Virus record (IMG/VR): IMGVR_UViG_3300045051_000365
Location: 1 to 64,000 of that record
Reading direction: 5' to 3' (one strand)
DNA from: a virus
DNA length: 64,000 bases
This document shows positions 1-64,000 of the stretch, piece by piece. The notes beneath the pieces were generated by a model. The model worked only from the letters and a program-made list of their open reading frames with translations, did no database searches and was not told where the DNA came from. Position numbers and translations under genes: made by a program. Each line of letters opens with the position of its first letter. Within the stretch, counting starts at the first letter, position 1.

Positions 1-31
1 AGCGCCGCGTTCTAGCGATCGGTATTTTCCC
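1..31 (-). pseudogene. XRE-family gene, continuation after the insertion (window edge)
   Basis: Joined directly after TTAC at 1502-1499, minus strand 31-1 continues the XRE frame as ...SFVT-GKYRSLERGA. No stop appears in the ten codons available. This supports precise insertion into a gene that runs off the left edge. The rest is not visible. Confidence 0.55.
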
Positions 32-200
32 TTGACATCCTCACCGCGCTGAAGCGACGGTGATTCCCGGCAGATCGAACAAGCTTAATTGGACGATCTT
101 CGGATGGGTTGACGCTTCACGGGATGCCGCTCCCTTAGCGGAAGTCTTACGCTTTCCTCCACGTCCGTTTTGAGTCTCCGAATGTCCTCCGGCGACCTTG
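12..200 (-). ncRNA. Putative omega RNA (TnpB guide RNA) with guide in flanking DNA
   Basis: In this family the guide RNA overlaps the 3' end of tnpB and the right end of the element and runs into flanking DNA, which acts as guide. Here the scaffold would end at TCAA (35 to 32, minus strand) just after the 41-63 hairpin. The guide would be the next roughly 20 bases of the XRE gene, positions 31 to 12. The 5' limit given is a guess; only the 3' structure and junction are visible. Confidence 0.4.
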
Positions 201-1498
201 ATGTTTACCGCGGCCGTGATGTCTCTATCGTGGAACGCGCCACAGAAGAGACATTCCCACTCGCGGATATTCAACGCCTTTCTCCCGCCGATATTCCCGC
301 AACAGGAACATCGCTGGCTAGTCGGTTCCCATCGGGAAATGACCCGAAAATCCCGTCCGTATTTCTCCGATTTTGCCGCTAACATATCTCGGAAAGAACG
401 CCATCCGAGATCCGATATAGCGCGGGATAGTTTTCGGTTTTTCATCATCCCCGACGTGTTGAGATCTTCCAGAATTATCGTTTGGTTTTCACGGACAACT
501 CTAGTAGATATTTTGTGGAGAAAGTCGGTACGGGTATCTTTGATCCGAGCGTGGATCTTCGCTACCCGTTTTCTCGCCCTCTCCCGTCGCTTACTTCCCT
601 TCTGTTTTCGGGATAGGTTTCGCTGTGCCTTCCGTAGCCGCTTCAGTCGCTTCTTTAACGGTTTCGGCGCGTCGATCTTCTCTCCCGTACTCAGGGTAGC
701 GAACGTGGCGATCCCGAGATCGATTCCTACCGAACTTCCGTTATCGGGGAGTTTTTCGGGAACGATCTCAACAACGAAGCTTAGGAAATAGCGATCCGCC
801 GCGTCTTTAATCGCGGTGACGCTAGAGGGAATCGAGGGGAGTTCTCGACTCCAGACAATATCTAGTTCACCGATTTTCGAGAGGGTGACGGTATCTCGAT
901 TAACTTTGAATCCCCCTCTCGTGAACCGCGCCGATTGTGCCGATCTCCGCTTTTTAAAACGTGGCGGTCTAACCTTTCTCCCTTTTCGCTCCCCCTTGCA
1001 CGACTTGAAAAAGTTCGAGTAGGACTGTTCGAGATCGTTTAACGATTGCTGTAGCGGGATAGCCGATACCTCGCTTAACCATTCCCGCTTTTCGGTCTTT
1101 TTCGCCGCGGTGATAAATTGTTTTTGAAGTTCAGATCCTTTCGGTTTCTTCTCTCCTTTTCGATAGATCTCCTCGCAATACGCTAACGCGTCGTTCCACA
1201 CGACCCTGACGCACCCGAACAATTTACCGAGGGCTTGTTTCTGTGAGTCGGTGGGATAGATTCGGTAGCGATAGCGTGCTTTCATGCTAGTATTATATCG
1301 CAAAACTAGCCAACGGGTAGACATGGAAAGGCAAAGGTTTAGTATCCGAATAGAGTCCGAGCGACTAGAGAAACTACGGAGAGTGGCGCGACAGAGAAAA
1401 AAGACCATGACTCAATTAGTTGAGGACTGGATCGATAGACTGGAAGAAAAGCCGTCCTCCGCTTCGCTAAAGGACGGGGCTTTAGACCCAGATCTCCG
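32..1498 (-). mobile_element. IS200/IS605-superfamily TnpB element (IS1341-like, no tnpA)
   Basis: Element of 1467 bp, read on the minus strand. The left end follows a TTAC tetranucleotide (plus-strand GTAA at 1499-1502). The right end closes with TCAA (plus TTGA at 32-35). TTAC and TCAA are the cleavage tetranucleotides known for IS608. Subterminal hairpins are visible at both ends: 1452-1458 pairs with 1471-1477, and 41-63 folds with a TCACCG/CGGTGA outer stem. It carries tnpB and a divergent ribbon-helix-helix gene but no Y1 transposase, so movement would need TnpA in trans. Removing 32-1498 rejoins the interrupted XRE gene in frame, which supports these exact ends. Confidence 0.8.
41..1285 (-). 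CDS. tnpB: TnpB RNA-guided endonuclease
   Basis: A 414-residue TnpB. TnpB proteins are RNA-guided nucleases that cut DNA next to a target-adjacent motif and help their transposon persist. The RuvC-like residues are all present: D189 in GIDLG, E273 in LEDLN and D355 in HDRDITAAVNI. A zinc finger is formed by C326/C329 and C345/C348. The N-terminal domain (residues 1-180) is full length. The start at 1285 is chosen because the protein begins MKARYRYRIYP as in the family; upstream in-frame sequence belongs to the divergent gene. The stop codon lies inside the right-end hairpin, as is usual where the guide RNA overlaps the 3' end of tnpB. It looks intact and probably active. Confidence 0.9.
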   Translation of the reverse strand: MKARYRYRIYPTDSQKQALGKLFGCVRVVWNDALAYCEEIYRKGEKKPKGSELQKQFITAAKKTEKREWLSEVSAIPLQQSLNDLEQSYSNFFKSCKGERKGRKVRPPRFKKRRSAQSARFTRGGFKVNRDTVTLSKIGELDIVWSRELPSIPSSVTAIKDAADRYFLSFVVEIVPEKLPDNGSSVGIDLGIATFATLSTGEKIDAPKPLKKRLKRLRKAQRNLSRKQKGSKRRERARKRVAKIHARIKDTRTDFLHKISTRVVRENQTIILEDLNTSGMMKNRKLSRAISDLGWRSFRDMLAAKSEKYGRDFRVISRWEPTSQRCSCCGNIGGRKALNIREWECLFCGAFHDRDITAAVNIKVAGGHSETQNGRGGKRKTSAKGAASREASTHPKIVQLSLFDLPGITVASAR

Positions 1499-1502
1499 GT
1501 AA
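1323..1502 (+). CDS. Small ribbon-helix-helix protein carried by the TnpB element
   Basis: A 59-residue protein divergent from tnpB, with 37 bases between the start codons. Residues 1-40 fit a ribbon-helix-helix DNA-binding fold: a short strand (RFSIRIES) followed by two helices ending near EDWIDRL. The tail from about residue 42 is encoded by the left-end hairpin. The stop codon TAA at 1500-1502 lies outside the element, in the TTAC target site read on the other strand, so every insertion at TTAC would supply the same stop. It may regulate tnpB or the element. Function is inferred from fold only. Confidence 0.65.
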   Translation: MERQRFSIRIESERLEKLRRVARQRKKTMTQLVEDWIDRLEEKPSSASLKDGALDPDLR

Positions 1503-1818
1503 CGAAAGAATCGGTATCGAGTCCGAAAACCGCGGCGAGAACCCGCATATTCCCGAGGTCGGGGCAGGACGCGATACGCGGTAATTCCCAATTCTGAATC
1601 GCCCCGACGGAGAGACGAACGCCCGGAATTCCGAGGCGATCCGATTCGCGCTCGATCCAGACCACGAACTCCTCTTGCGTCATGCCTAAATCGTCGCGTT
1701 TTTCTTTTAAAGTTTTCCCGAGGCGTTCGATTCCGTGTTCGGTTAGAGCCGAAGATTTTACCCGCTTTCTCGGAACGGTTTTTCCGTTCTCGTCGGTAAC
1801 GGTGCGCGATACGGCCAT
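1499..1818 (-). pseudogene. XRE-family repressor gene, 5' part, interrupted by the TnpB element
   Basis: Encodes a helix-turn-helix protein starting at 1818, with AGGAGATCT just upstream as ribosome binding site. Residues about 29-75 (starting IERLGKTLKEKR, with MTQEEF and GAIQNWE) match a Cro/C1-type HTH. It is a candidate phage repressor, divergent from the regulator at 1980. After ...DTDSFVT the reading frame runs into the element and ends at 1339 with an artificial tail of about 53 residues. The remainder of the original gene continues at 31-1 and beyond the window edge. The chimeric protein keeps the HTH and may still bind DNA. Confidence 0.75.
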
Positions 1819-1845
1819 ATTAGATCTCCTAGTTTTTGTTCAGTA

Positions 1846-1882
1846 AGGATACAGATTATTCTATCCTGTATTCCAAAAATAT
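1846..1882 (-). promoter_or_regulatory. XRE gene promoter with overlapping inverted repeat
   Basis: On the minus strand TTGTCA lies 18 bases before TAGAAT, a good sigma70-type promoter. The inverted repeat GGATACAG (1847-1854), 11 bases, CTGTATTCC (1866-1874) straddles the -10 box. This is a plausible autoregulatory operator for the XRE protein. Confidence 0.55.
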
Positions 1883-1979
1883 GACAAGATCGACCGGGAA
1901 AAAGCTTGTCCGAGCGGGTATGTCGAGCGGTTCCGTTGTGCTAGGCTAAAAGAATCGTTCTCTATCCGACTAGAAAATT

Positions 1980-2201
1980 ATGATTCAGTCACCTACCGAA
2001 AAGCCTACAAAATTTTCGTCTTATATCGATCGCGAGATATGGGAACAGGTCGGGGAGAGGGAGAAACAGACCGGGAAATCCCGGAGACAGATTATAGAGG
2101 CGGCCTTATCCCTATTTCTCTCGATCCCCCCCGAGATCGAACTCCAGATCGACCGCGAGATCCGCGACTCCTATCTTTCAAAACTCCGTAAGAGATTGTA
2201 A
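1980..2201 (+). CDS. Ribbon-helix-helix (Arc/CopG-like) regulator
   Basis: A 73-residue protein divergent from the XRE gene. The sequence TKFSSYIDREIWEQV, then a short turn at QTGKSRRQ and a helix IIEAALSLFL, follows the strand-helix-helix order of Arc/CopG DNA-binding proteins; it resembles Arc-type phage regulators more than an antitoxin. No toxin gene is adjacent. Together with the XRE gene it probably forms the control switch of this arm. No strong ribosome binding site precedes the ATG. Confidence 0.6.
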   Translation: MIQSPTEKPTKFSSYIDREIWEQVGEREKQTGKSRRQIIEAALSLFLSIPPEIELQIDREIRDSYLSKLRKRL

Positions 2202-2218
2202 AGTTACGGGGAGATTAC

Positions 2219-2321
2219 TCTTGTAGTATTCCCCTACAAGAAAGTTTCTGTTAGGATTAGTCCTAGATTCTCTCTTCTAGGGGATCGGAAACCCAATAAA
2301 AAAACTCGCGGTGAGCGAGTT
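2219..2321 (+). promoter_or_regulatory. Leader with several small inverted repeats upstream of the primase gene
   Basis: Three short hairpins follow one another between the RHH gene and the primase gene: CTTGTAG/CTACAAG (2220-2240), TAGGA-TTAG-TCCTA (2252-2265) and AACTCGC-GGTGA-GCGAGTT (2303-2321). The last would bury the GTG at 2311, which argues for translation starting at the ATG at 2353. Operators or transcript structures are both possible. Confidence 0.35.
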
Positions 2322-2352
2322 CTCTAATTCCAATCAAAAACTTTATGTTCTT

Positions 2353-5199
2353 ATGACCTCAATACTAACACAGAACCGCGTCAAATTGCAACCCTGCCCC
2401 CATTGCGGGAACCGGAACGAGACTAATTACTGTTTCGGCTATACCTCGGACGAGGGAAATCTGCTCTCGGTGTGTAGACGGGGAGCCGATCCGGGCGATG
2501 GATGGGAGCGATCGAAAAAGTCCACTGGCACGGGCGAGCCGATCTACTATCTCAAGCGCGACAAGAAATTTTCAGAATTTAAAAAAGAGAAAACTACCCA
2601 CTACGCCTATCCCCCGCTACGGGACGGCACGATCGTCCGGGTGTACCGCAAGGATTACCGAGAGGGCGCGAACTGGAAAAAGGATTGCAGACAGCAACAC
2701 TCGAAAGACGGCGGGAAAACTTGGATCTGGAACCTACAGGGTATTGAATATAACGAGATCCCCCTGTACCGCGCCGATAGACTCGGGAAAGCGATCGCCG
2801 CGGGAACCCCGATCCTCGTGGTCGAGGGAGAGAACAAGGTAGAGAAATTAGAGGCGATGGGGTTTGTCGCTACCTGTAGCCTCGGGGGGGCGGGCAAGTG
2901 GCAAGAATCGCACTCGGAATTTTTGAAAGGGGCGAAATTAATTCTCTGCCCGGATCGCGATAATCCGGGAGTGAAGCACGTTGCCCGAATCTATCGAGAT
3001 TTTCCCGACGCGCGTTTCTTGTACGCCTATCCCGATTCCGTTCTCTGGAACCATCTGCCCGAGTCCGGGGGTTGCGATATTATCGACTGGATCGAGGAAA
3101 AGAAAATCTCGAAAGAGGAAATTCTAGCGGCCGTTGTCGATGCCCCGAAAGAGATCCGCGTCAGGGAACCCGTGAAGCCCGCGGAAGAAAATTTATTGAC
3201 GATCGAGGAAATCATCGCGGCGATCGACGCGGCGATCGAGCAACGCCTAACCCGCACCCAATGGGAAGCGAAGATCCACGGGTGGGCGAAAGCCTCGGGT
3301 AAAACACCGAACGACATCCGCGAACTGAAGAGAGCGAGGGAACGGGAACTAGAAGAGTCGGATCGGATCGACGCGGCGATCGGGGATTTCCTCAAGAACA
3401 GCCACTACCGGCAGAAAGAACTCGATATACACAAGATCCTCCCGCCGAAACTCGCGGAGGCACTAGAATCTCGGGCTAACACGATCCGCCAACCGTCGAT
3501 CCGGCTACTTCATTCGCTCTGGCCGGTCATGGGCGCGATCCTCGGTTCCCGGTTCGCGATTAATATGAGGACGTCGCGGAACTCTTCCGAGTGTTGGAAA
3601 GAATTCCCGATCTTTTACATGGCCGACGTAGATTATCCGAGCGGCGGGAAAACCACGACCCAAAAACAGATCTACCGTGTTCTCAAAGAGCGCGACCTGA
3701 TCGAACAGGATCGGATCGATCGCGAGTACGATCGCCTCGAACAATTAAAAGCGGAATGGGCGGAAATGACCCGCGACGAACGGCGCGAGAACATGACCAA
3801 CGCCGATGTTAACCCGCGCCTCTACGAGCGGGAACACTGCCGGGCGAAACGGTGGGTGTACGACGAGGGAACGCTAGACGCGATTCTCAAAACCTCCTCC
3901 CTACAATCCCGATGGCAGGGCGCGGTATGGCTCGCCGACGAACTGACCGGATTATTCGACGGGATGAACCAGTACAAATCGGGCGGGAAAGGTAGCGATC
4001 GACAAAGGCTATTATCCGCGTGGAACGATCCCTTGCAGTTTACTTTTGACCGGGTGAACCGCGAGAACCGTTATACCTTGAACGGTCAAACCCTCAACGT
4101 TCTCGGGGGGATACAGATCGGGAAATTGCAGAAATACCTCGATCTTTCCGATGACGTTGACGGGCTAGTTTCCCGGTTTCACTTCCTGATTAACGAACCA
4201 CTCGATCCCGTTCCCGGTCGCCCGCCGATGGACATGAACTCGATCGAGTCCCTAATCCTAGACGCGTTCAATCGGGTGAACGGTATCGATCTAGAGGTCG
4301 GGGAGAACGGGGTAGAGCGCAACGATCTTTGGTTCACCGAGAAGGGCGAGAATTTCGCTTGGGATCTCAACTATCGCTATAACAATCTCGTCAAGTTGAA
4401 CCGCTCGAAAAATCCCTCGCTGTCCGCGTATGTCGGGAAGCAGATGAAAATGTTTTTACGGTTCGCGCTCTCGATCCATCTATTGAACTGGATCTACGAT
4501 CCCGAACATACCGACCTCTACCGAATTCCCGTGCAGACCGCGGCTAAGGCGGCCGCCGTGACCGACTTCTATATCAATCAATTTCTCGCCATTCAGGGGA
4601 TTACCGGCGGCGACGACCAGAACCCGATTCAGGGAATCCTACATGAAATATGGGATCTCGTGAGAACGGCGGGCAAGATCACGACCCGCGAGATCCATCA
4701 AAAATTTCAGTCCCGCAAGATCGACGGACAGAAAATGAATTCCGCTCTCGCCCTCGAACTACTCGAACAATTACAGAAGGCCGGACACGGACGGTTAGAG
4801 GGAAAAACACTGCACTACCTAGAGCCAACGGCGATCGCCGTAGAGGAAACGGTATTCGAGGAAGAGGAAATTATTATCGAGTCTAGTGGTCAGGAGTCAG
4901 AATTCAGGAGTCAGGAATCAGGAGTCAGCGCTGAAGAACTCCCCTCGGTTTACAGCGCGGACGGAACCCATATTGACGCACTACCCGATTACGAGCGGCA
5001 GGAAGTTTTGATCCGAACCGCGGAACCGGCCGACGCGGGGGGCGAAATTATTCCAACCCGCACGATCGCCCGGATCGTGGGGATAACTTTCGACACGATC
5101 GGGAACTGGCTGATCGAGGCGGAAACCCGATTCGGGGAAACCCTGAACCGATTTACATTGCCCTTCGGCAGTTGCTACGTGAACGACGTGGGAACGTGA
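2353..5199 (+). CDS. Phage primase-helicase (zinc/TOPRIM plus DUF3987-type ATPase)
   Basis: A large replication protein of about 948 residues. The N-terminus has a CPHCG zinc motif. It is followed by a TOPRIM-like segment (ILVVEGENKVEKLE ... LILCPDRDNPG), as in DnaG-type primases and gp4-like enzymes. The second half resembles DUF3987 phage helicases: a Walker-A-like YPSGGKTTT, the WLADELTGLFDGMN segment, and VDGLVSRFHFL further on. A C-terminal helix-turn-helix-like segment (RTIARIVGITFDTIGNWL) ends the protein. It probably primes and unwinds phage DNA. A GTG at 2311 could extend it by 14 residues, but neither start has a good ribosome binding site. A heptamer repeat lies in the linker at 4890-4928. 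Confidence 0.8.
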   Translation: MTSILTQNRVKLQPCPHCGNRNETNYCFGYTSDEGNLLSVCRRGADPGDGWERSKKSTGTGEPIYYLKRDKKFSEFKKEKTTHYAYPPLRDGTIVRVYRKDYREGANWKKDCRQQHSKDGGKTWIWNLQGIEYNEIPLYRADRLGKAIAAGTPILVVEGENKVEKLEAMGFVATCSLGGAGKWQESHSEFLKGAKLILCPDRDNPGVKHVARIYRDFPDARFLYAYPDSVLWNHLPESGGCDIIDWIEEKKISKEEILAAVVDAPKEIRVREPVKPAEENLLTIEEIIAAIDAAIEQRLTRTQWEAKIHGWAKASGKTPNDIRELKRARERELEESDRIDAAIGDFLKNSHYRQKELDIHKILPPKLAEALESRANTIRQPSIRLLHSLWPVMGAILGSRFAINMRTSRNSSECWKEFPIFYMADVDYPSGGKTTTQKQIYRVLKERDLIEQDRIDREYDRLEQLKAEWAEMTRDERRENMTNADVNPRLYEREHCRAKRWVYDEGTLDAILKTSSLQSRWQGAVWLADELTGLFDGMNQYKSGGKGSDRQRLLSAWNDPLQFTFDRVNRENRYTLNGQTLNVLGGIQIGKLQKYLDLSDDVDGLVSRFHFLINEPLDPVPGRPPMDMNSIESLILDAFNRVNGIDLEVGENGVERNDLWFTEKGENFAWDLNYRYNNLVKLNRSKNPSLSAYVGKQMKMFLRFALSIHLLNWIYDPEHTDLYRIPVQTAAKAAAVTDFYINQFLAIQGITGGDDQNPIQGILHEIWDLVRTAGKITTREIHQKFQSRKIDGQKMNSALALELLEQLQKAGHGRLEGKTLHYLEPTAIAVEETVFEEEEIIIESSGQESEFRSQESGVSAEELPSVYSADGTHIDALPDYERQEVLIRTAEPADAGGEIIPTRTIARIVGITFDTIGNWLIEAETRFGETLNRFTLPFGSCYVNDVGT
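4890..4928 (+). repeat. Heptanucleotide tandem repeat (STRR-like) inside the primase gene
   Basis: Five heptamers of consensus TCAGGAR follow one another, with one variant TCAGAAT, then a final TCAG. Such short tandemly repeated heptamers are well known in cyanobacterial genomes. The 39 bases keep the reading frame and fall in a Ser/Glu-rich linker between the ATPase and the C-terminal segment. Confidence 0.8.
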
Positions 5200-5251
5200 G
5201 ATTTTAAACATCCGCTTTGACTTTTCTGTAAACTTTTTTGAACGAAATATC

Positions 5252-6427
5252 ATGACACTAACCCTACTCAGTCCGGGACAGTTGACGGCCGCCACGATTT
5301 TTTCGGGAGGCGGCGGCGCGGATGCCGCTCTAAGAAAGCTCGGATTCAAGATCGTCGGCGCGTTAGAGCGGGAACCGAAGATCGCCGCGGTCTACCGCGA
5401 GAACTTCGGGGATCATATCGCCGTGGCCGACGCGCTCGGGTTCGACTATCGCCGGTGGGAAGGGATCGATCTGCTTCACGCGTCCCCGGTCTGCAAGGGC
5501 TACTCGAACGCCCGGAGTCGGGAACTCCCCCCGCACCCCGATAATAATGTCGGGTACGCGTGTATCGAAGCTATCGAGGCGATCCGTCCCCGGTGGTTCA
5601 CGCTCGAAAACGTCTCGGATTATCGAAAGTCCGATGTTTATAAGGCGATCCACGCTTGCCTCGAAAAACACGGGTACAGAACTTTTCAGAAAGTGATCAA
5701 CTGCAAGGATCACGGCGTTCCGCAAAACCGGAAGAGGCTTGTACTCGTGGCCTCTCGGGACAATATCGACTATCGATTTCCCGAACCGAAACCCGAGATC
5801 GGGTGGTACGCGGCGATCGAGCATCTTTTACCCGATTGCCCCGAGACAACTTTTGCCGAGTGGCAGAAACGGAGACTGAAAGATTTCGATTTTACCTGTC
5901 TGATTAACGAGGACGGGAAACGCTCTCGGGGAGTCCCCGCGGATGCCCCGTCACCGACCGTAACCGCGTCGGGGTCGGGGGCGAGATTCAAGGCGATCCT
6001 CGTGGATAACAACCGCAAGGCTCTCCGCTATCCCGAGTATCGTCCCGCCCCCGCGATCCGATCCGCCCATCAGGGCGCGCTTCGGGTACTCATGCAACGC
6101 GCCGGGGGGAATAAAGACAGAACGAACCCGAGGGGAGAACACGAACCCGCGCCCACGCTGACGTGCGGGGGAGGACACTCGCACACCCTAGACGTTATCG
6201 AGCTAATCCCGTCCGTCCCGCCCGAATACATCAAGATCGTGAAATTAACGCCCCGTTGCCTCGCCACGCTCTGCACGTTCCCCGCGGATTACCGACTACC
6301 GCCACAAGTCACTCTCGCGACGGAGATTATCGGCAACTGTTTCCCCCCGAACGCTTACGAGGAGATCGTCCGATGTCTATTGGAGAGTACCGAGAATCGA
6401 CTTACCCCGACAAGATCTATCGCGTAG
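5252..6427 (+). CDS. C5-cytosine DNA methyltransferase (conventional motif order)
   Basis: A 391-residue methyltransferase that would transfer a methyl group from S-adenosylmethionine to cytosine C5. The motifs appear in the usual order: I (IFSGGGGADAAL, residues 16-27), IV with the catalytic cysteine C81 in SPVCKGYS, VI (ENV, 119-121), VIII (PQNRKR, 157-162), a recognition region with two P-[ST]-[PL]-T-[VL]-T segments, and X (IIGNCFPP) near the C-terminus. The usual PPC of motif IV is PVC, which should still be active. No restriction enzyme gene is adjacent, so it is probably an orphan protecting phage DNA. Confidence 0.88.
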   Translation: MTLTLLSPGQLTAATIFSGGGGADAALRKLGFKIVGALEREPKIAAVYRENFGDHIAVADALGFDYRRWEGIDLLHASPVCKGYSNARSRELPPHPDNNVGYACIEAIEAIRPRWFTLENVSDYRKSDVYKAIHACLEKHGYRTFQKVINCKDHGVPQNRKRLVLVASRDNIDYRFPEPKPEIGWYAAIEHLLPDCPETTFAEWQKRRLKDFDFTCLINEDGKRSRGVPADAPSPTVTASGSGARFKAILVDNNRKALRYPEYRPAPAIRSAHQGALRVLMQRAGGNKDRTNPRGEHEPAPTLTCGGGHSHTLDVIELIPSVPPEYIKIVKLTPRCLATLCTFPADYRLPPQVTLATEIIGNCFPPNAYEEIVRCLLESTENRLTPTRSIA

Positions 6428-6591
6428 ATTCCTACGGTCAAATTTTTCGGAAATGCAAACCCCTCGGGATCGTCAAAACGGCGATCGGGATCTTCTATCA
6501 TTTCGAGTCGATCGATCCCGAATTCCCCGAGCTTAGGGGATACAAATTTTGGTGTTTTAGAAAGGAAGATTTCACGGAAGTTACTTTCTAG
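6373..6591 (+). CDS. Hypothetical protein, 72 residues
   Basis: Begins at an ATG inside the 3' end of the methyltransferase gene, in another frame, with GGAG (6361-6364) eight bases before the ATG. The sequence (YRVDSYGQIFRKCKPLGIV...WCFRKEDFTEVTF) looks like a small beta-rich domain. No family recognised. Overlap of 55 bases with the previous gene suggests coupled translation. Confidence 0.6.
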   Translation: MSIGEYRESTYPDKIYRVDSYGQIFRKCKPLGIVKTAIGIFYHFESIDPEFPELRGYKFWCFRKEDFTEVTF

Positions 6592-6598
6592 AAATTTA

Positions 6599-6628
6599 CT
6601 TGACAATTCAAGAAAGAATTAGTAGGAT
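6599..6628 (+). promoter_or_regulatory. Promoter with CTTGACAATTCAAG operator palindrome
   Basis: CTTGACAATTCAAG at 6599-6612 contains the -35 TTGACA (6600-6605). TAGGAT follows 17 bases later at 6623-6628. CTTGA and TCAAG are inverted around CAAT, so a dimeric regulator could cover the -35 box. It drives the small-gene operon starting at 6657 and probably the helicase gene. Confidence 0.7.
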
Positions 6629-6656
6629 TTAATTAGTTTAGAAGTCAAAAGGAAAG

Positions 6657-6887
6657 ATGAAATCACTTGTTAACGAGAATAGTTGCGTTTTAATGTCCCT
6701 CGCTTATTGGTATAGAGATCAGTATTACGATCGTCCGACGGGAGATCTAGATCCTTCTGGAGAGCTTAAAAGACAAGTTTTGGCTTTCAAACTAGGGGCG
6801 ATTAACGAGTGTTTGAAAAAGCGCGGGGAAAAGCCTATCAAATGGAAAAAGCGCGAGCGTAAACCCAGTAAAGTCGAGGCGGCGTAA
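6657..6887 (+). CDS. Hypothetical protein, 76 residues
   Basis: First gene after the 6.6-kb promoter, with AAAGGAAAG as ribosome binding site. The N-terminal half is neutral and aromatic-rich (LAYWYRDQYYD); the last 20 residues are very basic (KKRGEKPIKWKKRERKP), which suggests nucleic-acid binding. No family recognised. It shares a TAATG stop/start overlap with the next gene. Confidence 0.65.
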   Translation: MKSLVNENSCVLMSLAYWYRDQYYDRPTGDLDPSGELKRQVLAFKLGAINECLKKRGEKPIKWKKRERKPSKVEAA

Positions 6888-7039
6888 TGGCGAGAGAGAA
6901 AGTAGTTATCTGGACTAATTTAGGCGAGAAGGGAAACACGAAAGGACTTATCCGCCAGATCGAGGAAAGAGAATCTTCGGAGAGGCTAAAAGCCCATTTG
7001 CTAAAGTGTAAAACTCATTTAAAGGAGTGGAGAGAATGA
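6887..7039 (+). CDS. Hypothetical protein, 50 residues
   Basis: Short gene translationally coupled to its neighbours: it starts in a TAATG overlap at 6887 and ends in an ATGA overlap at 7036-7039. The product is charged and probably helical (RQIEERESSERLKAHLLK). No family recognised. Its reality rests on the tight coupling on both sides. Confidence 0.55.
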   Translation: MAREKVVIWTNLGEKGNTKGLIRQIEERESSERLKAHLLKCKTHLKEWRE

Positions 7040-7242
7040 GTATCGAAAAAGAAATCAATCAACACGGAGAGATCAAATTAACCGATCTCGATCGGAGATT
7101 AAAAGTTACTTTAACCCCTCGCCCCTACGTCTACAATTATCAATTACAGATAGAGGGGATCGGAGACAGCTATCTCTGCTGGTCAAAAGCTAAAGCGAAA
7201 GCGTTGCGAGATATTTTAAATCAATTGCCGTTAGACGATTAA
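7036..7242 (+). CDS. Hypothetical protein, 68 residues
   Basis: Starts at the ATG at 7036, which has AAAGGAG about nine bases upstream. A GTG at 7027 is in frame but poorly placed. The product (LKVTLTPRPYVYNYQLQIEG then SKAKAKALRDILNQL) looks like a beta-sheet followed by a helix. No family recognised. Confidence 0.65.
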   Translation: MSIEKEINQHGEIKLTDLDRRLKVTLTPRPYVYNYQLQIEGIGDSYLCWSKAKAKALRDILNQLPLDD

Positions 7243-7251
7243 GAGAGAGAG

Positions 7252-7560
7252 ATGAAAGAAACAAAAATCAGCGAGAGAACAGGATTAACTTACACTAGAA
7301 GCCCTGTTTTCGAGGATACACGCCCGAGCTACTACCTAAGCGAACCGCTAACCGCAAAACGAGCGAGGGAGATAGCGTACACGATCCCGGGTATTTACTA
7401 CGCTGTTCGAGCCGTTGACGGGGGAACCGATTTATTTATCGCGGAGAGAAATAGTTTTATTACGAAGCTTGCCGGATACGATCCCGAAACACTCCTAATC
7501 GGATACTGCAAAATCGACGCGAGAGGAAACGAGTACATGGTTGTAGGGGGGAGCTTATGA
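7252..7560 (+). CDS. Hypothetical protein, 102 residues
   Basis: Preceded by GAGAGAG and an ATG at 7252; ends in an ATGA overlap with the helicase gene. It has the order helix (LTAKRAREIAYTIPG), then beta strands (GGTDLFIAE..., GNEYMVVGG). No family recognised. Its position in the replication operon suggests an accessory role, by inference only. Confidence 0.65.
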   Translation: MKETKISERTGLTYTRSPVFEDTRPSYYLSEPLTAKRAREIAYTIPGIYYAVRAVDGGTDLFIAERNSFITKLAGYDPETLLIGYCKIDARGNEYMVVGGSL

Positions 7561-10424
7561 ACCTAACATTATTCCAAGAAACCGAAAAGAACACCCTGAC
7601 AATCTCGTCCCCGACGATCCAACTCCGTCCCGATCAGAAAGCTCTTAAAAAAGAGATTTACGGCAACCTCAGATCGGGATTTAAAAGGATTCTAGCCGTC
7701 GCTCCTTGCGGGTACGGAAAGTGTCTAGCAAAAGATACGCCGATTATTATGTATGACGGTAGCGTGAAGCTATCGCAAAATATCGAGGTAGGGGATATTC
7801 TGATGGGGGATGATAGCAAGCCCCGTCATGTCGATTCGATCTGTAGAGGAAGAGAAACTATGGTAAAGGTAATCCCGAACAAGGGAGAGCCATTTACTTG
7901 CAACCGTAGCCACATTCTTTCGTTAGTTTATAACGGGAGAAGCTATCCGAAATCGGGATGGATCAACGGAGATGTTTACGATTTTTCTATCGATCAGTAC
8001 CTTTCTCTCCCGAAACATATTCAGATCTCGATGTTGCTCTATCGGGTTCCTGTAGAATTCGACAGCAAACCCATCACGATAGATCCCTACTTCCTCGGTA
8101 TCTGGCTAGGAGATGGCAATCACAGGCACACGGATGTCTGTACGTCTAATCCTGTATTGATCGACTATATAAAGAAATACGCCGATCGTTTAGGGATGAA
8201 AGTTTATTCTGATGCAAGGAACGACAACCCGAATTCTCAGCTTCACAGGATCACGATGGGAGAGAAGGGACGAAGAAAGAATTATTTATTGAACATGATG
8301 AGAGACTTAGATCTTGTCCAAAACAAGCATATTCCTCAGAACTATCTAATCAACTCAAGAGAGGTCAGGTTAGAACTTCTCGCCGGACTTCTTGACACGG
8401 ACGGACACTGGCAGATAAAAGGGGGCTACGAGATAGCGCAAAAAAGAAAAGAACTCGCGGATCAAATTGTTTTTCTCGCTCGCTCTCTAGGTTTTTTCAC
8501 AAGCGTGGGAACCAAAGAAGTAAAAGGAGAAACTTACTATCGTGTCAGAATTAGCGGTAATACAGAAACTATCCCGATCAAGACCGAATACAAGAAAACC
8601 CCGAAAGAATACACGGAAAAACAGAAATGCAATGTTTTAAGAACAAATTTCAAGCTAGAGTTTTTGGAGGAAGATAATTATTACGGGTTTACAATCGACG
8701 GAAATCGCCGCTTTCTCTTAGGGGATTTTACCGTAACCCACAATACAGTTCTATTCTGCCAAATGATTTACGACGCGGCGATCAAGAAACAACGTCGCAC
8801 ACTGATCGTCGTGCCGTTCACCTGCTTGATCGAGCAAACGATAGAAGCTCTCGAAAAATTCGGATTAACCGCGGGAATAATAGCGGGAGAGTACAAAGAA
8901 GACCGAACCCGAAAAGTGCAGATCGCCACGACTCAAACACTAGCGAGGCGGGATATTTCATGGTTCGATCCCGAAGTTATTTTTCTCGATGAGTGCCATT
9001 TGTCGGCGTACTCGCTTTGGTTCAGGGGTAATTTTAATAATCTCAAAAACGGCAGACAGACGACCTCGATAAAAGACATTTCTGCCGAACTCGCTACTCT
9101 CGGAATCGCCGTCGAGCGGGAAGGATTGGAATTCGGGTATCGGGTCACTTTCGAGGAAGTGAAAACTAAATTCAAATCCCTCGCCCTTCTCCATCATCCC
9201 GACCACGGGGGAACGAAGGAGAAAATGCAAGAATTAAATTCCGCTTGGGAAATCCTTAGAAAACAGGAACATTTATTTTCGGGGAATGAATTATCGACGG
9301 ATAACCGGATCGTGATCGGACTGACAGCGACCCCGTGGCGATTGTCGAAGCGGGAGGAAATGGGGGACATTTTCGAGACACAAGTTACCGGCCCGACCCC
9401 GAGAGAGATGATCGACCGCGGCGCGCTCGTGGGATGCGTCTACTTCGCTACTAAAGACCAGATCGACACGAAAGGAGTTAAGTCTACCGGCGGTGATTTC
9501 GACGCGGCGGAACTCGAAACCCGTTGTCTTGAGGCGGTACAGTCGATCGTCGGGGAATACAAAAGGCTCGGGCAGGATCGTCCGTTCGTCTGTTTCGCCG
9601 CGGGGAAAGTTCACGCCGCCTCGCTCGCGAAAGAATTCACCGATCGGGGGATTCCCGTCGCCACGATCACCGCGGAAACCCCGCACGAGGAAAGACGGGA
9701 AATATTTAAAAACGTGGCGCGACTGAAAACGCGGGGGATTATCAATATCAATACTTGCGGTATCGGGTTCAATCTGCCCGAAATTAGCTGTATTATTCAT
9801 TCCCGCCCTACTAAGAGTACGACCCTTTATATCCAGATGACCGGCCGCGGTCAACGGATCTGCAAGTGGCTCGGGAAAGAGGACTGTATCGTTCTCGATC
9901 AGGCGGGAAACGTGAAGCGTCACGGCTTTATCGAGGACGTGACCTATCCCGTTCTCCGGGGATCTGGAGACATCGAGAAGGGCGAGGCTCCCGTCAAGGA
10001 ATGCGAGAATTGCGGTTGCATGGTTCACGCGTCGGCGCGGGTCTGTCCCGAGTGCGGGTTCGAGTTTATTTCCGAGGGGAAAGAGAGGCGGATAGCGAAC
10101 GAGAAGTTACAGCTTTTAGTCTCGGACGAGGATAAAAAAATCTATTACGCCTATCGGGAAGCGCGGCGGGAAGCGTATAAAAAAGGGAAGAAGCCCGAAG
10201 CCGCTAGGTTCGATGTTGCTAGGATCTATAAATTAACGGATTGGTGGCCAAAGAAGTTCTGGAAGCTTCACGCGGTATTCGGGGAGAAGTATACTGAAGA
10301 CAACGTGAAAAGTTATCAAGATTATTTGAATCGTTGTTGCGGCGGTATCGATAATCAAAAATGGGTAGAAAGCAAAATGCGCGAGGAGTTCGGGGATGAC
10401 TACGGCGAGAATACTGGGAAGTAA
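7557..10424 (+). CDS. SF2 DNA helicase split by an intein and carrying a J-domain-like insert
   Basis: A 955-residue precursor. After splicing out residues 56-396, Walker A becomes PCGYGKTVL. DEAH-type motif II is DECH (478-481), motif III is TATP (590-593) and motif VI is QMTGRGQR (760-767). A zinc ribbon follows (C816, C819, C830, C833). Between motifs II and III lies an insert of about 100 residues whose end (about 530-570) looks like a J domain: FKSLALLHHPDHGG with an HPD triad at 547-549, then a helix ending SAWEIL. J domains normally recruit Hsp70/DnaK. The helicase presumably acts in replication or recombination of phage DNA. The mature enzyme would be 614 residues. Confidence 0.88.
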   Translation: MNLTLFQETEKNTLTISSPTIQLRPDQKALKKEIYGNLRSGFKRILAVAPCGYGKCLAKDTPIIMYDGSVKLSQNIEVGDILMGDDSKPRHVDSICRGRETMVKVIPNKGEPFTCNRSHILSLVYNGRSYPKSGWINGDVYDFSIDQYLSLPKHIQISMLLYRVPVEFDSKPITIDPYFLGIWLGDGNHRHTDVCTSNPVLIDYIKKYADRLGMKVYSDARNDNPNSQLHRITMGEKGRRKNYLLNMMRDLDLVQNKHIPQNYLINSREVRLELLAGLLDTDGHWQIKGGYEIAQKRKELADQIVFLARSLGFFTSVGTKEVKGETYYRVRISGNTETIPIKTEYKKTPKEYTEKQKCNVLRTNFKLEFLEEDNYYGFTIDGNRRFLLGDFTVTHNTVLFCQMIYDAAIKKQRRTLIVVPFTCLIEQTIEALEKFGLTAGIIAGEYKEDRTRKVQIATTQTLARRDISWFDPEVIFLDECHLSAYSLWFRGNFNNLKNGRQTTSIKDISAELATLGIAVEREGLEFGYRVTFEEVKTKFKSLALLHHPDHGGTKEKMQELNSAWEILRKQEHLFSGNELSTDNRIVIGLTATPWRLSKREEMGDIFETQVTGPTPREMIDRGALVGCVYFATKDQIDTKGVKSTGGDFDAAELETRCLEAVQSIVGEYKRLGQDRPFVCFAAGKVHAASLAKEFTDRGIPVATITAETPHEERREIFKNVARLKTRGIININTCGIGFNLPEISCIIHSRPTKSTTLYIQMTGRGQRICKWLGKEDCIVLDQAGNVKRHGFIEDVTYPVLRGSGDIEKGEAPVKECENCGCMVHASARVCPECGFEFISEGKERRIANEKLQLLVSDEDKKIYYAYREARREAYKKGKKPEAARFDVARIYKLTDWWPKKFWKLHAVFGEKYTEDNVKSYQDYLNRCCGGIDNQKWVESKMREEFGDDYGENTGK
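7722..8744 (+). other. Intein with LAGLIDADG endonuclease domain, in helicase Walker A
   Basis: Residues 56-396 of the helicase precursor (341 aa). It begins with Cys (CLAKDTPIIMYDG) and ends THN before Thr +1, so splicing chemistry is complete. The block-B region reads FTCNRSH, so the usual Thr-x-x-His is altered to Asn-Arg-Ser-His, but the His is kept. Two dodecapeptides, FLGIWLGDG and LLAGLLDTDG, mark a homing endonuclease. Insertion right after the Walker A Lys (APCGYGK) is typical, since that site is conserved and lethal if not spliced. Confidence 0.92.
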
Positions 10425-12015
10425 CGGGCTATTACTGTCCTCCTCTCAAGAATATAAAGAACAGGTCGCGAACGAATTATTTAGACTCGTCAGCGTCGCC
10501 CGCGCGCCGATCGTCTCCCGAATTGTCACGACCCCCCCGACGAACGGACTAAGCCCCGATTCGTTCTATATCGTTCCCGCGGGCGCGTCTGGCGCGTGGT
10601 CGGGAAAGACCGATAAAATCGCTTGCCCGGCGATCGGGTTAAGCGGACAGGTAATTTCGGGCGCGTGGAAATTTTACGATCCTTTCGAGGGATTAAAAGT
10701 ATCGCTCCTCTCGGGAGGGGATCTAGTTTATAGCGGGAACGAGTGGGCGGCCGCTCCGGGCGGGGGCGATATGCTCGCGGACGATTACGACTCGGACGGG
10801 GATCTAAAAGTTGACGCGGCGGAAGTCGCGGACGAGATCGCCGGGACTCCCTCGGGCGATAACGTCTACGGCGTTAAAGACGGGGTAAAGGGCTGGACGG
10901 GTTTTTCCGCGTGGGTAAGATCGGTTCCCCTGTTCGGGCTAGTCACGGGAGCGAATACGGCGATCACCAACTCGAATACTATTATTCAAGCTTTCCAGAA
11001 CTTACAGGCGCAAATTACCGCGATCCTGACGGGAGGAAGACTGATCCCGCCGGGCGGGACAACGGGGCAAGTTCTCAAGAAGTCCACGAACGGGGATTAC
11101 GCGGTCGGGTGGGGAGACGATAACGCGGGAACCTCGGGAAGTTCCGCTTTCACCGGACTCGCCGATACTTTTAGTTCGTTCACCGGCCGCGCCTCTCAAT
11201 TTCTACGGGTGAACGCGGCGGGAACTTTAATCGAGTCGATCGCTCTCGGGGCGGCCGCTTTCCTCAAGCCCGGAACCGACCCCGGAGATCTGTTGCAAAG
11301 AGACGTGGACGGACGCTATCCCGCCGGTGACGGACGCAATATCACGGCGATCAACGCGGGGAATATCACGACGGGAACACTCAGCACCGCCCGACTCGAT
11401 ACGGGGACGACAGCGGGGAAAGTGGTGGTTCTCGATGGAGCGGGAAAGTTACCGGCGGTGGACGGGAGCCAGCTTACGAACCTTCCGTCCGGTGGTGGAT
11501 CGGCTATCACCGTATCCGACGAGGGGACAAATCTCACATCCAACGCCACGAGTTTTAATTTCACGGGGTCGGGAGTAACGGCGACTAATTCTGGTGGTGC
11601 TGTTACGGTTAATGTGAGTGGTGGAGGATCTTCCCTCACCACATCCGTCATCACCGCTAACACCACGGCAGTATCCAATACCCGTTATCTCTGCAACACC
11701 TCTAGCGGATCTTTCACTCTCACCCTTCCCGCGTCTCCAAACAACAGTGATGTTATCGAGATAGCCGACTTTAATAACTCCTCTCTACTCACGGGATTCG
11801 GGATTAATCCACTCACGATTACCGCCAATACGGGACATAATATCGTCGGGAATACGAATCTAGTATTAGATAGGGGAGGACAGGGAGTAGAGTTAGTATT
11901 CCATACGAATCGATGGAGTATTGTTAGTGGGATAGGGGAAAATTCAACGTTGGTATTGTTACAGAATCAATTATTAGCAGAGGTACAGGCTGTTATGTTA
12001 GCGGGAGGATTTTAG
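10396..12015 (+). CDS. Tail fibre protein with DUF2793-like domain
   Basis: A 539-residue, Gly/Ser/Thr-rich virion protein that overlaps the helicase end by 29 bases. Residues about 55-120 (FYIVPAGASGAWSGKTDKIA ... GAWKFYDPFEGLKVSL) match the DUF2793 pattern seen in phage fibres. The middle contains fibre-like segments such as ITTGTLSTARLDTG and KLPAVDGSQLTNLPSGGG, and the C-terminal part is a repetitive beta-strand domain. Likely role is host adsorption with the LamG-like proteins downstream. It ends with LLAEVQAVMLAGGF. Confidence 0.75.
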   Translation: MTTARILGSNGLLLSSSQEYKEQVANELFRLVSVARAPIVSRIVTTPPTNGLSPDSFYIVPAGASGAWSGKTDKIACPAIGLSGQVISGAWKFYDPFEGLKVSLLSGGDLVYSGNEWAAAPGGGDMLADDYDSDGDLKVDAAEVADEIAGTPSGDNVYGVKDGVKGWTGFSAWVRSVPLFGLVTGANTAITNSNTIIQAFQNLQAQITAILTGGRLIPPGGTTGQVLKKSTNGDYAVGWGDDNAGTSGSSAFTGLADTFSSFTGRASQFLRVNAAGTLIESIALGAAAFLKPGTDPGDLLQRDVDGRYPAGDGRNITAINAGNITTGTLSTARLDTGTTAGKVVVLDGAGKLPAVDGSQLTNLPSGGGSAITVSDEGTNLTSNATSFNFTGSGVTATNSGGAVTVNVSGGGSSLTTSVITANTTAVSNTRYLCNTSSGSFTLTLPASPNNSDVIEIADFNNSSLLTGFGINPLTITANTGHNIVGNTNLVLDRGGQGVELVFHTNRWSIVSGIGENSTLVLLQNQLLAEVQAVMLAGGF

Positions 12016-12016
12016 A

Positions 12017-12763
12017 ATGGTCTATCTCGGTTCTATGTTTAATCAAGCGGTATTACTTCCGAATCTAAAAAACGGTTTAATATCGTGGTGGGATCTAGAA
12101 GAGATTTCGGGAAATCGCTTAGATTCTCACGGAACTAATCATCTAACCGCAACTAATGTTAGTTATCGAAATCATCTATCGACAAGTAGCCCGAACTTTC
12201 AATATTCATTGTCGGTAGCGAATAATTCTACATTAGAACTAGCTTCTAAGAGTTTTACAATCTGCTGTTCTGTAGCTTTGTTTCAATCACCCTCCGTTAA
12301 TGGGAATTATTTCTTTATTTTTAACAAAGACAATATTGGGACAAATGGAAGGGAATGGGGTTTAATTATAACGTCTGTCAGCGATCCAGTAGCGAATAGA
12401 TTTATATTCGGTATATTCAATAAAGATGTTGGTGGTGGACAAGATACTATAACCGCTAATAACGCAGGAAACTTTACTCTCAATACCCGTTACTGGATAG
12501 TCTGTAAATACAATAAATTATCGGGTACTATATCGATTCGAGTCAATAACGGAATATCCGATACTAAAACCTACAACAATGCTATCATTCACTCTAATAC
12601 TCCTAGTCCTGTTAGATTGAGTGCATCTTCGGGAACAGGTACACCTTACGGGTTAAACGGGGTAATTACAAAAGCCTGTATTTACGAGAAGATATTATCT
12701 GATGTTGAGGAGGATTATCTATGGAACAATGGAAGATTACGAAATTACCACGAATTATACTAG
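12017..12763 (+). CDS. LamG/concanavalin-like tail-associated protein 1
   Basis: A 248-residue protein with a jelly-roll pattern: LISWWDLEE near the start, SFTICCSVALF, NTRYWIVCKYNKLSGTISIRVNN and a C-terminal ACIYEKILSDVEEDYLWNNG. These are hallmarks of LamG-type concanavalin folds that bind carbohydrate. A strong ribosome binding site (GGGAGGA) precedes it. It probably decorates the fibre and binds a host surface glycan. It is paralogous in fold to 12791 and 13839. Confidence 0.7.
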   Translation: MVYLGSMFNQAVLLPNLKNGLISWWDLEEISGNRLDSHGTNHLTATNVSYRNHLSTSSPNFQYSLSVANNSTLELASKSFTICCSVALFQSPSVNGNYFFIFNKDNIGTNGREWGLIITSVSDPVANRFIFGIFNKDVGGGQDTITANNAGNFTLNTRYWIVCKYNKLSGTISIRVNNGISDTKTYNNAIIHSNTPSPVRLSASSGTGTPYGLNGVITKACIYEKILSDVEEDYLWNNGRLRNYHELY

Positions 12764-12789
12764 CCGATATTCAAGCAGGAGGGATTTAA
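12721..12789 (+). CDS. Possible 22-residue ORF overlapping the LamG gene end
   Basis: ATG at 12721 follows GAGGAGG with ideal spacing. The peptide MEQWKITKLPRIILADIQAGGI ends two bases before the next gene. Its end, LADIQAGGI, resembles the C-terminus of the fibre protein (LLAEVQAVMLAGGF). It may be a tiny gene, a frameshifted fibre remnant, or chance. Confidence 0.3.
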   Translation: MEQWKITKLPRIILADIQAGGI

Positions 12790-12790
12790 G

Positions 12791-13417
12791 ATGACGGTAG
12801 GATTGAGTGGGTTGTATACAACAGGGCAGACCGTACCGACAGAGCCTTTTAGCTTATCGATAAAACTCGGTAACAGTCAGTTTTATACATTTACTGGAAA
12901 TCACAACGGTTTGGTTTTACCGATTTCAACATCCGTGCCGTCATCTCTTACTTTTGGTGTTTGGATTAAACCATCCTCGGTTTCGGGTGTGCAGAATATT
13001 CTTTCCAAAAACAGTTATTTCGCCACGGGGACGGGAGATTTTCCCCTCTCGTTTAGTTTGACCAGTTCATCTTTAGGACTTAATCTCGATGGTGGCAACG
13101 ATTTCTCGCCCGACCTAACTCTAAATTCTTCGGGAGTGACGATTACTACCGGCGCGTGGAGACATATCGGGTTCAGTTATTCTAATAACGGACAATCTCG
13201 ACTATATATCGATGGAGTCGTAAACGCTTCAACGTCTATAAACTTTTCTGTTGGTAATAATTCAAGAAATTGGACACTGGGTAAGTGTAGTTTTTTTAAT
13301 TCGGGAGATAGTCAACTTCGTTATTCTGGAGATATGTTCGATCCGTTTATAGCGATCGGGGAACAATCTGATTTTTTGATAGCTACTTTATTCCAGAAGA
13401 AACCTTTTATTAACTAA
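12791..13417 (+). CDS. LamG/concanavalin-like tail-associated protein 2
   Basis: A 208-residue protein starting after GCAGGAGGG. It shows the LamG pattern: SLTFGVWIKPSSV, then GAWRHIGFSYSNNGQSRLYIDGVVN, then RNWTLGKC. The segment W-R-H-[IV]-x-F-x-Y...LYIDG is characteristic. Likely a carbohydrate-binding accessory protein of the adsorption apparatus. Confidence 0.7.
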   Translation: MTVGLSGLYTTGQTVPTEPFSLSIKLGNSQFYTFTGNHNGLVLPISTSVPSSLTFGVWIKPSSVSGVQNILSKNSYFATGTGDFPLSFSLTSSSLGLNLDGGNDFSPDLTLNSSGVTITTGAWRHIGFSYSNNGQSRLYIDGVVNASTSINFSVGNNSRNWTLGKCSFFNSGDSQLRYSGDMFDPFIAIGEQSDFLIATLFQKKPFIN

Positions 13418-13422
13418 ACATC

Positions 13423-13839
13423 ATGCCTAAAACCTACGTCTCACCAGCCGCTCAAAACATCAACGCTCAAGTTCCGCAAACCTTCGCTAACAGTGACGGA
13501 ACCAACATCAAAACCTGTTACACGGCGGGAGCGGACGACTCGAATATCAAAGCGATTATCGTCACCAGTACCGATACGAGTTCTAAAGACATTCAATTTT
13601 ATATCTCTGACGGAACCAGTAACTTTATCCTGAGAAGGGTCACTATTCCCGCGAGTAGTGGAAACTCTACTTCCGCTTTACCCGTAGATTGTTTATCGGG
13701 CATACCGGGATTACCGTTCGACGCTCAGGGTAATCGTATCTTACAGTTGAGAAGAGGGTTTCAATTGCGGGCTAATTTAGTTAGCGCGGCTAGTTCGGGA
13801 ACTCAGATTAATGTTATAGCGATCGGGGAGGATTATTAA
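13423..13839 (+). CDS. Putative beta-rich virion protein, 138 residues
   Basis: Thr/Ser-rich protein between two LamG genes. It contains IIVTSTDTSSKDIQFYISDG, TIPASSGNSTSALPVDCLSG and LPGLPFDAQGNRILQLRRGFQLRANL. This pattern is familiar from small structural proteins beside tail genes, but I cannot name a family. It is coupled to the next gene by a TAATG overlap. Confidence 0.6.
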   Translation: MPKTYVSPAAQNINAQVPQTFANSDGTNIKTCYTAGADDSNIKAIIVTSTDTSSKDIQFYISDGTSNFILRRVTIPASSGNSTSALPVDCLSGIPGLPFDAQGNRILQLRRGFQLRANLVSAASSGTQINVIAIGEDY

Positions 13840-14654
13840 TGCTAGGAATGAGAGGGATGGAGTTAGCGGCGGCTAAATTAATCAGATCGATCGGATCGGG
13901 ATTATTATTGTCAAACTCCGGGCAACTTTCTTTAGATACAAGCGTAGTTCCGAGTACACTTTACAACGGACTTGTATATAATTTTCCGTTCGATAATTTC
14001 GCTTACTCGATCGCCCAAGCCGCTAGTTTTAACAACGCGATCACGGGAAATAATTACAATAGTTCCCCGAAGCTCGGAACCCGATGCTTGGTAAATACCG
14101 GATCGGGATATACGCTCGATAGCAATGTCTGGCGAACGGTCAACTTCAATCGGGATTTCGGGGTCGCTTTTTGGTTTTATCCTACTGTGATTACAGGGGG
14201 ATCTAGTGCTTCACCTTTTGCAATAGACTCTATAACCACGAGTGGGTCTGCGTTTTGGATGTTTGTTGTTAATTTTTTCTCCCGAAATAGCGGGGGAAGC
14301 GGTACGACTGCCCCTCGATTAATAGCGAGAGACAATATCGATTTACAACTATCCAGCAGTCAGGTTGCGCTTAATACTTGGTGTCATGTAGCAGTTAGAT
14401 ATAGCGCGTCCTCTCGCAACTTTGTACTTTCTATCAACGGAGTCCATTACAATGCACCGGGAACGATCGGCACTGGCTTTACCGACGAAAATAGTTCGAG
14501 TTCGGCGCGGATTTATCTCTTCGGGGGAAGTAGCGGAACTTCCGACAACCTGAATCACACCGATCGCCTCGATCAGCTTCTCTGGTGGTATCGTAGACCG
14601 ACGGATTCCGAGATAGCCGCGCTCTACAACAACGGGAACGGACTTGAATTATAG
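13839..14654 (+). CDS. LamG/concanavalin-like tail-associated protein 3
   Basis: A 271-residue protein. The LamG core is clear: FGVAFWFYPTVI, NTWCHVAVRYSASSRNFVLSINGV and DRLDQLLWWYRRPTDSEIAALYNNGNG. That last segment is typical for the end of LamG domains in phage and bacterial adhesins. A good ribosome binding site (GGGAGGA) lies in the previous gene. It is the last gene of the fibre cluster before a terminator. Confidence 0.72.
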   Translation: MLGMRGMELAAAKLIRSIGSGLLLSNSGQLSLDTSVVPSTLYNGLVYNFPFDNFAYSIAQAASFNNAITGNNYNSSPKLGTRCLVNTGSGYTLDSNVWRTVNFNRDFGVAFWFYPTVITGGSSASPFAIDSITTSGSAFWMFVVNFFSRNSGGSGTTAPRLIARDNIDLQLSSSQVALNTWCHVAVRYSASSRNFVLSINGVHYNAPGTIGTGFTDENSSSSARIYLFGGSSGTSDNLNHTDRLDQLLWWYRRPTDSEIAALYNNGNGLEL

Positions 14655-14658
14655 GCAA

Positions 14659-14686
14659 AAATCACCCCCGATAAAGAGGGTGATTT
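14659..14686. terminator. Hairpin terminator, probably bidirectional
   Basis: AAATCACCC pairs with GGGTGATTT around a ten-base loop. TAGGC/GCCTA (14652-14656 and 14691-14695) form a possible outer stem. It sits between the convergent LamG gene (plus) and the secreted peptide gene (minus), so it could serve both. Confidence 0.7.
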
Positions 14687-14703
14687 ATTAGCCTAAACCT
14701 CGA

Positions 14704-14862
14704 TTAAATACGGGGAGCCGAGGTACACGTCGGAGGAGAGACGATCGGGTAACATCGAAGACCGTGAGCCTCGTTAGAAGGTTTTTCGGTTTGAGCCAGA
14801 GCGGAACCGGCAAGGGAAGCGAAAACGAGAGCGGAAAGAGCGAGAGATTTTAAAAATTTCAT
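14704..14862 (-). CDS. Small secreted peptide with signal sequence, 52 residues
   Basis: Starts at 14862 after AGGTG at proper spacing. It has a textbook signal peptide: MKFLKSLALS, a hydrophobic core ALVFASLAG, and a SALA-Q cleavage site. The mature part would be about 29 residues, Pro-rich, with two cysteines (LRCYPIVSPPTCTSAPRI) that could form a disulfide. It is encoded opposite to the tail genes and faces the gene at 15022. Function unknown; export suggests an envelope or lysis role, or action on competitors. Confidence 0.65.
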   Translation of the reverse strand: MKFLKSLALSALVFASLAGSALAQTEKPSNEAHGLRCYPIVSPPTCTSAPRI

Positions 14863-15021
14863 ATAGATGCACCTGAATTAAAGTCTTGATACACCTATCT
14901 TTCCCCTCCGATTCGGAAGGGCGATCGGGGGAATTCTCGGAAATCTTAAAAAAACATACTTTTCTCTTACGTGAAACTGTCAGGAAGAAAGGTACAATCG
15001 TGTTGACGCTTTCCCGATACC

Positions 15022-17361
15022 ATGAATCTCTACTACCACGTTTTCGGAACCTGTAGGGAGAAATCCCTAAACGGATCGCAGGATAATCCCGCTTTTTGGC
15101 GAACATTAAACCCGATTTCGTGGGATAAAGTCCCAAGGCTAGATATAGCAAGCGTGGACGATAACAGAGGGACAAGCACTTTCGGACAACAATGGAAGAT
15201 TGTCACTAAATACAAGCAAATACAGGGAATTGGTTATATTTCCGAAACTAATTACAACGCGCGGGAAACCGGGGCTATAGATTTCGGATTCGGAGGAGGC
15301 GAAATTTATAGAACGTCCGCTAACTACTCTTCTCAAGGGTCGATCTCCGGACACACTCGACTCGGCTACGATGTCGAGATCGTCGCGGTCGTTCGGGTCA
15401 CGAATCCCGCCCATTTTCCACTAAATCCCTATCCCGTAGATCTTCCCGAATTCCCGATCCTACCCGACAAGGATTTTTCTGTAGAGATTCAATTCAGTAA
15501 TTACGAATACGACAACACCGGCGACGCGGAACAGAGGATCGTGGAATGGGCAGACCCGATCCGCGTTTTCAACCTCTCCCGATCCGCTCTCCGAACCGAA
15601 GATCTCGATCGCCTTCTCGATTTTCACGAGGCGAGGAAAGGGGCGAAAGGGGATTTTCTCTACCGGGATCTCTCGGACGATCGGGCTACTAGGATTCCCG
15701 TGAATCTCGGCAATGGGGCGAGTACGCAAGGCGTTTTATATCCCGACGCGGACGGAACTCGAACCGAGTTTATCCTGACAAAAGCTTACTCGTGCGGCGG
15801 AAGCGTCCACTACCGTCCGATTCTCTATCCCGACGCGGGACTCAAGATCTACCGCGGAAACACCGAACTAAGCGGGTACGTTGTCGCGCCGGATCGGATC
15901 GTTTTCGATAGCCCGCCATCCGCGGGACTATTGACATGGGAAGGAACTTTTAAAATTCCCTGTTCTTTCGAGAGCGATCGCCTCGACTATCGGCCGCTGG
16001 TCAAGACTATAGACGGGAATCCGACAACAATTAAAGGCGTTTTCGAGATCCCGAAATTCGTACTACGCGAGTCGAGAATCGAACCGGCGATCGTTCCCGC
16101 GGACGTGTTCGAGGGTAGCACGTCCCACGTTTTCGGGCTTAATCTTTACAAAGCCTCGACACTATCCCCCGAATTCCAGACTAATATTATCGACCTCTCT
16201 AGCGGGGAGCGAAAACGGTTCGCGCGTCGGGGGAAACCCTCGGACACTAATTCGCTACAGCAGAGAAAAACCTTACGCCAGCGAGATATAGAGTATCTAA
16301 CCTGCCTCTGGCTCTCTCACAAGGGAACCGGCGCGACGTTTCTTTTTCCCGATCTCCTGAACGGGGGAAACGTAATATCGCGATTTAACTCGAAATCCCT
16401 AAGCTACTCCAATCAGACGATCCAACGCGTCTACTCCCTCGGGGAACTCCAGATCCGACGATTCACGGACGGAGCTAGAACGGACGCGGGGACGGGGGGA
16501 TCGCTATCCTCTCCCGTACTCACGATCTGCCGGTCCGTACTGATCGAACTCGCGGACGGGGAAAAGCTCGGGTACACGAATCACTCGCGGGATCTAAGGA
16601 TCGACGGCGTGACGTACCGCGCCCGCCGCGCCCTCGATCCCACCGCGCTCGATCGCTCTCTCGGGTTTAACTCCGATAACGAGGAATTCCGCGGCGCGTT
16701 CACCGACGATCTAAAAGAATCCTTGATTCTCTCGCCCCGATTTCAAGAGGCAAAAATTATCACGGCCGTAGTGGACTGGCGAGATCTCCCCGACTCGCTT
16801 CTCGATCTACCCGACGAGCGGGTACAGATAGGATTTGTCGGGGAGATCGCCTCGAAAAGCGGCGAAACCTATACTCTCGAAAATTTAACCGAGGCGAGTA
16901 TCAAGCTCCGGCAATCGCGGGACGAACGGGTAACGCCCCTGTGCCGGTGGTTTTTCGGACAGGATAACGGCGACGGAACGGGATGCCGGAAAAGTATTCC
17001 GACCTACACGAGTTCGGTGCGAACCGTCACCGATCGCCGCGTTATCGAGGTCTACGGGGTATTCGATAACCTTTCATGGGGAACCCTGACGTTTTTAGAT
17101 GGCAAGAACAAGAGCGCGTCGTACCCGATCTATAGATCCGAGTCTTACCCCGCGTCCTCGGGAACTACGAGGATCGAGTTATTCACCGGCGCGTCCGATT
17201 CAATTTTCGCTCACGACAAGGTAAGACTAACCGCGGGATGCGATCGGACTTACGGGACGTGCCGAACGCTCTGGGACAATACGGGCAATTTCGGCGGGGT
17301 TCCCTCATCCGGGAATTTTATGCCCGGCGGAAAGTTCCTGTTCGCCTCCCCGACTCGGTAA
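15022..17361 (+). CDS. Distal tail/hub protein, DUF2460-DUF2163 type fusion
   Basis: A 779-residue protein. The middle (about 130-320) has DUF2460 features: LLDFHEARKGAKGDFLYRDLSDDRATRIP. The C-terminal third has DUF2163 features: LLDLPDERVQIGFVGEIASKSG, CRWFFGQDNGDGTGCRK and FAHDKVRLTAGCDRTYGTC. In gene transfer agents and many siphoviruses these are two consecutive tail proteins linking the tube to the tip. Here they appear in one chain. About 130 N-terminal residues are not recognised. The ATG has no clear ribosome binding site. Confidence 0.75.
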   Translation: MNLYYHVFGTCREKSLNGSQDNPAFWRTLNPISWDKVPRLDIASVDDNRGTSTFGQQWKIVTKYKQIQGIGYISETNYNARETGAIDFGFGGGEIYRTSANYSSQGSISGHTRLGYDVEIVAVVRVTNPAHFPLNPYPVDLPEFPILPDKDFSVEIQFSNYEYDNTGDAEQRIVEWADPIRVFNLSRSALRTEDLDRLLDFHEARKGAKGDFLYRDLSDDRATRIPVNLGNGASTQGVLYPDADGTRTEFILTKAYSCGGSVHYRPILYPDAGLKIYRGNTELSGYVVAPDRIVFDSPPSAGLLTWEGTFKIPCSFESDRLDYRPLVKTIDGNPTTIKGVFEIPKFVLRESRIEPAIVPADVFEGSTSHVFGLNLYKASTLSPEFQTNIIDLSSGERKRFARRGKPSDTNSLQQRKTLRQRDIEYLTCLWLSHKGTGATFLFPDLLNGGNVISRFNSKSLSYSNQTIQRVYSLGELQIRRFTDGARTDAGTGGSLSSPVLTICRSVLIELADGEKLGYTNHSRDLRIDGVTYRARRALDPTALDRSLGFNSDNEEFRGAFTDDLKESLILSPRFQEAKIITAVVDWRDLPDSLLDLPDERVQIGFVGEIASKSGETYTLENLTEASIKLRQSRDERVTPLCRWFFGQDNGDGTGCRKSIPTYTSSVRTVTDRRVIEVYGVFDNLSWGTLTFLDGKNKSASYPIYRSESYPASSGTTRIELFTGASDSIFAHDKVRLTAGCDRTYGTCRTLWDNTGNFGGVPSSGNFMPGGKFLFASPTR

Positions 17362-17388
17362 AATTACAGATAGAACGAAAGATCTATT

Positions 17389-17892
17389 ATGGAAAAAACT
17401 ATGACTGTCGCTACTTTTCCCACGGCCGTCACGCCGCCCCCGTCGCAATGGACGATTCAGGATTGGGGGGTCGTATTCAGTATTTCGATCGCCGTCGGTT
17501 CCGCGGTAGGTTCGTATTTCATGCTCCGATCGAGATCACAGGCTAAAGAGCTAGACGAGGCTACAATCGAGCGAGCCGCCGAATTAAGTGAGGCTCAGGC
17601 GGGCAGATTAGAGAAAATGATGGAACGCTTAGATACGAGCGTAGGACACCTTGACGGGTCGATCCGACAACTCGGGGAGAAGATCACGGGACTAACCGAA
17701 CGGCTCGCCGTCGTGGAGACAAAACAGCAAGTGGCCGATCAGATCATGCCGGTATACGAGCGGCAGTTCGGGGAACTCCGCTCGCGACAGGACGCGCTCG
17801 CTCATCGGCTCGTGACGATCCAACGCGGGCAAACGATGATTTTTTCTCACCTTAAAAAATTAACAGAAACTATCAACTCCTCAACAAAATGA
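17389..17892 (+). CDS. Putative holin-like membrane protein with coiled coil
   Basis: A 167-residue protein with one clear membrane segment (about residues 26-46, WGVVFSISIAVGSAVGSYFML). A long charged helical region follows (EATIERAAELSEAQAGRLEKMMERLD...), likely a coiled coil. It overlaps the endolysin start by four bases (ATGA), which suggests a lysis cassette and a holin or lysis-regulatory role. Single-pass topology is compatible with small holins, but the long cytoplasmic tail is unusual. Confidence 0.6.
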   Translation: MEKTMTVATFPTAVTPPPSQWTIQDWGVVFSISIAVGSAVGSYFMLRSRSQAKELDEATIERAAELSEAQAGRLEKMMERLDTSVGHLDGSIRQLGEKITGLTERLAVVETKQQVADQIMPVYERQFGELRSRQDALAHRLVTIQRGQTMIFSHLKKLTETINSSTK

Positions 17893-18644
17893 GCAATAGT
17901 CTAATCGCCCTCCGGGATACGCTTCTAAAATCCTACCCGATCGACTCCTCCGATCCGAATCCCCCGGACGGATTCGCGACGATCCCGGTGAAGAAAGGGG
18001 AAAAAATTACCTATAACTGGATTCGCCCGAAAGGAAAGCACTTACTTTTCGAGGGAACCGAGATCCGGGGGGACTTCTGGAACTGGTACGCTTTCCGCGA
18101 TCACTTCGACAACTCGAATATCGATTCTCCCGTGGTTCGAGAGGATCAAGTAGAGTTTATCCTGAATCACCCGATCGCCGATTCCCTATTTAAGAGCCTC
18201 GACAATTGCCTGAAAAGATTCGAGATAACCACGATCCCCCGCGTTCGACACTTTATCTCGCAATGCGCCCACGAATCAATGGGATTCCGGCAATTCAGCG
18301 AGTTCGCATCGGGCGCGGCTTACGAGGGACGGAGAGATCTCGGGAACGTCCGCCCTGGTGACGGTCGCCGATTCAAGGGGGTCGGGGCGATTCAGGTCAC
18401 GGGACGGCACAACTACCAAAGATTCGCGGATTTCATCGGCGATCCCCGCGTGATGGAAGGGTGGCGGTACGTTGTCACGCGCTACCCGTTCGAGATCTCG
18501 GGATTCTGGTGGATGGATAACGCGATGAACTCGCTCATCGATCGGGGCGCGAGTGTAGAGCGAGTAACCCGACGCGTGAACGGAGGATACAACGGACTTA
18601 GCGATAGAATCAAATATTACAATAGAGCTTTACAAGCTATCTAA
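17889..18644 (+). CDS. Endolysin, GH19 chitinase/lysozyme-like
   Basis: A 251-residue protein. The catalytic domain begins near residue 115 and shows CAHESMGFRQF with E129, GAAYEGRRDLGN with E146, PGDGRRFKGVGAIQVTGRHNY, and a C-terminal RRVNGGYNGL. This is the GH19-type glycosidase pattern common in phage endolysins. The first 115 residues may bind the cell wall. It should cut peptidoglycan to release progeny. It lacks a signal peptide, in line with the holin-like neighbour. Confidence 0.82.
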   Translation: MSNSLIALRDTLLKSYPIDSSDPNPPDGFATIPVKKGEKITYNWIRPKGKHLLFEGTEIRGDFWNWYAFRDHFDNSNIDSPVVREDQVEFILNHPIADSLFKSLDNCLKRFEITTIPRVRHFISQCAHESMGFRQFSEFASGAAYEGRRDLGNVRPGDGRRFKGVGAIQVTGRHNYQRFADFIGDPRVMEGWRYVVTRYPFEISGFWWMDNAMNSLIDRGASVERVTRRVNGGYNGLSDRIKYYNRALQAI

Positions 18645-18662
18645 AATCCTCTCTCTAATTTA

Positions 18663-18692
18663 CTTGACAATTCAAGAAAGCTTTAGTATTAT
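18663..18692 (+). promoter_or_regulatory. Promoter with CTTGACAATTCAAG operator palindrome
   Basis: Same 14-base palindrome as at 6599. TTGACA (18664-18669) and TATTAT (18687-18692) are separated by 17 bases. The downstream A-rich spacer is also alike. It lies just after the endolysin gene and drives the next small-gene group. Confidence 0.72.
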
Positions 18693-18727
18693 TTAGCTAA
18701 TCGAGCTTTCTGGAGTTGTTTTGTCTT

Positions 18728-18913
18728 ATGATCGATGATGAGTATTTAGGGAATTGTTTTGACGACCTAGTGATAGTTATCACTAAAATGACCGAAGAAC
18801 AAAAAGAGATGAACCGATATTTAAAGGAAATATCGGAATCTTTTAAACAGCTAATTCAATGCGAGCAAACGCTAGTCAAACACTGCCTCGGGGAGAAAAA
18901 CAGCCATGAATAA
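18728..18913 (+). CDS. Hypothetical protein, 61 residues
   Basis: First gene after the 18.7-kb promoter. ATG at 18728 has CTGGAG 12 bases upstream; a TTG at 18716 is in frame but too close to it. The product is acidic and helical (KMTEEQKEMNRYLKEISESFKQLI), possibly a coiled coil. It overlaps the next gene by eight bases. No family recognised. Confidence 0.6.
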   Translation: MIDDEYLGNCFDDLVIVITKMTEEQKEMNRYLKEISESFKQLIQCEQTLVKHCLGEKNSHE

Positions 18914-19163
18914 GGGATATAGACCGTTAATTATCGAGGACGTGAACGGGAAAAAGAATCTTATTAACTGTTACGAGGTTGTAATTGTCGCCCCTAGCGA
19001 TCGTGAATCCCTTTACGGCATTAGCCTATCAACAAGATCGGCTATTATCGTGGATGAGCGAGTCGCGGAGATTCTAATGGATCGCCTTACCGACGAACTA
19101 TTCTTCGCTCCCGAATCTATCGAGCGGCAAAAAGCGATTTTAAATCCCGTAGAGGAGGATTAA
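18906..19163 (+). CDS. Hypothetical protein, 85 residues
   Basis: Begins eight bases before the end of the previous gene, after GGGGAG. The content (VVIVAPSDRESLYGISLSTRSAIIVDERVAEILMDRLTDELF) suggests alternating strands and helices. No family recognised. Its 3' end carries AGGAGG, which serves as ribosome binding site for the next gene. Confidence 0.62.
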   Translation: MNKGYRPLIIEDVNGKKNLINCYEVVIVAPSDRESLYGISLSTRSAIIVDERVAEILMDRLTDELFFAPESIERQKAILNPVEED

Positions 19164-19167
19164 AACT

Positions 19168-19506
19168 ATGTTCACCATAGATCAAAACGTGAGATTAAAA
19201 ACGGAAGAGATCGGGGAAAGTATCGATCGGGGAGTCGGTCGGATCGTGGGGTTCGTTCCCGAAACTCCCTACCTATCCGTCGATTTTCAGATTCCCGAAA
19301 CCGAGAATCTGTGGTTGCTCCCGTCCGAGGTTATCCCCGTCCCTCCCGCAACCAGAAAACATTCACTCAATATTGTAGACTGCTTCGGGATCGGTTACGA
19401 GGTTCCATCGAACGAGCCAGATCCGCGAGACGACGACGGGAACGGGTACGGGGTTCACGATTACGCGCCTCCGTCCGACGAACCGCTAGTATTTCGAGAA
19501 TTTTAA
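19168..19506 (+). CDS. Hypothetical protein, 112 residues
   Basis: Strong AGGAGG ribosome binding site inside the previous gene. Starts MFTIDQNVRLKTEEIGESIDRGVGRIVGFVPE, then SVDFQIPETENLWLLPSEVIPV, which looks like a small SH3-like beta barrel. The acidic C-terminus (EPDPRDDDGNGYGVHDY) is probably disordered. Followed by a terminator. Confidence 0.62.
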   Translation: MFTIDQNVRLKTEEIGESIDRGVGRIVGFVPETPYLSVDFQIPETENLWLLPSEVIPVPPATRKHSLNIVDCFGIGYEVPSNEPDPRDDDGNGYGVHDYAPPSDEPLVFREF

Positions 19507-19532
19507 AGTTTCTCTCGCTGAATGTTTCAAGG

Positions 19533-19560
19533 AAGACCGCTACTAGAGCGGTCTTTTTCT
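19533..19560 (+). terminator. Rho-independent terminator
   Basis: AAGACCGCT / AGCGGTCTT stem of nine base pairs with a five-base loop and a run of T. It separates the small-gene operon from the portal operon. Confidence 0.85.
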
Positions 19561-19590
19561 CTTAGAATACAGAGTAGAACTATTATTCCC

Positions 19591-20895
19591 ATGTCTAAAG
19601 CAAAAGATAAAAAAGGCAAAAAAAAAGATGGATCGCTGAGAGGATCACAGCGATCGCTGGCCACGTCGGGAATTTTGTCGATGTCGCGCCGGTACGATCT
19701 GGAGATCGAGGAGAACCCGATCCGCGATCCCCGTATCTCCCGAGAGTTAATCGAGCTTAACCAGTGGTGTTACGAGGTTTTCCACTCCCTAGAGATGGCG
19801 GCCGACGATACTTTCGCTAGTTCCGACGGGGACGATCGGGGATGGACGATCGCCGATACCCTAGACGACGAGGAAACGCCCGTTAATCCCGAGGTTCTCG
19901 CCATAGGCGAGGACGCGCGACAGCGAAAACAATCTCTCGACTCCTACGTTATCGGCGGCGACAAGCTTAAAAAAGCGTTGCGGTGGTCGCTCGGGAAAGG
20001 GGATTGTTTTATCGAGCTAGGGATCGAGCGCGAGGGACTATCCCCGAACAAGAGCAAGGATTTCGGCGTGAGTAGGAGTCTCTACCTCCCCACGTTCGAG
20101 ATGTTCCGGAAAGAATCCGATCAGGGGGAATTGCTCGGATTCGAGCAGAGAAAATATCTATCGCACTCCGATCCCGATTATTTTTTCGAGCCAGAAAAAA
20201 TCATCCATCTCCGGCACTCTCCCGAATTTCTCTACGGGCGATCGCTCTGGCTTCCCTCCCTCGACGCGTGGGCGGACGTGAAGCGCGCGGCTGACAACCT
20301 ACAGAGAAAAGCCGACGATATAGCGAGCGATCCGACGATCTACACGTTTCCGGGGATCTCGGAAGAGGAAAAGCGAAAATTCGAGCAAGAACTACAATTA
20401 CGCCGACAGTCGGGAACCATTACCGATTTCGTGCTAAAAAGCGACAAGTACCTGATTAACAAAATGGCGAATTTCCGGGACGATCTATCGCCCCTGATCG
20501 AGTATCTTCTACAATGCCGCTACAAGCTGATTATTCCCGGATTCCCCTCGTATTTTTTCCCCGGACTCGAATCGAAAGGCGGGACGAAAGAGCTATCGAG
20601 ATCGCCCGATCGCCGTTATTCCCGGATGCGTTACGGGTGGTGTCAATTGCTAACCGGGGCGATCAAACAGACGATCGACACGGAGATCGTTTTACGCAAG
20701 GGATACGAGTGGTATGTAGAAAACGCGCGCAATAAGTATCGGATCTTGTGGCCGGAGTGGTCGGAATCGATCGACGGGATGAGCGGGAACGAGTCCGAAA
20801 ATACGGGTAGCGAGGAAGAAAGCGGGAACGGCGCGGGAGCCGACAAAAAACCTAAAAAAGGAAGTAATGCAAAAAAAATCGGGAGATCTCGCTAG
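19591..20895 (+). CDS. Portal protein
   Basis: A 434-residue protein at the head of the morphogenesis operon. It has portal-like features: an early SRELIELNQWCYEVFHSLEMAADD segment, GDCFIELG, a run with PEKIIHLRHSPEFLYGRSLW, then LDAWADVKRAADNLQRKADDIASDP. It is followed by minor head, protease and capsid genes. It should form the dodecameric ring at the packaging vertex. The last 50 residues are Gly/Glu/Lys-rich and probably disordered. Its 3' end overlaps the EAL gene by 29 bases. Confidence 0.75.
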   Translation: MSKAKDKKGKKKDGSLRGSQRSLATSGILSMSRRYDLEIEENPIRDPRISRELIELNQWCYEVFHSLEMAADDTFASSDGDDRGWTIADTLDDEETPVNPEVLAIGEDARQRKQSLDSYVIGGDKLKKALRWSLGKGDCFIELGIEREGLSPNKSKDFGVSRSLYLPTFEMFRKESDQGELLGFEQRKYLSHSDPDYFFEPEKIIHLRHSPEFLYGRSLWLPSLDAWADVKRAADNLQRKADDIASDPTIYTFPGISEEEKRKFEQELQLRRQSGTITDFVLKSDKYLINKMANFRDDLSPLIEYLLQCRYKLIIPGFPSYFFPGLESKGGTKELSRSPDRRYSRMRYGWCQLLTGAIKQTIDTEIVLRKGYEWYVENARNKYRILWPEWSESIDGMSGNESENTGSEEESGNGAGADKKPKKGSNAKKIGRSR

Positions 20896-21589
20896 GGCGT
20901 TAGCCGCGGGAGAGATCCGCCCGCACTATCAAGCGATCGTCAACGCTGACGGAGTTCCCCGTCTTTACGAATCTCTCGCCCGATGGAAAGGATTCGAGGA
21001 AATAGGCGCGCGGATCGTGTTCGAGGCGGCCGCGGACGAGGATCTTTTATTTTCGCTTTATCTATCCCTCGCCGAATCGATCCGGGAAGATACCCGAAAC
21101 TACGGTATTTCGAGGGTTTGCGTAAACATATCGCCGCTACAATTATCCGATCGGTGTCACCTGAAAAAGCTCGCGGAAACGCTCGATCCCGAGCGGGTAA
21201 TAATCGAGGTAACGGAAAGCGATCCGCTTTCCCCGAGCGGACTAAAGGGAGTTCTTCACCTAAAAGAAATCGGGTACAAGCTCGCGATCGACGACTTTCC
21301 CTGTAATCACGCGGGACTCGATCGGCTATTCGCGATCCTCCCCGAGATCGTCAAGTTCGATCGGCGATTTTTGCTCGATTCCGAGAACCCGGCAAAATCT
21401 AGTTTTATTCGCTATTTTACAAACTTCTGCCGGGAACAGTCGATCACTACCGCGGCGGAAGGGATCGAGTCTTTAGAAAAATTTAATAGTTTAAAAGAAT
21501 TAGGGATAGACTATTTTCAAGGGTACGAGATCCATCGCCCCGAACTTCCCGAGAATCTATCTAGATACTTGTCAAAAGATTTCGGGTAA
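20867..21589 (+). CDS. EAL-domain protein, predicted cyclic-di-GMP phosphodiesterase
   Basis: A 240-residue stand-alone EAL domain. EAL enzymes hydrolyse the bacterial messenger cyclic-di-GMP to pGpG. All usual catalytic positions can be seen: E35 (ESLAR, in place of EALAR), N87 (VNISP), E114 (IIEVTES), D142 and D143 (AIDDF), K163 (IVKFD), E198 and E201 (AEGIES) and Q218 (YFQGYEIHRP). No sensor, GGDEF or membrane region is attached. It is translationally coupled to the portal gene (GGAAG before the ATG inside portal), so it would be made with the structural proteins. It could change host motility or surface state late in infection, or degrade a defence messenger. Both roles are inference. Confidence 0.88.
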   Translation: MQKKSGDLARALAAGEIRPHYQAIVNADGVPRLYESLARWKGFEEIGARIVFEAAADEDLLFSLYLSLAESIREDTRNYGISRVCVNISPLQLSDRCHLKKLAETLDPERVIIEVTESDPLSPSGLKGVLHLKEIGYKLAIDDFPCNHAGLDRLFAILPEIVKFDRRFLLDSENPAKSSFIRYFTNFCREQSITTAAEGIESLEKFNSLKELGIDYFQGYEIHRPELPENLSRYLSKDFG

Positions 21590-21625
21590 ACTAGATCCGC
21601 GATGACACATCTACCCGAGGATATA

Positions 21626-21805
21626 ATGCGGGAATTAAAGAGCGAAAACCAAGAGATCGTCAGAATTTACTCCGGGATCTTACTCTGGATCGGGATAGGA
21701 ATTCTCAATATAGGGAGAGATTTGCTCGATGGCGAAATTCAATCCGAAGGACAAGAATCTCGATCCGGTGACGCGGTTGCTGTCGAGAGCGAACGTGAAT
21801 TCTAG
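21626..21805 (+). CDS. Small membrane protein, 59 residues
   Basis: ATG at 21626 has GAGGATATA before it; an ATG at 21602 is also in frame. A single hydrophobic segment (IYSGILLWIGIGILNIG) is followed by a charged tail. No family recognised. The 3' half overlaps the next small ORF in another frame. Confidence 0.45.
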   Translation: MRELKSENQEIVRIYSGILLWIGIGILNIGRDLLDGEIQSEGQESRSGDAVAVESEREF

Positions 21806-21899
21806 CGATGTATCCGCGGCGATCGGGGACTGGAAAAAGAAACCTCCCGATCCCGATTTCGAGAATTTTTTAGAGCCAGAGATCGATGAGCGACTTTAG
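21729..21899 (+). CDS. Hypothetical protein, 56 residues
   Basis: ATG at 21729 inside the end of the membrane-protein ORF. The product (MAKFNPKDKNLDPVTRLLSRANVNSSDV ... WKKKPPDPDFENFLE) looks like a real small head-region protein, and it overlaps the next gene start by 14 bases. No family recognised. Either this or the previous ORF's tail could be a shadow in the shared stretch. Confidence 0.5.
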   Translation: MAKFNPKDKNLDPVTRLLSRANVNSSDVSAAIGDWKKKPPDPDFENFLEPEIDERL

Positions 21900-22524
21900 T
21901 TTTAATCCCCTCACGCGCCGCTATCACGACAACCGATCGAAGAAATTCCTATCGGCCGCCCGCGTTCGGGAACTCGTGTCCGAGACGATCGCCGCGAGAG
22001 AGGATCGGGCTACCCGAATAACCCGAGAGCTACTATCAGAACGGATAACGCCTCGGGAATGGGAAACGCGGATGAGCGAGGAGATTAAAACATTGACGAT
22101 CCAGCTATACCGGATCGGTCGGCCGGACATGAACGCCTCGGACTACGGCAGGATCGGCTCTATCCTCCGCTCTCAATACGCCCGCCTCCGAAAATTCAGC
22201 CGGGATATTATTCTCGGAACCCAAAGCGAAAAACAGATCTTAAACCGGGCGAAACGCTATATCGCTAAAGCGCGCGAGGCGTTCGAGGAAGGGAACCGCC
22301 GGGGATACGCCACGGTGAGCCGATGGGAAAAACGGGTACGAACGAAAATTGAATCCTGCCGGGAGTGCCGCGTTTACGAGGCTATGGGATGGCAGATCGT
22401 CGGGACGCTACCCCGTCCCACCGATCGCTGTTCCTGCCGGGATAATTGCGGTTGTTACCTCGCCTACTCCAATTCCCGCGCCCGCCCGACAACGAACCTA
22501 CTTCGGGGATCGGGATGGCTGTAA
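21886..22524 (+). CDS. Minor head (SPP1 gp7/MuF-like) protein
   Basis: A 212-residue basic helical protein ending in a Cys cluster: CRECRVYEAMGW ... PTDRCSCRDNCGCYLAYSN. A C-x-x-C...P...C-x-C-x-x-x-C-x-C arrangement at the C-terminus is typical of phage head morphogenesis proteins of the SPP1 gp7/Mu F group, which sit next to portal and help load the capsid. Gene order fits this call. Confidence 0.6.
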   Translation: MSDFSFNPLTRRYHDNRSKKFLSAARVRELVSETIAAREDRATRITRELLSERITPREWETRMSEEIKTLTIQLYRIGRPDMNASDYGRIGSILRSQYARLRKFSRDIILGTQSEKQILNRAKRYIAKAREAFEEGNRRGYATVSRWEKRVRTKIESCRECRVYEAMGWQIVGTLPRPTDRCSCRDNCGCYLAYSNSRARPTTNLLRGSGWL

Positions 22525-22533
22525 ACACAAAAA

Positions 22534-22556
22534 AGCGGGGGAGGAGTCACCCCGCT
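22534..22556 (+). terminator. Possible terminator hairpin after the minor head gene
   Basis: AGCGGGG pairs with CCCCGCT around a nine-base loop, but no T-run follows. The next 127 bases (22557-22683) are very AT-rich and hold no gene. They may include a promoter for the capsid operon, although no clear -35/-10 pair stands out. Confidence 0.4.
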
Positions 22557-22683
22557 ATCTAGGATACTTGCCATCGAACGTTAAATTTCGGTTTTAAATT
22601 TTGAATTTATTAGCCAACACCCGAAATTATCTTAACATAAACTTTCAGTTTAAAGATAGAATTGTAAATATAGATTTAACGCT

Positions 22684-23397
22684 ATGCTTTTAACCCGAGC
22701 GGATTTCGAGAAACTACTAGAGACGCGCGAGCCTACCGCGGAAGAACTGACGGCGATTAACGCCTACGCTCCCCGCGGCGCGTCCCCGTGGGAAGCCTCG
22801 GAACTAACAAGATTCTGTCTTCTCGCCTCGAATAATCTAATCCACGGATCGCTGATGGCGTGGGACGAGACGGCACTAGCGACGATGGTAGCGAGCTATC
22901 CCGGATGCCCGCTCATGATCGATCACGCGTGGGAGAACGGATCGAAAACCTTCGGGATGGTTTACGACGCGCTCCTCTACTCGCTACCGCGGGTGAGCGA
23001 GGAGGGAATGAGCAAGATTCTTTCTAAATCCCCGAATCCCGAGGAAGACCGGGGGATTATCGAGCGAGACGGCTATCATCAGGTCTTGGTTTTCGGGTTC
23101 CTCGAATCATCCCATCCCGAAGCGTCCGATATTATCTACGGCCGACGCGCGAACGTGAGTATCGGCGGGAATTTCTACGGAAAATCTTACTGTCCTACCT
23201 GTAACACCCCCTACAGCGATAAACATTGCGATCACTATCCCCCGTATATGGCGGGATGGGTAGACGAAGAATTGCTAACCCCGTACTATCGGCGCGTCGG
23301 CAAACTGGAGTCGCTAGAGTGTTCGTTCGTATTCGCCGGTAACTGTCGTCAGGCCAGAATTGTCGATAAAAACTTGAACGCTTTTGTAATGGCGTAA
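22684..23397 (+). CDS. Putative prohead maturation protease
   Basis: A 237-residue protein just upstream of the capsid gene. The segment CPLMIDHAWENGSKTFGMVYDA resembles the region around the catalytic His of phage prohead proteases. ANVSIGGNFYG resembles the catalytic Ser strand, and LESLECSFVFAGNCRQARI resembles the closing E-x-S-L-V strand. A Cys/His cluster (CPTCNTPYSDKHCDHY) is inserted before the end. It would cleave the capsid N-terminal scaffold during maturation. Assignment rests on motif likeness and gene order. Confidence 0.55.
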   Translation: MLLTRADFEKLLETREPTAEELTAINAYAPRGASPWEASELTRFCLLASNNLIHGSLMAWDETALATMVASYPGCPLMIDHAWENGSKTFGMVYDALLYSLPRVSEEGMSKILSKSPNPEEDRGIIERDGYHQVLVFGFLESSHPEASDIIYGRRANVSIGGNFYGKSYCPTCNTPYSDKHCDHYPPYMAGWVDEELLTPYYRRVGKLESLECSFVFAGNCRQARIVDKNLNAFVMA

Positions 23398-23448
23398 GGT
23401 TAAAACTTCAAGTATAATTTTTTTAGCGATCGCGAGAAAACCTGTACC

Positions 23449-25356
23449 ATGTCCCAAAAAACACTGCAAGAAATTAAACGAGTGACCCCCGTGGTCGTGA
23501 AAGATTCCGAGGGGGAAACCGTGGACGAGAAAGAATTATTCGAGATGAAGACCAAGGCCGTCGAGCGGAACGCGCTACAGTCTCCCGCCGGATTCGTTCC
23601 CGTCAAGAATGTCGAAACCGAAACCGCTCCGACTCCGCTCGATTTAAAAGAGATCGAGTCGATCGTCGCTTCCGCGGTTAAGTCGGCCGTAGACGAGGTA
23701 AAAGCGGCGACGGACGCGGAAAAAGCCGAGCTAGAAACGCGAAATCGGCAACTAGAAAACGAGAGAGACGGGATTAACTCCTCTCTAGCGGAAACCGCGG
23801 AAGCGGTCAGGCAGACTAACGAAAAGCTAACCGCGCTCGAAACGGAACTGAACGAATCCAAGCGGATTATTAACAATTTCAACGACCTCGGGAAACTCCA
23901 CGGATCGGGTCAACCGGCAAAAGAGGCGAAAAACGACGAAGTGAAAGAACAGAACAACGCGCCGAAATTCAAGACGGTAAATTTCAACACGAATATCTCG
24001 ATCGGCTACAACGATAAGTTACCCGGCACGTTCCGAGAGATCCAGCATCACATCGATTCGCTCCCGAAAGTCCTCAAGTACACGGGTACTAAAGAGCGGG
24101 TGATCGATTTCGACAAACAAGAACTCGATCGCTACGTCAAGCAGAATTATCGCCATGTCCTAGCGGATCTCAATTCGTGGGGCAAGGGCGCGGGTTTGTT
24201 CCGGGGAACCGATATTCAGATGATCGATCCCGGCGAGAGCGTGGCTAACACGATCATCTCGGATCTTCCCGGCGGTTTTCTGCCGACGCTCTCCGCGATC
24301 ATGCGCGTCACCCATCGCCCCGGCTTCGTGTTTCACATGATGCCCTTGATGCGCTACGATTTTGCGAAATCGCGCGGGAACGTCATTCAGATCGGGCGAT
24401 TTAACTATCTTTCCGTCTCCCCGACCCTTGCTGATTACGAACTTTCAGCGGGCAGTACCTACAGCGCGATCACGACCCGTAGCGACTCGATGAACACCTC
24501 GAAAGTCGATGTTCAGATCCGCGAGTACGGACGGGGGAAAGAGGACGCGCAGACACAGATCAACCCGATCCGGATCGTTAGCTTTGTCGAGTATTTTTCG
24601 GCTTACGAACTGGCCGCGGAACTCAATCAAAAATTCGGCTACGATTACGCCCAATTCGAGGATCGCCTGATCCGTTCCCGCTACGATGTTACCTCGGTCA
24701 TCTGGTACAACCGCGGCAACACGATCACCACTTCCGCGACCGCTCTACAGAACGGCGATGGGCGGATGTCCAAACAATTCCTCCGCGAGATGCGTCATCG
24801 CGCCCATAGTAGCACGTCCCCGTGGGAGCCTTTACCCGATGGCAATTTTATCTCGGTTATGAACTCTACCGCGTGGAAGCAACTTCGCGAGGATCTTGAT
24901 GATGATTGGGAAGTCCCGACCCCTTCTAACCTTCTCGACTTCCTTAACGCGATGTTGCCCGCTTACGTCCCCGACGAGTCCGAGCCTCGGGTTAACGGGT
25001 ACATGGGCGTTATCGAAGGGGTTCACTGTTTCGAGAGCAACGCTTTCGGGGTAGGTAACGCCGGGGCTGACGGGGTAACGAATGTCACCGTTCGCGCCGG
25101 TTCTCCCGCGACCACCGCGACTTTCCGCGATTCCTATTTCTTCGGACACGGTGCTGTAGGCCGGGGTGTGGCGATGCCCGTCGAGGTTCGCACCGATAGC
25201 GTTACCAACTTCGATCGGGAATCCCGCCTAACGTGGCTCTCGTGGGAAGGGGTCGATACTCTCGATGTCGATCCGACCGGATCGGGCAACTCTAGTCAAC
25301 AGCTACGGGTCGCCAAGTTCCGGACGACCGATAACGCTCTTTCCGGGCTGAGTTAA
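23449..25356 (+). CDS. Major capsid protein with N-terminal scaffold (delta) domain
   Basis: A 635-residue protein. The first 165 residues or so are acidic and helical (KSAVDEVKAATDAEKAELETRNRQLENE...), like a fused scaffold or delta domain. The remainder fits an HK97-like capsid: PGESVANTIISDLPGGFLPTLSAIMRV, a long central region with YFSAYELAAELNQKFGYDYAQFEDRL, and a beta-rich C-terminus. The putative protease upstream would remove the scaffold. It is the longest structural gene of the head operon. ATG at 23449 lies after an AT-rich stretch with TATAAT at 23415-23420. Confidence 0.8.
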   Translation: MSQKTLQEIKRVTPVVVKDSEGETVDEKELFEMKTKAVERNALQSPAGFVPVKNVETETAPTPLDLKEIESIVASAVKSAVDEVKAATDAEKAELETRNRQLENERDGINSSLAETAEAVRQTNEKLTALETELNESKRIINNFNDLGKLHGSGQPAKEAKNDEVKEQNNAPKFKTVNFNTNISIGYNDKLPGTFREIQHHIDSLPKVLKYTGTKERVIDFDKQELDRYVKQNYRHVLADLNSWGKGAGLFRGTDIQMIDPGESVANTIISDLPGGFLPTLSAIMRVTHRPGFVFHMMPLMRYDFAKSRGNVIQIGRFNYLSVSPTLADYELSAGSTYSAITTRSDSMNTSKVDVQIREYGRGKEDAQTQINPIRIVSFVEYFSAYELAAELNQKFGYDYAQFEDRLIRSRYDVTSVIWYNRGNTITTSATALQNGDGRMSKQFLREMRHRAHSSTSPWEPLPDGNFISVMNSTAWKQLREDLDDDWEVPTPSNLLDFLNAMLPAYVPDESEPRVNGYMGVIEGVHCFESNAFGVGNAGADGVTNVTVRAGSPATTATFRDSYFFGHGAVGRGVAMPVEVRTDSVTNFDRESRLTWLSWEGVDTLDVDPTGSGNSSQQLRVAKFRTTDNALSGLS

Positions 25357-25404
25357 TCCAACGGGGAGAAATCCCCGTTTTAAACAATATTTTAAAAGGT
25401 AGCT

Positions 25405-25629
25405 ATGGCCGAAACGAAAACCAAGACCGAGAACGCTGGCGAGATTCCCGCGCCCGACTTCCCCCCCGCGGAGAGCGAGTATCAACTGTTGAACCTGAAG
25501 AGTCAGGGCGTGAAGCTCTGTAACGATTGCGGGGGGCGATTGCAGTACGACGATGGAGCGCGCGCCGCTTTCTGCCCGCAACGGACGAAAGAGAATCAAA
25601 AATATTGCCCGATGCTCAAAATCTCCTAA
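25405..25629 (+). CDS. Small zinc-ribbon protein, 74 residues
   Basis: Begins shortly after the capsid gene with AAAAGGTAG as ribosome binding site. The C-terminal half has C-x-x-C (LCNDCGGRLQY) and two further Cys (AAFCPQ, KYCPML), which suggests a zinc ribbon. Such genes are common beside capsid genes. Role unknown. Confidence 0.62.
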   Translation: MAETKTKTENAGEIPAPDFPPAESEYQLLNLKSQGVKLCNDCGGRLQYDDGARAAFCPQRTKENQKYCPMLKIS

Positions 25630-26297
25630 TGATTTTTACTTCCGACGATTTAACACTATTCGCGCCCGGCGTGGCCTTAACCGGCAACGCGCTAGAGGGC
25701 GCGATTTTATTCGTTACCTCGATAGTCGAGAGCGATCGTGGGGCGGATCGTCCACTGGAGATCGTCCGCCATCGGGAAAAGTTACGCGTGAATCTAAAAT
25801 TTCAGAATTTCCGATTAACCTACGTCTCGATCGATACCCCGCTCGCGGAAGAACCCGCGCCGATTGTTAAAGCTCGCCTCGGGAACGTAGTAGATGGATT
25901 TAATCGAGCGATCGCCCCCGACAACTGGAAAACCCTAACCCCCGACGAGTACCGGATCGATAGCGACGGACAGATCGATCTATCGACTTTTTGCGGACGC
26001 TCGTGGGGCTACGGCCGCTCGTGGAACACCCGAGAACCCTATCCCGAATTTTCCGAGGCGGACGTAGAGTATTCCGCGGGGATCGACTTCTCGGAAGATA
26101 CCCGAACGGTGAGACAGCTAAAAGCCGCTTTCGGGCGCGTTCTCGATTGGGTTTGTAACACAGGAAGTTTCAAGGGCATTACGTCAGTAGAACTGCCGTT
26201 CGAGGAATTAAAAATCAGCTACGGGACGGGGCAACTCGGGACAGTTCCCGACGATTTGCTATTAGCTTTTCGGAAGTATAGATCTATCACGGTATGA
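25629..26297 (+). CDS. Putative head-tail connector/adaptor protein
   Basis: A 222-residue protein that starts in a TAATG overlap with the zinc-ribbon gene. It has no strong motif, but size and location after the capsid gene fit a head completion or adaptor protein. Acidic segments (FSEADVEYSAGIDFSEDTRTV) precede a helical region RQLKAAFGRVLDWVC. The frame is open further upstream to 25527, but the coupled ATG is preferred. Confidence 0.5.
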   Translation: MIFTSDDLTLFAPGVALTGNALEGAILFVTSIVESDRGADRPLEIVRHREKLRVNLKFQNFRLTYVSIDTPLAEEPAPIVKARLGNVVDGFNRAIAPDNWKTLTPDEYRIDSDGQIDLSTFCGRSWGYGRSWNTREPYPEFSEADVEYSAGIDFSEDTRTVRQLKAAFGRVLDWVCNTGSFKGITSVELPFEELKISYGTGQLGTVPDDLLLAFRKYRSITV

Positions 26298-26392
26298 GCT
26301 TTTTATTTTTGCTAAATTACCGTGTTTTTCAATGGTTCGGGTATCGTCTCGCCCGAATTATCGATACCGAGACGGGAAAACAGATCGGGTAG
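26294..26392 (+). CDS. Possible 32-residue coupled ORF
   Basis: Begins with an ATGA overlap at the connector gene stop. MSFLFLLNYRVFQWFGYRLARIIDTETGKQIG is hydrophobic then polar. Only the coupling supports it. The remainder up to 26442 shows no other gene. Confidence 0.3.
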   Translation: MSFLFLLNYRVFQWFGYRLARIIDTETGKQIG

Positions 26393-26442
26393 TATTGGTG
26401 GAAATGCCCGCTAATGCAACATTGGAACATCAGGAAGAAAAA

Positions 26443-26850
26443 ATGATCGCTACTTTTACCTGTCCGCTCCCCCCGACATTAAACGATCAGATCCGAGAAG
26501 CGCGCGATAACAAATTTAAAAGCGCGAGTCTTAAAAAGAAGTGGAATCACTTCATCGCTATCCTCGCCATCGAGCAGAAAATCCCGAGGTTTACGGGCGA
26601 GATCTGGCTACATTACGAGTGGATAATCAAGAATTTTAGCCGCGACCCCGATAATACTTCTGCTGGGGCGAAATACGTCAATGACGGACTGAAACACGCG
26701 GGGATAATAGTAGAGGACAATCTAAAGATTATTCGGGGCTACGATCACAGCTTCGCCAGGGGAGACGAGGATAAATTAGTTTTAACGATTAGCGATCGTC
26801 CTATTTTTACGAGGGTTCGCTGTGAGAAATTTGAATCGAGCATTGTTTAA
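26443..26850 (+). CDS. RusA-like Holliday junction resolvase
   Basis: A 135-residue protein. The signature SRDPDNTSAGAKYVNDGLKHAGIIVEDN contains the Asp residues that bind metal in RusA (D-x-D-N, D-G-L, E-D/D-D). RusA cleaves Holliday junctions and resolves branched DNA before packaging. The start at 26443 is chosen for AGGAAG eight bases upstream and the typical N-terminus MIATFTCPLPPTLNDQ. In-frame ATGs at 26404 and 26332 are possible. Confidence 0.82.
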   Translation: MIATFTCPLPPTLNDQIREARDNKFKSASLKKKWNHFIAILAIEQKIPRFTGEIWLHYEWIIKNFSRDPDNTSAGAKYVNDGLKHAGIIVEDNLKIIRGYDHSFARGDEDKLVLTISDRPIFTRVRCEKFESSIV

Positions 26851-27046
26851 AGACTGGAAAACCTCTTTTCTAGCGGCAATCTATTTAATCAGCGACTATG
26901 TTACTTACGCTCAAAGTCATCCCGAGATGGACGGGCTAATTCTGTTATTTAACTACATTGCATCGGACAATTGGCAGGGAAAATTAATTGCCCTTGCTCT
27001 ATTCGTGGCCGGGGATTCTAGGGATGATTCGGGGGAGAGAAGTTAG
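26822..27046 (+). CDS. Small hydrophobic protein, 74 residues
   Basis: Starts with GTG overlapping the end of rusA. It contains hydrophobic stretches (FLAAIYLISDYVTYA and GKLIALALFVAGD), possibly membrane-bound, and resembles small phage holin-like proteins in size. It converges on the reverse operon with a four-base overlap. Confidence 0.5.
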   Translation: MRNLNRALFKDWKTSFLAAIYLISDYVTYAQSHPEMDGLILLFNYIASDNWQGKLIALALFVAGDSRDDSGERS

Positions 27047-27321
27047 CAAACAAACCTCAATCTTTCTTCAATTTCCGCCCATTCGGGGATTGGCCTCACG
27101 AGGGACGGACAGACGGGAACCCCGACCACGCGGGCGGCATTGTAACGCTCTCGCAACCATTCCGCTTTATCGAGAGGCTTGTCTCCCGCGGCAACGTCGA
27201 TATAATGACGAAAATCCTCCCGATCGCCCGTGTTACCGGGCAGGAAAAGCAAGATTTTCCACTGTTCGATCTCCGAGAGGGGAAATCGGGTTTTATTAAC
27301 TACCTCGATCGAATTCGACAT
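27043..27321 (-). CDS. Hypothetical protein, 92 residues
   Basis: Last gene of a three-gene reverse operon. The sequence (FPLSEIEQWKILLFLPGNTGDREDF, DKAEWLRERYNAARVVG) is mixed alpha/beta. No family recognised. Only two bases separate it from the gene upstream in the operon. Confidence 0.6.
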   Translation of the reverse strand: MSNSIEVVNKTRFPLSEIEQWKILLFLPGNTGDREDFRHYIDVAAGDKPLDKAEWLRERYNAARVVGVPVCPSLVRPIPEWAEIEERLRFVC

Positions 27322-27323
27322 AC

Positions 27324-27674
27324 TTAGCCCTCTCCTTCTATTACGAGGCTATATAAACAATCCGAGTAGTTACTAACAAGTTCTCCACAATGGGGGCAAT
27401 CACTAGGTAGTTGCGGGAACCCATGACCGAAAGGAGCGGAAAAAGCTACGGTATCACGGGTAATGTAATCGGTACATTTTTTATGCCAAGCGCAACACCC
27501 GATCTCTTTTTTGTCGGCCATCGCGTTAAGAATTCTTGTCGCGCTAAACAATTGCCGCGGCGACAGCTTTTTCGCCTCCTCTTCTACGTTTTCTTTTTTG
27601 TAAATTAAATAGATAACACGACAGACATCGCTTCTTAGCTCGTCCTCTTCAACTGCCCTGATCGAATCTGACAT
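27324..27674 (-). CDS. Hypothetical protein with Cys-rich C-terminus, 116 residues
   Basis: Helical N-terminal half (CRVIYLIYKKENVEEEAKKLSPRQLF), then CCAWHKKC and CPHCGEL, which suggest metal binding. Its start lies 26 bases inside the upstream gene. No family recognised. Confidence 0.6.
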   Translation of the reverse strand: MSDSIRAVEEDELRSDVCRVIYLIYKKENVEEEAKKLSPRQLFSATRILNAMADKKEIGCCAWHKKCTDYITRDTVAFSAPFGHGFPQLPSDCPHCGELVSNYSDCLYSLVIEGEG

Positions 27675-28086
27675 AAACCTTAATCCTCCGTCCTAATTTA
27701 CTGGAAATATCTAATTGCTGACTTGTCGGGGATTCAAAAGCGTTCAATTGCCGGACGAGTCCCGATCGTCCGTTGATCACGACCCGGATATTCCCCGCGG
27801 CCCGTATCGGGAACGGGTAGTTTTTCGGGGATACAAGACGACCCTCGAAATATTCCGAGTCTAAGTACGATCCCTCCTGTACGTCCGCGTAAGGGGGCTT
27901 TTTCTGCTGAAGCCAACAGGAAAGCGCGACCTCTTCCGTCGCGTTCGTGGCGAGGATCGGGTTTCCCACTTCGTCCACGGTCATCGTCGGATCGCCGATC
28001 GCCACGGGAAACACGAGGGAGGCGTTCGCTTCTATCGTCGGGTTCGAGAGAAATTGACCGGCTATACCGATCGCCGCGTCGATCAT
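27649..28086 (-). CDS. Hypothetical structural-like protein, 145 residues
   Basis: Starts MIDAAIGIAGQFLSNPTIEANASLVFPV. The chosen ATG (28086) is preferred over an in-frame ATG at 28137, which lies in the promoter. The segment SYLDSEYFEGRLVSPKNYPFPI and the C-terminal KVYVRFDQGS are reminiscent of small head-tail joining proteins, yet the gene is on the reverse strand. Transcribed from the divergent promoter shared with dam. Confidence 0.5.
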   Translation of the reverse strand: MIDAAIGIAGQFLSNPTIEANASLVFPVAIGDPTMTVDEVGNPILATNATEEVALSCWLQQKKPPYADVQEGSYLDSEYFEGRLVSPKNYPFPIRAAGNIRVVINGRSGLVRQLNAFESPTSQQLDISSKLGRRIKVYVRFDQGS

Positions 28087-28113
28087 TTTTATATCCTGAA
28101 ACTTTCTGAAATC

Positions 28114-28159
28114 AGTATATCTCGATTCTCTTGACAATTCAAGAAACTTGTTATAACTT
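28114..28159. promoter_or_regulatory. Divergent promoters sharing one CTTGACAATTCAAG palindrome
   Basis: The palindrome at 28130-28143 gives TTGACA (28131-28136) toward dam, with TAACTT or TATAAC downstream. In the other direction it gives TTGAAT followed after 17 bases by TATACT (28119-28114). One bound regulator could therefore block both -35 boxes. Confidence 0.68.
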
Positions 28160-28184
28160 TTAAGTATGGAATCGAGAATATCCT

Positions 28185-29000
28185 ATGACAGCAACAATTC
28201 TTGACATTAAATTAACGCCTTTTCTAAAGTACACGGGCGGGAAAACCCGACTTCTCCCCGAACTGCTTCCCCGCGTTCCGGGGGGATTTACCCGCTTAAT
28301 TAGTCCTTTCTTCGGGGGCGGCGCGCTAGAGTTAGCTATCGCCCCGAAAAAAGCGATACTCGCCGACGCTAATCCCGAATTAATCAACGCCTTGCAAGTG
28401 ATTCGGGATTTCCCCTACACGCTGATCGAGTATCTATCCCATCACGCGTACAGCCCCGAATACTATCTAGATCTACGGGGCAAAAGAACGACCGATCCTG
28501 TTAAAAGAGCGTCCCGCTATATCTACCTAAGTAAGTGCGGATTTAACGGGGTACAGAGAACGAATAAAAAGGGAGAGAATAACGTCCCGTTCGGAAAACA
28601 CAAGAGTCGTCCCGATTGGGTTCAAAGAGACAAGATTCTCGCTATTTCTAGATACTTGAACAAAAACGAGATCGAGATCGCTAATTCCGATTTCGAGGCG
28701 ATTATCGATTGTTCTACGGAAGGGGATTTTCTCTATCTCGATCCCCCGTACCACGGAACCCATACCGCTTACGTCGCCGCGGGGTTCACAGAAAAAGATC
28801 AGATCCGACTTAAAGAAACGGTGAATCGGGCTAATAACCGCGGGTCTAAGTTCCTGCTATCGAGTTCCGATACGGATTTTATTCGCTCGCTCTGGCAGGA
28901 CTACAAAATCGAGGAGGTGACAGTAAGGCGATCGGTTTCCCGCGACGCGTCCACGCGGGGAGAGGTGACGGAATTGTTAATTAGTAATTATAGGATCTAG
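28185..29000 (+). CDS. dam: Dam-type N6-adenine DNA methyltransferase
   Basis: A 271-residue enzyme. Motif X is LKYTGGKTRLLPELL, motif I is SPFFGGGALELAI, and the catalytic motif IV is LDPPYHGT. The order X-I-...-IV marks the alpha group, as in Dam. SKCGFNGVQRTNKKGENNVPFG between them is the expected recognition segment. Target is presumably GATC, which is extremely frequent here. No restriction partner is adjacent. The product should shield phage DNA from host GATC-cutting enzymes or control its own transcription. Confidence 0.88.
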   Translation: MTATILDIKLTPFLKYTGGKTRLLPELLPRVPGGFTRLISPFFGGGALELAIAPKKAILADANPELINALQVIRDFPYTLIEYLSHHAYSPEYYLDLRGKRTTDPVKRASRYIYLSKCGFNGVQRTNKKGENNVPFGKHKSRPDWVQRDKILAISRYLNKNEIEIANSDFEAIIDCSTEGDFLYLDPPYHGTHTAYVAAGFTEKDQIRLKETVNRANNRGSKFLLSSSDTDFIRSLWQDYKIEEVTVRRSVSRDASTRGEVTELLISNYRI

Positions 29001-29004
29001 TCTC

Positions 29005-29547
29005 ATGCCCGAACCCGTAAAACTTCCCCTAGAACAGAAATTTTTGCTGTATATCAAAGCCGAATTAATTTCACGAACAGACAATCACTTCCTTTTTAAA
29101 ATTCAACTTCCGCGCGCTATTGTTAGCGGCTTACAAAATCTCACGGGATGGAAATTTATCCGAGATTCCGATTTTACCGAGCCGATCGATATAGTTCGGG
29201 AACTAAAAGAACGGCGGTACGTTCCCGATCGCTGGCCGACTCGTGACGACCGACAGAAAGAGGTAGAAAACCCCGCGCTAATGCTGGCATTTTGGGAGCA
29301 ACAGAGTGATAAAGCGATCGAGATTTTCGACGTATTAACCCGTCACGGGGTAGCGATCGATGTCGCCCTTCCGGTCGTAGAACCCTATCTAATCGAAGAT
29401 TACATGGTTCGAGGGGCGATCTGGAACCTCGATAAAACCCCGCGGGCGATCGAGAATCCCCAATTTTATCCGCTATCCCGAGAACTCGCCGATCTTGTAG
29501 AGAAGATGGCGATCGAGTTAAAAAAAGCCGAGGTGAAAAATGGATAA
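29005..29547 (+). CDS. Hypothetical protein, 180 residues
   Basis: Begins four bases after dam and overlaps the next gene by eight. The order of segments is beta-rich N-terminus (FLLYIKAELISRTDNHFLFKIQLP), charged middle, and helical C-terminus (ADLVEKMAIELKKAEVK). No family recognised. Confidence 0.62.
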   Translation: MPEPVKLPLEQKFLLYIKAELISRTDNHFLFKIQLPRAIVSGLQNLTGWKFIRDSDFTEPIDIVRELKERRYVPDRWPTRDDRQKEVENPALMLAFWEQQSDKAIEIFDVLTRHGVAIDVALPVVEPYLIEDYMVRGAIWNLDKTPRAIENPQFYPLSRELADLVEKMAIELKKAEVKNG

Positions 29548-29770
29548 ATCGACATTGAAAAACTTGAGGTTCGCCGCGTTCGATATTCTATGGCTCGGGT
29601 TCGCTTTCGGGTTAGGCGGGAGCAACGCGCTGGCGGAGCCAGAACGCTCTCGTAACGTGGTTTACGGGTCGGAATCGATCGCTCTCTCGCTTCTACAGGT
29701 CGTTTTCGTTCTCGTTCTGTTCACGTTTCTTTTGATTTTAAAGCCCCGATGGAAGGGAGGAGATCGATGA
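29540..29770 (+). CDS. Small membrane protein, two hydrophobic segments
   Basis: A 76-residue protein. FDILWLGFAFGLGGSNALA could be a signal or first membrane helix; LLQVVFVLVLFTFLLIL is a clear second helix, followed by basic KPRWKGGDR. Two membrane helices plus a tiny membrane ORF next door recall lysis or superinfection proteins. That role is inference. Confidence 0.6.
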   Translation: MDKSTLKNLRFAAFDILWLGFAFGLGGSNALAEPERSRNVVYGSESIALSLLQVVFVLVLFTFLLILKPRWKGGDR

Positions 29771-29850
29771 TTTATTTACCTCTTTCTATCGGGGCGATCG
29801 CCTACGTCCTCCTACTGTTTACGCTTCTTTTTCTATTGCAGAGACGATAA
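29767..29850 (+). CDS. Tiny membrane protein, 27 residues
   Basis: ATGA overlap with the previous gene and AGGAGATCG as ribosome binding site. The peptide MIYLPLSIGAIAYVLLLFTL... ends LQRR and is a single membrane helix. It may form a pair with the 29540 protein. Confidence 0.5.
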   Translation: MIYLPLSIGAIAYVLLLFTLLFLLQRR

Positions 29851-29852
29851 TC

Positions 29853-30194
29853 ATGCCGAAGCCAGCCGACAACACTTTGAGTATAAATCGATACCTCGGG
29901 AACCCCTGCCTACACGAACACCTATACGAGGATACGGGGAAAAGTCTAAGACGTAACAATGACGGGGCTTGTGTTATTTGTAGTCGGGAAAGAAATAGAA
30001 AATGGAAAGAAAAAAATCCGAACAGGAAAAACTACTACAATCCCGAACTTGTGGCGAATTTCCCGATCGTTATCAGCCGAAAACAGAAAGAACTGTTTAA
30101 AGCTAATTGTGACAGATTAGGACTAAAACAGACAAGGGTTGTCCGAGAATTAATTCGACAGTGGAACGAGGAACAAAGAAACAGCAAGTCATGA
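29853..30194 (+). CDS. Small zinc-module protein (HNH-associated type), 113 residues
   Basis: The N-terminal half reads CLHEHLYEDTGKSLRRNNDGACVICSRERNRKW. This C-x-H-x-H ... G-x-S-L-R-R ... C-x-x-C layout is often seen before HNH nucleases in cyanobacteria and their phages, but no HNH follows. The C-terminal half (SRKQKELFKANCDRLGLKQTRVVRELIRQW) resembles a DNA-binding helix pair. A second copy of the zinc module is in the gene at 31865. Ends in an ATGA overlap. Confidence 0.58.
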   Translation: MPKPADNTLSINRYLGNPCLHEHLYEDTGKSLRRNNDGACVICSRERNRKWKEKNPNRKNYYNPELVANFPIVISRKQKELFKANCDRLGLKQTRVVRELIRQWNEEQRNSKS

Positions 30195-30460
30195 AAATCT
30201 CAAACAGAATGATCGACAAAGAAGAGGAAAGAATCCGCGGCAATTACGAACAGTGGAAAAAGCCGTTATTAGAAGGCAAAATCTATGTTCCCTGTTGCGA
30301 GAAGATCGACAGAAAGGGAATGAAAATCATTCTCTTAAAATACAACCTTGTAGACTACAAAATTCCCCCGCCCGAACACGGGTACATCGAACGCCGAAAG
30401 GCGATCGAGTACAACGGGGAAAGGATAATCGTTAACTTTTTTGAAGCTGTAAAATTATGA
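30191..30460 (+). CDS. Hypothetical protein, 89 residues
   Basis: Coupled by ATGA overlaps on both sides. Charged N-terminus, then KIYVPCCEKIDRKGMKIILLKYNLVDYKIPPPEHGYIERR. No family recognised. An upstream in-frame start at 30161 is less likely. Confidence 0.6.
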   Translation: MKISNRMIDKEEERIRGNYEQWKKPLLEGKIYVPCCEKIDRKGMKIILLKYNLVDYKIPPPEHGYIERRKAIEYNGERIIVNFFEAVKL

Positions 30461-31212
30461 CATCTACCAAAGAATTGCCACCTATCTTTCAAGGTTTTGT
30501 CGGGGAAATCAACGAGTGTTTCGAGGGAATCCGACAGATTAACAATCGATTGCGCCACGTTCTGCATGAATTCGAGGGAAACGGCGGATACCTCGCGATC
30601 GGGTACAAAACTTTTCGGGGATTCTCAAACGCGTATCTATCGCCCTATATGTTCCGGCGCGTCAAGGAAGAGAATTCGGCCCGGATGATCGAGATGATTA
30701 TATCTGTACCGATCGGGACGTACTCCTATAAGGCACTCGCCCCGCTATTGAACCGGGAACGCGTGATCGTCCTCGCCACGAAAGAGGCGCACGATAACGC
30801 GTCCGAAGTAGGACTCGCCTGTAATCTCGAACGGGCCGGGGAAATCCGATCGCTCTGGCAGAAAATCACGGCCGAGGCGGGAACCGATACCCCGACCCCG
30901 GCACAGATCAAATCTATAGCGAACCGCGTCGGTATCCGAAAACCCGATCCCGTCAAGTCCGATCTCCCGAAAGATGAATACCGGGAACTACTAGAGAAGT
31001 ACAACGTACTACAAGCCGAGAACCACGGGCTAAAACGACAGATCGAGAGACTTAAACCCGCGAGTTTAACGGAGAATATCATCGCCCGCCAGAGACAAGA
31101 GATCGAGAGATTAAAAGACGAGAAAGCGAGATTAGAGCGGAAAAATCAGGAATTAGTAAACAGCCTTCCGTTCGATCGACAACTCGCCGCGTCAGTATAT
31201 CAAGGAGAATAA
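30457..31212 (+). CDS. Hypothetical protein with C-terminal coiled coil, 251 residues
   Basis: N-terminal half is a compact domain (GGYLAIGYKTFRGFSNAYLSPYMFRRV ... GTYSYKALAPLLNRERVIVLA). The C-terminal third (YNVLQAENHGLKRQIERLK ... RQEIERLKDEKARLERKNQEL) is a strong coiled coil. It may be a DNA-binding or partition-like accessory protein; no family recognised. Its 3' end provides AAGGAG for the next ATG. Confidence 0.6.
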   Translation: MTSTKELPPIFQGFVGEINECFEGIRQINNRLRHVLHEFEGNGGYLAIGYKTFRGFSNAYLSPYMFRRVKEENSARMIEMIISVPIGTYSYKALAPLLNRERVIVLATKEAHDNASEVGLACNLERAGEIRSLWQKITAEAGTDTPTPAQIKSIANRVGIRKPDPVKSDLPKDEYRELLEKYNVLQAENHGLKRQIERLKPASLTENIIARQRQEIERLKDEKARLERKNQELVNSLPFDRQLAASVYQGE

Positions 31213-31240
31213 TGACAGTAGAACATAGAAAAAGCGCGGA

Positions 31241-31522
31241 ATGGCTAGAAGCCTACGGGAACACCCTATCCCCCTCGGGGAAAAGGTTTCCTACGTTATC
31301 GGGGAACTTTTTGACGGCATTTACCATCGGGGAAGTGCCGTATTACACGAGCGCGTCAAGTGGCAGAACGATCGAACGATCGAGATCGTTCTGCCAGATA
31401 TATTTTGTACCGGGCGACTCAAGAAACTCATAGAACTATCCGAGTCCGCGGGTATCGATCTCGCAATATCGGGCGCGTCGCCTAACTATCTCCGAATTAA
31501 ATTTTGGGAGAGAGAAATATAA
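31241..31522 (+). CDS. Hypothetical protein, possible frameshifted gene
   Basis: The frame starting at 31241 encodes a credible 93-residue product (LGEKVSYVIGELFDGIYHRGSAVL ... TGRLKKLIELSESAGIDLAISG). However, the only good ribosome binding site (AAGGAG) and TAATG coupling are at 31212, in another frame, whose first 16 residues (MTVEHRKSAEWLEAYG) look genuine and then turn into poor sequence. A shift between about 31255 and 31280, in or near runs of C, G and A, would join them. A real mutation, sequencing error or recoding are all possible. Confidence 0.5.
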   Translation: MARSLREHPIPLGEKVSYVIGELFDGIYHRGSAVLHERVKWQNDRTIEIVLPDIFCTGRLKKLIELSESAGIDLAISGASPNYLRIKFWEREI

Positions 31523-31544
31523 TTAACTACAAACATACTACAAA

Positions 31545-31868
31545 ATGAAAAGAATCTTGGAACTTCTATCGACAGGGCTATCTTTCGCCCTATTAATTAG
31601 CTCTCTGCCGTTCCTCGCGCTTTTCTGGATCGGACACGGGATCGTCGCGTTATCGGCTTTTATTCTGGAAGAGATCCTAGAGATAGCGACGGATCTACTG
31701 CCGAAGTACGATCGCCCGAGGAAACAGAAACTCACGAAAGATCCCGAGATCGAGAAAATGCTTTCCTGTAAATATTATTTCGAGGATCATTTACCGGGGG
31801 CAACTATCAAGTGCGCCGTTAATCCCTGTAGCTCGTGTCTCGATTGCACGACGGGAGAAAAACCATGA
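31545..31868 (+). CDS. Membrane protein with Cys-rich tail, 107 residues
   Basis: Two adjacent hydrophobic segments (GLSFALLISSLPFLALFWIG and HGIVALSAFILEEIL) at the N-terminus. The tail reads KCAVNPCSSCLDC, a cluster like that of a cyanobacterial family (DUF6464-like). It is coupled by an ATGA overlap to the next gene. Function unknown. Confidence 0.6.
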   Translation: MKRILELLSTGLSFALLISSLPFLALFWIGHGIVALSAFILEEILEIATDLLPKYDRPRKQKLTKDPEIEKMLSCKYYFEDHLPGATIKCAVNPCSSCLDCTTGEKP

Positions 31869-32137
31869 ACGAATTAGAACCGATCGCCGGGGTTTATTAT
31901 CTCGGGAGACTATGCAAGCGCGGCCACGAGTGGAGAGATTCGGGGCGATCGCTCCGAAGACAATCCTGCCACGGGTGTATCGAGTGCAACAGGAAACAGG
32001 CGAGAGAGTACCGAAAAACCCCGAGGGGAGAGGAGATACAGAAGCGGGCGATCGTCGCGTTCGTCTCCCGTAATCCTGACTACTATCGGACGTACTGTAA
32101 ATCCTATTACTGGCGTAAAATTAAAGCAGAGAATTAG
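31865..32137 (+). CDS. Small zinc-module protein (second copy), 90 residues
   Basis: YYLGRLCKRGHEWRDSGRSLRRQSCHGCIECNRKQAREYRK shares the C-x-[RH]-[GE]-H ... G-[KR]-S-L-R-R ... C-x-x-C layout with the gene at 29853. This is the typical N-terminal module of cyanobacterial HNH proteins, here alone. The remaining 45 residues are basic. Probably nucleic-acid binding. Confidence 0.6.
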   Translation: MNELEPIAGVYYLGRLCKRGHEWRDSGRSLRRQSCHGCIECNRKQAREYRKTPRGEEIQKRAIVAFVSRNPDYYRTYCKSYYWRKIKAEN

Positions 32138-32160
32138 ATTTTCATCACTCCATTTGACCG

Positions 32161-32188
32161 AAATCCCCCGAGCGCTCGGGGGATTTTT
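32161..32188 (+). terminator. Strong rho-independent terminator
   Basis: Perfect 13-bp stem AAATCCCCCGAGC / GCTCGGGGGATTT followed by T. It ends the dam-to-zinc-module operon. Confidence 0.88.
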
Positions 32189-32204
32189 GTAGGTACACGA
32201 CAAA

Positions 32205-32244
32205 ACCCCGCTTTCCCGAAAACTATAAAACGGGAAAACGGGGT
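32205..32244 (-). terminator. Terminator of the KilA-N gene
   Basis: ACCCCG-CTTTCCCG pairs with CGGGAAA-ACGGGGT with one mismatch and a 12-base loop. On the minus strand the stem is followed by TTTTG. It lies just downstream of the reverse KilA-N gene. Confidence 0.7.
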
Positions 32245-32281
32245 CTGTAGGAATCGATCGGCAAGTTAGCCGGAGGTTTGA

Positions 32282-33073
32282 CTATTCTAGCGCGGGGCGG
32301 GATGTTTCGGGCAAGAGTTCACGATCCGCGAATCGGGGAGAGCGGGGGGCGAGAGGATTAAAACGAAAATACCCGATTACCGGTTCCTTGAAAAAATATT
32401 CGTGCCAACAATCCCCGAAAGTATATTCCCTGATTATTGTCGCGCGGCTCCAACCGCGTCCGTGTCCCCGAAAATGCAGACATATCGCCGGTATCAATTC
32501 TGACGCGACGATAACCGCCTCTTCGGGAGTTACCCTACGCTTTCCGAAAATCTCGCACAGTTTAATAGTCAATTCGATTTCCTGTCTCGCTAGACTTCCG
32601 GGGCGTTCGCCGGGGATCGGGGATTTTTCACCCGCGGGAATTCCGAGCGGGTATTTGTCGATCGGCCAATCCTCGGGTAGCCCGGCCGCGGCTAGTTGTT
32701 CTGAAGTAGTTAAGGGTTTTTCTATCCCGATCTTCGTCTCTCCCGTAGACATGAGGGTGAAGATATGGCGATCGCACCATATAGCAAAACCGGGAGAGAT
32801 CCATCGAGCGCAATTAATAGCAAGAGTCGGATGCGCCCAAGTTCCTCCCTCGATTCCCTCTTTGGTATCGATCGCCGATCGATAAACTCCCTCAGATCTG
32901 AGGGAGTTATCTAAAACCCTTACATAGTCTTGAGTTGATTTGAGTCTCAAAAAATTATCAACACGTTTCCCCCCGGCCGCACACATACTTGTCAGGTCAA
33001 TATACCCATCGGATTGACGGCGATTGATAATTTTGCCGTCATAGTCAAACCCGAAAACTGCTAAACTAGACAT
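32282..33073 (-). CDS. KilA-N domain regulator
   Basis: A 263-residue protein. Residues about 1-110 follow the KilA-N fold: IINRRQSDGYIDLTSMC, then a helical part and INCARWISPGFAIWCDRHIF. KilA-N proteins are phage DNA-binding regulators or antirepressors. The C-terminal half (RQEIELTIKLCEIFGKRRVTPEEAVIVASE) is probably a second domain. It is read toward the terminator at 32205-32244 and away from the TGTTA repeat region, which may contain its operator. Confidence 0.78.
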   Translation of the reverse strand: MSSLAVFGFDYDGKIINRRQSDGYIDLTSMCAAGGKRVDNFLRLKSTQDYVRVLDNSLRSEGVYRSAIDTKEGIEGGTWAHPTLAINCARWISPGFAIWCDRHIFTLMSTGETKIGIEKPLTTSEQLAAAGLPEDWPIDKYPLGIPAGEKSPIPGERPGSLARQEIELTIKLCEIFGKRRVTPEEAVIVASELIPAICLHFRGHGRGWSRATIIREYTFGDCWHEYFFKEPVIGYFRFNPLAPRSPRFADRELLPETSRPALE

Positions 33074-33179
33074 AAGAATATTTTCTCTGGAAGGCTAGAC
33101 AACTTCCATCATAGCACCCCGCCAGATCCCCGAATCTAGGCGGGGTCTCTGTTTTGGGCGTTTCAGTCTGTTAGGGGCG

Positions 33180-33850
33180 TTGGACGATGTTAAGAAACTG
33201 ATAACATCTCCGAACCCTCTCACCGCAAGCTTTTCGACGAAATGTTATGAATGTTCGCCCGATCTAGGAAAAAAGTAGGGACGGGAAAAAGCGGGGCGTG
33301 TTACATAAGTAGTATTTGTAATACATCGGACTCTACTATAGCGATCGCCGCGGGGGAGTTTACAAAACTTCACAATAAGACATCCCCGATCGGGTGTTGC
33401 GATGTCATGGGATGTTAGAGGGGTTCATAACACCCTGCAATTCTTTCCCCGTCTAGCTTGTAGAGATTTGTTATGAATGTTATGGCGATCTAGGGAAAAA
33501 GAGAGAGAGGGGATCGGGTAGAGCGGGGTCAACAGTGGAAACGTAGGGAATACGATCCGAGGATCGAGGTATAGGGAAAGTGATTAACATCAATAACAAA
33601 TTGATGAACTCTATATATATCAATACTTTTTCCCTGTTATAACAAACTCTAACGTCCCCTAACATCGATAACGTGGTTCCCCCGTACTATCCCCGTGATG
33701 GAGTGGCGAGGTCGTGAGGGAGAGATCGGGGGAAGATCGCTATACGGGAAAACGACATAACACACTAACAAAAAGTTAAAACTCTTTCTCTATCTATCTT
33801 TTCCCTGTTATAGACTCCCTAACATCTCCCTAACGTCCCTAACATTTCCC
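33180..33850. repeat. Non-coding TGTTA repeat region A (possible origin or operator cluster)
   Basis: About 1 kb (33074-34146) has no credible gene. It contains many TGTTA/TAACA units. TGTTA-N9-TAACA occurs at 33188-33206 and 33806-33824. TGTTATGAATGTT occurs at 33243-33255 and 33469-33481, in both cases followed by a CGATCTAGG-type block. CCCTAACAT and TTTCCCTGTTAT are also repeated. A second cluster with the same units is at 43.1-43.5 kb. It may be a replication origin, partition site or repressor array. Confidence 0.6.
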
Positions 33851-34040
33851 CGTACCTCGCTCTATACCGGAATCAGCCGATCGGGTCTTCCCTCTAAAGA
33901 CCGATCTCGTGATAATAGAGGGGTAATTCATTGGAGGTAGAGTTTCCGAGAGATTGACAGAGTACGCGTGAAATTGAATTCTCTTCTTGTTCCTCGGGGG
34001 ATCGACCGACCCCCCGATTTGTTTATCCTCTCTACCTCGC

Positions 34041-34073
34041 TAAAAATCCCCCTAGAACGCTCTCTAGGGGGAT
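34041..34073 (-). terminator. Terminator of the Bro-N gene
   Basis: ATCCCCCTAGA pairs with TCTAGGGGGAT around six bases; on the minus strand a TTTTTA run follows. It lies 70 bases after the stop of the reverse Bro-N gene. Confidence 0.78.
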
Positions 34074-34146
34074 GGATAGGGAATAAGTTGTCTAGTGGAT
34101 TCGGGACACTCTGACGCGTTCTAAAGTCCCGATCGTCCGATCGCTA

Positions 34147-34884
34147 TTAACGGGCGGTACGGTAGGTATTTACTTCCGGTATTAAATTTCGGAGGATAGC
34201 GGAATTAATTCGGATCGGCTTGCCGTCATCGGTTATTAGAACCCATCGCTGAAACCGTTGATGTAAAATCCGAATATCGGGAATCCGCTTGTGATCTCGC
34301 TCGTATTTGTCCATGTACTCGGCGATCGCGTCGATCAGCTTCGCTCGCTGAATAGCGTTAGCCGAATTGGAGTTGTACGCGCTGGCCGTAGGGATTGACG
34401 AGAATTGAGAGATCGATTCGCTCGGTTGTTTCGAGTCCAACGCGAAACGCTCTCGCTCTACATCGGTTTTCGTGGTTTCTAGCCGGAGTTTCGCTATCTC
34501 TAGCTCTATCTTTGCGTTTTCTAGTTCGATCTTCAGTTTTTCGGTTTCCGACAATTCCTGTCGCTGTCCGTATTCCCCGGTTTTCCGGATCGAGGGGAGG
34601 ACTTCCTCGAAAACCCAATCTTGGAACTTTTCCGCGGACGGTAACTTGGAAGAAAAAATTAGTTGATAGATACCGGGTTCCTCTAGAACCGTTATATCAC
34701 GGAGCTTTCCGTCAAGTGTCTGGGTTTTACAGACACTTTTGTTTTTCTCTTTAACAAGTCGGTAAACAGCATCGGCGGGATCTTTATATCCCAACACGCG
34801 AGCTACATCGTTAGCGACGGGGCGATCGCCGACAAAACGGATCTCTTCGTCTTGAAACTGAAACAGTACAATATTGTTAGCCAT
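34147..34884 (-). CDS. Bro-N domain protein (putative antirepressor)
   Basis: A 245-residue protein. The Bro-N domain covers residues 1-105: IRFVGDRPVANDVARVLGYKDPADAVYRLV, LEEPGIYQLIFSSKLPSAEKFQDWVFEEVLPSIRKTGEY. A coiled segment (ETEKLKIELENAKIELEIAKL) links it to a C-terminal domain with YMDKYERDHKRIPDIRILHQRFQRWVLI. Such proteins act as phage antirepressors or DNA-binding regulators. It is the last gene of the reverse packaging region. Confidence 0.82.
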   Translation of the reverse strand: MANNIVLFQFQDEEIRFVGDRPVANDVARVLGYKDPADAVYRLVKEKNKSVCKTQTLDGKLRDITVLEEPGIYQLIFSSKLPSAEKFQDWVFEEVLPSIRKTGEYGQRQELSETEKLKIELENAKIELEIAKLRLETTKTDVERERFALDSKQPSESISQFSSIPTASAYNSNSANAIQRAKLIDAIAEYMDKYERDHKRIPDIRILHQRFQRWVLITDDGKPIRINSAILRNLIPEVNTYRTAR

Positions 34885-34962
34885 TTTGACCTCTGTAGTA
34901 GGTTGACTTGGTGAGTCCCCCGCGGTTACGGGGGCATTTTATTATATTCCGAAAGTTTCTAT

Positions 34963-36546
34963 CTATCTCCCGTATCCCCTCGGCAATCCGCCCCTAAACT
35001 CGTTCACGGGGGTAGAGGATACAATCGGGGTCGCGGACTCCTCAGATCCCCCGAAAAATTCATTTTCAAGCGAGTAGAACGCGCCGGATAGAGAATCGAC
35101 AATATCGTTTACCGGCGGCGGTTTCTTGTTCCCGTCAAAACTCTGACACGCGTTCAAGAAACGGGTATTCCAGACAGCATCGCGGAGTAGATAGATCTGC
35201 CCTCTACTGGCCGCCGTGGCCGCGGGTATCGATCGGGTGAGTTTATCCCCTTGCGGTTTGATCGCCGCTACATCGTGATTCGGGTGATACTCGCGTATTA
35301 CATTGGTGATCGTGTTTTCCACGAATTTGCCGCTCGATCCGCCCTCCTCTTCCCACCGAACCGCGACGCTCTTGCCGTCTATCCCCGCGGTATTTTTCAA
35401 CATCAATTCAACCTCGCCGACTTTCTTCTGCTCGCATAGGTTATCGGCGACCACGTACACGAATTCCCGTACCTCTTTCCCGTCCGATAGTACGGACTTG
35501 ATACGCTCGTATTTATAGACGAGGGTTCCGGACGTGTAGCAGTGATAATCCTCCGCGTTCTCTTTCGCCGTGGCCGCCAGATCCCAAAAGCGAACTTTCC
35601 CGAGTAATTTCCAGTCCGCGGGGATATTATCGATAACGTGAAACCACGTCCGATCGAAGACGGAACCGTTTTCATACTTAATCTTCCAGTTGCCGTATAA
35701 AAGGCGTTCTCTCTCTACCGGGTGCAACGCTTCAAGGTTCGCGATATATTCGGGGTTAGTCTTTAGAAAAATCGGATTATCGTAGATCGTCGCGTTGATA
35801 AAGGTAAAGCTTTTCGGGCTAGACTTCGGGAATCGCGCGATCAGTTCGTCCTCGGTATCGCCCCAGACTAAAGACCCCCCCGATCGCACGAAGTAACGGA
35901 TTACCCCGCAACGATCCTCGATCGGGTATCCCGTTCTAGGGTCGATCCACCAATCGATCATTCCCGCGACCCACGAATCAGCGTCCGGGTTCATTGTTGC
36001 CCTAACTTTCGGCTTAATTCCTGACATCGATCGGTTACGGGATAGCAAATACCAGAACGCCTCGCCGTCATCGTCCCAATGAGTTAACTCATCCCAACAG
36101 ATTAAATTTACCTGCGCTCCCTGCCAAGCGAAAATATCTTTCCGATGCTGTAGATACCGGAAAGATATTTTCGCTCCCGATGGAAATTTCCAGTCGAACG
36201 GCTTTGTAATTAATTTTCCTCCTAGATCTCGGTAGATTAATTGTGATTCATCTGCTAGACCACCGGGGTTTGTTATCTGACTATAGGATATTCGGAAGAT
36301 CACCGCGTTAAAAAGCGGGTTATAGATAAACTCTTTTCGAGCGCAATAGGCGAGAAGATTTCTTGATTTTCCGGAGCCGGCCGCACCGCCGAAAAATACT
36401 ATATCCGCATCGGAATTAAAGAATATAGTTTGTTTTCCGGGTTGTGGCTCGGGATACCTGTAATCCGTCCTAGTCGAAAAGCGAGAGCTGTTTTCCTGTA
36501 CGCGATATAGGTTTTTGGGGCTGATTTTTTGTCTGTTTTTTAGCAT
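34963..36546 (-). CDS. terL: Terminase large subunit
   Basis: A 527-residue DNA packaging motor. Walker A is FFGGAAGSGKS (about 51-61), Walker B is LICWDELTHW (148-157, D152/E153), the coupling-like RATMNP follows, and the nuclease domain starts at KVRFWDLAATAKENAEDYHCY with its second acidic site near DIVDSLSGAFYSL. The match is to Terminase_6-type proteins. The gene is opposite to portal, unusual for packaging genes. Its start lies 77 bases inside the upstream GIY-YIG gene and has no clear ribosome binding site, so the exact N-terminus is uncertain. Confidence 0.88.
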   Translation of the reverse strand: MLKNRQKISPKNLYRVQENSSRFSTRTDYRYPEPQPGKQTIFFNSDADIVFFGGAAGSGKSRNLLAYCARKEFIYNPLFNAVIFRISYSQITNPGGLADESQLIYRDLGGKLITKPFDWKFPSGAKISFRYLQHRKDIFAWQGAQVNLICWDELTHWDDDGEAFWYLLSRNRSMSGIKPKVRATMNPDADSWVAGMIDWWIDPRTGYPIEDRCGVIRYFVRSGGSLVWGDTEDELIARFPKSSPKSFTFINATIYDNPIFLKTNPEYIANLEALHPVERERLLYGNWKIKYENGSVFDRTWFHVIDNIPADWKLLGKVRFWDLAATAKENAEDYHCYTSGTLVYKYERIKSVLSDGKEVREFVYVVADNLCEQKKVGEVELMLKNTAGIDGKSVAVRWEEEGGSSGKFVENTITNVIREYHPNHDVAAIKPQGDKLTRSIPAATAASRGQIYLLRDAVWNTRFLNACQSFDGNKKPPPVNDIVDSLSGAFYSLENEFFGGSEESATPIVSSTPVNEFRGGLPRGYGR

Positions 36547-37282
36547 TGAACGTTAGCGATCGGGTTATTTTTGCTTTCTCTAGAACTTCTGGCTCGTGCA
36601 TCGCTTTAATAGCGTTCCAACAAACCTCGCCTTTTTTTCTTTTCCCATTATTCCCCGTTCTTTCGGCATAAGATGCAATTCCCCGTTCCCGCCTCGCTCT
36701 AGCGATCGTTCTTTTGCTTAAGCCAAATCTTTCCCCGATCTTATAATCTGGTTCGGTTCCGAGAAGATCGATAATTTCCTGACTCAATTCTATTTTATTC
36801 CATCCTCCCATCGGGGGCGGGATAGGTTTTTTTAGATTGCCACAAGGCGAAATTCCTCGGATCGTTCGCTGGTAGTTTACAGTTTTTGTCGAACATCCGA
36901 GTTTTTTCGCTAGTTTATTATCTGGCATTGTGCCTAGTAGATACTCGTATTCTTCCCATTCTAGGCTCGCGTTGTTTCCCGATCCCCCGTGTCCCGCGCT
37001 ACCCGTATTAGTCAGATCGAAATATTTCCCGTACTCGATCATCCATCGCTTTTCCGTCTCGATCGCTTTTTCTTTTTCTACCGCATCGATTTCGATAATT
37101 ATCGGACGATACCCTTTTTCCAGAATTTCTTTAATTTTTAATGCCTTTCGAGTATTTTTCTTTTTTCCGTCTCGAATATGATTATTCAGGCGATGCGTTA
37201 GTCTCATCGTGGTTCTACCCACGTAGAACGGGATACACTCGATCGGATCGATTAATATGTAAATTCGTGTTAAACTCTGCAT
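36470..37282 (-). CDS. GIY-YIG homing endonuclease
   Basis: A 270-residue protein. The nuclease domain is at the N-terminus: IYILIDPIECIPFYVGRT (Y...YVG), Arg in MRLTHRLNNHI, and Glu in IETEKRWMIEYG. Two helix-turn-helix-like repeats follow: LGTMPDNKLAKKLGCSTKTV and LGTEPDYKIGERFGLSKRTI. Start 37282 has GGGAGTAGG upstream. The 3' end overlaps the terminase gene, a common situation for a homing endonuclease that targets or protects its neighbour. Confidence 0.85.
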   Translation of the reverse strand: MQSLTRIYILIDPIECIPFYVGRTTMRLTHRLNNHIRDGKKKNTRKALKIKEILEKGYRPIIIEIDAVEKEKAIETEKRWMIEYGKYFDLTNTGSAGHGGSGNNASLEWEEYEYLLGTMPDNKLAKKLGCSTKTVNYQRTIRGISPCGNLKKPIPPPMGGWNKIELSQEIIDLLGTEPDYKIGERFGLSKRTIARARRERGIASYAERTGNNGKRKKGEVCWNAIKAMHEPEVLEKAKITRSLTFNAKKQTKNQPQKPISRTGKQLSLFD

Positions 37283-37311
37283 GGTTGACCTACTCCCATA
37301 GGTTAACAAAC

Positions 37312-37343
37312 AAACCGATGAGATCGTCACATCTCATCGGTTT
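37312..37343 (-). terminator. Terminator upstream of the GIY-YIG gene
   Basis: Stem of 13 bp, AAACCGATGAGAT / ATCTCATCGGTTT, with a six-base loop. On the minus strand it is followed by GTTTGTTTG. It ends the small-gene reverse operon, so the GIY-YIG gene has to be read through or have its own promoter in 37283-37311. The stretch 37344-37433 holds no gene. Confidence 0.75.
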
Positions 37344-37433
37344 AATTATAATTCAATTTCGGCGATAATTCTCGGTATTCGATTTGATCTTCGATCGGTT
37401 CTTAATCGACGCGCCGTTACGGATTATCACGAT

Positions 37434-37742
37434 CTATAACCAGTAAGTTTTCTCTTCTTTCTTGCCGTAGCGATCGACCTTGAATTTAATCGCGTCCTCT
37501 AGGGTATCGAATGTTGTTATTTCTTCCCACCGGACAAATTCCCACCATCCCCCGATCGTGAAAGTATCGCCCCCGCGGATAAAATCATCGATACATACAA
37601 TGACAGCGATCGGGAACATAAGAGAGTACCCGATCCGCTCGAATATATTTCTTTTCCGATAGAGAGTGAAAACTAATTTACCACCGCGATACTTGTCTTC
37701 TACACTCTCGATAACCTTGAACCTTCTATCGTGTTTCATCAT
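37434..37742 (-). CDS. Hypothetical protein, 102 residues
   Basis: Aromatic-rich product with one hydrophobic stretch (IGYSLMFPIAVIVCIDDFI) and a C-terminal part WWEFVRWEEITTFDTLEDAIKF. It overlaps the upstream winged-helix-like gene by 17 bases. No family recognised. Confidence 0.6.
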   Translation of the reverse strand: MMKHDRRFKVIESVEDKYRGGKLVFTLYRKRNIFERIGYSLMFPIAVIVCIDDFIRGGDTFTIGGWWEFVRWEEITTFDTLEDAIKFKVDRYGKKEEKTYWL

Positions 37743-37992
37743 TTTTCAACACTCCATAGTAAGTAAAATTCTTTCCCCGCTCCGATCGGATCTTCCCTTC
37801 CGATACCATCCGATCGAGATGTTTTTTAACCGTTTCGGGGCGACGCGTTCCCCATTGTAATCGCTTTAATATTTCGTACACGTCAAGGTAGTTAGAACGT
37901 CCATAATTGTCTAGGACAATAATTAGAACAGATTCGGGTACGTGTCTAAAGCGATCGACAATTCTATCGAGCAAGTCTTTAATTAACCGCAT
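37726..37992 (-). CDS. Small winged-helix-like protein, 88 residues
   Basis: The order VLIIVLDNYGRSNYLDVYEILKRL, then RRPETVKKHLDRMVSEGKIRSER and NFTYYGV resembles a winged helix with its recognition helix and beta wing. Probably a DNA-binding regulator. Overlaps both neighbours. Confidence 0.6.
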   Translation of the reverse strand: MRLIKDLLDRIVDRFRHVPESVLIIVLDNYGRSNYLDVYEILKRLQWGTRRPETVKKHLDRMVSEGKIRSERGKNFTYYGVLKNDETR

Positions 37993-38281
37993 ACGTCCAC
38001 CTCGCCGTTAAAATTTTAAAATGCAAAAACGGGATAGCGAAATCTTTAAAATCTGTCGCTTTATCCCCGATCGCTTTCCTCGATCTTTTTGCGTGGATCT
38101 CCCGTACTTTTAAGGTAAATACTATCGCGTCGATCGGGATATAGTTACCGTCGAAATTATTCGCTAGATAAACGGCGAACCCTTCTAACAGGAGAGGGTT
38201 CTTATAGTGAATATCCGTCTCTAGTCTCGCTAGTTCAATCGCGAGAACGGCATTGTATATTTCAGCGGTATTCGCGTTCAT
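37979..38281 (-). CDS. Hypothetical protein, 100 residues
   Basis: Starts in an ATGA overlap at 38281 (MNANTAEIYNAVLAIELARLE). Contains FAVYLANNFDGNYIPIDAIVFTLKVREIHAKR. No family recognised. An open frame to 38395 is disregarded because it runs through the upstream gene. Confidence 0.6.
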   Translation of the reverse strand: MNANTAEIYNAVLAIELARLETDIHYKNPLLLEGFAVYLANNFDGNYIPIDAIVFTLKVREIHAKRSRKAIGDKATDFKDFAIPFLHFKILTARWTYAVN

Positions 38282-38469
38282 CTCGCGTAATTCTCCATAG
38301 CCCGACCTATTACCCAAAAGGGTTCTATTAGAGCGAACTCTCCCCGATTCGTGACGAGTAATTCCGCGTATCGATCGAGGCCGATCGATTCCCACGGGTA
38401 CAGATCCCCGATCGCGTCGTTGATAGCGATCTCGAAAGATAAGCGTTCTAAGGTGTTTAATTCGTTCAC
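38278..38469 (-). CDS. Hypothetical protein, 63 residues
   Basis: Coupled with ATGA overlaps to the probable small terminase gene upstream and to the next gene. Mostly helical (LERLSFEIAINDAIGDLYPWESIG). No family recognised. Confidence 0.6.
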   Translation of the reverse strand: MNELNTLERLSFEIAINDAIGDLYPWESIGLDRYAELLVTNRGEFALIEPFWVIGRAMENYAR

Positions 38470-39230
38470 TCTTCCTCCTCTCCCGTGATAACCGTGGGAA
38501 TCAGCACGTCATCATCGACTACCGCGGAATCCCTCACGATCGCCGCTATATCGTCGTCAACACCGGGGGCGATCGCCTCCTGTCCTACTAATTTTCCATC
38601 GGGATCGATCACCGCTAACCCGTTCTTTTGAATCACGTTTATCGCGTAGTCGAGAGTATCGAACCCCATGACTTTTTCAAGTACATCTGTCAGCGTTTTC
38701 GACATCGATAGCGCGTCCCGGTGCGACCAGTTCCCGTTCGGTTCGATCGTTAATTGTATCGGTCGGCCGCTCTCGTCTACCGAGGTCACGGTTCTACGGG
38801 AGATCGGGTAGTTTGTCATCGCCTCGATCTTGTCAAGACTTTTCATCGCGATTTTTAGCGTTCTCTCGCGGATTTCTGTCAGGACGTGATCGATATGTCC
38901 GTCTTGATCTTGTATTTTTTTTAACCAGTAAGCTCGCGCCCTTTCTTCCCATCGGTAATTCTTACAGGCGAGTATCCAGTCATCGGGTACTGTCTTAGCT
39001 CGCTTGAATTTCGTTTTCTCGATCGTTTCCCCGGCGGCCTCACCGCAATTAGAGAACGCCCGATTTAACGTCCTGTACCCGCTAGGGACGGGCAGATACC
39101 AAGTTTTAAAGCGTTCGTACCAATCGATCGACTCTAACGGTTGTTGTTCCCATACCGGGAAAGTCACGAGTTCGATCGTTTCCTCGTGAATCGTGTAAGT
39201 TCGTTTTCTGCCGCGTCGCGCTACTACCAT
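38466..39230 (-). CDS. Probable terminase small subunit
   Basis: A 254-residue protein. WYERFKTWYLPVPSGYRTLNRAFSNC ... VPDDWILACKNYRWEERARAYWLK follows the small-terminase HTH pattern (W-x-x-Y, R-T-L-x-x-A, then W...Y-x-W-x-x-R-x-x-A). A long helix and an acidic C-terminus (VITGEEEE) follow. It is first in the reverse operon that contains the large terminase. It would recognise the packaging site. Confidence 0.6.
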   Translation of the reverse strand: MVVARRGRKRTYTIHEETIELVTFPVWEQQPLESIDWYERFKTWYLPVPSGYRTLNRAFSNCGEAAGETIEKTKFKRAKTVPDDWILACKNYRWEERARAYWLKKIQDQDGHIDHVLTEIRERTLKIAMKSLDKIEAMTNYPISRRTVTSVDESGRPIQLTIEPNGNWSHRDALSMSKTLTDVLEKVMGFDTLDYAINVIQKNGLAVIDPDGKLVGQEAIAPGVDDDIAAIVRDSAVVDDDVLIPTVITGEEEE

Positions 39231-39249
39231 CGGATAGGATAAAGTGTTT

Positions 39250-39275
39250 TTATAAGTTTACCTGACAATTCAAGT
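39250..39275. promoter_or_regulatory. Divergent intergenic region with CCTGACAATTCAAG operator
   Basis: Only 45 bases separate the terminase-small and ParB-like starts. CCTGACAATTCAAG (39261-39274) ends one base before the ParB ATG, and TATAAG lies at 39251-39256. The palindrome would therefore cover the transcription start and ribosome entry of the ParB gene. A leaderless or near-leaderless mRNA is likely. Confidence 0.5.
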
Positions 39276-39884
39276 ATGACAGATAAATCCGATAAGTTAT
39301 CGATCGAGTATCGCCGTCTCTCCGATCTCGTTCCACTGAAAAGTAATAGCAAAAAACACGCGACCGAGAACACGATCGCTCTTATCCTAGAGTTCGGTTT
39401 TAAAGACCCGATCGGCATCGATCCGAGCTTAAACGGCGGAAAAGGCGGAATTACCGAAGGACACGATCGACGTGCCGCATTATTAGAGATTAAAAAACGC
39501 GATATTCCCGCGCCTCGGGGAATTATCCTCGATAAAGACGGAGAATGGATGGTTCCTGTTTTAATCGGGATACATTTAGAATCTGAACCGAAAGCGATTA
39601 AATACTCAGTCCTACACAATCACAGTACAATCCGGGGCGCGGGACTCGATCCGATCGATGAACTGAAACTATTCGATCGGGATCTGTTACTCGAACAAGC
39701 GGAATATCTCGATACTCACGGGGAAGACCTCGGGGCGATCGGGGATTTAAACACGATTCTCGAAACGTTAAACGCGGGAGACGGGGAAAGCGATGAAGAA
39801 ATTCCCGACGATAACCGCAATATAGACGAGGAAAGTTTAGGCGAGACGAAACACGAATGCCCTAACTGTAAATTCCGGTGGTAA
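39276..39884 (+). CDS. ParB/Srx-like nuclease-domain protein
   Basis: A 202-residue protein. Residues about 8-110 carry the ParB-N fold: IEYRRLSDLVPLKSNSKKH, GFKDPIGID, ITEGHDRRAALLEIKK, then VLIGIHLESEPKAIKY. This module is common beside phage methyltransferases. The C-terminal part is acidic and ends in a CPNCKFRW knuckle. Its stop overlaps the AAGGA ribosome binding site of the methyltransferase gene, so the two probably work together. Confidence 0.78.
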   Translation: MTDKSDKLSIEYRRLSDLVPLKSNSKKHATENTIALILEFGFKDPIGIDPSLNGGKGGITEGHDRRAALLEIKKRDIPAPRGIILDKDGEWMVPVLIGIHLESEPKAIKYSVLHNHSTIRGAGLDPIDELKLFDRDLLLEQAEYLDTHGEDLGAIGDLNTILETLNAGDGESDEEIPDDNRNIDEESLGETKHECPNCKFRW

Positions 39885-39889
39885 GGACT

Positions 39890-40915
39890 ATGAGTGAATG
39901 GACGTTTCACCCGCGACCACAAACGAAACCTGTAACGGTAAGAGAAGCGTTCGCGGGATTGGACGAAAACGAACCCTGCCCGATCGCTATACCCGAATGG
40001 ATGCGGAAAGTAGCGGGCGAGATGGTAGCCGGGGATTTTAACAGCGATCGGATCAAGCCGATCATCGCGAAGTACAAAAATGGAAAAACGGGCGGTTTTA
40101 TGGCTATTAAGCTGTTATCGTGGGACAAACCATCTTGTACCTTAATTAAATTTAAAAATTGGGAAGCGGGCGGCATAATTCACCCGAACCGAAAGCGATT
40201 CGTTAACGAGCGGGAACTAGCCAGACTCGCGAGCTTTCCCGATGACTTTATATTCCCGCCGTCCCTCGGATTTAAAAACGTTATCGAGCGCGTCGGAAAT
40301 TGCGTACCGCCGTTGCTAATGAAAGCGATCGCCGAAAATTTACGCTTATCCCCGTTCCTACAAGATACCGATCGGCCGACCGTTATCGATACCTTTTCCG
40401 GTTGTGGGGGAAGTTCCCTCGGACTCCATCTCGCGGGATACGATGAACGGTTAGCGGTCGAGTGGGATAACAAGGCGGCCGCGACCTACCGATCGAACTT
40501 TCCCGACGTACCGCTCTATCACGGGGATATAAAAGAACTGTCCCCCGATCGGGCCGTAGAATTATCGGGAGTGAAACCGGGCGACCTCGATCTATTCACC
40601 GGTTCCCCGCCGTGTCAGGGCTTCTCGGTATCCGGTAAGCGCGAACTGCACGACGATCGCAATCAGCTGTTCCGCGAGTATTGCCGGTTACTGGACGCGT
40701 TTAAACCGAAAGCTTTCGTGATGGAAAATGTCAAAGGAATGATCTCCGGACACATGAAACCGATCGCTCTCTCTATATATAGTGAACTCCGATCGTGCGG
40801 TTACGAGGTACGGGGGCAAGTGTTGAACGCTAAATACTACGGGGTTCCTCAATCGCGGGAACGCGTGATCCTAGTCGGGGTTCGGAAAGACCTAGTACAG
40901 AAGCACGATCTATAG
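39890..40915 (+). CDS. Circularly permuted C5-cytosine DNA methyltransferase
   Basis: A 341-residue enzyme with its motifs in a rotated order. The N-terminal part has what normally closes the protein: TVREAFAGL, KPSCTLIKF, ERELARLASFPDDF, and motif X (ERVGNCVPPLL, about 133-143). Then come motif I (VIDTFSGCGGSS, 165-176), motif IV with catalytic C242 (GSPPCQGFS), motif VI (MENV, E279) and motif VIII (GVPQSRERVILVGVRKDL), which ends the protein. All catalytic residues are present. The start at 39890 has AAGGA; 39878 is in frame. Permuted enzymes such as M.BssHII are known but rare. It should methylate phage DNA. Confidence 0.88.
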   Translation: MSEWTFHPRPQTKPVTVREAFAGLDENEPCPIAIPEWMRKVAGEMVAGDFNSDRIKPIIAKYKNGKTGGFMAIKLLSWDKPSCTLIKFKNWEAGGIIHPNRKRFVNERELARLASFPDDFIFPPSLGFKNVIERVGNCVPPLLMKAIAENLRLSPFLQDTDRPTVIDTFSGCGGSSLGLHLAGYDERLAVEWDNKAAATYRSNFPDVPLYHGDIKELSPDRAVELSGVKPGDLDLFTGSPPCQGFSVSGKRELHDDRNQLFREYCRLLDAFKPKAFVMENVKGMISGHMKPIALSIYSELRSCGYEVRGQVLNAKYYGVPQSRERVILVGVRKDLVQKHDL

Positions 40916-40981
40916 AGTCCTATCGATACCCGTCTATCCGAACTATAGAGAAAGACACAGCCAGAAAGTTTCAAGATTTTT

Positions 40982-41010
40982 TAGGGACGATCTCGCTCGG
41001 ATCGTCCCTA
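40982..41010 (+). terminator. Rho-independent terminator
   Basis: TAGGGACGATC pairs with GATCGTCCCTA (11 bp) around seven bases, followed by TTCCTTT. It ends the ParB-methyltransferase operon. Confidence 0.82.
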
Positions 41011-41061
41011 TTCCTTTCGTAGCGAGCGTTTCGGGCTGAGAGGGGAGTGTTACCCCGTTAC

Positions 41062-41090
41062 TTGACATATCCAAAAACAGGCGGCATTAT
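41062..41090 (+). promoter_or_regulatory. Promoter of the 41-kb gene
   Basis: TTGACA (41062-41067), 17 bases, CATTAT (41085-41090). It has the leading CTTGACA of the operator-type promoters but lacks the TCAAG arm. The transcript would carry a leader of about 50 bases before the ATG at 41148. Confidence 0.62.
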
Positions 41091-41147
41091 TAAGTCATGG
41101 GAAAGCGAAACACCCAAACAGAAAACATTCAAAAGCGAGAGGACATT

Positions 41148-42143
41148 ATGATTTCCATCGAACAAATTAAAGCTTGTGAAGTTTATTCCGAATTGCAAGC
41201 CGTAGGGAAGGAACTAAACATCGCTCACGAGGCGGGAATCAAGATAGTGGGAGTTTCTAAAGTCGCGCTACGGGAATCGATCGTTAGCTGGATCGAGAAC
41301 AATCTAGTAAACGTATTAGAAACTATCGAAGATTCCGAACCCGATAGCGATGAACTGCAATCGGAAGAAAACGAACTAGAAACCGAACCAGAAACCGAAC
41401 CCGCTATCGAAGAAACCATCGAAACGGAATCCGAAGAAAACGAGAACGAAGTAGAAACCGAACCCTCTCCCGACGAACAAGCGAGCGATAAAGGAAAAAT
41501 CCTAGTAACTTCCGATCTTAAATACGAGATCGAGTATTGGGGAGAGAGTATTAAGTTCTTTGACTATCAAAAGAACGAGGTTTACAAAATTCCCGCGGAT
41601 CTGTTTAAAAGCCTTAACGCTCGCACGAAAGAAGTGTATTTAGTAGACTTTATCGAACACAACACACCCGTACATATTCCCGATATAGAGGAGTGGTTAT
41701 TCTCTAAAGGAATCGGGTACGGATGGACTGACACCGGACTCGTGAACATGGACTGTCGCTTATTCACGGACAGCGACAAATACTACGCGGTCAATAAAGC
41801 CGGGGAAATCGTGTCCACGATGGATAGTGCTTTCTTCAATCCTAAATGGTTTAAGTCTCAAGCTTGGGAGTCGTGGCTCGGGATCGAGAAAAAAGCCCGT
41901 AAATCTAGCGGGGGCGGCGCGCCGGGTTCGCGAGCTAATAATCCGAACGCCAAAACCCCGAAAGTTCCTCAAAAACTTGTCGATTTTATGCGGGAAAAAC
42001 CGCGAACCGTTAGCGAAATGATGGAATTAATGGGATGGAATTACCATAACGCGAGAAATTATCTCAGCTATATCAAGTGGAATGGAATGACCTTGGTTTC
42101 CGAGGGTAAAGGCGAAACGAGAACCCATCACATCGTAGGCTAG
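41148..42143 (+). CDS. Acidic-linker protein with C-terminal winged-helix-like domain
   Basis: A 331-residue protein. Start 41148 is chosen because AGAGGA lies just upstream; an open frame to 41097 exists. Residues 1-60 form a small helical domain, followed by a Glu-rich linker (about 60-120). The middle domain is alpha/beta (ISDKYYAVNKAGEIV-like part with GYGWTDTGLVNMD). The C-terminus (PQKLVDFMREKPRTVSEMMELMGW ... YIKWNGMTLV) looks like a winged helix. Probably a DNA-associated protein; no family recognised. Confidence 0.65.
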   Translation: MISIEQIKACEVYSELQAVGKELNIAHEAGIKIVGVSKVALRESIVSWIENNLVNVLETIEDSEPDSDELQSEENELETEPETEPAIEETIETESEENENEVETEPSPDEQASDKGKILVTSDLKYEIEYWGESIKFFDYQKNEVYKIPADLFKSLNARTKEVYLVDFIEHNTPVHIPDIEEWLFSKGIGYGWTDTGLVNMDCRLFTDSDKYYAVNKAGEIVSTMDSAFFNPKWFKSQAWESWLGIEKKARKSSGGGAPGSRANNPNAKTPKVPQKLVDFMREKPRTVSEMMELMGWNYHNARNYLSYIKWNGMTLVSEGKGETRTHHIVG

Positions 42144-42207
42144 TCTATCACCGGGGATCACCCGATCCCCTCTCTAGTAAACCTTAATCAATCAATGGAG
42201 TTTAATT

Positions 42208-42372
42208 ATGTTCGCTGTAATTCTCTTGACCGACGCGCATTATGAACAGATTGGCAGAATTATCGATCTCTATTTCTGCCCGGTATCCGAGAAACGAGAG
42301 TACAAAGTAATTCTAGAAAACGGCACGGTAGTTTATTGCGAAGCCGATGATCTAATTCCCGTACTGCTATAA
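42208..42372 (+). CDS. Hypothetical protein, 54 residues
   Basis: First of the small cassettes. Leader AATCAATGGAG with ATG seven bases on. The protein (VILLTDAHYEQIGRIIDLYFCPVSEKREYKVILENGTVVYCEADDLIPV) looks like a small SH3-like barrel. A 7-bp hairpin (42153-42170, GGGGATC/GATCCCC) precedes the leader. Confidence 0.6.
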   Translation: MFAVILLTDAHYEQIGRIIDLYFCPVSEKREYKVILENGTVVYCEADDLIPVLL

Positions 42373-42425
42373 ATCCCCTCGCTTTTGAGTCCTAATCACA
42401 TCAATCATTCAATGGAGTAAAGGCG

Positions 42426-42581
42426 ATGATCGACTATATCGAGTGTTACAACTTTGAAGTTTATTCGGATAATGTGATTGTCGGATACGTCCGGACAGAA
42501 GCGGATATGAGACAGTTTAAATCGATTTATCAATCCCCGTTCTCTCCCGCTATATTTTCCCTAGCTTGTCCGCTTAAATAA
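42426..42581 (+). CDS. Hypothetical protein, 51 residues
   Basis: Second small cassette. Leader TCATTCAATGGAGTAAA, like its neighbours. The peptide (MIDYIECYNFEVYSDNVIVGYVRTEADMRQFKSIYQS) has strand and helix content. No family recognised. Confidence 0.58.
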   Translation: MIDYIECYNFEVYSDNVIVGYVRTEADMRQFKSIYQSPFSPAIFSLACPLK

Positions 42582-42637
42582 TCTCCCGATCCGCTTTTTG
42601 AATCCTAGTAAAAACATCAATTATTTCGGAGTAAATC

Positions 42638-42985
42638 ATGTCTGAAACAAAAAAAGAATTCCGTAAGTTATTTTCCAGTATCGCAAAATCCCACCGATTA
42701 AAAGCTGTAGATTTTTACGTTACCGGGGAGTATGTCGCGTTCCCAACTACTTACCTAGTCAGTGAGACATTAGAGGCGTTTAAAGCACTAGGTATCGAGG
42801 CTAAATATCTTTACATCATCGGAGTATCGGTAAAAAAAGAAGAACTGAAAAAAGTAGGAATAGATCTACCCGTGGGAACATATTTCATTCCTACCGACAC
42901 TCGGAAACCGATCGCGAAAAAACAATGGGTAAAAATTGTCGATTCGGAATACTACGCGGATATGTACCCGCGAGGTAGCGTGTAA
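42638..42985 (+). CDS. Hypothetical protein, 115 residues
   Basis: Third cassette, leader TTTCGGAGTAAATC. Preceded by the shared CCGCTTTTTGAATCC block (42591-42605). Product: FRKLFSSIAKSHRLKAVDFYVTGEYVAFPTTYLV then FKALGIEAKYLYIIGVSVKKEEL. No family recognised. Followed by a terminator. Confidence 0.6.
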   Translation: MSETKKEFRKLFSSIAKSHRLKAVDFYVTGEYVAFPTTYLVSETLEAFKALGIEAKYLYIIGVSVKKEELKKVGIDLPVGTYFIPTDTRKPIAKKQWVKIVDSEYYADMYPRGSV

Positions 42986-43010
42986 AATTCCCACCGCTAA
43001 CCGAACACGG

Positions 43011-43035
43011 CCGCCGATCGCCCCGGCGGTTTTTT
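43011..43035 (+). terminator. Rho-independent terminator
   Basis: CCGCCG / CGGCGG stem with a seven-base loop and TTTTTT after it. Closes the first cassette group. Confidence 0.75.
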
Positions 43036-43119
43036 CGTATCTCCCTTGTAGTATGTCTGTAGCGAGGCGTAGGGAAAATAGGGACGGGATAGAGGGGATC
43101 GGGAGGGAGAAGAGAGAGA

Positions 43120-43500
43120 AAAAAGTTATTCCTGTTAATGAGTGTTAGGAGAGTTAATAACATTCTCTATCCCTCTCTACGTCGATGTTCTAGCTTTTTG
43201 TTATTGATGTTAGGGCGATTCCCGTGACTTCGTTTCCCCGTGTATATCTCTCCCGATCCCCTCGAAAATAGCTTCTATCCCTATCCTCTCTATTCCCTCG
43301 ATAGAATCTATATCCCGATCGCTTATCGTGTCTCTACGTTCGTTCTTATGGACGGGTTCGGTTATTCCTGTTCCGATCCATTCTTTCCCTCGGATCGGCT
43401 AAACATTCATAACAAATCGCTGTAATCGTTACAGGATAAGACTTTCAGGGTGTTATTGACTCCCTAACATTCCCCCGATCCCGATAACAGGGGATAGATA
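43120..43500. repeat. Non-coding TGTTA repeat region B
   Basis: The stretch 43036-43550 holds no credible gene. It repeats units found at 33-34 kb: TGTTA-N9-TAACA at 43451-43469 with the same GACTCCC spacer as 33806-33824, and AACATTCATAACA (43402-43414), the reverse complement of TGTTATGAATGTT. Further TGTTA units lie between 43120 and 43220. See region A for possible roles. Confidence 0.6.
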
Positions 43501-43556
43501 GAGAAAAATCTATAGATACTATAGAAAAACTTGTAGAGAAAACTTTAAGGATTTTA

Positions 43557-43589
43557 CTTGACAACTTAAGTAATTTACAGGATGATAGT
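43557..43589 (+). promoter_or_regulatory. Promoter with variant operator CTTGACAACTTAAG
   Basis: CTTGA-CAAC-TTAAG (43557-43570) is a near copy of the operator palindrome and contains TTGACA. The -10 is less clear (GATGAT or GATAGT, 43581-43589). It precedes the gene at 43623. Confidence 0.55.
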
Positions 43590-43622
43590 TTGTGTCAGGA
43601 CAAACAAGCGAGAGGAAACAAG

Positions 43623-43904
43623 ATGAACGAAGTACAGGAACTTCAAGTTTCAAGTCTAATGCCGGGGATTTATGTTATCGGCGTACTAAACGCCGATAAT
43701 CCTAAGCTCGCCCCGTCGCTTTTAAAAATGTTCGTGGGCGAGAACGGGATCGAGATCTATTGGGAAGACTACCCCACGGGGAATAACGGGAAAGGAAATA
43801 AAAAATTCAATTGTTTCGACGCGATCGCTCATTCTCATATTGCGACTATCCCCGTGCATCGAGAAAACTTTACGCCGGTATTTATTACTGGTTCCAATGA
43901 ATAA
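43623..43904 (+). CDS. Hypothetical protein, 93 residues
   Basis: ATG at 43623 follows AGAGGAAACAAG; an upstream in-frame start at 43590 lies in the promoter and is not used. Contains VSSLMPGIYVIGVLNADNPKLAPSLLKMFVGENGIEIYWEDYP. Beta-rich. No family recognised. Confidence 0.62.
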   Translation: MNEVQELQVSSLMPGIYVIGVLNADNPKLAPSLLKMFVGENGIEIYWEDYPTGNNGKGNKKFNCFDAIAHSHIATIPVHRENFTPVFITGSNE

Positions 43905-43967
43905 CCCTAGCCGATAGGCGGCCGCGCGGGGTTCGATTCCCCGCTAGGGATTGCCCGAATAGGGCAA
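43905..43967 (+). other. tRNA-like acceptor/T-arm element plus GCCC hairpin
   Basis: CCCTAG (43905-43910) pairs with CTAGGG (43944-43949). Between them lie a mini-hairpin CCG-ATAGG-CGG (43911-43921) and a T-arm GCGGGG-TTCGATT-CCCCGC (43926-43944) with the canonical TTCGA loop. There is no room for normal D and anticodon arms, so it is not a functional standard tRNA. A second hairpin, TTGCCC-GAATA-GGGCAA, follows (43951-43967). It sits between two genes and may be a processing or regulatory RNA structure, or a tRNA-derived attachment remnant. Confidence 0.5.
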
Positions 43968-43998
43968 ATACTAGAAACATTCAACGGAGTAAATGAAA

Positions 43999-45159
43999 AT
44001 GACGCTATCTATTTCCGATCCCCGCAACGCCGGATGGAATCTAGGCGAACGGAATCGCCAAAAGGCACAGATCGTGTACGGGGGCGTTGATCCCTCGTAT
44101 GGATTGGGGATCGAGTTCGATAAAAACATGACCACGAACGAAGCCTTATCCGAGGTCGGACTGAACTGGCAGATTCAAAAAAGCGAGTATCGGTACGGGA
44201 TGTTCTACGAACGGAATAACCCGAACAAGATAGCCTTATCCGATCCCGAAGGTCGCGATATGGGAACCGTGAGTAAGGAATGGTCTGACAGCCTGATTCC
44301 TTTCGGGCAGTATGTCGATAATTTTCGGAATTTCTGTAGCGAGAATTCCCTACCGCTAGAAAGAATAGGCAAGCTCGAAACTGTCAATCGAGCGGGTGAA
44401 TTGGAACTGAGATTATTTATGGTCGCGGATCTAGCGGGATCGGGGTTCAGTATATGTGGTGATGACCCCAATACGGGAAAGCTGTTAATACAGCACCCGT
44501 TTTATTACGGCGCGGGTCACTCGATTTCTAATATCGCCTTCCGTGTTGTCTGTAGCAACGGAATGGTAGAGAAAGTAAGAGACAAGGTCAAGATCATCGG
44601 ACACAACTCGAACGCCGCTTTAAATATTCAAGCTTGCTTACAGGCCGCCCGTGACGGATGGGAATCCTACAAAAATCGGGTTAACCTTTTAGCCCAAACC
44701 ACGATCACGGGCGCGGAAAGTTTAGTGATCCTGATAGACCGCTACGGAACCCGTCAGGAAAATAAAGATCTCGCCCGTAACCTGCTAGGACGGTTACAGC
44801 AGGAAAAAATAACCGTAGAACAGTTAGATCGCTTAGTTAACTCCATCGATCTAACCGATGAATCGGAAATACTCCGAACCGTTCACGCGATGTATACCCG
44901 TAACGCGTTCATCGGTAGCGACCTCGTTTCATCCCGCGAAACCGCGTGGGGATTACTAAATTGCGTGACAGAATACTACTGTCACAATCGATTAGAAGAG
45001 AGCAAAAATCTTAACCGTAGCGTTAATTCGTTATGGAATGGAAATAGCCAGTCTTCTACTCAAGCTTTCCTAAATTCTATCTCCTCGTTCGCTCACGAGA
45101 AAGCGAACCGAGAAAAACTGAAAACATCGAATATAATCCAAGCCGTCCGCGCTTGGTAG
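43999..45159 (+). CDS. DUF932-type phage/plasmid protein
   Basis: A 386-residue protein. The N-terminus (TTNEALSEVGLNWQIQKSEY ... GTVSKEWSDSLIPFGQYVD) and the middle (GHSISNIAFRVVCSNGM) match the DUF932 family found in phages and plasmids, function unknown. The second ATG (43999) is preferred over 43993 because it lies nine bases after GGAG. The following junction has a GCGGGG/CCCCGC hairpin (45171-45189). Confidence 0.78.
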   Translation: MTLSISDPRNAGWNLGERNRQKAQIVYGGVDPSYGLGIEFDKNMTTNEALSEVGLNWQIQKSEYRYGMFYERNNPNKIALSDPEGRDMGTVSKEWSDSLIPFGQYVDNFRNFCSENSLPLERIGKLETVNRAGELELRLFMVADLAGSGFSICGDDPNTGKLLIQHPFYYGAGHSISNIAFRVVCSNGMVEKVRDKVKIIGHNSNAALNIQACLQAARDGWESYKNRVNLLAQTTITGAESLVILIDRYGTRQENKDLARNLLGRLQQEKITVEQLDRLVNSIDLTDESEILRTVHAMYTRNAFIGSDLVSSRETAWGLLNCVTEYYCHNRLEESKNLNRSVNSLWNGNSQSSTQAFLNSISSFAHEKANREKLKTSNIIQAVRAW

Positions 45160-45226
45160 GAAATAAAATAGCGGGGTGAAATTCCCCGCGTACCCTTCTG
45201 TAAAATTCATTCAATAGGATTGTATC

Positions 45227-45667
45227 ATGACTTACGCTATTCATAGCTTCACTGAAAAATTCAACGACCCCGATCCGCTAAGAAAAATAAAATAGGTTCC
45301 CGATGGAATAGCCTGTCATGACGGATACGATTGTATCGTTTACGAAGAAATTCATCCCGCTAATAATATTCATAAACGACTACTCCTGTCGGTAGTTTAC
45401 GCGCCCTATTCCCCGGTAGACGGATACGAGACTTACAGGGCGATCGGGTATGACAGCAACGAACGCGTTACCGAACAAATAAAGCTCGTAAAATACGCTA
45501 TCGCCCGCCATGACTATCAAGGCACTTTTGCGGTAATCGAGCGAGAAATAAACAAGGAAAAATACTACAACTTCCGCGGAATAGACGAGAAAGATTATCT
45601 CGCCCGGACGTATAGCGAGGGAATGGACGGGGAATGCAAAATAGTTGCGCTTGTGACGGCTAAATAG
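45227..45667 (+). pseudogene. Cassette gene interrupted by one in-frame amber codon
   Basis: ATG at 45227 opens MTYAIHSFTEKFNDPDPLRKIK, then TAG at 45293-45295 as codon 23, and the same frame stays open for a further 123 codons to a TAG at 45665-45667. The downstream part (VPDGIACHDGYDCIVYEE, LLLSVVYAPYSPVDGYETYRAIGYD, CKIVALVTAK) is clearly protein-like. A single G-to-T change in a GAG codon would explain it. Readthrough cannot be excluded, but TAG is an ordinary stop elsewhere in this genome. Confidence 0.65.
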
Positions 45668-45760
45668 GTACTCAAGCCTTACAGGGGAGTTGCGAGGTAT
45701 TCCCCTAGCCTTGCCCGAAAATAGGGCAGTTAACCGAAAATAATCAATGGAGTAAAAGCA

Positions 45761-46249
45761 ATGACTCACGCGTTAGAAATTCAACCGATCGCCTCTATCA
45801 ACATCGAAAATAAAAATATTTTCGTGGGGGCAAAATTCCCGCAATTAAATAAACTAAAAACGCTTGCAGAATACGTGGCGCAACTCGAAAATTTTCATCC
45901 CGACAAACCCGTGATAGAGCGGGTAAAGATAACCGAACAAATAACCCTGTCTCAAGCCGATTACAATCGGTTTACATCCGCTCTAACAGACGATCGGGAT
46001 TGGCTCGCGGGGAAAGGTGGTCACGACAGCGACTATCCGACGGAACTAGAGGGGATGACTTTATTGTCCAATAGCGAAGAGTTTTGTAAATGGCGAGAAA
46101 AAGCCTATCGGATATGTGTTTTGGTCGTGTCCGATACCGATCGCCGGGGAATACTGGTAGATCCGCAAGGGTATAATTACGCCCGCTATGTCGGGTTAAT
46201 AAACGCAAAAACGCTATCGGAAATAACCGAAAAAATTATTAATGAGTAG
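45761..46249 (+). CDS. Hypothetical protein, 162 residues
   Basis: Leader AATCAATGGAGTAAAAGCA, as in other cassettes, and preceded by hairpins at 45683-45706 and 45712-45728. Helical centre (LAEYVAQLENFHPDKPVIERVKITEQITLSQADYNRF) and a beta end (ILVDPQGYNYARYVGLINAK). No family recognised. Confidence 0.62.
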   Translation: MTHALEIQPIASINIENKNIFVGAKFPQLNKLKTLAEYVAQLENFHPDKPVIERVKITEQITLSQADYNRFTSALTDDRDWLAGKGGHDSDYPTELEGMTLLSNSEEFCKWREKAYRICVLVVSDTDRRGILVDPQGYNYARYVGLINAKTLSEITEKIINE

Positions 46250-46304
46250 AAATAATTCCGCTTTTTGAATCCCATAAAAATAACCATCACCCGAGGAAAA
46301 ATAA

Positions 46305-46535
46305 ATGCTCACGCGCGATATTTGTAACAATTGGTTAAGCGATCAAGGATCGGGAGATCGCTATCGAGTACACAAAAAAGAACCCGATAGAGCGATCGCC
46401 ATCCGAACAGACGGAGCGGAGTCGAACGTGCTTCACGAGATTATCGACGGCGAAAAAATCCAAGTTCTCGATCTCGGATGGGATAAGTGCATCGATCGGC
46501 TACAAAAATATTTTCACGAGGAAAAAATAAAATGA
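46305..46535 (+). CDS. Hypothetical protein, 76 residues
   Basis: Leader CCGAGGAAAAATAA; the shared CCGCTTTTTGAATCC block is upstream (46258-46272). Product: RDICNNWLSDQGSGDRYRVHKK ... VLDLGWDKCIDRLQKYF. No family recognised. Ends in an ATGA overlap. Confidence 0.6.
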   Translation: MLTRDICNNWLSDQGSGDRYRVHKKEPDRAIAIRTDGAESNVLHEIIDGEKIQVLDLGWDKCIDRLQKYFHEEKIK

Positions 46536-46738
46536 ACACTCAGCCGTTAACCGTATCGAACGCGGGAACCCCGATAGGTAGAACCGTGTTTATCTCCGAA
46601 AAAGAAACTTACTCGGTAGACCTCGATCGGGAATGGACGGCCGCGGAAATAATGCTAGATTCTATCTGGAAAAATAACGCGGAACCCGTCGCCACGATCG
46701 ATCCCCGAGGGATCTTGTGTCTTGACTTTCGGAAATAA
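46532..46738 (+). CDS. Hypothetical protein, 68 residues
   Basis: Starts in the ATGA overlap with GAGGAAAAAA upstream. Product: TPIGRTVFISEKETYSVDLDREWTAAEIMLDSIW. No family recognised. Confidence 0.6.
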   Translation: MNTQPLTVSNAGTPIGRTVFISEKETYSVDLDREWTAAEIMLDSIWKNNAEPVATIDPRGILCLDFRK

Positions 46739-46760
46739 AAAACAAATAGGAGTAAAAACG

Positions 46761-47057
46761 ATGAAAGTAATCGCGACAGACGCTAATGATCGAGAAATAA
46801 TCTTCTATTCCGAGAACGGGGAACTAAATGCGATAGAGAAGCTATCCCCCGTAGACGATTCCGAAATAAACGAGATGATCGAATGTGGCGTTCATTTCGG
46901 ACGGGCGATCTCTTACGGCGCGTGGGAAATAGAGATCGAGCGGACGGACGCGGAAAAATTAGAGGCGATCGCCAACGTCGCCCGCGCATTCCCGCCGGAC
47001 GCGTCGATCGAGCTTTATCGGCGGGGAATAGAAGCTGTCCTCGCGATACTTGACTAG
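46761..47057 (+). CDS. Hypothetical protein, 98 residues
   Basis: Leader ATAGGAGTAAAAACG. The product MKVIATDANDREIIFYSENGELNAIEKLSPVDD then AEKLEAIANVARAFPPDASIEL is beta then alpha. No family recognised. Last cassette before a promoter/terminator junction. Confidence 0.62.
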   Translation: MKVIATDANDREIIFYSENGELNAIEKLSPVDDSEINEMIECGVHFGRAISYGAWEIEIERTDAEKLEAIANVARAFPPDASIELYRRGIEAVLAILD

Positions 47058-47105
47058 ACAAAAAATAAATCGTGTATAATGTCTTAGGTTGTCCCTAAGA
47101 CTTTT
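47050..47105 (+). promoter_or_regulatory. Promoter directly abutting a hairpin terminator
   Basis: TTGACT (47050-47055) and TATAAT (47075-47080), 19 bases apart. GTCTTAGG-TTGTC-CCTAAGAC (47081-47101) plus TTTT follows at once. A transcript from this promoter would start within the hairpin and escape it, while upstream transcripts would be terminated. It insulates the head-tail joining operon. Confidence 0.55.
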
Positions 47106-47110
47106 CCGCT

Positions 47111-47539
47111 ATGGACGAAAAAATAATTCAAGAAATAATCGATCGCTACCGAGGGGATGAGTATTTATCTTTCGTGGAAATAGCGGACGATCTGAAAATA
47201 GAATATCGTTCGCTAGTGGAAAAATTACAGCCACTAGCGAACGAGATCGAACTGAAAGTATTTAACCGCTCGGGCAATAGAAACGGACACGCGATAGATA
47301 CGAGTCCGTTCCTGCTAGACTATTACTATATAGTCGATTGCGATCTTAAAATTCTCGCCGAAACGTTCGGGTATAGCGATTACAGCAACGCTCTTAGAGC
47401 GATGCGAAAAAATAAACACTATATCGGCAAAAATAAAAATATGTTCTCAGAACTTCCCCATATTCCCCCGTTTCCGAAGAATACTAAAACCATGCGGGAT
47501 AGGAAAAAAAATAGGGATAAAATAAAAATAAATGATTAA
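47111..47539 (+). CDS. Hypothetical protein, 142 residues, possible HTH
   Basis: Starts MDEKIIQEIIDRYRGDEYLSFVEIADDLKIEYRSLVEKL, a helix-turn-helix-like opening. A second HTH-like part is CDLKILAETFGYSDYSNALRAM. The C-terminus is very basic. Possibly a DNA-binding protein at the head of the late tail operon. No family recognised. Confidence 0.58.
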   Translation: MDEKIIQEIIDRYRGDEYLSFVEIADDLKIEYRSLVEKLQPLANEIELKVFNRSGNRNGHAIDTSPFLLDYYYIVDCDLKILAETFGYSDYSNALRAMRKNKHYIGKNKNMFSELPHIPPFPKNTKTMRDRKKNRDKIKIND

Positions 47540-47927
47540 TTGGAATATAGGGAAGCAAATAGCAATAGAAGCGTTCGGGGAAATGGTAGACGAGTTCGCC
47601 GGTGAAATAACCTACCAGATCCGCGATCCGAAATGGCAGTGGCCGCGGGAAACGCGACGGAGGAACAGCACGATCGCCGGTTCCCCCCGTGACATCGTGG
47701 ACACGGAAGAATTGAAAAATAGCCAGTTCACGGAAGATATTAGCGATACCTATAAGGTGATCGGCTACACCGCCGAACACGCCGCGCTAGTTCACGAGGG
47801 CTATCAAATAGAGCGGGCGGACGGGGGAGTAACCGACGTTCCCGCGCGCCCGTTTATCGATGAAGCGGTGAAGGAATACGATCCGCTAGAAAGCTACGCC
47901 GATATTTTACGGGAGAAGTTGGGTTAG
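47532..47927 (+). CDS. HK97 gp10-like head-tail joining/tail completion protein
   Basis: A 131-residue protein. The segment YKVIGYTAEHAALVHEGYQI ... VPARPFIDEAV is the gp10-type core (Y-x-A-x-x-H-x-G...P-A-R-P-F). It overlaps the previous gene by eight bases and precedes other tail genes, which fits a role at the head-tail interface. Confidence 0.72.
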   Translation: MINWNIGKQIAIEAFGEMVDEFAGEITYQIRDPKWQWPRETRRRNSTIAGSPRDIVDTEELKNSQFTEDISDTYKVIGYTAEHAALVHEGYQIERADGGVTDVPARPFIDEAVKEYDPLESYADILREKLG

Positions 47928-47933
47928 AACTAT

Positions 47934-48089
47934 ATGGCAATTAAATTTTACAAAAGTCCGTTTCACGCGACCGAATCGCCCGAGCGAGCCGATATGTTAT
48001 GCAAAATAGTTGATCTTTTGTTAAAAATAAGGGATATAAGAAATGAACGAAACCGAACTAAGATCGACCCTAGCGGCGATCAGAAATAA
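47934..48089 (+). CDS. Small hypothetical protein, 51 residues
   Basis: MAIKFYKSPFHATESPERADMLCKIVDLLLKIRDIRNER, basic at the end. It overlaps the next gene by 47 bases in another frame. Support is only a start placed six bases after the previous stop. Confidence 0.4.
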   Translation: MAIKFYKSPFHATESPERADMLCKIVDLLLKIRDIRNERNRTKIDPSGDQK

Positions 48090-48489
48090 CCTGATTCTCG
48101 TTCTCGATTCCGACCTCGGAAAATACGAGATTTTAAATCCCTCGGGACAAAAAATAAGCGAGGTTCCCGCTATCTGGACAGAACCGCCCGAACTACCCTC
48201 GAATTATCGGGTAAAACCCGATAGCGGGATCGAGACGATAATCCAACGGGAACCCGATCCCGAATACGATTCCCTACTCGGGAACTATATCGAGGTCGCG
48301 AGATACACGATCGTACTCAAGCAGTACGATCTATCCCGTTCCCTGACCCCCGTTGTCGGCAGACTCCAGATCTGCCCGTACTGGAACGTCCTAGAATCGC
48401 CCCGCGTCACGTCCTACACGAAAACGCCCGAAGGAATTGTCCGCCCGAGAGCCGTTATCAAGGTATCGACGGCCAAAGTTTTAAGGTAA
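48043..48489 (+). CDS. Putative tail terminator/minor tail protein, 148 residues
   Basis: Alpha helix at the start (TELRSTLAAIRNNLILVLDSDLGKY), then beta strands (NYIEVARYTIVLKQYD, PRAVIKVSTAKVL). Size and place between gp10-like and major tail genes fit a tail terminator. No clear sequence family. Confidence 0.5.
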   Translation: MNETELRSTLAAIRNNLILVLDSDLGKYEILNPSGQKISEVPAIWTEPPELPSNYRVKPDSGIETIIQREPDPEYDSLLGNYIEVARYTIVLKQYDLSRSLTPVVGRLQICPYWNVLESPRVTSYTKTPEGIVRPRAVIKVSTAKVLR

Positions 48490-48525
48490 AATATTACTTG
48501 AAACTTTAGGCAGAAAGATAAAATA

Positions 48526-49266
48526 ATGTCTACCTACGCGGATCTCAAGACCCCGGACAATCTAACCCCGGCGCGTAACACGAAAGTATTAGTGTCGGCC
48601 GTTTTTCCCTACGGCGATCCCGCCCCTGCTAGAACCGTCGCGCTCGCCGCGGGCGTTGACGAGGGAGACGATCAGATCACCGTGGCGAGCGGGGGATTCG
48701 GTCGCCTTCTATTCGAGGGAACCAAGATCGAGATCGGGGCTACCGGCAACTACGTCATCGTTCGGAAGAAAACCACGACCACGACGCAAGTAGCGATCGA
48801 CATCGAACCGGCAAAATTCTCCGATACTCTCGACACACCGACCCCGCAAACCTGCACGATCCGCGCGTGGATTCCTGTAATCAGCGCGAAGACCTACAAC
48901 ATCGACGCGAGTAATAACGAGGGTTCCGACTCCGTTTTCTCGGACGATCTCGCGATGGAGAAATTCATCGAGAGCGTCAACTACTCGGGTTCCGTCTCCG
49001 GCCCGGAAGTGTACGGAGATCCCTCCCTCAAAGTGATCACCGCGGCCGAAGAAGCGGGCGCGTGTCTGTACCTCGAAATCCTCAAACCCGGACAGCGCGG
49101 CGGGCGTAACGCTCAATGCTATGTTTCCCGCGGCGAGAACGGCGATAAAACCGCCTATCTCCAGAACACGATCAACCTCACGATCACGGGCAAGGCGGGC
49201 TACATCGATGGTATGGCAAGCTCTCCGTTCGATGGCGACGTGGTTCAAGCCGACTACACCTTATGA
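48526..49266 (+). CDS. Major tail (tube) protein
   Basis: A 246-residue beta-rich protein. It has a Thr/Val-rich sequence with an inserted domain (VALAAGVDEGDDQITVASGGFGRLLFEGTKI), the segment SDDLAMEKFIESVNYSGSVSG, and a C-terminal YLQNTINLTITGKAGYIDGMASSPFD. Location before the frameshifted chaperone and tape measure supports the call. It would polymerise into the long tail tube. Confidence 0.7.
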   Translation: MSTYADLKTPDNLTPARNTKVLVSAVFPYGDPAPARTVALAAGVDEGDDQITVASGGFGRLLFEGTKIEIGATGNYVIVRKKTTTTTQVAIDIEPAKFSDTLDTPTPQTCTIRAWIPVISAKTYNIDASNNEGSDSVFSDDLAMEKFIESVNYSGSVSGPEVYGDPSLKVITAAEEAGACLYLEILKPGQRGGRNAQCYVSRGENGDKTAYLQNTINLTITGKAGYIDGMASSPFDGDVVQADYTL

Positions 49267-49538
49267 TGATCCGGCACTTGACGGACGCGGGGCAAGAGGT
49301 ATTTCTCGTGAATTGCGAGATCCGCGGTGAATACCTTTACTTCCGCGTCGGGGTGTTCGATCGAGAAATAAAGGACGAGAAAAAAACCTTCTATTCAGAC
49401 CCCGATCCGAGGGGACACCGGGACGAGTACGAACTAGAACTCGATCCCCTCTGGTTGAACGATCTACCGCGCGTAAAAAAAAATAAGCGAGTAAAAATAC
49501 ATGGCATTAAGCATCTTAGGAAAATTCAAGACGGATGA
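49263..49538 (+). CDS. Hypothetical protein, 91 residues
   Basis: Overlaps the tail tube gene by four bases (ATGA) and its 3' end overlaps the chaperone start by 38 bases. Contains LVNCEIRGEYLYFRVGVFDREIKDEKKTFYSDPDPRGHRDEYELEL, beta-rich; the end is very basic. No family recognised. Confidence 0.58.
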   Translation: MMIRHLTDAGQEVFLVNCEIRGEYLYFRVGVFDREIKDEKKTFYSDPDPRGHRDEYELELDPLWLNDLPRVKKNKRVKIHGIKHLRKIQDG

Positions 49539-50271
49539 AGCCCACTTTTTCCCGCTAAGGAAGGAATGGATCGGGTACATCGAGGAGGAAAAAGTATTAG
49601 AAAAACTCGATACGATCGTATCGGAAAAAGACGGGGAGATCGGGATCGAATTAACCAAGCGGTACGGGGTTCACCCGTCCGAGAATAAGGCTATTCCCGA
49701 AGCGTTCGAGAGACGGGAAAAAGCCGATAAAGTTTTTCTAGAACAGCTTAAAGCGGTTAGCCAGAAAACCGGGCTATCGATCGGGGAGGTCGAATCGATC
49801 GTCATGAGCGATAACTCTCTCGCCGAACGCGTCGAAGAAATCATGGTTTCCGCCGCGGAGATGACGGACTCGCGCCCCGAGGAAAAAATAAATATCGCGA
49901 AGGTCGTACAAGAATCGATCTCCGATTCCCGCAAAAAACGCCGCGAGTTTAGTAAAGAAACCGCCGATCTTATCGCGCCGTTTCTCGATGAATTAAATAG
50001 TCTATTTCAAGAAAGATCCGACGCGTTCGACAATTACAATCGCGAACTAATCACCTTGTTTTTAAATAGCCCGCGCCGGGTAGCGAAAGCCAATCCCAAA
50101 AAAGAACCCCTCACCCGCTCCGACATCGAAGGACTTCACCCGGCGATGCTGATCCGCTTTTATAACGATTACGTTTACCCCGATATTAACCAGTGGCCCG
50201 CGCCGCCCGCGGTGAGCGAACCCGAAAAAGAACTCGAACCCGAGGAGGAGGAAACCGAAAAAAAAGAATAG
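49501..50271 (+). CDS. Tail assembly chaperone, short (G-type) product
   Basis: A 256-residue mostly helical protein just before the tape measure gene. It ends in EPEEEETEKKE. Its last codons hold an eight-A run (50258-50265). In siphoviruses such a pair (lambda G and GT) comes from a -1 frameshift, and both products hold the tape measure during tail assembly. Here the zero frame stops at 50269-50271. Confidence 0.72.
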   Translation: MALSILGKFKTDEAHFFPLRKEWIGYIEEEKVLEKLDTIVSEKDGEIGIELTKRYGVHPSENKAIPEAFERREKADKVFLEQLKAVSQKTGLSIGEVESIVMSDNSLAERVEEIMVSAAEMTDSRPEEKINIAKVVQESISDSRKKRREFSKETADLIAPFLDELNSLFQERSDAFDNYNRELITLFLNSPRRVAKANPKKEPLTRSDIEGLHPAMLIRFYNDYVYPDINQWPAPPAVSEPEKELEPEEEETEKKE

Positions 50272-50717
50272 ACGACGCGATAGAGGCGAGGTTAGAGGCG
50301 ATAAGCAACCCGATCGAATGGGAGAAGATCTATTTCCAGTGGTTCGCTTGGGGACTGCCGGCCGAAGAATGGCACGAGTGGCCGGACTGGATGATCCTCA
50401 AAAAATGGTCGGGAGTGCAACGGGTCAAGGCGGAAGAAATAAACTCGCTATCGGGAACCGCAAGCCAGATCGCCGCGATGGTTCACGCGTACATGAAAGC
50501 GCAAGCCAAAGATAGCGGGAAAGTGGACGATCTCTCGCCCGGCGATTTTCTCCCCTACCGACTAGAGAAAGAGAAAGAATATTTCTTCGATCCCGAAACC
50601 GCCGAAGTATTGGTAGAGGCGTTAAAAGCCGGGGAGGTTCCCGTCTACGCCCTACAGATAATCGTGGATTGCGGACTTTACGACGAACTTATACTGCTAG
50701 GGGATAAAACAAAATGA
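50265..50717 (+). CDS. Tail assembly chaperone extension (T-type), made by -1 frameshift
   Basis: The -1 frame continues from the A run as ...KK-RIDDAIEARLEAISNPIEWEKIYFQWFAWGLP and stays open for about 150 residues. There is no good separate start. Slippage on A-AAA-AAA (50259-50265) gives a fusion of about 405 residues. The short leap and location upstream of the tape measure fit the lambda GT model. The tape measure ATG overlaps the end by four bases. Confidence 0.7.
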   Translation, partial: RIDDAIEARLEAISNPIEWEKIYFQWFAWGLPAEEWHEWPDWMILKKWSGVQRVKAEEINSLSGTASQIAAMVHAYMKAQAKDSGKVDDLSPGDFLPYRLEKEKEYFFDPETAEVLVEALKAGEVPVYALQIIVDCGLYDELILLGDKTK

Positions 50718-53700
50718 CGCTCTCGCTCGGTACGCTTGAAATCGGATTAGGGCTAAATACCGCCGATTACGATCGGAAGATCGCGAGAGCGGAGAATCGG
50801 ATCTCCTCGTTGAAACGTCAGGTCGAGCGCGTCGGCATGACCGCGAGAATCAAAGTAGAGGTTGACGATCGCCGCCTCTACGAACTGAACGATCACCTAA
50901 AACTCAAACGGGACGACCTCGATAAAACCGCCGCGCACTACCGACGTAATCCGATCCGCGTTCGAGTGGAAGACGATTCCCTAATCCGCCTCAATCGGGA
51001 GTTGCGGGAATTACAGCGCGTCAGCGTCGATATACGGGTTCCCTCTCGCCTCGTTGTCGAACATCGCTTCTCGGGGTATCAGGATCGGGTAGAAAAGGCG
51101 ATCGAGCGATTATCCGTCACCGTTCGTAACTCTAGCCCGCGTTCCCGGAATCCCCTCGAAAAACTATTTAATCTGACCGTGGGCAACGCGGTCGGGGGAT
51201 TTTTCACGGGGGCGGGAGCCTACGCGGGAGTAAAAGCCGGAAAAGGTTTTTATAAGGGATTCGATACCGACTTCGACGCGATCGGGCGGGAATTCGGCAT
51301 TTACACGAAAGACAAGGTGGATCGGGTCAAAAAAGGACTCGATACGGGATTTCGGGAGTTGCTAGGGTTCCCCGATGGATTGAAAGACGCGAAACGCCTA
51401 TTTCAAAAGAATTTTGATACTTTCCTCGATAACATCACCGATCCGGGGTTTTACCGGGATCTAGAGGATCTTTTCGTCGCGATGGCGCAAGCGAAGTTCG
51501 ATCCCTCGATCCTGAAAGCCGGGGCAAAACTAACCGAGAGCCAAGCGGCCGATAAAAAAATATTCGAGGAAGCGCGGGGAAAAGTAGTTTCTCGATTCGA
51601 GGAAACGGTTAAAGAGGATTTTGTCCGAGCGGCCGGGGCTTTCATGAAGCTATCGGCTCAACCCCTGCGAGTTCGTAAGCGGGTACAACTCCGGGACTCT
51701 TCCGAGATGGCCCGGCAACAGTCGGGAATTTTCGGGCGGGAATACGACGCGGTTCGGGACAAGATCGACGCGTCCGATAATATCGTTCTCATGACGGGCG
51801 GCGTTGACCCGACAAAATCGAAGCGGGGCAAGCCCAATGTAGATACGACCTATCAGATCGCCGCGGGAATTCAAGCTCTTTTCCCGAAAGCGTTCGTAGA
51901 TACCATTACGCCCTATCACACGACATCGATCGAGGATCTAGAACAGGGCGCGTATAACCGGATCTTGCGGGGATCGATCCTGCCGTTTATCAAAGAACAG
52001 AAAGACGCGCTCGCTAACCTTTTTGGCGAGAAGATGGTTAACGACATCATCGCCAACCTCGAACAGTTTCACCCGGTAGAGTCGATCCTCCGGCAGTCTG
52101 TCGAGAAGGGCTATAACGACGACTCGATCCGGATGGCCACGAAAGCACTATCCGCGTCGATGATGTTCCCCGATAAAAAGATCACCCTCGCCGGGGCATC
52201 GGGGGGCGGCTTCGTCGTGGAAGAGGCGATCGCTATCCTCAATCAGATAGCGAAACGGTTTCCCGAATTACGAAAAGCGATCTCGAATATCAAGGGATTC
52301 GCTATCGGTACTCCGATGGCCGGCATGACGGCGACAAGTGGCGGGATAAAGGGAGAGTACGCCAAATTCCAAGCCTATATCGGAACGCTAGACCATATCG
52401 GGAAAGGATTTTTCGGGGATACCCTGTACGCCGGGGACAGAAAAACGGCGAAACCGAACGAGATCGAGAGACTCGATAACGAGATCGCTCTCCCCGGCGG
52501 GATATTAAATCCGAAAAATAATCTGCAAACCGTGATCGGCGGATGGGGATACGATCACGAGGTCGGGAAAATGCTCGCGGATCTCGGAAAGCCCGTTTCT
52601 GAATTCCTGCTACTCCTTTCCTCGTTCCTGAATAACCGGGTAATGCGACCCGAAGAAGCCAAGCGACTAACGGGAGTATTCGAGAAAATAAAATCCCTGA
52701 AAGTCGGGCAAGATGCTAACGCCTATATCGACGATCTCGCGGCGATTATCAAAGAGATCGGAAGCGTAAACAAAAAAATAGGCGGGATTCTCGATACCAA
52801 AGAACTCGGGACGCTATTGCGAAAAACCCGACAACTAGCGCGCGCGACGGGGAGCGAGGGAGCGAAACAATTCGAGGGACAGATCGCTAGGGAGATCGAG
52901 GGGGTTCTGAGATCCGGACTCGGGATCGATAACGTGGCCGGACTCGGGGAACGCGGGGGCGGGCAAACCTCTTTAGTCGTTCGCAATATCTCGGATCTAA
53001 TCCGGGACGCGTTCAACGAATTAGCCCGAAGACAGGGCAAGCCGTCGCCGTATCCCGAATCGGACTTTCAGCCGCTCGATCCCTTTCTCGAATCGATCGC
53101 CACGATCGAGGACGCGCTACGCAAGTCGGCCGAAGAATTAAATTTGCCCGCGGGTGATTTCGGAAGCCTGATCCAACTATGGAAAGCGGGCAAGGCGACG
53201 GAACCGCCGGTAAGGGGCTATGCCGACGAATTCCGTTCCGTGTACCGGGATTTTCTCAAAGAACTCGGGAAACTCTCGAAACTAGGGAAAAACTATTTCC
53301 AGAAAAGCGAGGACGGGAGAACGAAAGTAGATTTTTACAAACTTCTTTGGGATTCCGCGAAGATCGCCGCGGCCTACGGACAGCCTCCCTACGCGGAAAT
53401 GTCCGGGAAATACCGCGAGCAAACTTTCAATACACCCGAAGAGAAACAGATGGAAAAAGCCTTACTCGCTTTTTTCAAGCTGTACGAGAAAGACGCGGAA
53501 ATATTCAAGAAGCAATATCTAGAGATCGCTCTAGAGGCGAAAAAGCTGTACGCGGCGGGAGATCCCGCGGGATTACAGAAACTAACCGAACTTCTGTCCA
53601 CCTCGAAATTCTCGCGGATCGCGGAACTCGGGAAGAATATAAAAACCGCGAAGAGCGGCAGGATCGGCAAAGAAAAAGCCCTCGGGGAAGGAACGAACTA

Positions 53701-56700
53701 CAAACGCCTCGCGGGATTCTTGGACAAGTTGCTAGAAAGTCTCGTCCGGTACGAGGTATCGAACCGACAGGATACGAGTGGGTTCGGGGAACTCGCCGCC
53801 GCGGGCTACGGTATTAACGCGATCCTCGATTTCGTGAATCTCGCGGCAGAACGGGGCAAGGAATTCGCCCGCGTCCCCGATCTCCTAAAATCGTCACAAA
53901 TACAATCGGCACTAGAAGATCCCGAGATCGCTAAAAAATTCGAGATCAAGGCCGAGAACATGAAATCGGCCTTACAAGAGGTTTACGCCAATCTAGAAAC
54001 GCCCCTAGAAAGAAAGACGGCCGAAATTGTCGAGGCTTACGTTAGCGGTATCTCGAAACTGATCGACTCGATCGACGCGGAGATCGTCGCCCGAAAAGTT
54101 TCTACCCCCGTCACCATTGACGGCAGACTCCGGGAGATGGCCGTCAATCGCCTACAGACCCCCGACCGCAATAACGAGATCGTCAACATCGCGGGGAACG
54201 AGGATACCGCGAGTCTACTGCTACAGACGGCCAAGCGCGAGATCTTTAATGCCCTCAATCTCTCGGATAAATCGCTCTGGAAGGGGGCGAACGCGACGAT
54301 CCAGATCTTCGATCGGCTCGTCATCGCCGCCCGAAAGGTAGAATCCGCTTTTCTCGGGAGAATACCGGCGGCGATGGCCGCGAAGAATATAGCGGCTCCC
54401 GTTGTCGCGCCGATGGCGTTGGGGGCGATGACCCTCGCGGGATTGCCCGATGATGTCGCTCACGGGATCTATCAATCGCTATACAACGTTTTTCACGAGC
54501 TTTACAAAACAGGAAGCGATAAATACGTCCAGGAACTAGCCGCGCATATCAAAGACGCGCTAGATATTGCGGTTCCCGCCGACGCGAACCCCGCTATCCG
54601 GGGGATTATTCAGGGCGTGAACATGGCGACCGAACAGATAGCTAACGCGGTGATCGCGCCGATACAAAGCGTTGCAAACTCGATCGTGGAAGGAGAATCC
54701 GCGGGAACCGCTTACGCTACCGCGACGACAGTAACGGGATTCGCCGTAGAAACCCTATTCGGGACGGCCAGAAAAGCGATCGCCCCGAAAGCGTTAGCCC
54801 CCGAAAAACTTGTCGAACTAGAAGCGAAAGGGATGGCACTAGGCGCGTCCCTCGCTAAACTTACCGATTCTCTCTCTAGAATCACGAATAATCTGCCCGC
54901 GCTCCCCCCCGGCGTTGACCCTTTCAAGCGGGAATATTACACCCGCGACCGACTACGGGAGATCGCTCGCAATCAGGGATTGAACGTACTGCCGGGCGGG
55001 AGTAAAAAAACGCCCTCGGTCGATGATTACTGGAAGGCGATTATCTCGAAAGTCCCGCCCGAGACGTTAATAAAACTTCTCCTCGCCACGAACGAAAAAG
55101 GACGCACGAAAGCGGGACGCGAGGCGTTAGCGGGGATGAGTTACGCGGCCTCCCCGATCGATAAAGGATTCGTGACGACGATCGGGCAGTCGGTCGCGAC
55201 CGTCCGTAAAATGGCGAAAGGCTCGCTCGCGGAAGCGGAACCCGATCCCCGCAAGCTCGCGGAATACTACCGGCAACTACAGAAAATCAAGGGCGAGATC
55301 GCTAAAGTTCGAGCGAACCCCGAACTCGACACATCGGGACTCAATCGCAACCTTAACGCCCTCGTTATTAATATCGAGAATTTACAGGGGGATATTCAAC
55401 GCTCGATCGGGAACCTAACAAAAGGAGCGAATAACGAGCTAGATTCCGCGAGACTGAACACCCGCGAGATCGGGGAGAACGCTATAGACGATCTCGATGA
55501 CGCGCTCGGGAACCGATCGCCCTCGTGGAAAGGAAAGCGATCCGGGAAAAACCTGATCAAGGGATTGGAAATAGGAACCGCGGAAGAGGCGAGAGTCTTT
55601 ATCGGTCAGATCGACGCGCTATTCCGAGATATTAATAAACGCCTTGAACTCAACCAGAAGCAGGGCGGAAAATTCCTGATCTACGCGAGACGGGAACACC
55701 TCGACTCGATTATGAACACGGGCTACCAAGCCCTACACCCGAACAGCAACAAGGATCGCTCTCTCCGAAAACGATTCGAGAACGCTATCCGTCCCGACTA
55801 CTCTCCCGAGGGGGTCAGTCCGATTTACGGGTTCTGGCATCCCGACGCGGCCGGTAAATTCATCGGAACCGGGGGAGGGATAAACCGACCGCGCGCGCTG
55901 ATGGCTTTCGGAACCCATAACTACGGCGGGAGAGAACCCGTAGCCCTAGAGGGTTTGTTCAACCCCGATCGGATGATGTTACACGCGGGCGACAGTCTCG
56001 GGATGGCAAGCGGGCTGGCAAGCTCCGCTCCGATGTCGCGCGATATGGTCGAGCGGATAACGTCCCGTTTCGGGAGACTCATCGAGGCCGACATCCCGAA
56101 AATGTTCGAGAAATTCCGAATCGCTACAGGAGACGAGGAATTTAGTTCGGACACTTACGGCATGGAAGGGATCTTGTGGGATAAATTCCTTCTCACGGCA
56201 GTAGGCGCGTTGCACACCTATGACGGACAGATCGGGGGAGTCCGTCCGTTCGAGGACGGTACAAGGGAACTGGCCAAGAAAAAAGGCATCGAGCTACAGG
56301 ATCTCGAATGGGTACAAGACCCGAACGCGAGCGATTGGGACAAGCTTCTCGGGCGTGACGGGATGTTTCAAGAGCGGACGCAACCCGGCGCGATCAAGCA
56401 ACAGATGTCGCGGTTCCAAGAACTTTATAAGCTCTGGCAAGATCCGAGCCTGCCCGCCGGTAAACGTAAGGATATTTTTATCGAGCTATCCGTCGCGCTC
56501 CTCAAGCAACAGGGAGAACTCCGAACGATCGCTACCGCTATCGGCGCGGATATGTCTACCTTGATGTTCACCGCGGGCAAGGTCGGCGCGTCCAATTTCC
56601 AAAAAGGTTTACAGATCGGGGTCGCCACGAACGAGGCGGAAAAAATCGCCTACCAGAACGCGCTCGACATCGTGGACGAGACGAACAAGGGACTCGGGAA

Positions 56701-59700
56701 CGCGTCGCCGTCCAAAAAAGCGATGAAAGCGATGCGGTTCTTCTACGAGGGACTAGCGTTAGGCGCGCGCCAGATCCGCTTCGGACTAGGACTAGAAACC
56801 CGCTTCGATAAAGAGGTGAGCGACTTTACTTTCTTTGTCGGGATGAAGTCGAAAGAAGCCCGAAAAGCGGTGCTTCAGGCTCTTAAAGAGATGGGGCTAG
56901 ACCGCGGGGAACGCTTACAGGTTATCGACGAAGTTCTCGGATCGATGGATTCGGGAACCTTTACTTCCCCCCGCGCTTTCCAAGCGATGAAGCGGGCTAC
57001 CGTTATCGCCCGCCCGAAAACAACGCGAGAAGAAATCCTCGGGGATTGGAACAAAAAACGCGACAATTTATTTAACACCCTCGATAGCATCGAGAAAGCG
57101 GGAGTTTCTAGCGGGTTCACGAGAGGGATCGTTAGCGGTATCCGCGTCGCCGTCGCGCAACTCGACGGATTTATAGGTTCGCTATCGACGGCCGGTAAAC
57201 TACTACGGACGATCGATAAGGAACTCGACGCGGCCACGGGCGGGATGTTCAATCTCAGAAAAGCCGCGCTCGCGGTAGTCGGGGGATTCGCTCTACTCAA
57301 GGGAGCGGAATTCTTATTACAGCCGCTTTATTTCGGTATTCAAAATCTTCCCTTCACCGTACAGCAAGCGGTAACGAACTCGCTTCAGTCTCTAGTCGAG
57401 CTACAGAGAATCAAGGTTAACCTCGATGTCGCCGGGGTAGACAACGCGGACGAGGCGATCGGACAGTTGCGGGATCGGGCTAACGAACTCGGTATCTCGT
57501 TCAAAGAGAGCGTGAAACAGTACGCGCAATTCCGGATCGTCACTACCGACACCCCGCTAGAGGCTCAGGGCGATTCTATCTACCGGGGATTTCAATCGGC
57601 TCTCGCGGTGCGCAATACCAACCCGCAACAACAGACCGAGACATTCCGGGCGATCAATCAGATGGCCTCCCGCTCCGTTCTGTCGGTGGAAGAATTCACC
57701 CAACAGTTAACCGAGTCCGGGGGACTTTACGACGCGCTGATCGTCGCCGCCCGAGCGATGGGACTAACCACCGCCGAATTCTACCGGCAAGCGTCCGCGG
57801 GACAATTGTTATCGCAAGACGTGATCCCCCGGTTATCGGCCGAATACGAGCGGATGAGCGCGGGGGGACTCGGGGAATCTGGGAAAACCCTACAGGCGGA
57901 AATTAACCGCTATCAGAATAATCTCGAACAGTTATCGATGGGAGTCGGGGAGAAGATCGGCGCGGTAGCCTATCCCGCTCTACAACTGCTGAACGTCGCG
58001 CTAGGGGGGGTAAACGACAACCTCGACGCCTTGTTAATTGTCGCGAGAGCCGCGCTTAACGTCACGATCGGGTTAGTCACAAAATCCGTCCTACAATTTA
58101 TTGCCGCCACGCGACTCGGACAGCTTGTCCTTTCTTCGTACAATGCCGCTCTTTTTACTACTGGAGTACGCGCCGGAGAAACCGCCACGCGGATGCAAAT
58201 GTTGTCAGCGACAGCGAAAGCGACGGGGGTAGTTTTTAATTCGGCTATTTCGGTAATGGCGATCCCTCTCGCCGTGACCGCGGGATTACAACTATTCTTC
58301 GCGATCTGGAACGCGGGGAGCGAGGATCTTCGTAACAATCTACAGACGATCAAAGAATCGAAAAAAGTATTAGAAGATCTCGGGAAAATCAAGCCCGAAT
58401 CTAACCGGCAAAATTTCCTAGAAAAAGTTTTCACGCCGGAACAAACCAAAAAAGATCTATCCGAGGGGAACTGGTGGGATAAAACGGTCGCGCTCTTTAC
58501 GTGGAGTCCGTTCCGGGAAGCGGGAAAAGTCGGATTCGATAGCTACGGAACGAGCAAGGATATTCGGAATATTAACGACACCCTAAAAGAAGGCGAAACC
58601 GTCCTAAAGGGATACAGGGATCAACTTTCCGATGTAACCGGGATCGATAAATTTATCGATTCCCTGCAAGGTCTTCGGAACAAGCTCGCTCAGGTTCGCG
58701 CGGAACGGGCGATCGCCGCGGGGAAAGGGGATTCCGCGGGAGTGGCGCGGGCGAATACCGTCGAACAAGAACTGATGAAACAGGAACAGGAAGCGATCGA
58801 TAAACGCTTCGGTTCTCTAGGGTCCCGTATTGCCGCGGATCTGCAAGCTTACGAAAGCTCGCTCGCGAAACTGGAAGAGTCTTATCAAAAAGGCAATGTT
58901 TCCGTAGACGAATACACGGACAAATCGACAAAACTTAAAGCCGTAATCGCCCAACTCAAAGCCGAACAGCAGAATTATCTCAATATACTCAAGGATCAAG
59001 AAAAGCAGTACAAAAAACTTCAGTTCGGTTTTAAAAGAACCCTTAACGCTCAAGAAAATCGAGACTTTATTAACGCTCGAAAATCCCTGAATCGGCAGAT
59101 CGGCAACGAGAAGGGATTCGCCGCGGGACAGCTTAACGAGTACGAATTTAACGTCAGGGTGCGGGAGGAATCGCTACAGACGGCAAAAGAGAAAATCGCC
59201 TCGCTACAGACAACCGCGACGGAAACGGGGGCAAAACTCAATACCCGCATCACCGAAGCGGCCGATAAAACCCTCTCCACTTATTTCGGCAAAGACCTCG
59301 AACGGCTCGGGGTTGGCAGTTTTTCCGAGGCGATCGCGAAAAACCTCCTCTCCCCGAAAATGATCGAGGATGTCATGGACGAGTTTTCGGGAGATCTCGA
59401 ATCGAACGCCGCGCTAAAAAATATCCTAGAGATGGCGAAACGGTACGTCTCTACCCGACAGGATATTCTATCCTCGGAAAAAGAGATTCAGGCGATCAAC
59501 CGGGAAATTATTACCGAGCGGAAGCGTCGCCAGATAAACGAGAAACAGGCGGGGAACGAGGTTCTTATCGCCGGGAAACAGGAAAAACTCTATTCCTCTA
59601 CCCCGACCGGAAAACTCCGCTCGTTTCAATCGTCCGAGACGCGGCTATCCCTAGAAGAACTTTACAAGCAACTGGCGATCGAGCAGGAACGGCTCGCGGC

Positions 59701-62623
59701 TAACGTCGATGATCCCCTCCCGATTAAATCCAATATCGCCCGGATTAAAGCGAATATCGCCCGGACGAGATTATCGCTACGGGATCAGCAGAACGACCTC
59801 GCCGAATTCTACGCGACCACGGCGATCGAGATCGAGGCGACAAACAAATTAATCGGGCTAACATCCCGAACCGTATCGAGTCAGGTCAAGACTTTCGCCC
59901 GCGACCAAACACTGATCGAACTCGGAAAACTTTACAAACAACTCGCGTTCGAGCAATCGAAGCTTAATGGGACACTCAAGGGCGATCCCCTCGAAATTAA
60001 AGCGAATATCGCCCGAATCCAACTTCAGATCGAGCAAGCGAAACTATCCCTACGGGATCAGTCTTTCGATCTCGTGGATTACTACACGAACCTTCAAAAA
60101 CAGATAGTCGATCTGAGGGTATCGATCGAGGATTTCCAGATTCAATCGTCCCGCGAGGTGCGGGGATTCCGGGAAGCCTACGGGGATATGATCCGCGGGT
60201 TACAGCGGTCGCTTATCGAGTCCGAGAACGAATTTCGGGCGAGTCAGCGTAGCCTAGAGGGGCAACGTTTACGGGTATCGATGCTAGGGAGTAGAACCCC
60301 CGGCGTGAATTCCCTACAGAAACAGATAGACGAGCTAATCCTACAGTACCGGGATGAAATCGCGTCGATTCAGGGAGAGGCGGACGGATTGCGGACAAAA
60401 CCGCTCGATATTCAAGATCAATCGATCCAGTTCGCCCGACAGTTGCGGGATCTGCAAGAGCAGATCTACGACGCGGAACGGAATCGCCTCAAACAGCTAC
60501 GGGATTTCTGGACGCAACAGGTACAGATAGCTAAAGAGATCGAGCGTCAGCAGTTAACATTTAAGTCGCTTAACGAGATATGGGCGGGAATTCTGGAGAA
60601 TTCCAAGAAACTCCTCGCCCGATCGGGAGAGATCGCCGGCGGGAAATCCCCGAAAATAGCACCGGCGATCGGGGGCGCGGGTAACGCCGGGGCGATGAAG
60701 TCCGAGGCGACGCGGCAGGGAACCCCGAACAATCCCCGAACATTACAGCGCGGGGATTACATCGACTACGGCAACGGACAGATCTATAAATACGATCCCT
60801 CGCCTACCTACGATCCGAAAACCCGCACGTACCGGGAGACGGTCAACGCCGATAATATTCAACATCCCTCGGTAGTGCAACAGGTTCAGACCTCGGGATC
60901 GGCGGAATTCGATCGTCTTCTGATGCGCTCGGGACTTTATAAAAATTGGGAGGGATTCGCCCGCACCGTTCTCAACCCGAATCTACAGCCCCTTACACCC
61001 GAGGAACGGGCGAACTACAACGCGGGCAACGTTCCGAAATACTCGGGAGCGTTATCGGGTCAACCGATGGCGAATATCCCGCTCGCCCCACTGCCCTCGT
61101 TCGACTACGATCGGGCGCGGGAACTCGACACGCAGATCCGCATTAACCGGGAACGAACGCTAGAGAATCAGAAGGCCGAAAACTTACTCAAGCTCGAACG
61201 GGCGAGACGGGAAAACCTCGATCGGATCGCGGGATTGATCTTACAGACGCGAGAGAGTCGGATTCAAGCCGAGATCGGACTGAGGGACACGGGCGATAGT
61301 TCCTCCGATCTAATGCTTTCCTCGAAAGGGTATCTAACTTTCTCGGAAAGAGTCGAGCAGACCCGTCGCAACGGGAACCGCGAGATCGAGAAACAGCGCG
61401 AGGGTATCCAGTCACAGATCCGATCGCTCGGACAACTTACCGATAGTTTCGCTAAAAACTCGGAAGAAACGCGGGCGCGGCTACTGAAAGACACCGGCAA
61501 CGATGACGCTTTCAACGCCCTCGCCGCGGAGAACAAGCGGAATCTAGCTATCCTAGAAGGCTATAAAGCCCTCGACGATCAACTCGCCAAGTACGGGCAG
61601 ATCCGGGGCGACGCGGCCGCTACCCGAGCGATCGAGGAAGAACGGGTGACGGCTCTCGAACGCTACAACAATCTGATCGCCGACGGTATCGACGCGAGTA
61701 ACCGGATGAACCCCCTCGGGAACCTGTTCAATACCGGGGAATCCCGAAAACTCCGGATAGAAGCGGACTTCGCGCGCCGTCGCCTCGAACTCAAGCGGTA
61801 CGCGGAAGAGGGATCGCTTTCCCCGCAAAAACTCGGGGAGATGTCGGCCGCGCTCGATAAAATGCAACAGGCCGATCTCGCGTCCGCGTTTATCGAGGCT
61901 AATCCCGCGGTAGGGGCGTTCGGGGATCTGTTACGGGCCGCGTTCACCGGCGGGCGGGATACCTTGCAACAGATGCTAAACGTTCTGATCAACTTCCTAC
62001 AGAAGATCGGGGAGATGGCGGCCAATCAACTACTAATGCAGATCTTCGGGGGAGGGGGGAAAGCGTCACCCGTCCCGACCGGGGGCGGATCGGGATTCGG
62101 ATCGGGAATTCTCGGGGCTTTAGTCTCGGGAATCATAGGCGGGGCTACCGGGGGGTCGTCGTCTTTCGCGTCGCTCGCCCCGACATCTTTCACGGGCGCG
62201 TCCTCTTATTCCCTCGGAACGGGACTTAGCCTCTTTAGTTCCGGCGGGAAAATCGGAGGCGACGCGCCCGTAGAGAAAAATATGGTTTCCGCGTTCCGGC
62301 GCGAGCGGTCTATGAGCGGGGGAAGAAATCCCCGGCTGATCGTGGCTAACGAGGACGAGTACGTTATCCCCGCGAACGAGGCCAGATCCTATCTAGAATA
62401 TAAAAACGCGCCGGTTAAAAATTACGCCGGCGGGGGATTCGTCGGGGGAACCGGCTATAATGTCACGACCTCGAATAATTCTTCCTCCGATCGCTCTCTC
62501 GCGATCACGAATGTCAGTAACATCACGATAGAATCGCGGAACGATATGGGGTATTCTCTAACCCAACTCAAAGAGCGCGAGAACGCGCAGAACGAGCGGA
62601 CAAAAAGGAGATTTTTCGGATGA
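50714..62623 (+). CDS. Tape measure protein, 3969 residues
   Basis: Very long helical protein that sets tail length. Landmarks: a hydrolase-like region (about 345-625) with GASGGG around S496 and YDHEV near 614; SPSKK-type segments (NASPSKKAMKAM, RSPSWKGKRSGKNL); an ART-like-looking FLIYARREHLDSIMNTGY near 1655; a tape-measure core near 2210-2420 (VNLDVAGVDNADEAIGQLRDRANELG); hydrophobic helices near 2440-2535; coiled coils; two 90-residue repeats near 2980-3130; and a Gly-rich C-terminus ending GGGFVGG with the typical VANEDEYVIPANEARSYL. At about 1.5 angstrom per residue the helical parts could span several hundred nanometres. Confidence 0.9.
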   Translation: MTLSLGTLEIGLGLNTADYDRKIARAENRISSLKRQVERVGMTARIKVEVDDRRLYELNDHLKLKRDDLDKTAAHYRRNPIRVRVEDDSLIRLNRELRELQRVSVDIRVPSRLVVEHRFSGYQDRVEKAIERLSVTVRNSSPRSRNPLEKLFNLTVGNAVGGFFTGAGAYAGVKAGKGFYKGFDTDFDAIGREFGIYTKDKVDRVKKGLDTGFRELLGFPDGLKDAKRLFQKNFDTFLDNITDPGFYRDLEDLFVAMAQAKFDPSILKAGAKLTESQAADKKIFEEARGKVVSRFEETVKEDFVRAAGAFMKLSAQPLRVRKRVQLRDSSEMARQQSGIFGREYDAVRDKIDASDNIVLMTGGVDPTKSKRGKPNVDTTYQIAAGIQALFPKAFVDTITPYHTTSIEDLEQGAYNRILRGSILPFIKEQKDALANLFGEKMVNDIIANLEQFHPVESILRQSVEKGYNDDSIRMATKALSASMMFPDKKITLAGASGGGFVVEEAIAILNQIAKRFPELRKAISNIKGFAIGTPMAGMTATSGGIKGEYAKFQAYIGTLDHIGKGFFGDTLYAGDRKTAKPNEIERLDNEIALPGGILNPKNNLQTVIGGWGYDHEVGKMLADLGKPVSEFLLLLSSFLNNRVMRPEEAKRLTGVFEKIKSLKVGQDANAYIDDLAAIIKEIGSVNKKIGGILDTKELGTLLRKTRQLARATGSEGAKQFEGQIAREIEGVLRSGLGIDNVAGLGERGGGQTSLVVRNISDLIRDAFNELARRQGKPSPYPESDFQPLDPFLESIATIEDALRKSAEELNLPAGDFGSLIQLWKAGKATEPPVRGYADEFRSVYRDFLKELGKLSKLGKNYFQKSEDGRTKVDFYKLLWDSAKIAAAYGQPPYAEMSGKYREQTFNTPEEKQMEKALLAFFKLYEKDAEIFKKQYLEIALEAKKLYAAGDPAGLQKLTELLSTSKFSRIAELGKNIKTAKSGRIGKEKALGEGTNYKRLAGFLDKLLESLVRYEVSNRQDTSGFGELAAAGYGINAILDFVNLAAERGKEFARVPDLLKSSQIQSALEDPEIAKKFEIKAENMKSALQEVYANLETPLERKTAEIVEAYVSGISKLIDSIDAEIVARKVSTPVTIDGRLREMAVNRLQTPDRNNEIVNIAGNEDTASLLLQTAKREIFNALNLSDKSLWKGANATIQIFDRLVIAARKVESAFLGRIPAAMAAKNIAAPVVAPMALGAMTLAGLPDDVAHGIYQSLYNVFHELYKTGSDKYVQELAAHIKDALDIAVPADANPAIRGIIQGVNMATEQIANAVIAPIQSVANSIVEGESAGTAYATATTVTGFAVETLFGTARKAIAPKALAPEKLVELEAKGMALGASLAKLTDSLSRITNNLPALPPGVDPFKREYYTRDRLREIARNQGLNVLPGGSKKTPSVDDYWKAIISKVPPETLIKLLLATNEKGRTKAGREALAGMSYAASPIDKGFVTTIGQSVATVRKMAKGSLAEAEPDPRKLAEYYRQLQKIKGEIAKVRANPELDTSGLNRNLNALVINIENLQGDIQRSIGNLTKGANNELDSARLNTREIGENAIDDLDDALGNRSPSWKGKRSGKNLIKGLEIGTAEEARVFIGQIDALFRDINKRLELNQKQGGKFLIYARREHLDSIMNTGYQALHPNSNKDRSLRKRFENAIRPDYSPEGVSPIYGFWHPDAAGKFIGTGGGINRPRALMAFGTHNYGGREPVALEGLFNPDRMMLHAGDSLGMASGLASSAPMSRDMVERITSRFGRLIEADIPKMFEKFRIATGDEEFSSDTYGMEGILWDKFLLTAVGALHTYDGQIGGVRPFEDGTRELAKKKGIELQDLEWVQDPNASDWDKLLGRDGMFQERTQPGAIKQQMSRFQELYKLWQDPSLPAGKRKDIFIELSVALLKQQGELRTIATAIGADMSTLMFTAGKVGASNFQKGLQIGVATNEAEKIAYQNALDIVDETNKGLGNASPSKKAMKAMRFFYEGLALGARQIRFGLGLETRFDKEVSDFTFFVGMKSKEARKAVLQALKEMGLDRGERLQVIDEVLGSMDSGTFTSPRAFQAMKRATVIARPKTTREEILGDWNKKRDNLFNTLDSIEKAGVSSGFTRGIVSGIRVAVAQLDGFIGSLSTAGKLLRTIDKELDAATGGMFNLRKAALAVVGGFALLKGAEFLLQPLYFGIQNLPFTVQQAVTNSLQSLVELQRIKVNLDVAGVDNADEAIGQLRDRANELGISFKESVKQYAQFRIVTTDTPLEAQGDSIYRGFQSALAVRNTNPQQQTETFRAINQMASRSVLSVEEFTQQLTESGGLYDALIVAARAMGLTTAEFYRQASAGQLLSQDVIPRLSAEYERMSAGGLGESGKTLQAEINRYQNNLEQLSMGVGEKIGAVAYPALQLLNVALGGVNDNLDALLIVARAALNVTIGLVTKSVLQFIAATRLGQLVLSSYNAALFTTGVRAGETATRMQMLSATAKATGVVFNSAISVMAIPLAVTAGLQLFFAIWNAGSEDLRNNLQTIKESKKVLEDLGKIKPESNRQNFLEKVFTPEQTKKDLSEGNWWDKTVALFTWSPFREAGKVGFDSYGTSKDIRNINDTLKEGETVLKGYRDQLSDVTGIDKFIDSLQGLRNKLAQVRAERAIAAGKGDSAGVARANTVEQELMKQEQEAIDKRFGSLGSRIAADLQAYESSLAKLEESYQKGNVSVDEYTDKSTKLKAVIAQLKAEQQNYLNILKDQEKQYKKLQFGFKRTLNAQENRDFINARKSLNRQIGNEKGFAAGQLNEYEFNVRVREESLQTAKEKIASLQTTATETGAKLNTRITEAADKTLSTYFGKDLERLGVGSFSEAIAKNLLSPKMIEDVMDEFSGDLESNAALKNILEMAKRYVSTRQDILSSEKEIQAINREIITERKRRQINEKQAGNEVLIAGKQEKLYSSTPTGKLRSFQSSETRLSLEELYKQLAIEQERLAANVDDPLPIKSNIARIKANIARTRLSLRDQQNDLAEFYATTAIEIEATNKLIGLTSRTVSSQVKTFARDQTLIELGKLYKQLAFEQSKLNGTLKGDPLEIKANIARIQLQIEQAKLSLRDQSFDLVDYYTNLQKQIVDLRVSIEDFQIQSSREVRGFREAYGDMIRGLQRSLIESENEFRASQRSLEGQRLRVSMLGSRTPGVNSLQKQIDELILQYRDEIASIQGEADGLRTKPLDIQDQSIQFARQLRDLQEQIYDAERNRLKQLRDFWTQQVQIAKEIERQQLTFKSLNEIWAGILENSKKLLARSGEIAGGKSPKIAPAIGGAGNAGAMKSEATRQGTPNNPRTLQRGDYIDYGNGQIYKYDPSPTYDPKTRTYRETVNADNIQHPSVVQQVQTSGSAEFDRLLMRSGLYKNWEGFARTVLNPNLQPLTPEERANYNAGNVPKYSGALSGQPMANIPLAPLPSFDYDRARELDTQIRINRERTLENQKAENLLKLERARRENLDRIAGLILQTRESRIQAEIGLRDTGDSSSDLMLSSKGYLTFSERVEQTRRNGNREIEKQREGIQSQIRSLGQLTDSFAKNSEETRARLLKDTGNDDAFNALAAENKRNLAILEGYKALDDQLAKYGQIRGDAAATRAIEEERVTALERYNNLIADGIDASNRMNPLGNLFNTGESRKLRIEADFARRRLELKRYAEEGSLSPQKLGEMSAALDKMQQADLASAFIEANPAVGAFGDLLRAAFTGGRDTLQQMLNVLINFLQKIGEMAANQLLMQIFGGGGKASPVPTGGGSGFGSGILGALVSGIIGGATGGSSSFASLAPTSFTGASSYSLGTGLSLFSSGGKIGGDAPVEKNMVSAFRRERSMSGGRNPRLIVANEDEYVIPANEARSYLEYKNAPVKNYAGGGFVGGTGYNVTTSNNSSSDRSLAITNVSNITIESRNDMGYSLTQLKERENAQNERTKRRFFG

Positions 62624-62826
62624 GCGAGCTATCGGAGAAAAAGCGGGTTCTAGCGATCGTCGGGGTATTTCTCGGGGGGGCGGCCGCGCTGACTTTTCTC
62701 GATTCGTGCCGGGGGGATCGGGTTCTATACGGAAATCACTGCATTGTCTACCGAAACTCGGTAGCGATGGATTCTACACGGAAGAATGATAATGGTGAAC
62801 ACGCCTGTTATTGCGCCAATCGGTGA
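62620..62826 (+). CDS. Small membrane protein, 68 residues
   Basis: ATGA overlap with the tape measure stop. One membrane helix (VLAIVGVFLGGAAALTFLD) then a Cys-rich external part (SCRGDR, GNHCIVY, HACYCANR). Overlaps the start of the peptidase gene. No family recognised. Confidence 0.55.
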   Translation: MSELSEKKRVLAIVGVFLGGAAALTFLDSCRGDRVLYGNHCIVYRNSVAMDSTRKNDNGEHACYCANR

Positions 62827-63220
62827 TCGGATCGTCATCGAGGCGATCGGGTGGATCGGGACTCCGTGGTATAGCAATCAGTCCAAGAAAGGGATCGGGT
62901 GCGATTGCGTCGGGTTCCTCGCCGGGGTCGGCAGGAACGTCGGCTTTCTGCCCGAGGATTTCGCGCTCGAAAATTACGAGCGGATTCCCCGAAGCGATTT
63001 TCTCGTGAAGTCCCTCGATCGTTACCTGTACCGGATCGATAGTTTCCCCCCGATCGCCGGGGACATACTCGCGTTCCGGCGGGCGGGAGTGATCACCCAC
63101 GTCGCGATCCACGCGGGGGAAGGGGCGATGATCCACGCGGACATGGATTCGGGCGTGATCCGCTCCTACCTCGCGGAATATATCAAAACCCTCGCCTATA
63201 TCTATCGGGTACAATACTAA
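62786..63220 (+). CDS. NlpC/P60 family tail peptidase
   Basis: A 144-residue protein. Catalytic Cys is in GIGCDCVGF, catalytic His in ITHVAIHAG with a following polar site AMIHADM. This is the NlpC/P60 fold seen in gene transfer agent-type tails between hub and tip proteins. It probably cuts peptidoglycan during DNA injection. Start is MIMVNTP at 62786 after ACGGAAGA; 62792 also possible. Confidence 0.84.
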   Translation: MIMVNTPVIAPIGDRIVIEAIGWIGTPWYSNQSKKGIGCDCVGFLAGVGRNVGFLPEDFALENYERIPRSDFLVKSLDRYLYRIDSFPPIAGDILAFRRAGVITHVAIHAGEGAMIHADMDSGVIRSYLAEYIKTLAYIYRVQY

Positions 63221-63248
63221 AAGAAACTTTAGTATTCCGCCTTAAAAC

Positions 63249-64000
63249 ATGGCCGCCTTTTTAATTCCCGTGGCGATCGGGATCGCAACAAGCGTACTAA
63301 CCGCGGTACTCGCCCCGTCGCCCCCGCGTCAGCGACAGGGCAAAATCGAGGATACGGGTATCCCCGAGGCGGAATACGGCTTTTCCCTCTCTCTCCCGTT
63401 CGGACGGGTAGAGAAAGAAGGGTTAAAAATGATGTGGGGCTTGAAGCTCAAGGAAAAGCGAAAAAAGCGCGGCGGGAAAGGCGGGCAAAAAACCGAAACT
63501 TTTACTTATTTCCTCACGGCCGCTTACCCGATCGCCCGAGAGATCGAGTACGTGCGCCGCGTCTGGATGAACGGGATTCTCGTCTATACCCACGGCTCGA
63601 ACGACAAGAAAAGTCAGAAATTCCTAGAGTGTTGCACGATCTACACCGGAAACCAAACCTCGCCATCGTCGGTAATTCAAGCGAACGAAACGAACCCCGT
63701 ACCCGCGTTCACGGGATGGAGTTATCTAGTTTTTAACAACTACCCGCTCGCCGAATTCAACGGCAACGGATTCCCGAAAATCGACGTGGAAGTAGTGGGG
63801 GAAGGCGGGGAGAATCCGAAGATTAGGGATATTCTAAGAAAAGTCTGCAAGATCGCCGGGATAGCGGAAAACAAGATCGACGTTAGCGGGGTTCCCGATA
63901 ATATGCAGATCGAGGGATTCGATCTACTATTCGAGGGAACGTCTTTCGCCGATCAGATCGGGGAATTATTACGGGCGTTTTTCCTGATAACCCGAGAGAC
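63249..64000 (+). CDS. Tail tip/host-specificity protein, 5' part (runs off the window)
   Basis: At least 250 residues are visible and the frame stays open to the right edge. It starts MAAFLIPVAIGIATSVLTAVLA, then EAEYGFSLSLPFGRVEKEGLKMMWGLKL, a layout typical of the large tip proteins that follow NlpC/P60 genes (J-like or gene transfer agent hub proteins). The N-terminal hydrophobic helix is common there. Function in receptor contact is inferred from position. Confidence 0.68.
   Translation, partial: MAAFLIPVAIGIATSVLTAVLAPSPPRQRQGKIEDTGIPEAEYGFSLSLPFGRVEKEGLKMMWGLKLKEKRKKRGGKGGQKTETFTYFLTAAYPIAREIEYVRRVWMNGILVYTHGSNDKKSQKFLECCTIYTGNQTSPSSVIQANETNPVPAFTGWSYLVFNNYPLAEFNGNGFPKIDVEVVGEGGENPKIRDILRKVCKIAGIAENKIDVSGVPDNMQIEGFDLLFEGTSFADQIGELLRAFFLITRE

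Follow-up and report, generated by a model that had tools for sequence, protein, structure and literature searches.

A complete, stand-alone EAL-domain gene lies directly behind the portal gene in the virus record IMGVR_UViG_3300045051_000365. The record measures 73,200 bases, and its first 64,000 bases, called the window hereafter, have been analyzed. The product is, with virtual certainty, a member of the EAL family, and the gene is very probably accessory cargo (a 'moron') residing in a variable slot among head genes. The interpretation that we somewhat favour is that the protein is a c-di-GMP hydrolase made late in infection, which would lower the c-di-GMP of the host. The genes considered are listed by their position in the window.

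19522–20895, plus strand: portal protein, 35% identical to the portal of phage Cr-LKS4 (E 4e-56); its last 29 nt overlap the start of the EAL gene
20867–21589, plus strand: stand-alone EAL-domain protein, 240 aa (PF00563 match, AlphaFold model)
21602–21805, plus strand: 67-aa ORF between the EAL gene and the 56-aa gene; it may be no gene
21729–21899, plus strand: 56-aa gene (translation MAKFNPKDKN...), first conserved gene past the slot
21886–22524, plus strand: 212-aa head-region protein of unknown function (phrog_24776, E 1.3e-36), about 80% identical in relatives
22684–23397, plus strand: probable head maturation protease (phrog_18299, E 3.3e-4, a weak match)
23449–25356, plus strand: major capsid protein, 32% identical to the annotated major capsid protein of Cr-LKS4 (E 2e-72)
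34966–36546, minus strand: terminase, farther from the EAL gene

The names portal and major capsid rest on the annotation of the Cylindrospermopsis (Raphidiopsis) phage Cr-LKS4. An endolysin and a tape-measure protein of 3969 aa are also encoded, farther from the EAL gene.

The EAL reading frame begins with an ATG at 20867 and extends, stop codon included, to 21589, where it had been placed by the original prediction. The Pfam profile PF00563 matches residues 7–225 of the product (E 2.6e-37; score 128.9 bits, cut-off 31.3), and is covered from position 3 to position 236, out of 236, which makes it a whole-domain match. Six residues at the N-terminal side and 15 at the C-terminal side fall outside the match and no second domain was found by Pfam, in agreement with the earlier description of an EAL protein devoid of sensor domains. 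One EAL match is present in the whole record. The AlphaFold model (47 sequences) has a pLDDT of 92.4 and a pTM of 0.89; residues 141–150, which make up most of loop 6, average a pLDDT of 84. Model confidence and PDB matches both identify an EAL barrel. The best matches are the EAL phosphodiesterases PA3825, RocR (TMq 0.87) and PdeA, the structure of PA3825 with c-di-GMP is among the closest, and each of the 50 PDB matches listed is an EAL protein or contains an EAL domain, at 19–28% identity. A chance reading frame is ruled out by the Pfam match, the fold, and the selection described below.

Fold, sequence matches, and catalytic and ligand residues are common to the window protein and to RocR, PA3825, PdeA, YahA and BlrP1. 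In contrast to these, the window protein features DFPCNHAG as loop 6, has no sensor, and is encoded in a run of phage head genes. It is also shorter than cellular EALs, through loop deletions. The C-terminal part of two phage protein profiles, phrog_11823 (E 5.1e-18) and phrog_22021 (E 3e-12), matches the window EAL. These profiles, of 693 and 782 positions, correspond to multidomain proteins of unknown function, whereas the window EAL stands alone.

The gene resides among head genes, as had been proposed, with the portal gene upstream and the capsid gene downstream, both recognized by their Cr-LKS4 matches. The predicted overlap with the portal gene is real: the EAL start lies 29 nt upstream of the portal end. 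The same 29-nt overlap is found in the related locus L003, as in the broken EAL copy of the related locus L008, in-line GTG codons being counted as starts in both. Such an overlap is compatible with, rather than proof of, coupled translation. In Cr-LKS4, the portal, the 212-aa and the 237-aa genes are related to those of the window and found in the same order, and the related capsid gene lies about 15 kb further on. Identities between the two phages are 27–35%, and Cr-LKS4 differs from the window because it carries no EAL gene, and only the small gene g08, the positional counterpart of the 56-aa gene, in the slot. In L008 and in group B, small ORFs resembling the 56-aa gene were recognized by eye at the corresponding place, while the 67-aa ORF was found, among 15 loci compared, only in copies of the window virus.

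Relatives were grouped by portal identity. A portal scan of IMG/VR identified 10 records, with portals 81–100% identical; the window portal is 81–84% identical to those of the diverged close relatives. L002 is the same virus, since it agrees with the window at every one of 14,202 bases. L003 hosts, at the same place, an intact and diverged EAL gene (55% identity). In all the other eight records (L008–L015) about the first 23 and the last 25 codons are kept, the middle of the gene is deleted, and the frame is closed by a TAG codon; the 3' remnant is 88–96% identical to the L003 protein. The retention of both ends indicates that an ancestor had the gene, and that these phages do without it. The search of relatives suggested along with the original prediction thus finds the gene intact in L002 and L003, and deleted in L008–L015.

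A wider portal search led to 93 relatives, 80 of which were covered, and with the addition of Cr-LKS4 the content of the slot was sorted at 81 loci: 2 intact EAL genes, 8 EAL fragments, 53 methyltransferase matches, 12 loci with neither, and 6 cut off. Any tblastn match at the slot to one of four queries, irrespective of length, was scored as methyltransferase, the fragment L030 included; both ends of the slot are visible in 34 of the 53 records. All six methyltransferases scanned are of the Pfam N6_N4_Mtase type. The methyltransferase of L030 carries an internal deletion similar to that of the EAL genes. Eleven of the 12 loci with neither gene are Cr-LKS4 or records with portals 33–35% identical to that of the window, in which only 267–418 nt separate the match to the portal from that to the 212-aa protein. 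The twelfth, L058, hosts in the slot a gene for a 569-aa protein with CARDB, vanadium chloroperoxidase N-terminal and PAP2 matches. In four sister-clade loci viewed, including L058, the start of the cargo gene and the portal stop share an 8-nt overlap. The EAL profile, run against 19 whole relative records, some of them fragments, matched in two, both times at the slot. Searches with alignments of the window (P0001) and L003 EAL proteins, and of the capsid protein, added no further record in which the slot is visible.

The occurrence of EAL, methyltransferase and haloperoxidase-like genes at one site indicates that the site behind the portal carries exchangeable cargo. Since the EAL gene is deleted or absent in other relatives in which the slot is seen, it is an accessory gene, and not part of head assembly. 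It is present, absent or broken among relatives at a single site that hosts other cargo as well, the pattern of a moron. It is not conserved with the head genes, being deleted in 8 of 10 close records and missing in 17 of 19 relative records, figures which rule out a structural role.

The gene had also been called very unusual among phage structural genes. This holds for the slot, where an intact EAL gene is restricted to the window virus (with L002) and L003, but not for viral contigs at large, in which EAL genes are not rare: 128 stretches were counted in IMG/VR. The best 80 of these 128, which could be phage genes or host flanks, are at most 36% identical to the window EAL, L002 and L003 apart; some are frames of 251–280 aa on contigs of 250–344 kb. 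The canonical DFGxG loop is present in 45 aligned IMG/VR EALs. INPHARED yielded EAL matches in 59 records, all below 60% identity; many are unannotated contigs or bacterial records, and they were rejected as evidence that phages carry EAL genes. The best of them, DQ115821, labelled cyanophage AS-1, is an unannotated contig of 1670 bases, and has been used as comparator only. The titles and abstracts listed in literature searches name no EAL gene that belongs to a cyanophage or follows a portal gene, and in a jumbo-phage survey c-di-GMP and EAL appear only among the references (PMC7824862).

Thirteen residues are conserved in active EAL enzymes, according to the list in PMC11537037, which we mapped onto the phage protein. 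Present in the window EAL are the metal residues (E35, N87, E114, D142, K163, E198, Q218), the ligand residues (Q22, R39, D143, D165), the loop-6 anchor E117 and the water residue E201. The metal residues and D143 form the catalytic set reported in the original prediction, and all are found in conserved columns in two alignments. The L003 EAL has all 13 residues as well, in a pair of proteins only 55% identical. By its residues, the window EAL would be a catalytically complete EAL phosphodiesterase.

Loop 6 is different. It reads DFPCNHAG (residues 143–150) both in the window and in L003, versus the canonical DFG(T/A)GYSS. Position 145 is P in the two phage proteins, and G in 41/41 and 45/45 comparators; position 147 is N in the two phage proteins, and G in 40/41 and 45/45 comparators. 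The first set includes 40 cyanobacterial EALs and the AS-1 contig, the second EALs on viral contigs; comparators were picked because they resemble the query, hence not at random, and members of the viral-contig set were picked by a pattern allowing G or P at the first position and, at the second, G or N. The 16-residue stretch AIDDFPCNHAGLDRLF, which spans loop 6, is the longest run of identical residues shared by the window and L003 proteins. The loop has thus changed and has since stayed constant, and we read it as rebuilt rather than decayed. The rewriting of loop 6 is absent from the original prediction.

Loop 6 has been dealt with by several investigators (PMC2994820, PMC11537037, PMC12943098, PMC5845226, PMC12900916). 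The DFG(T/A)GYSS motif is reported to mediate dimerisation and to be essential for activity (PMC12943098). Its glycines are 88% and 79% conserved in 8082 Pfam sequences, and bond to the anchoring glutamate in a modelled structure (PMC2994820). Confirmed functional EALs of classes IIa and IIb have partly deviating signature residues, according to a figure legend (PMC12900916, 2026). The canonical class I loop is found in neither phage protein and, being noncanonical in loop 6, the window EAL is kept apart from the canonical class I enzymes, although it may function as they do. The earlier qualification of the protein as predicted active stands as to the full catalytic set, and is overstated as to loop 6, which has lost both glycines (G145 to P, G147 to N) in both phages. 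Judged on its residues, activity is likely, not safe, given the altered loop, and we lean towards a protein that would be active on c-di-GMP.

Loss of both loop-6 glycines in both phages could alternatively denote a protein that binds c-di-GMP without useful catalysis, the rewritten loop stopping turnover, and that would either soak up the ligand as a sponge or partner a host or phage protein in a ligand-dependent manner. Degenerate EALs which bind and do not cut, such as LapD and FimX, are known. The L003 protein gives weak scores with the LapD and CsrD models, the window protein with that of LapD. Non-catalytic EALs usually lose metal-binding residues. BvgR is one of them (PMC11537037). The conservation of all metal-binding residues across 45% divergence is hard to explain without catalysis, and a pure binder is unlikely, even if phage sponges for other nucleotide signals offer a precedent (PMC12043709).

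The host range of these phages has been approached from different sides. The window contains 22 occurrences, versus 3.4 expected, of GCGATCGC, which we take to be the HIP1 repeat of cyanobacteria. The product of a TnpB gene at 41–1408 shares 72–82% identity with Microcystis copies along most of the protein, and a Chamaesiphon copy is 80% identical over residues 102–436; being a mobile gene, TnpB is weak evidence for a host. Short DNA matches to cyanobacterial genomes were found (7 and 3 of 291), 39,802 of the 64,000 window bases being searched. When the loci of four matching genomes were scanned for repeats, one turned out to lie inside a CRISPR array, in a genome (G582) belonging to the order of a named Microcystis aeruginosa record and matched at 89–98% by one Microcystis locus. 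The array consists of 38 repeats and 37 spacers. Comparison of the spacers covered the window, the remainder of its record, and 13 relative loci. Five of the 37 spacers perfectly match, over 34–41 nt, EAL-deleted relatives (L008/L268, L011), and one more is 97% identical to EAL-deleted relatives. Another spacer shows 97% identity with the haloperoxidase-bearing phage and with three phages that carry a methyltransferase. The best match of the 37 spacers to the window is 93% over 29 nt, and none above 93% is longer than 20 nt. The perfect matches indicate that relatives of the window phage infect Microcystis or close kin; for the window phage itself (GC 0.50) Microcystis is a plausible host group, and not a proven host.

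GGDEF genes, one or two per genome, were found in 4/4 Microcystis genomes, so c-di-GMP is likely made there. An HD-GYP gene is present in 4/5 Microcystis genomes, and the phage enzyme would not be the sole phosphodiesterase in such cells. One whole EAL domain is encoded in 4/5 genomes, and all four feature AKGVE for AEGVE, with K at the position of E198. In a Microcystis-like host, the phage would supply the one EAL in which the catalytic set is complete.

In the interpretation that we favour, that of a late-made hydrolase, the EAL gene would be an accessory cargo gene parked behind the portal in a family of freshwater cyanophages. The protein would be made late, together with virion proteins, as suggested by the location of the gene in the run of head genes and by its overlap with the portal stop. 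Being compact and sensor-less, it would linearise c-di-GMP to pGpG without regulatory input, and host c-di-GMP would be pulled down late in infection. The surface behaviour of the infected cell might change as a result, in terms of type IV pili, exopolysaccharide and aggregation.

The target could also be other than c-di-GMP. An enzyme of altered specificity might cut a cyclic dinucleotide alarm of host defence, as Acb1 does for CBASS. Loop 6 is rewritten alike in both phages, the longest identity run falling there, and the other main content of the slot is a DNA methyltransferase. DNA methyltransferases are often used against restriction. EAL enzymes, on the other hand, are generally specific for c-di-GMP, and placement with the head genes suggests late expression, late for such a role. 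The SMODS cyclase domain, the clade searched, was found in 0/5 Microcystis genomes, which weakens the case to some extent, although Microcystis is not the proven host of the window phage. PADLOC detected 0 families, which says little because its library is made of defence proteins. Phage phosphodiesterases directed against nucleotide alarms are established (PMC9117128, PMC12657218). If a role in counter-defence were true, the window EAL would share with Acb1 the action of a phage phosphodiesterase on cyclic nucleotide signals; the two are set apart by description, since Acb1 degrades CBASS cyclic oligonucleotides and the window protein is a predicted EAL barrel (PMC9117128, PMC12657218). On balance, counter-defence is quite unlikely.

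Between the window and L003, the EAL genes have a dN of 0.34 and a dS of about 2.6 (NG86), hence a dN/dS of about 0.13, to be read with dS saturated; identities at the three codon positions are 66, 77 and 45%. The values for the portal gene are dN 0.11 and dS 1.8, the latter by YN00, NG86 being not computable. The dN of the EAL gene is about three times that of the portal, and similar to that of the endolysin (0.36). These comparisons indicate that the EAL protein is kept by purifying selection. GC and GC3 of the gene measure 0.50 and 0.55 in the window, 0.37 and 0.30 in L003. GC3 is below that of the portal, capsid and other neighbouring genes in the window (0.55 vs 0.61–0.67), as in L003 (0.30 vs 0.41–0.48, the 56-aa gene excepted). 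GC and GC3 of the EAL gene shift with each genome, yet in both genomes the gene stays below portal, capsid and most neighbours, denoting an incomplete shift. Comparison of the loci indicates that the gene was in the common ancestor, and that selection kept it in two lines while a third lost it. Portal identities (87–89% between L003 and L008, 84–87% between each of them and the window) agree with that history.

The best-scoring cellular EAL in 386 cyanobacterial genomes, with at most seven candidates scored per genome, is only 33% identical, which rules out a recent capture from a sampled cyanobacterium. In the tree the two phage EALs group together with 100/100 support, on a branch of length 1.8; no donor is named because the position of this branch is flagged as unreliable. 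A provirus as source was discarded, the portal profile being found in 0/386 cyanobacterial genomes, in a search run with no positive control; a profile search of genome contigs with the portal alignment identified no relative. In the searched data, intact independent copies at the slot are only two, L002 being the same virus.

Deletion of the gene in 8 of 10 close records, and the similar internal deletion of the L030 methyltransferase, would suit a near-neutral passenger, picked up by a slot that tolerates such genes and now being lost; this is improbable, given the dN/dS of the two lineages, the retention of all catalytic residues in both, and the distance from any sampled cellular EAL, which speaks against recent capture. 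As for the hydrolase interpretation, the points that count against it are the noncanonical loop 6, the finding of two independent intact copies, the lower GC3, the weak spacer match of the window, and the HD-GYP genes of Microcystis.

Other phages tune second messengers of the host. Pakpunaviruses encode Dap1, an inhibitor of the host phosphodiesterase DipA (PMC12846349), and a Mu-like virus encodes a diguanylate cyclase (PMC7785012). These proteins resemble the window EAL in being phage-encoded, and differ in direction: Dap1 would raise c-di-GMP and the cyclase makes it, whereas the window phage carries, behind the portal, a phosphodiesterase-type protein. Interference with (p)ppGpp has been reported in cyanophage-infected cells (PMC4284465). 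A more speculative extension, which we regard as doubtful, is that the slot serves as a site for late host manipulation, with exchanged contents, and that the EAL with the rebuilt loop 6 represents a new subtype, either dimerisation-free or acting on another cyclic-dinucleotide substrate, that silences a host or defence signal.

The findings connect the c-di-GMP network of cyanobacteria, which probably form blooms, with a phage gene whose place is fixed, so that the link can be tested. Natural pairs are available, as a near relative has an intact EAL gene and sister phages carry an internal deletion, which allows the effect of a single gene to be compared. Were the protein active, the rewritten loop 6 would prove compatible with EAL catalysis, with a bearing on the prediction of activity from EAL sequences. 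In cyanophages, host-manipulation genes may be looked for in the variable slot behind the portal.

The site directly behind the portal gene, occupied in the window by the stand-alone EAL frame, carries other cargo in relatives. In an 87.6-kb relative (L058) the same portal-adjacent slot is filled by a vanadium-haloperoxidase-like gene, and in six others (L027, L031, L036, L044, L053, L067) by N6/N4 DNA methyltransferases.

L058 6235-7944, + strand: vanadium-haloperoxidase-like gene, 569 aa (CARDB, VCPO_N and PAP2 matches)

Compared by eye, the slot methyltransferases are alike at their ends, but their central parts diverge strongly, a pattern suggestive of swapped target-recognition segments; the relative L030 has a methyltransferase whose middle part is deleted. 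Three more methyltransferase genes are found in the window outside the slot, and genes for KilA-N and Bro-N domain proteins adjoin the terminase gene. The length of the tape-measure protein is out of the ordinary.

5252-6427, 28185-29000 and 39878-40915, all + strand: DNA methyltransferases
32282-33073 and 34147-34884, both - strand: KilA-N and Bro-N domain proteins
50714-62623, + strand: tape-measure protein, 3969 aa (TMP_3)

Two genes located beyond the window, close to where the virus record (L016) ends on its right side, suggest by their similarities that the phage may be capable of integration.

L016 4025-5059, + strand: recombination-directionality-factor-like gene
L016 7952-9064, - strand: integrase-like gene, below the Pfam cut-off

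In four Microcystis genomes (loci L284, L285, L286, L287) the sole whole EAL domain has K in place of E in the EGVE motif; a second EAL match, interrupted by stop codons, is present in genome G001. An EAL frame of 383 aa resides also in an unannotated 1670-base contig labelled cyanophage AS-1 (DQ115821), which may be either phage DNA or carried-over bacterial DNA.

A mobile gene at one end of the window resembles Microcystis copies, 72-82% identical over most of its length.

41-1408, - strand: IS605 OrfB/TnpB-type gene

The HIP1-like repeat GCGATCGC occurs at 22 sites in the window vs 3.4 expected, an approximately sixfold enrichment. In the CRISPR array of a Microcystis locus (L279; G582:C1 near 3441064), 5 of the 37 spacers perfectly match close relatives of the window phage, and provide a direct host link for this uncultured phage group.

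Follow-up and report, generated by a model that had tools for sequence, protein, structure and literature searches.

A circularly permuted phage cytosine methyltransferase, its ParB-like partner and their two-ended relatives

How the topology of a protein chain can change in a functional enzyme is an old question, and for DNA methyltransferases a duplication model is backed by laboratory evolution. The question is raised again by a stretch of virus DNA of 64,000 nucleotides (the window; positions 1 to 64,000 of the 73.2-kb IMG/VR record IMGVR_UViG_3300045051_000365), in which the first-pass annotation placed a circularly permuted C5-cytosine methyltransferase, coupled to a ParB-like protein, at 39276-40915. 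Is the motif order truly swapped in an intact enzyme, and how was it reached?

The methyltransferase (345 aa; 39878..40915, plus strand like all features of the locus described below, GTG start) is identified by PF00145, structure matches and its predicted fold. In a Pfam scan it matches PF00145 with an E-value of 2.9e-66, split in two stretches. In phmmer comparisons with canonical structures, residues 166-342 align with the N-terminal part of CmoX (8yf3) and residues 59-155 with its C-terminal part, and residues 169-339 and 107-156 align in the same way with the N- and C-terminal parts of M.HaeIII. The order in the chain is target recognition domain (TRD), IX, X, linker and I to VIII, with motif X before motif I in one polypeptide, which confirms the swapped order.

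Alignment with rotated canonical relatives assigns residues 1-105 (39878..40192) to an N-terminal target recognition region that starts right after the motif VIII end of these relatives (FHPRPQTKPVTVREAF). Motif IX (residues 107-126, RFVNERELARLASFPDDFIF, 40196..40255) and motif X (residues 136-156, IERVGNCVPPLLMKAIAENLR, 40283..40345) were located by structure matches and alignment. They are joined to the catalytic core by the X-to-I linker LSPFLQDTDR (residues 157-166, 40346..40375), the fusion point of the permutation. The core with motifs I-VIII (residues 167-345, 40376..40912), delimited by PF00145, structure matches and alignment, comprises motif I TVIDTFSGCGG (168-178), motif IV GSPPCQGFS with the nucleophile Cys246 (40601..40627, by alignment), motif VI MENV (Glu283) and motif VIII VPQSRERVILVGVR (40844..40885, by alignment) with QSRERV at 325-330; the chain ends 9 residues past motif VIII. 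The diagnostic PC (IV), ENV (VI) and QxRxR (VIII) residues are all present in the alignment, so that the catalytic residues are retained as had been claimed. The termini, proposed to lie exactly in the loop between VIII and IX, indeed moved; alignment with the canonical CL131 and L003 enzymes shows that the chain now begins in the variable stretch separating VIII from the TRD, and the TRD was thus relocated together with IX-X.

The stop-to-stop reading frame opens only two codons ahead of the GTG, which leaves no room for an upstream motif I. A separate ORF supplying the missing half, the finding that would have spoken for a split-subunit enzyme, was not found across the 73.2-kb record, where no other ORF carries TRD-IX-X, and this reading was rejected. 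The permuted order and the ParB-like neighbour are kept at 75-76% identity in other contigs (L001, identical to L002, L020 and the partial L221), and the dN/dS of the gene is 0.07-0.11 by the Nei-Gojobori method, with dS near saturation in pairs that include the window. Judged by this ratio the enzyme is under purifying selection, and the conserved order, low dN/dS and lack of an ORF with the missing half together speak against a chance order or a broken gene. A structural comparison with M.HhaI, suggested in the first-pass annotation, points the same way. The AlphaFold2 model, built from an alignment of 51 unchanged sequences, has a mean pLDDT of 91.7 and a pTM of 0.91, and Foldseek aligns it to CmoX, M.HaeIII and M.HhaI over about 175-200 columns (TM about 0.45-0.48). 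Since Foldseek requires sequence order, a match over half the length is what a permuted chain should give.

Upstream of the methyltransferase, and overlapping it by 7 nt, lies the gene of a 202-aa protein with a ParB_N/Srx fold (39276..39884). The ORF matches PHROG 620 (E 2.1e-15), the profile of its family matches Spo0J in the PDB (6e-11) and also ParB, Noc and sulfiredoxin, and Foldseek relates its AlphaFold2 model (pLDDT 81.6) to ParB and Noc. The proposed partner is therefore real, and the pair looks co-transcribed. ParB_N is detected by Pfam in 12 of 23 family members, the window protein taken alone not being among them, and neither the HTH nor the C-terminal dimerisation domain of partition ParB was detected in the 202-aa protein by a Pfam scan. 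The gene has a dN/dS of 0.06-0.08 (Nei-Gojobori; dS again near saturation in window pairs). The C-terminal tail of its product, HECPNCKFRW (CPxC), is conserved; tails of this type occur across the family, and two cysteines are invariant in the 23-sequence alignment. In several partners, including that of CL131, GNKT-like residues stand in place of the GHxR box, which makes a conserved NTPase cycle doubtful as judged from the sequences. At the junction, the methyltransferase start GTG GTA overlaps the W-stop TGG TAA of the ParB-like gene, and canonical starts (ATG GTA) overlap alike, so that this joint of the operon survived the permutation.

The surrounding record holds phage genes for terminase, tail and helicase functions. 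A second, canonical C5-cytosine methyltransferase (5252-6427, plus strand; PF00145, 7.5e-38) has SPVCKGYS rather than PPC in motif IV, and a D12-class N6-adenine methyltransferase is encoded at 28185-29000 (plus strand; 7.6e-53), so the phage has at least three DNA methyltransferases. The helicase ORF at 7557-10424 (plus strand) matches Hint and LAGLIDADG homing-endonuclease domains in its N-terminal part, probably an intein. An IS605 OrfB/TnpB-like transposase (phrog_506, 4.7e-127) is found at 41-1408 on the minus strand, and a GIY-YIG protein with HTH-like repeats, probably a homing endonuclease, at 36470-37330 (minus strand), overlapping the start of the large terminase gene. The permuted clade adjoins divergent terminase genes. 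A terminase neighbourhood was set aside as a trait of the family, because a terminase match was seen at 14 of the 68 family loci with 3-kb flanks, a lower bound obtained with few queries.

For the family survey, viral and genome contigs were scanned and sorted by two half-profiles. With redundancy removed and a strong core score required, 104 cores were obtained, of which 89 belong to canonical, 11 to two-ended and 4 to permuted enzymes. The two-ended enzymes (L023, L027, L041, L144, L149, L150, L157, L159, L169, L170 and L184), known from metagenome contigs only, carry TRD-IX-X, core and again TRD-IX-X in a single chain, and have an upstream ParB-like gene where the contig allows; L149 has an in-frame stop within the second TRD that could be a sequencing error. 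A second permuted enzyme of the same family is encoded at L329:2951-3895, with no ParB-like gene recognised upstream. In other C5 groups, permuted enzymes were seen in L011, L014, L016, L233 and L234, which include Thermus phage phiLo, gut contigs and a Vibrio tectivirus-like phage, some of them with a later breakpoint, which leaves part of the variable region at the C-terminus. At L227:3086-5272, one ORF of 728 aa encodes an intact tandem dimer, core-module-core-module, in which two copies of a canonical methyltransferase from a different C5 group are fused.

A ParB-like ORF lies directly upstream in 101 of the 114 family records (81 canonical, 11 two-ended, 9 permuted), some of which represent the same contig. 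The spacing in these 101 ranges from a 161-nt overlap to a 30-nt gap, overlap lengths depending on the choice of start codon. Of the 13 remaining records, some begin close to the edge of their contig, and in L170 a ParB-like ORF lies at a greater distance. The pair is thus old and general: canonical L003, for example, has the gene directly upstream. A close described parallel is Aphanizomenon phage vB_AphaS-CL131, in which gp003 is 54% identical to the permuted enzyme and the ParB-like gp004, annotated as 'DNA methylase N-4/N-6' and ending in CPNCDFKW, overlaps it by 7 nt; gp003, however, has the canonical motif order. A pairing peculiar to the permuted enzyme, as the first reading had implied, was consequently rejected, since about 100 related phage records, most of them canonical, share it, and 1,660 ParBc genes, of a function unknown there, have been reported near CmoX-like genes (PMC12783734). 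Fusions of phage ParB-fold domains to DNA methyltransferases and NTP binding by several ParB-fold proteins have also been described (PMC12704722).

In a tree of the core (motifs I-VIII), the window enzyme groups with L001 and L020 (SH-aLRT 99) in a clade nested within a larger one of 22 rows (SH-aLRT 99), whose remaining members are 18 canonical rows and one two-ended row; the nearest canonical branch is that of CL131 and L032 (87). A further tree showed the same picture. Nesting among canonical relatives with the same operon makes the permutation an event local to the family. L329 is instead the sister of canonical L039 (96). On these supported branches, the permuted state arose at least twice within the ParB-paired family. 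The two-ended rows are scattered over the tree, with 11 changes for 11 rows, at least 3 of them forced, and none is the sister of the permuted clade.

The TRD-IX-X modules tell a separate history. In their tree, the N-modules of two-ended enzymes join the C-modules of canonical enzymes from other phages, three times with a support of 100 (L023 with L152, L041 with L040, and L159 with L192/L199) and at identities of 57-72%. The N- and C-modules of one and the same two-ended enzyme are only 34-47% identical and are not each other's closest relatives, so that a plain duplication of the enzyme's own module is not demonstrated for them. Single forks are weak in such quick trees of short, fast-evolving modules; the mixing of N- and C-modules is their robust point, and suggests that TRD-IX-X units are position-independent specificity modules.

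A possible trace of the path to permutation is found in L170. Immediately after its ParB-like gene stands an eight-codon stub, ATG GTG AAA CCG ACT GTA ATA TCA (MVKPTVIS), the exact start of the canonical neighbours L202, L193 and L154. After about 0.5 kb with an antisense ORF, the sequence resumes with the last part of a TRD and motifs IX and X, which a linker of ten residues connects to a second, complete enzyme. The antisense ORF (L170:3588-4124) occupies the place of the first catalytic core; it shows paired CxxC motifs and is HNH-like by eye, with no match in Pfam. Stub, partial TRD-IX-X and full copy together suggest that the first copy no longer has its core, through replacement or loss, and that its TRD-IX-X remained, joined to the second copy. 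The X-to-I linker has ten residues in both L170 (EVPFMKGIEK) and the window clade (LSPFLQDTDR), with PF at the same place, and the N-module of L170 is the one nearest to that of the window clade in the module tree (support 88, on 57 residues). The linkers of other two-ended enzymes are the native N-terminus of their canonical sisters (for example, PLDFIDKPINP in L144 and LDFVNKPINP in canonical L151). As its core is 92% identical to a canonical one while its N-module and linker resemble those of the permuted clade, L170 may also have formed by recombination of the two kinds of enzyme, and the direction of change is not fixed.

L170, the two-ended forms and the L227 dimer fit the forms expected if permutation proceeds via duplication and truncation. 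In that case the gene would first have been duplicated in tandem, or have captured a second TRD-IX-X module, within the ParB-paired phage family, and the permuted order would have emerged once the first core and, after it, the C-terminal module had been lost. It is also conceivable, if rather unlikely, that a single cut-and-paste or genome rearrangement put TRD-IX-X before the core with no duplicated intermediate, the two-ended enzymes being a separate matter. Their scattered positions, away from the permuted clade, and the grouping of their N-modules with C-modules of other phages would agree with this. Yet L170 shares the PF linker and the 22-row core clade and retains the start of a first copy, and the permuted gene itself retains the ancestral overlap of ParB stop and MV start. 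Duplication or capture followed by loss is thus the reading kept here.

The chemistry of the enzyme raises a further alternative. In the PDB, the best match (8yf3, E 1.3e-46) is to CmoX of Synechococcus phage S-B43, a carboxymethyltransferase whose choice of cofactor depends on Arg350, at the position of Asn304 in M.HhaI (PMC12783734). This nearest solved structure shares the SPPC form of motif IV (here GSPPCQGFS), and CmoX genes often lie beside ParBc genes (PMC12783734), so that a C5-carboxymethyltransferase using carboxy-SAM in a first hypermodification step could be imagined. CmoX, however, is of canonical order and has the carboxy-SAM synthase CmoA as partner, whereas the position of Arg350 is held in the permuted enzyme by Asn141 (GNCVPP in motif X; 40298-40300), as it is by Asn in nearly every readable motif X of the family. 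No CmoA match was found in the 73.2-kb record, which may be incomplete, by a search whose positive control found its own source. The carboxymethyltransferase reading was rejected on these two grounds and is very improbable; with Asn141 and no CmoA found, SAM is the predicted cofactor and 5-methylcytosine the predicted product.

Slightly less probable still is that the enzyme serves the modification side of a restriction-modification system and is no anti-restriction orphan. Permuted C5 enzymes of proven activity do belong to such systems (PMC5944983); the flanks here, however, hold terminase, the GIY-YIG/HTH protein near it and DUF genes, with no cognate endonuclease recognised by Pfam in the ORFs scanned (families that Pfam does not recognise being possible), and the ParB pair recurs beside phage genes. 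That the ORF is a decaying, inactive remnant is hardly credible in view of its low dN/dS, intact catalytic residues, confident fold and an order kept in several independent contigs.

The pair would accordingly be viewed as a phage DNA-modification operon. The permuted enzyme, with its specificity domain first, then the linker and core I-VIII, is predicted to be a working SAM-dependent C5-cytosine methyltransferase acting on a short target sequence dictated by its TRD; the methylation would most likely shield phage DNA from host restriction. The ParB_N-fold protein, presumably made from the same message, may act as an accessory that binds DNA and/or nucleotide and helps to load, direct or regulate the methyltransferase. 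The joint modification or anti-restriction role proposed at first remains a plausible suggestion. Taken as a whole, a working permuted methyltransferase in such an operon, with a ParB-like accessory and permuted via duplication or capture and subsequent losses, is what we consider probable. The sequences themselves show the motif order, the conserved catalytic residues, the selection, the synteny, the existence of two-ended relatives and the position of the enzyme among canonical ones; methylation activity, target, anti-restriction role, ParB function and the direction of the evolutionary steps are inferred.

Permuted enzymes of this kind are not as rare as had been stated: 27 natural permuted C5 methyltransferases of one topology were in REBASE by 2018, among them the type H enzymes M.BssHII, M.Alw26I, M2.Eco31I, M.Esp3I and M2.BsaI (PMC5944983), and the unrelated enzymes of phage phiLo and the Vibrio tectivirus-like phage add to these. 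The window enzyme is another type H methyltransferase, with all ten motifs on a single polypeptide, IX-X ahead of I, the N-terminus between VIII and the TRD and the catalytic residues kept; unlike the known examples, as far as their descriptions go, it is a phage orphan paired with a ParB-like gene. For the route, PMC5944983 cites the laboratory evolution of M.HaeIII, which according to that account led through duplicated, partly truncated intermediates to permuted enzymes (Peisajovich, Rockah and Tawfik 2006). The phage forms are natural counterparts of this laboratory path, duplicated or partly truncated relatives being present in this family in the shape of the 11 two-ended forms and the L170 stub.

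What is new lies on the evolutionary side: two-ended C5 methyltransferases with movable TRD-IX-X modules, and a permuted state that arose at least twice. The nearest precedent for the two-ended enzymes is M.phiBssHII, the subject of work by Sethmann (1999) that is cited in PMC8936443. M.phiBssHII and multispecific C5 methyltransferases of Bacillus phages reportedly have an extra N-terminal TRD and more than one target. The TRD alone is reported to stand at the N-terminus there, whereas the two-ended relatives have the whole TRD-IX-X at both ends of one core. We tentatively suggest, at somewhat less than even likelihood, that TRD-IX-X is a mobile cassette usable on either end of the core, the gain of which yields a bispecific enzyme and the loss of either copy a switch of target; an arms race over specificity would then have given rise to permutation incidentally, with the intermediates still extant.

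To our knowledge, few natural series of this kind are confined to a single gene family at a single place in an operon. The two-ended relatives may show how a swap of motif order happens, and since canonical, two-ended and permuted enzymes share partner gene and locus, each step is open to expression and assay. If the two-ended enzymes are bispecific, they would serve directly as tools for methylating two targets, and would clearly exemplify the movement of specificity modules from phage to phage.
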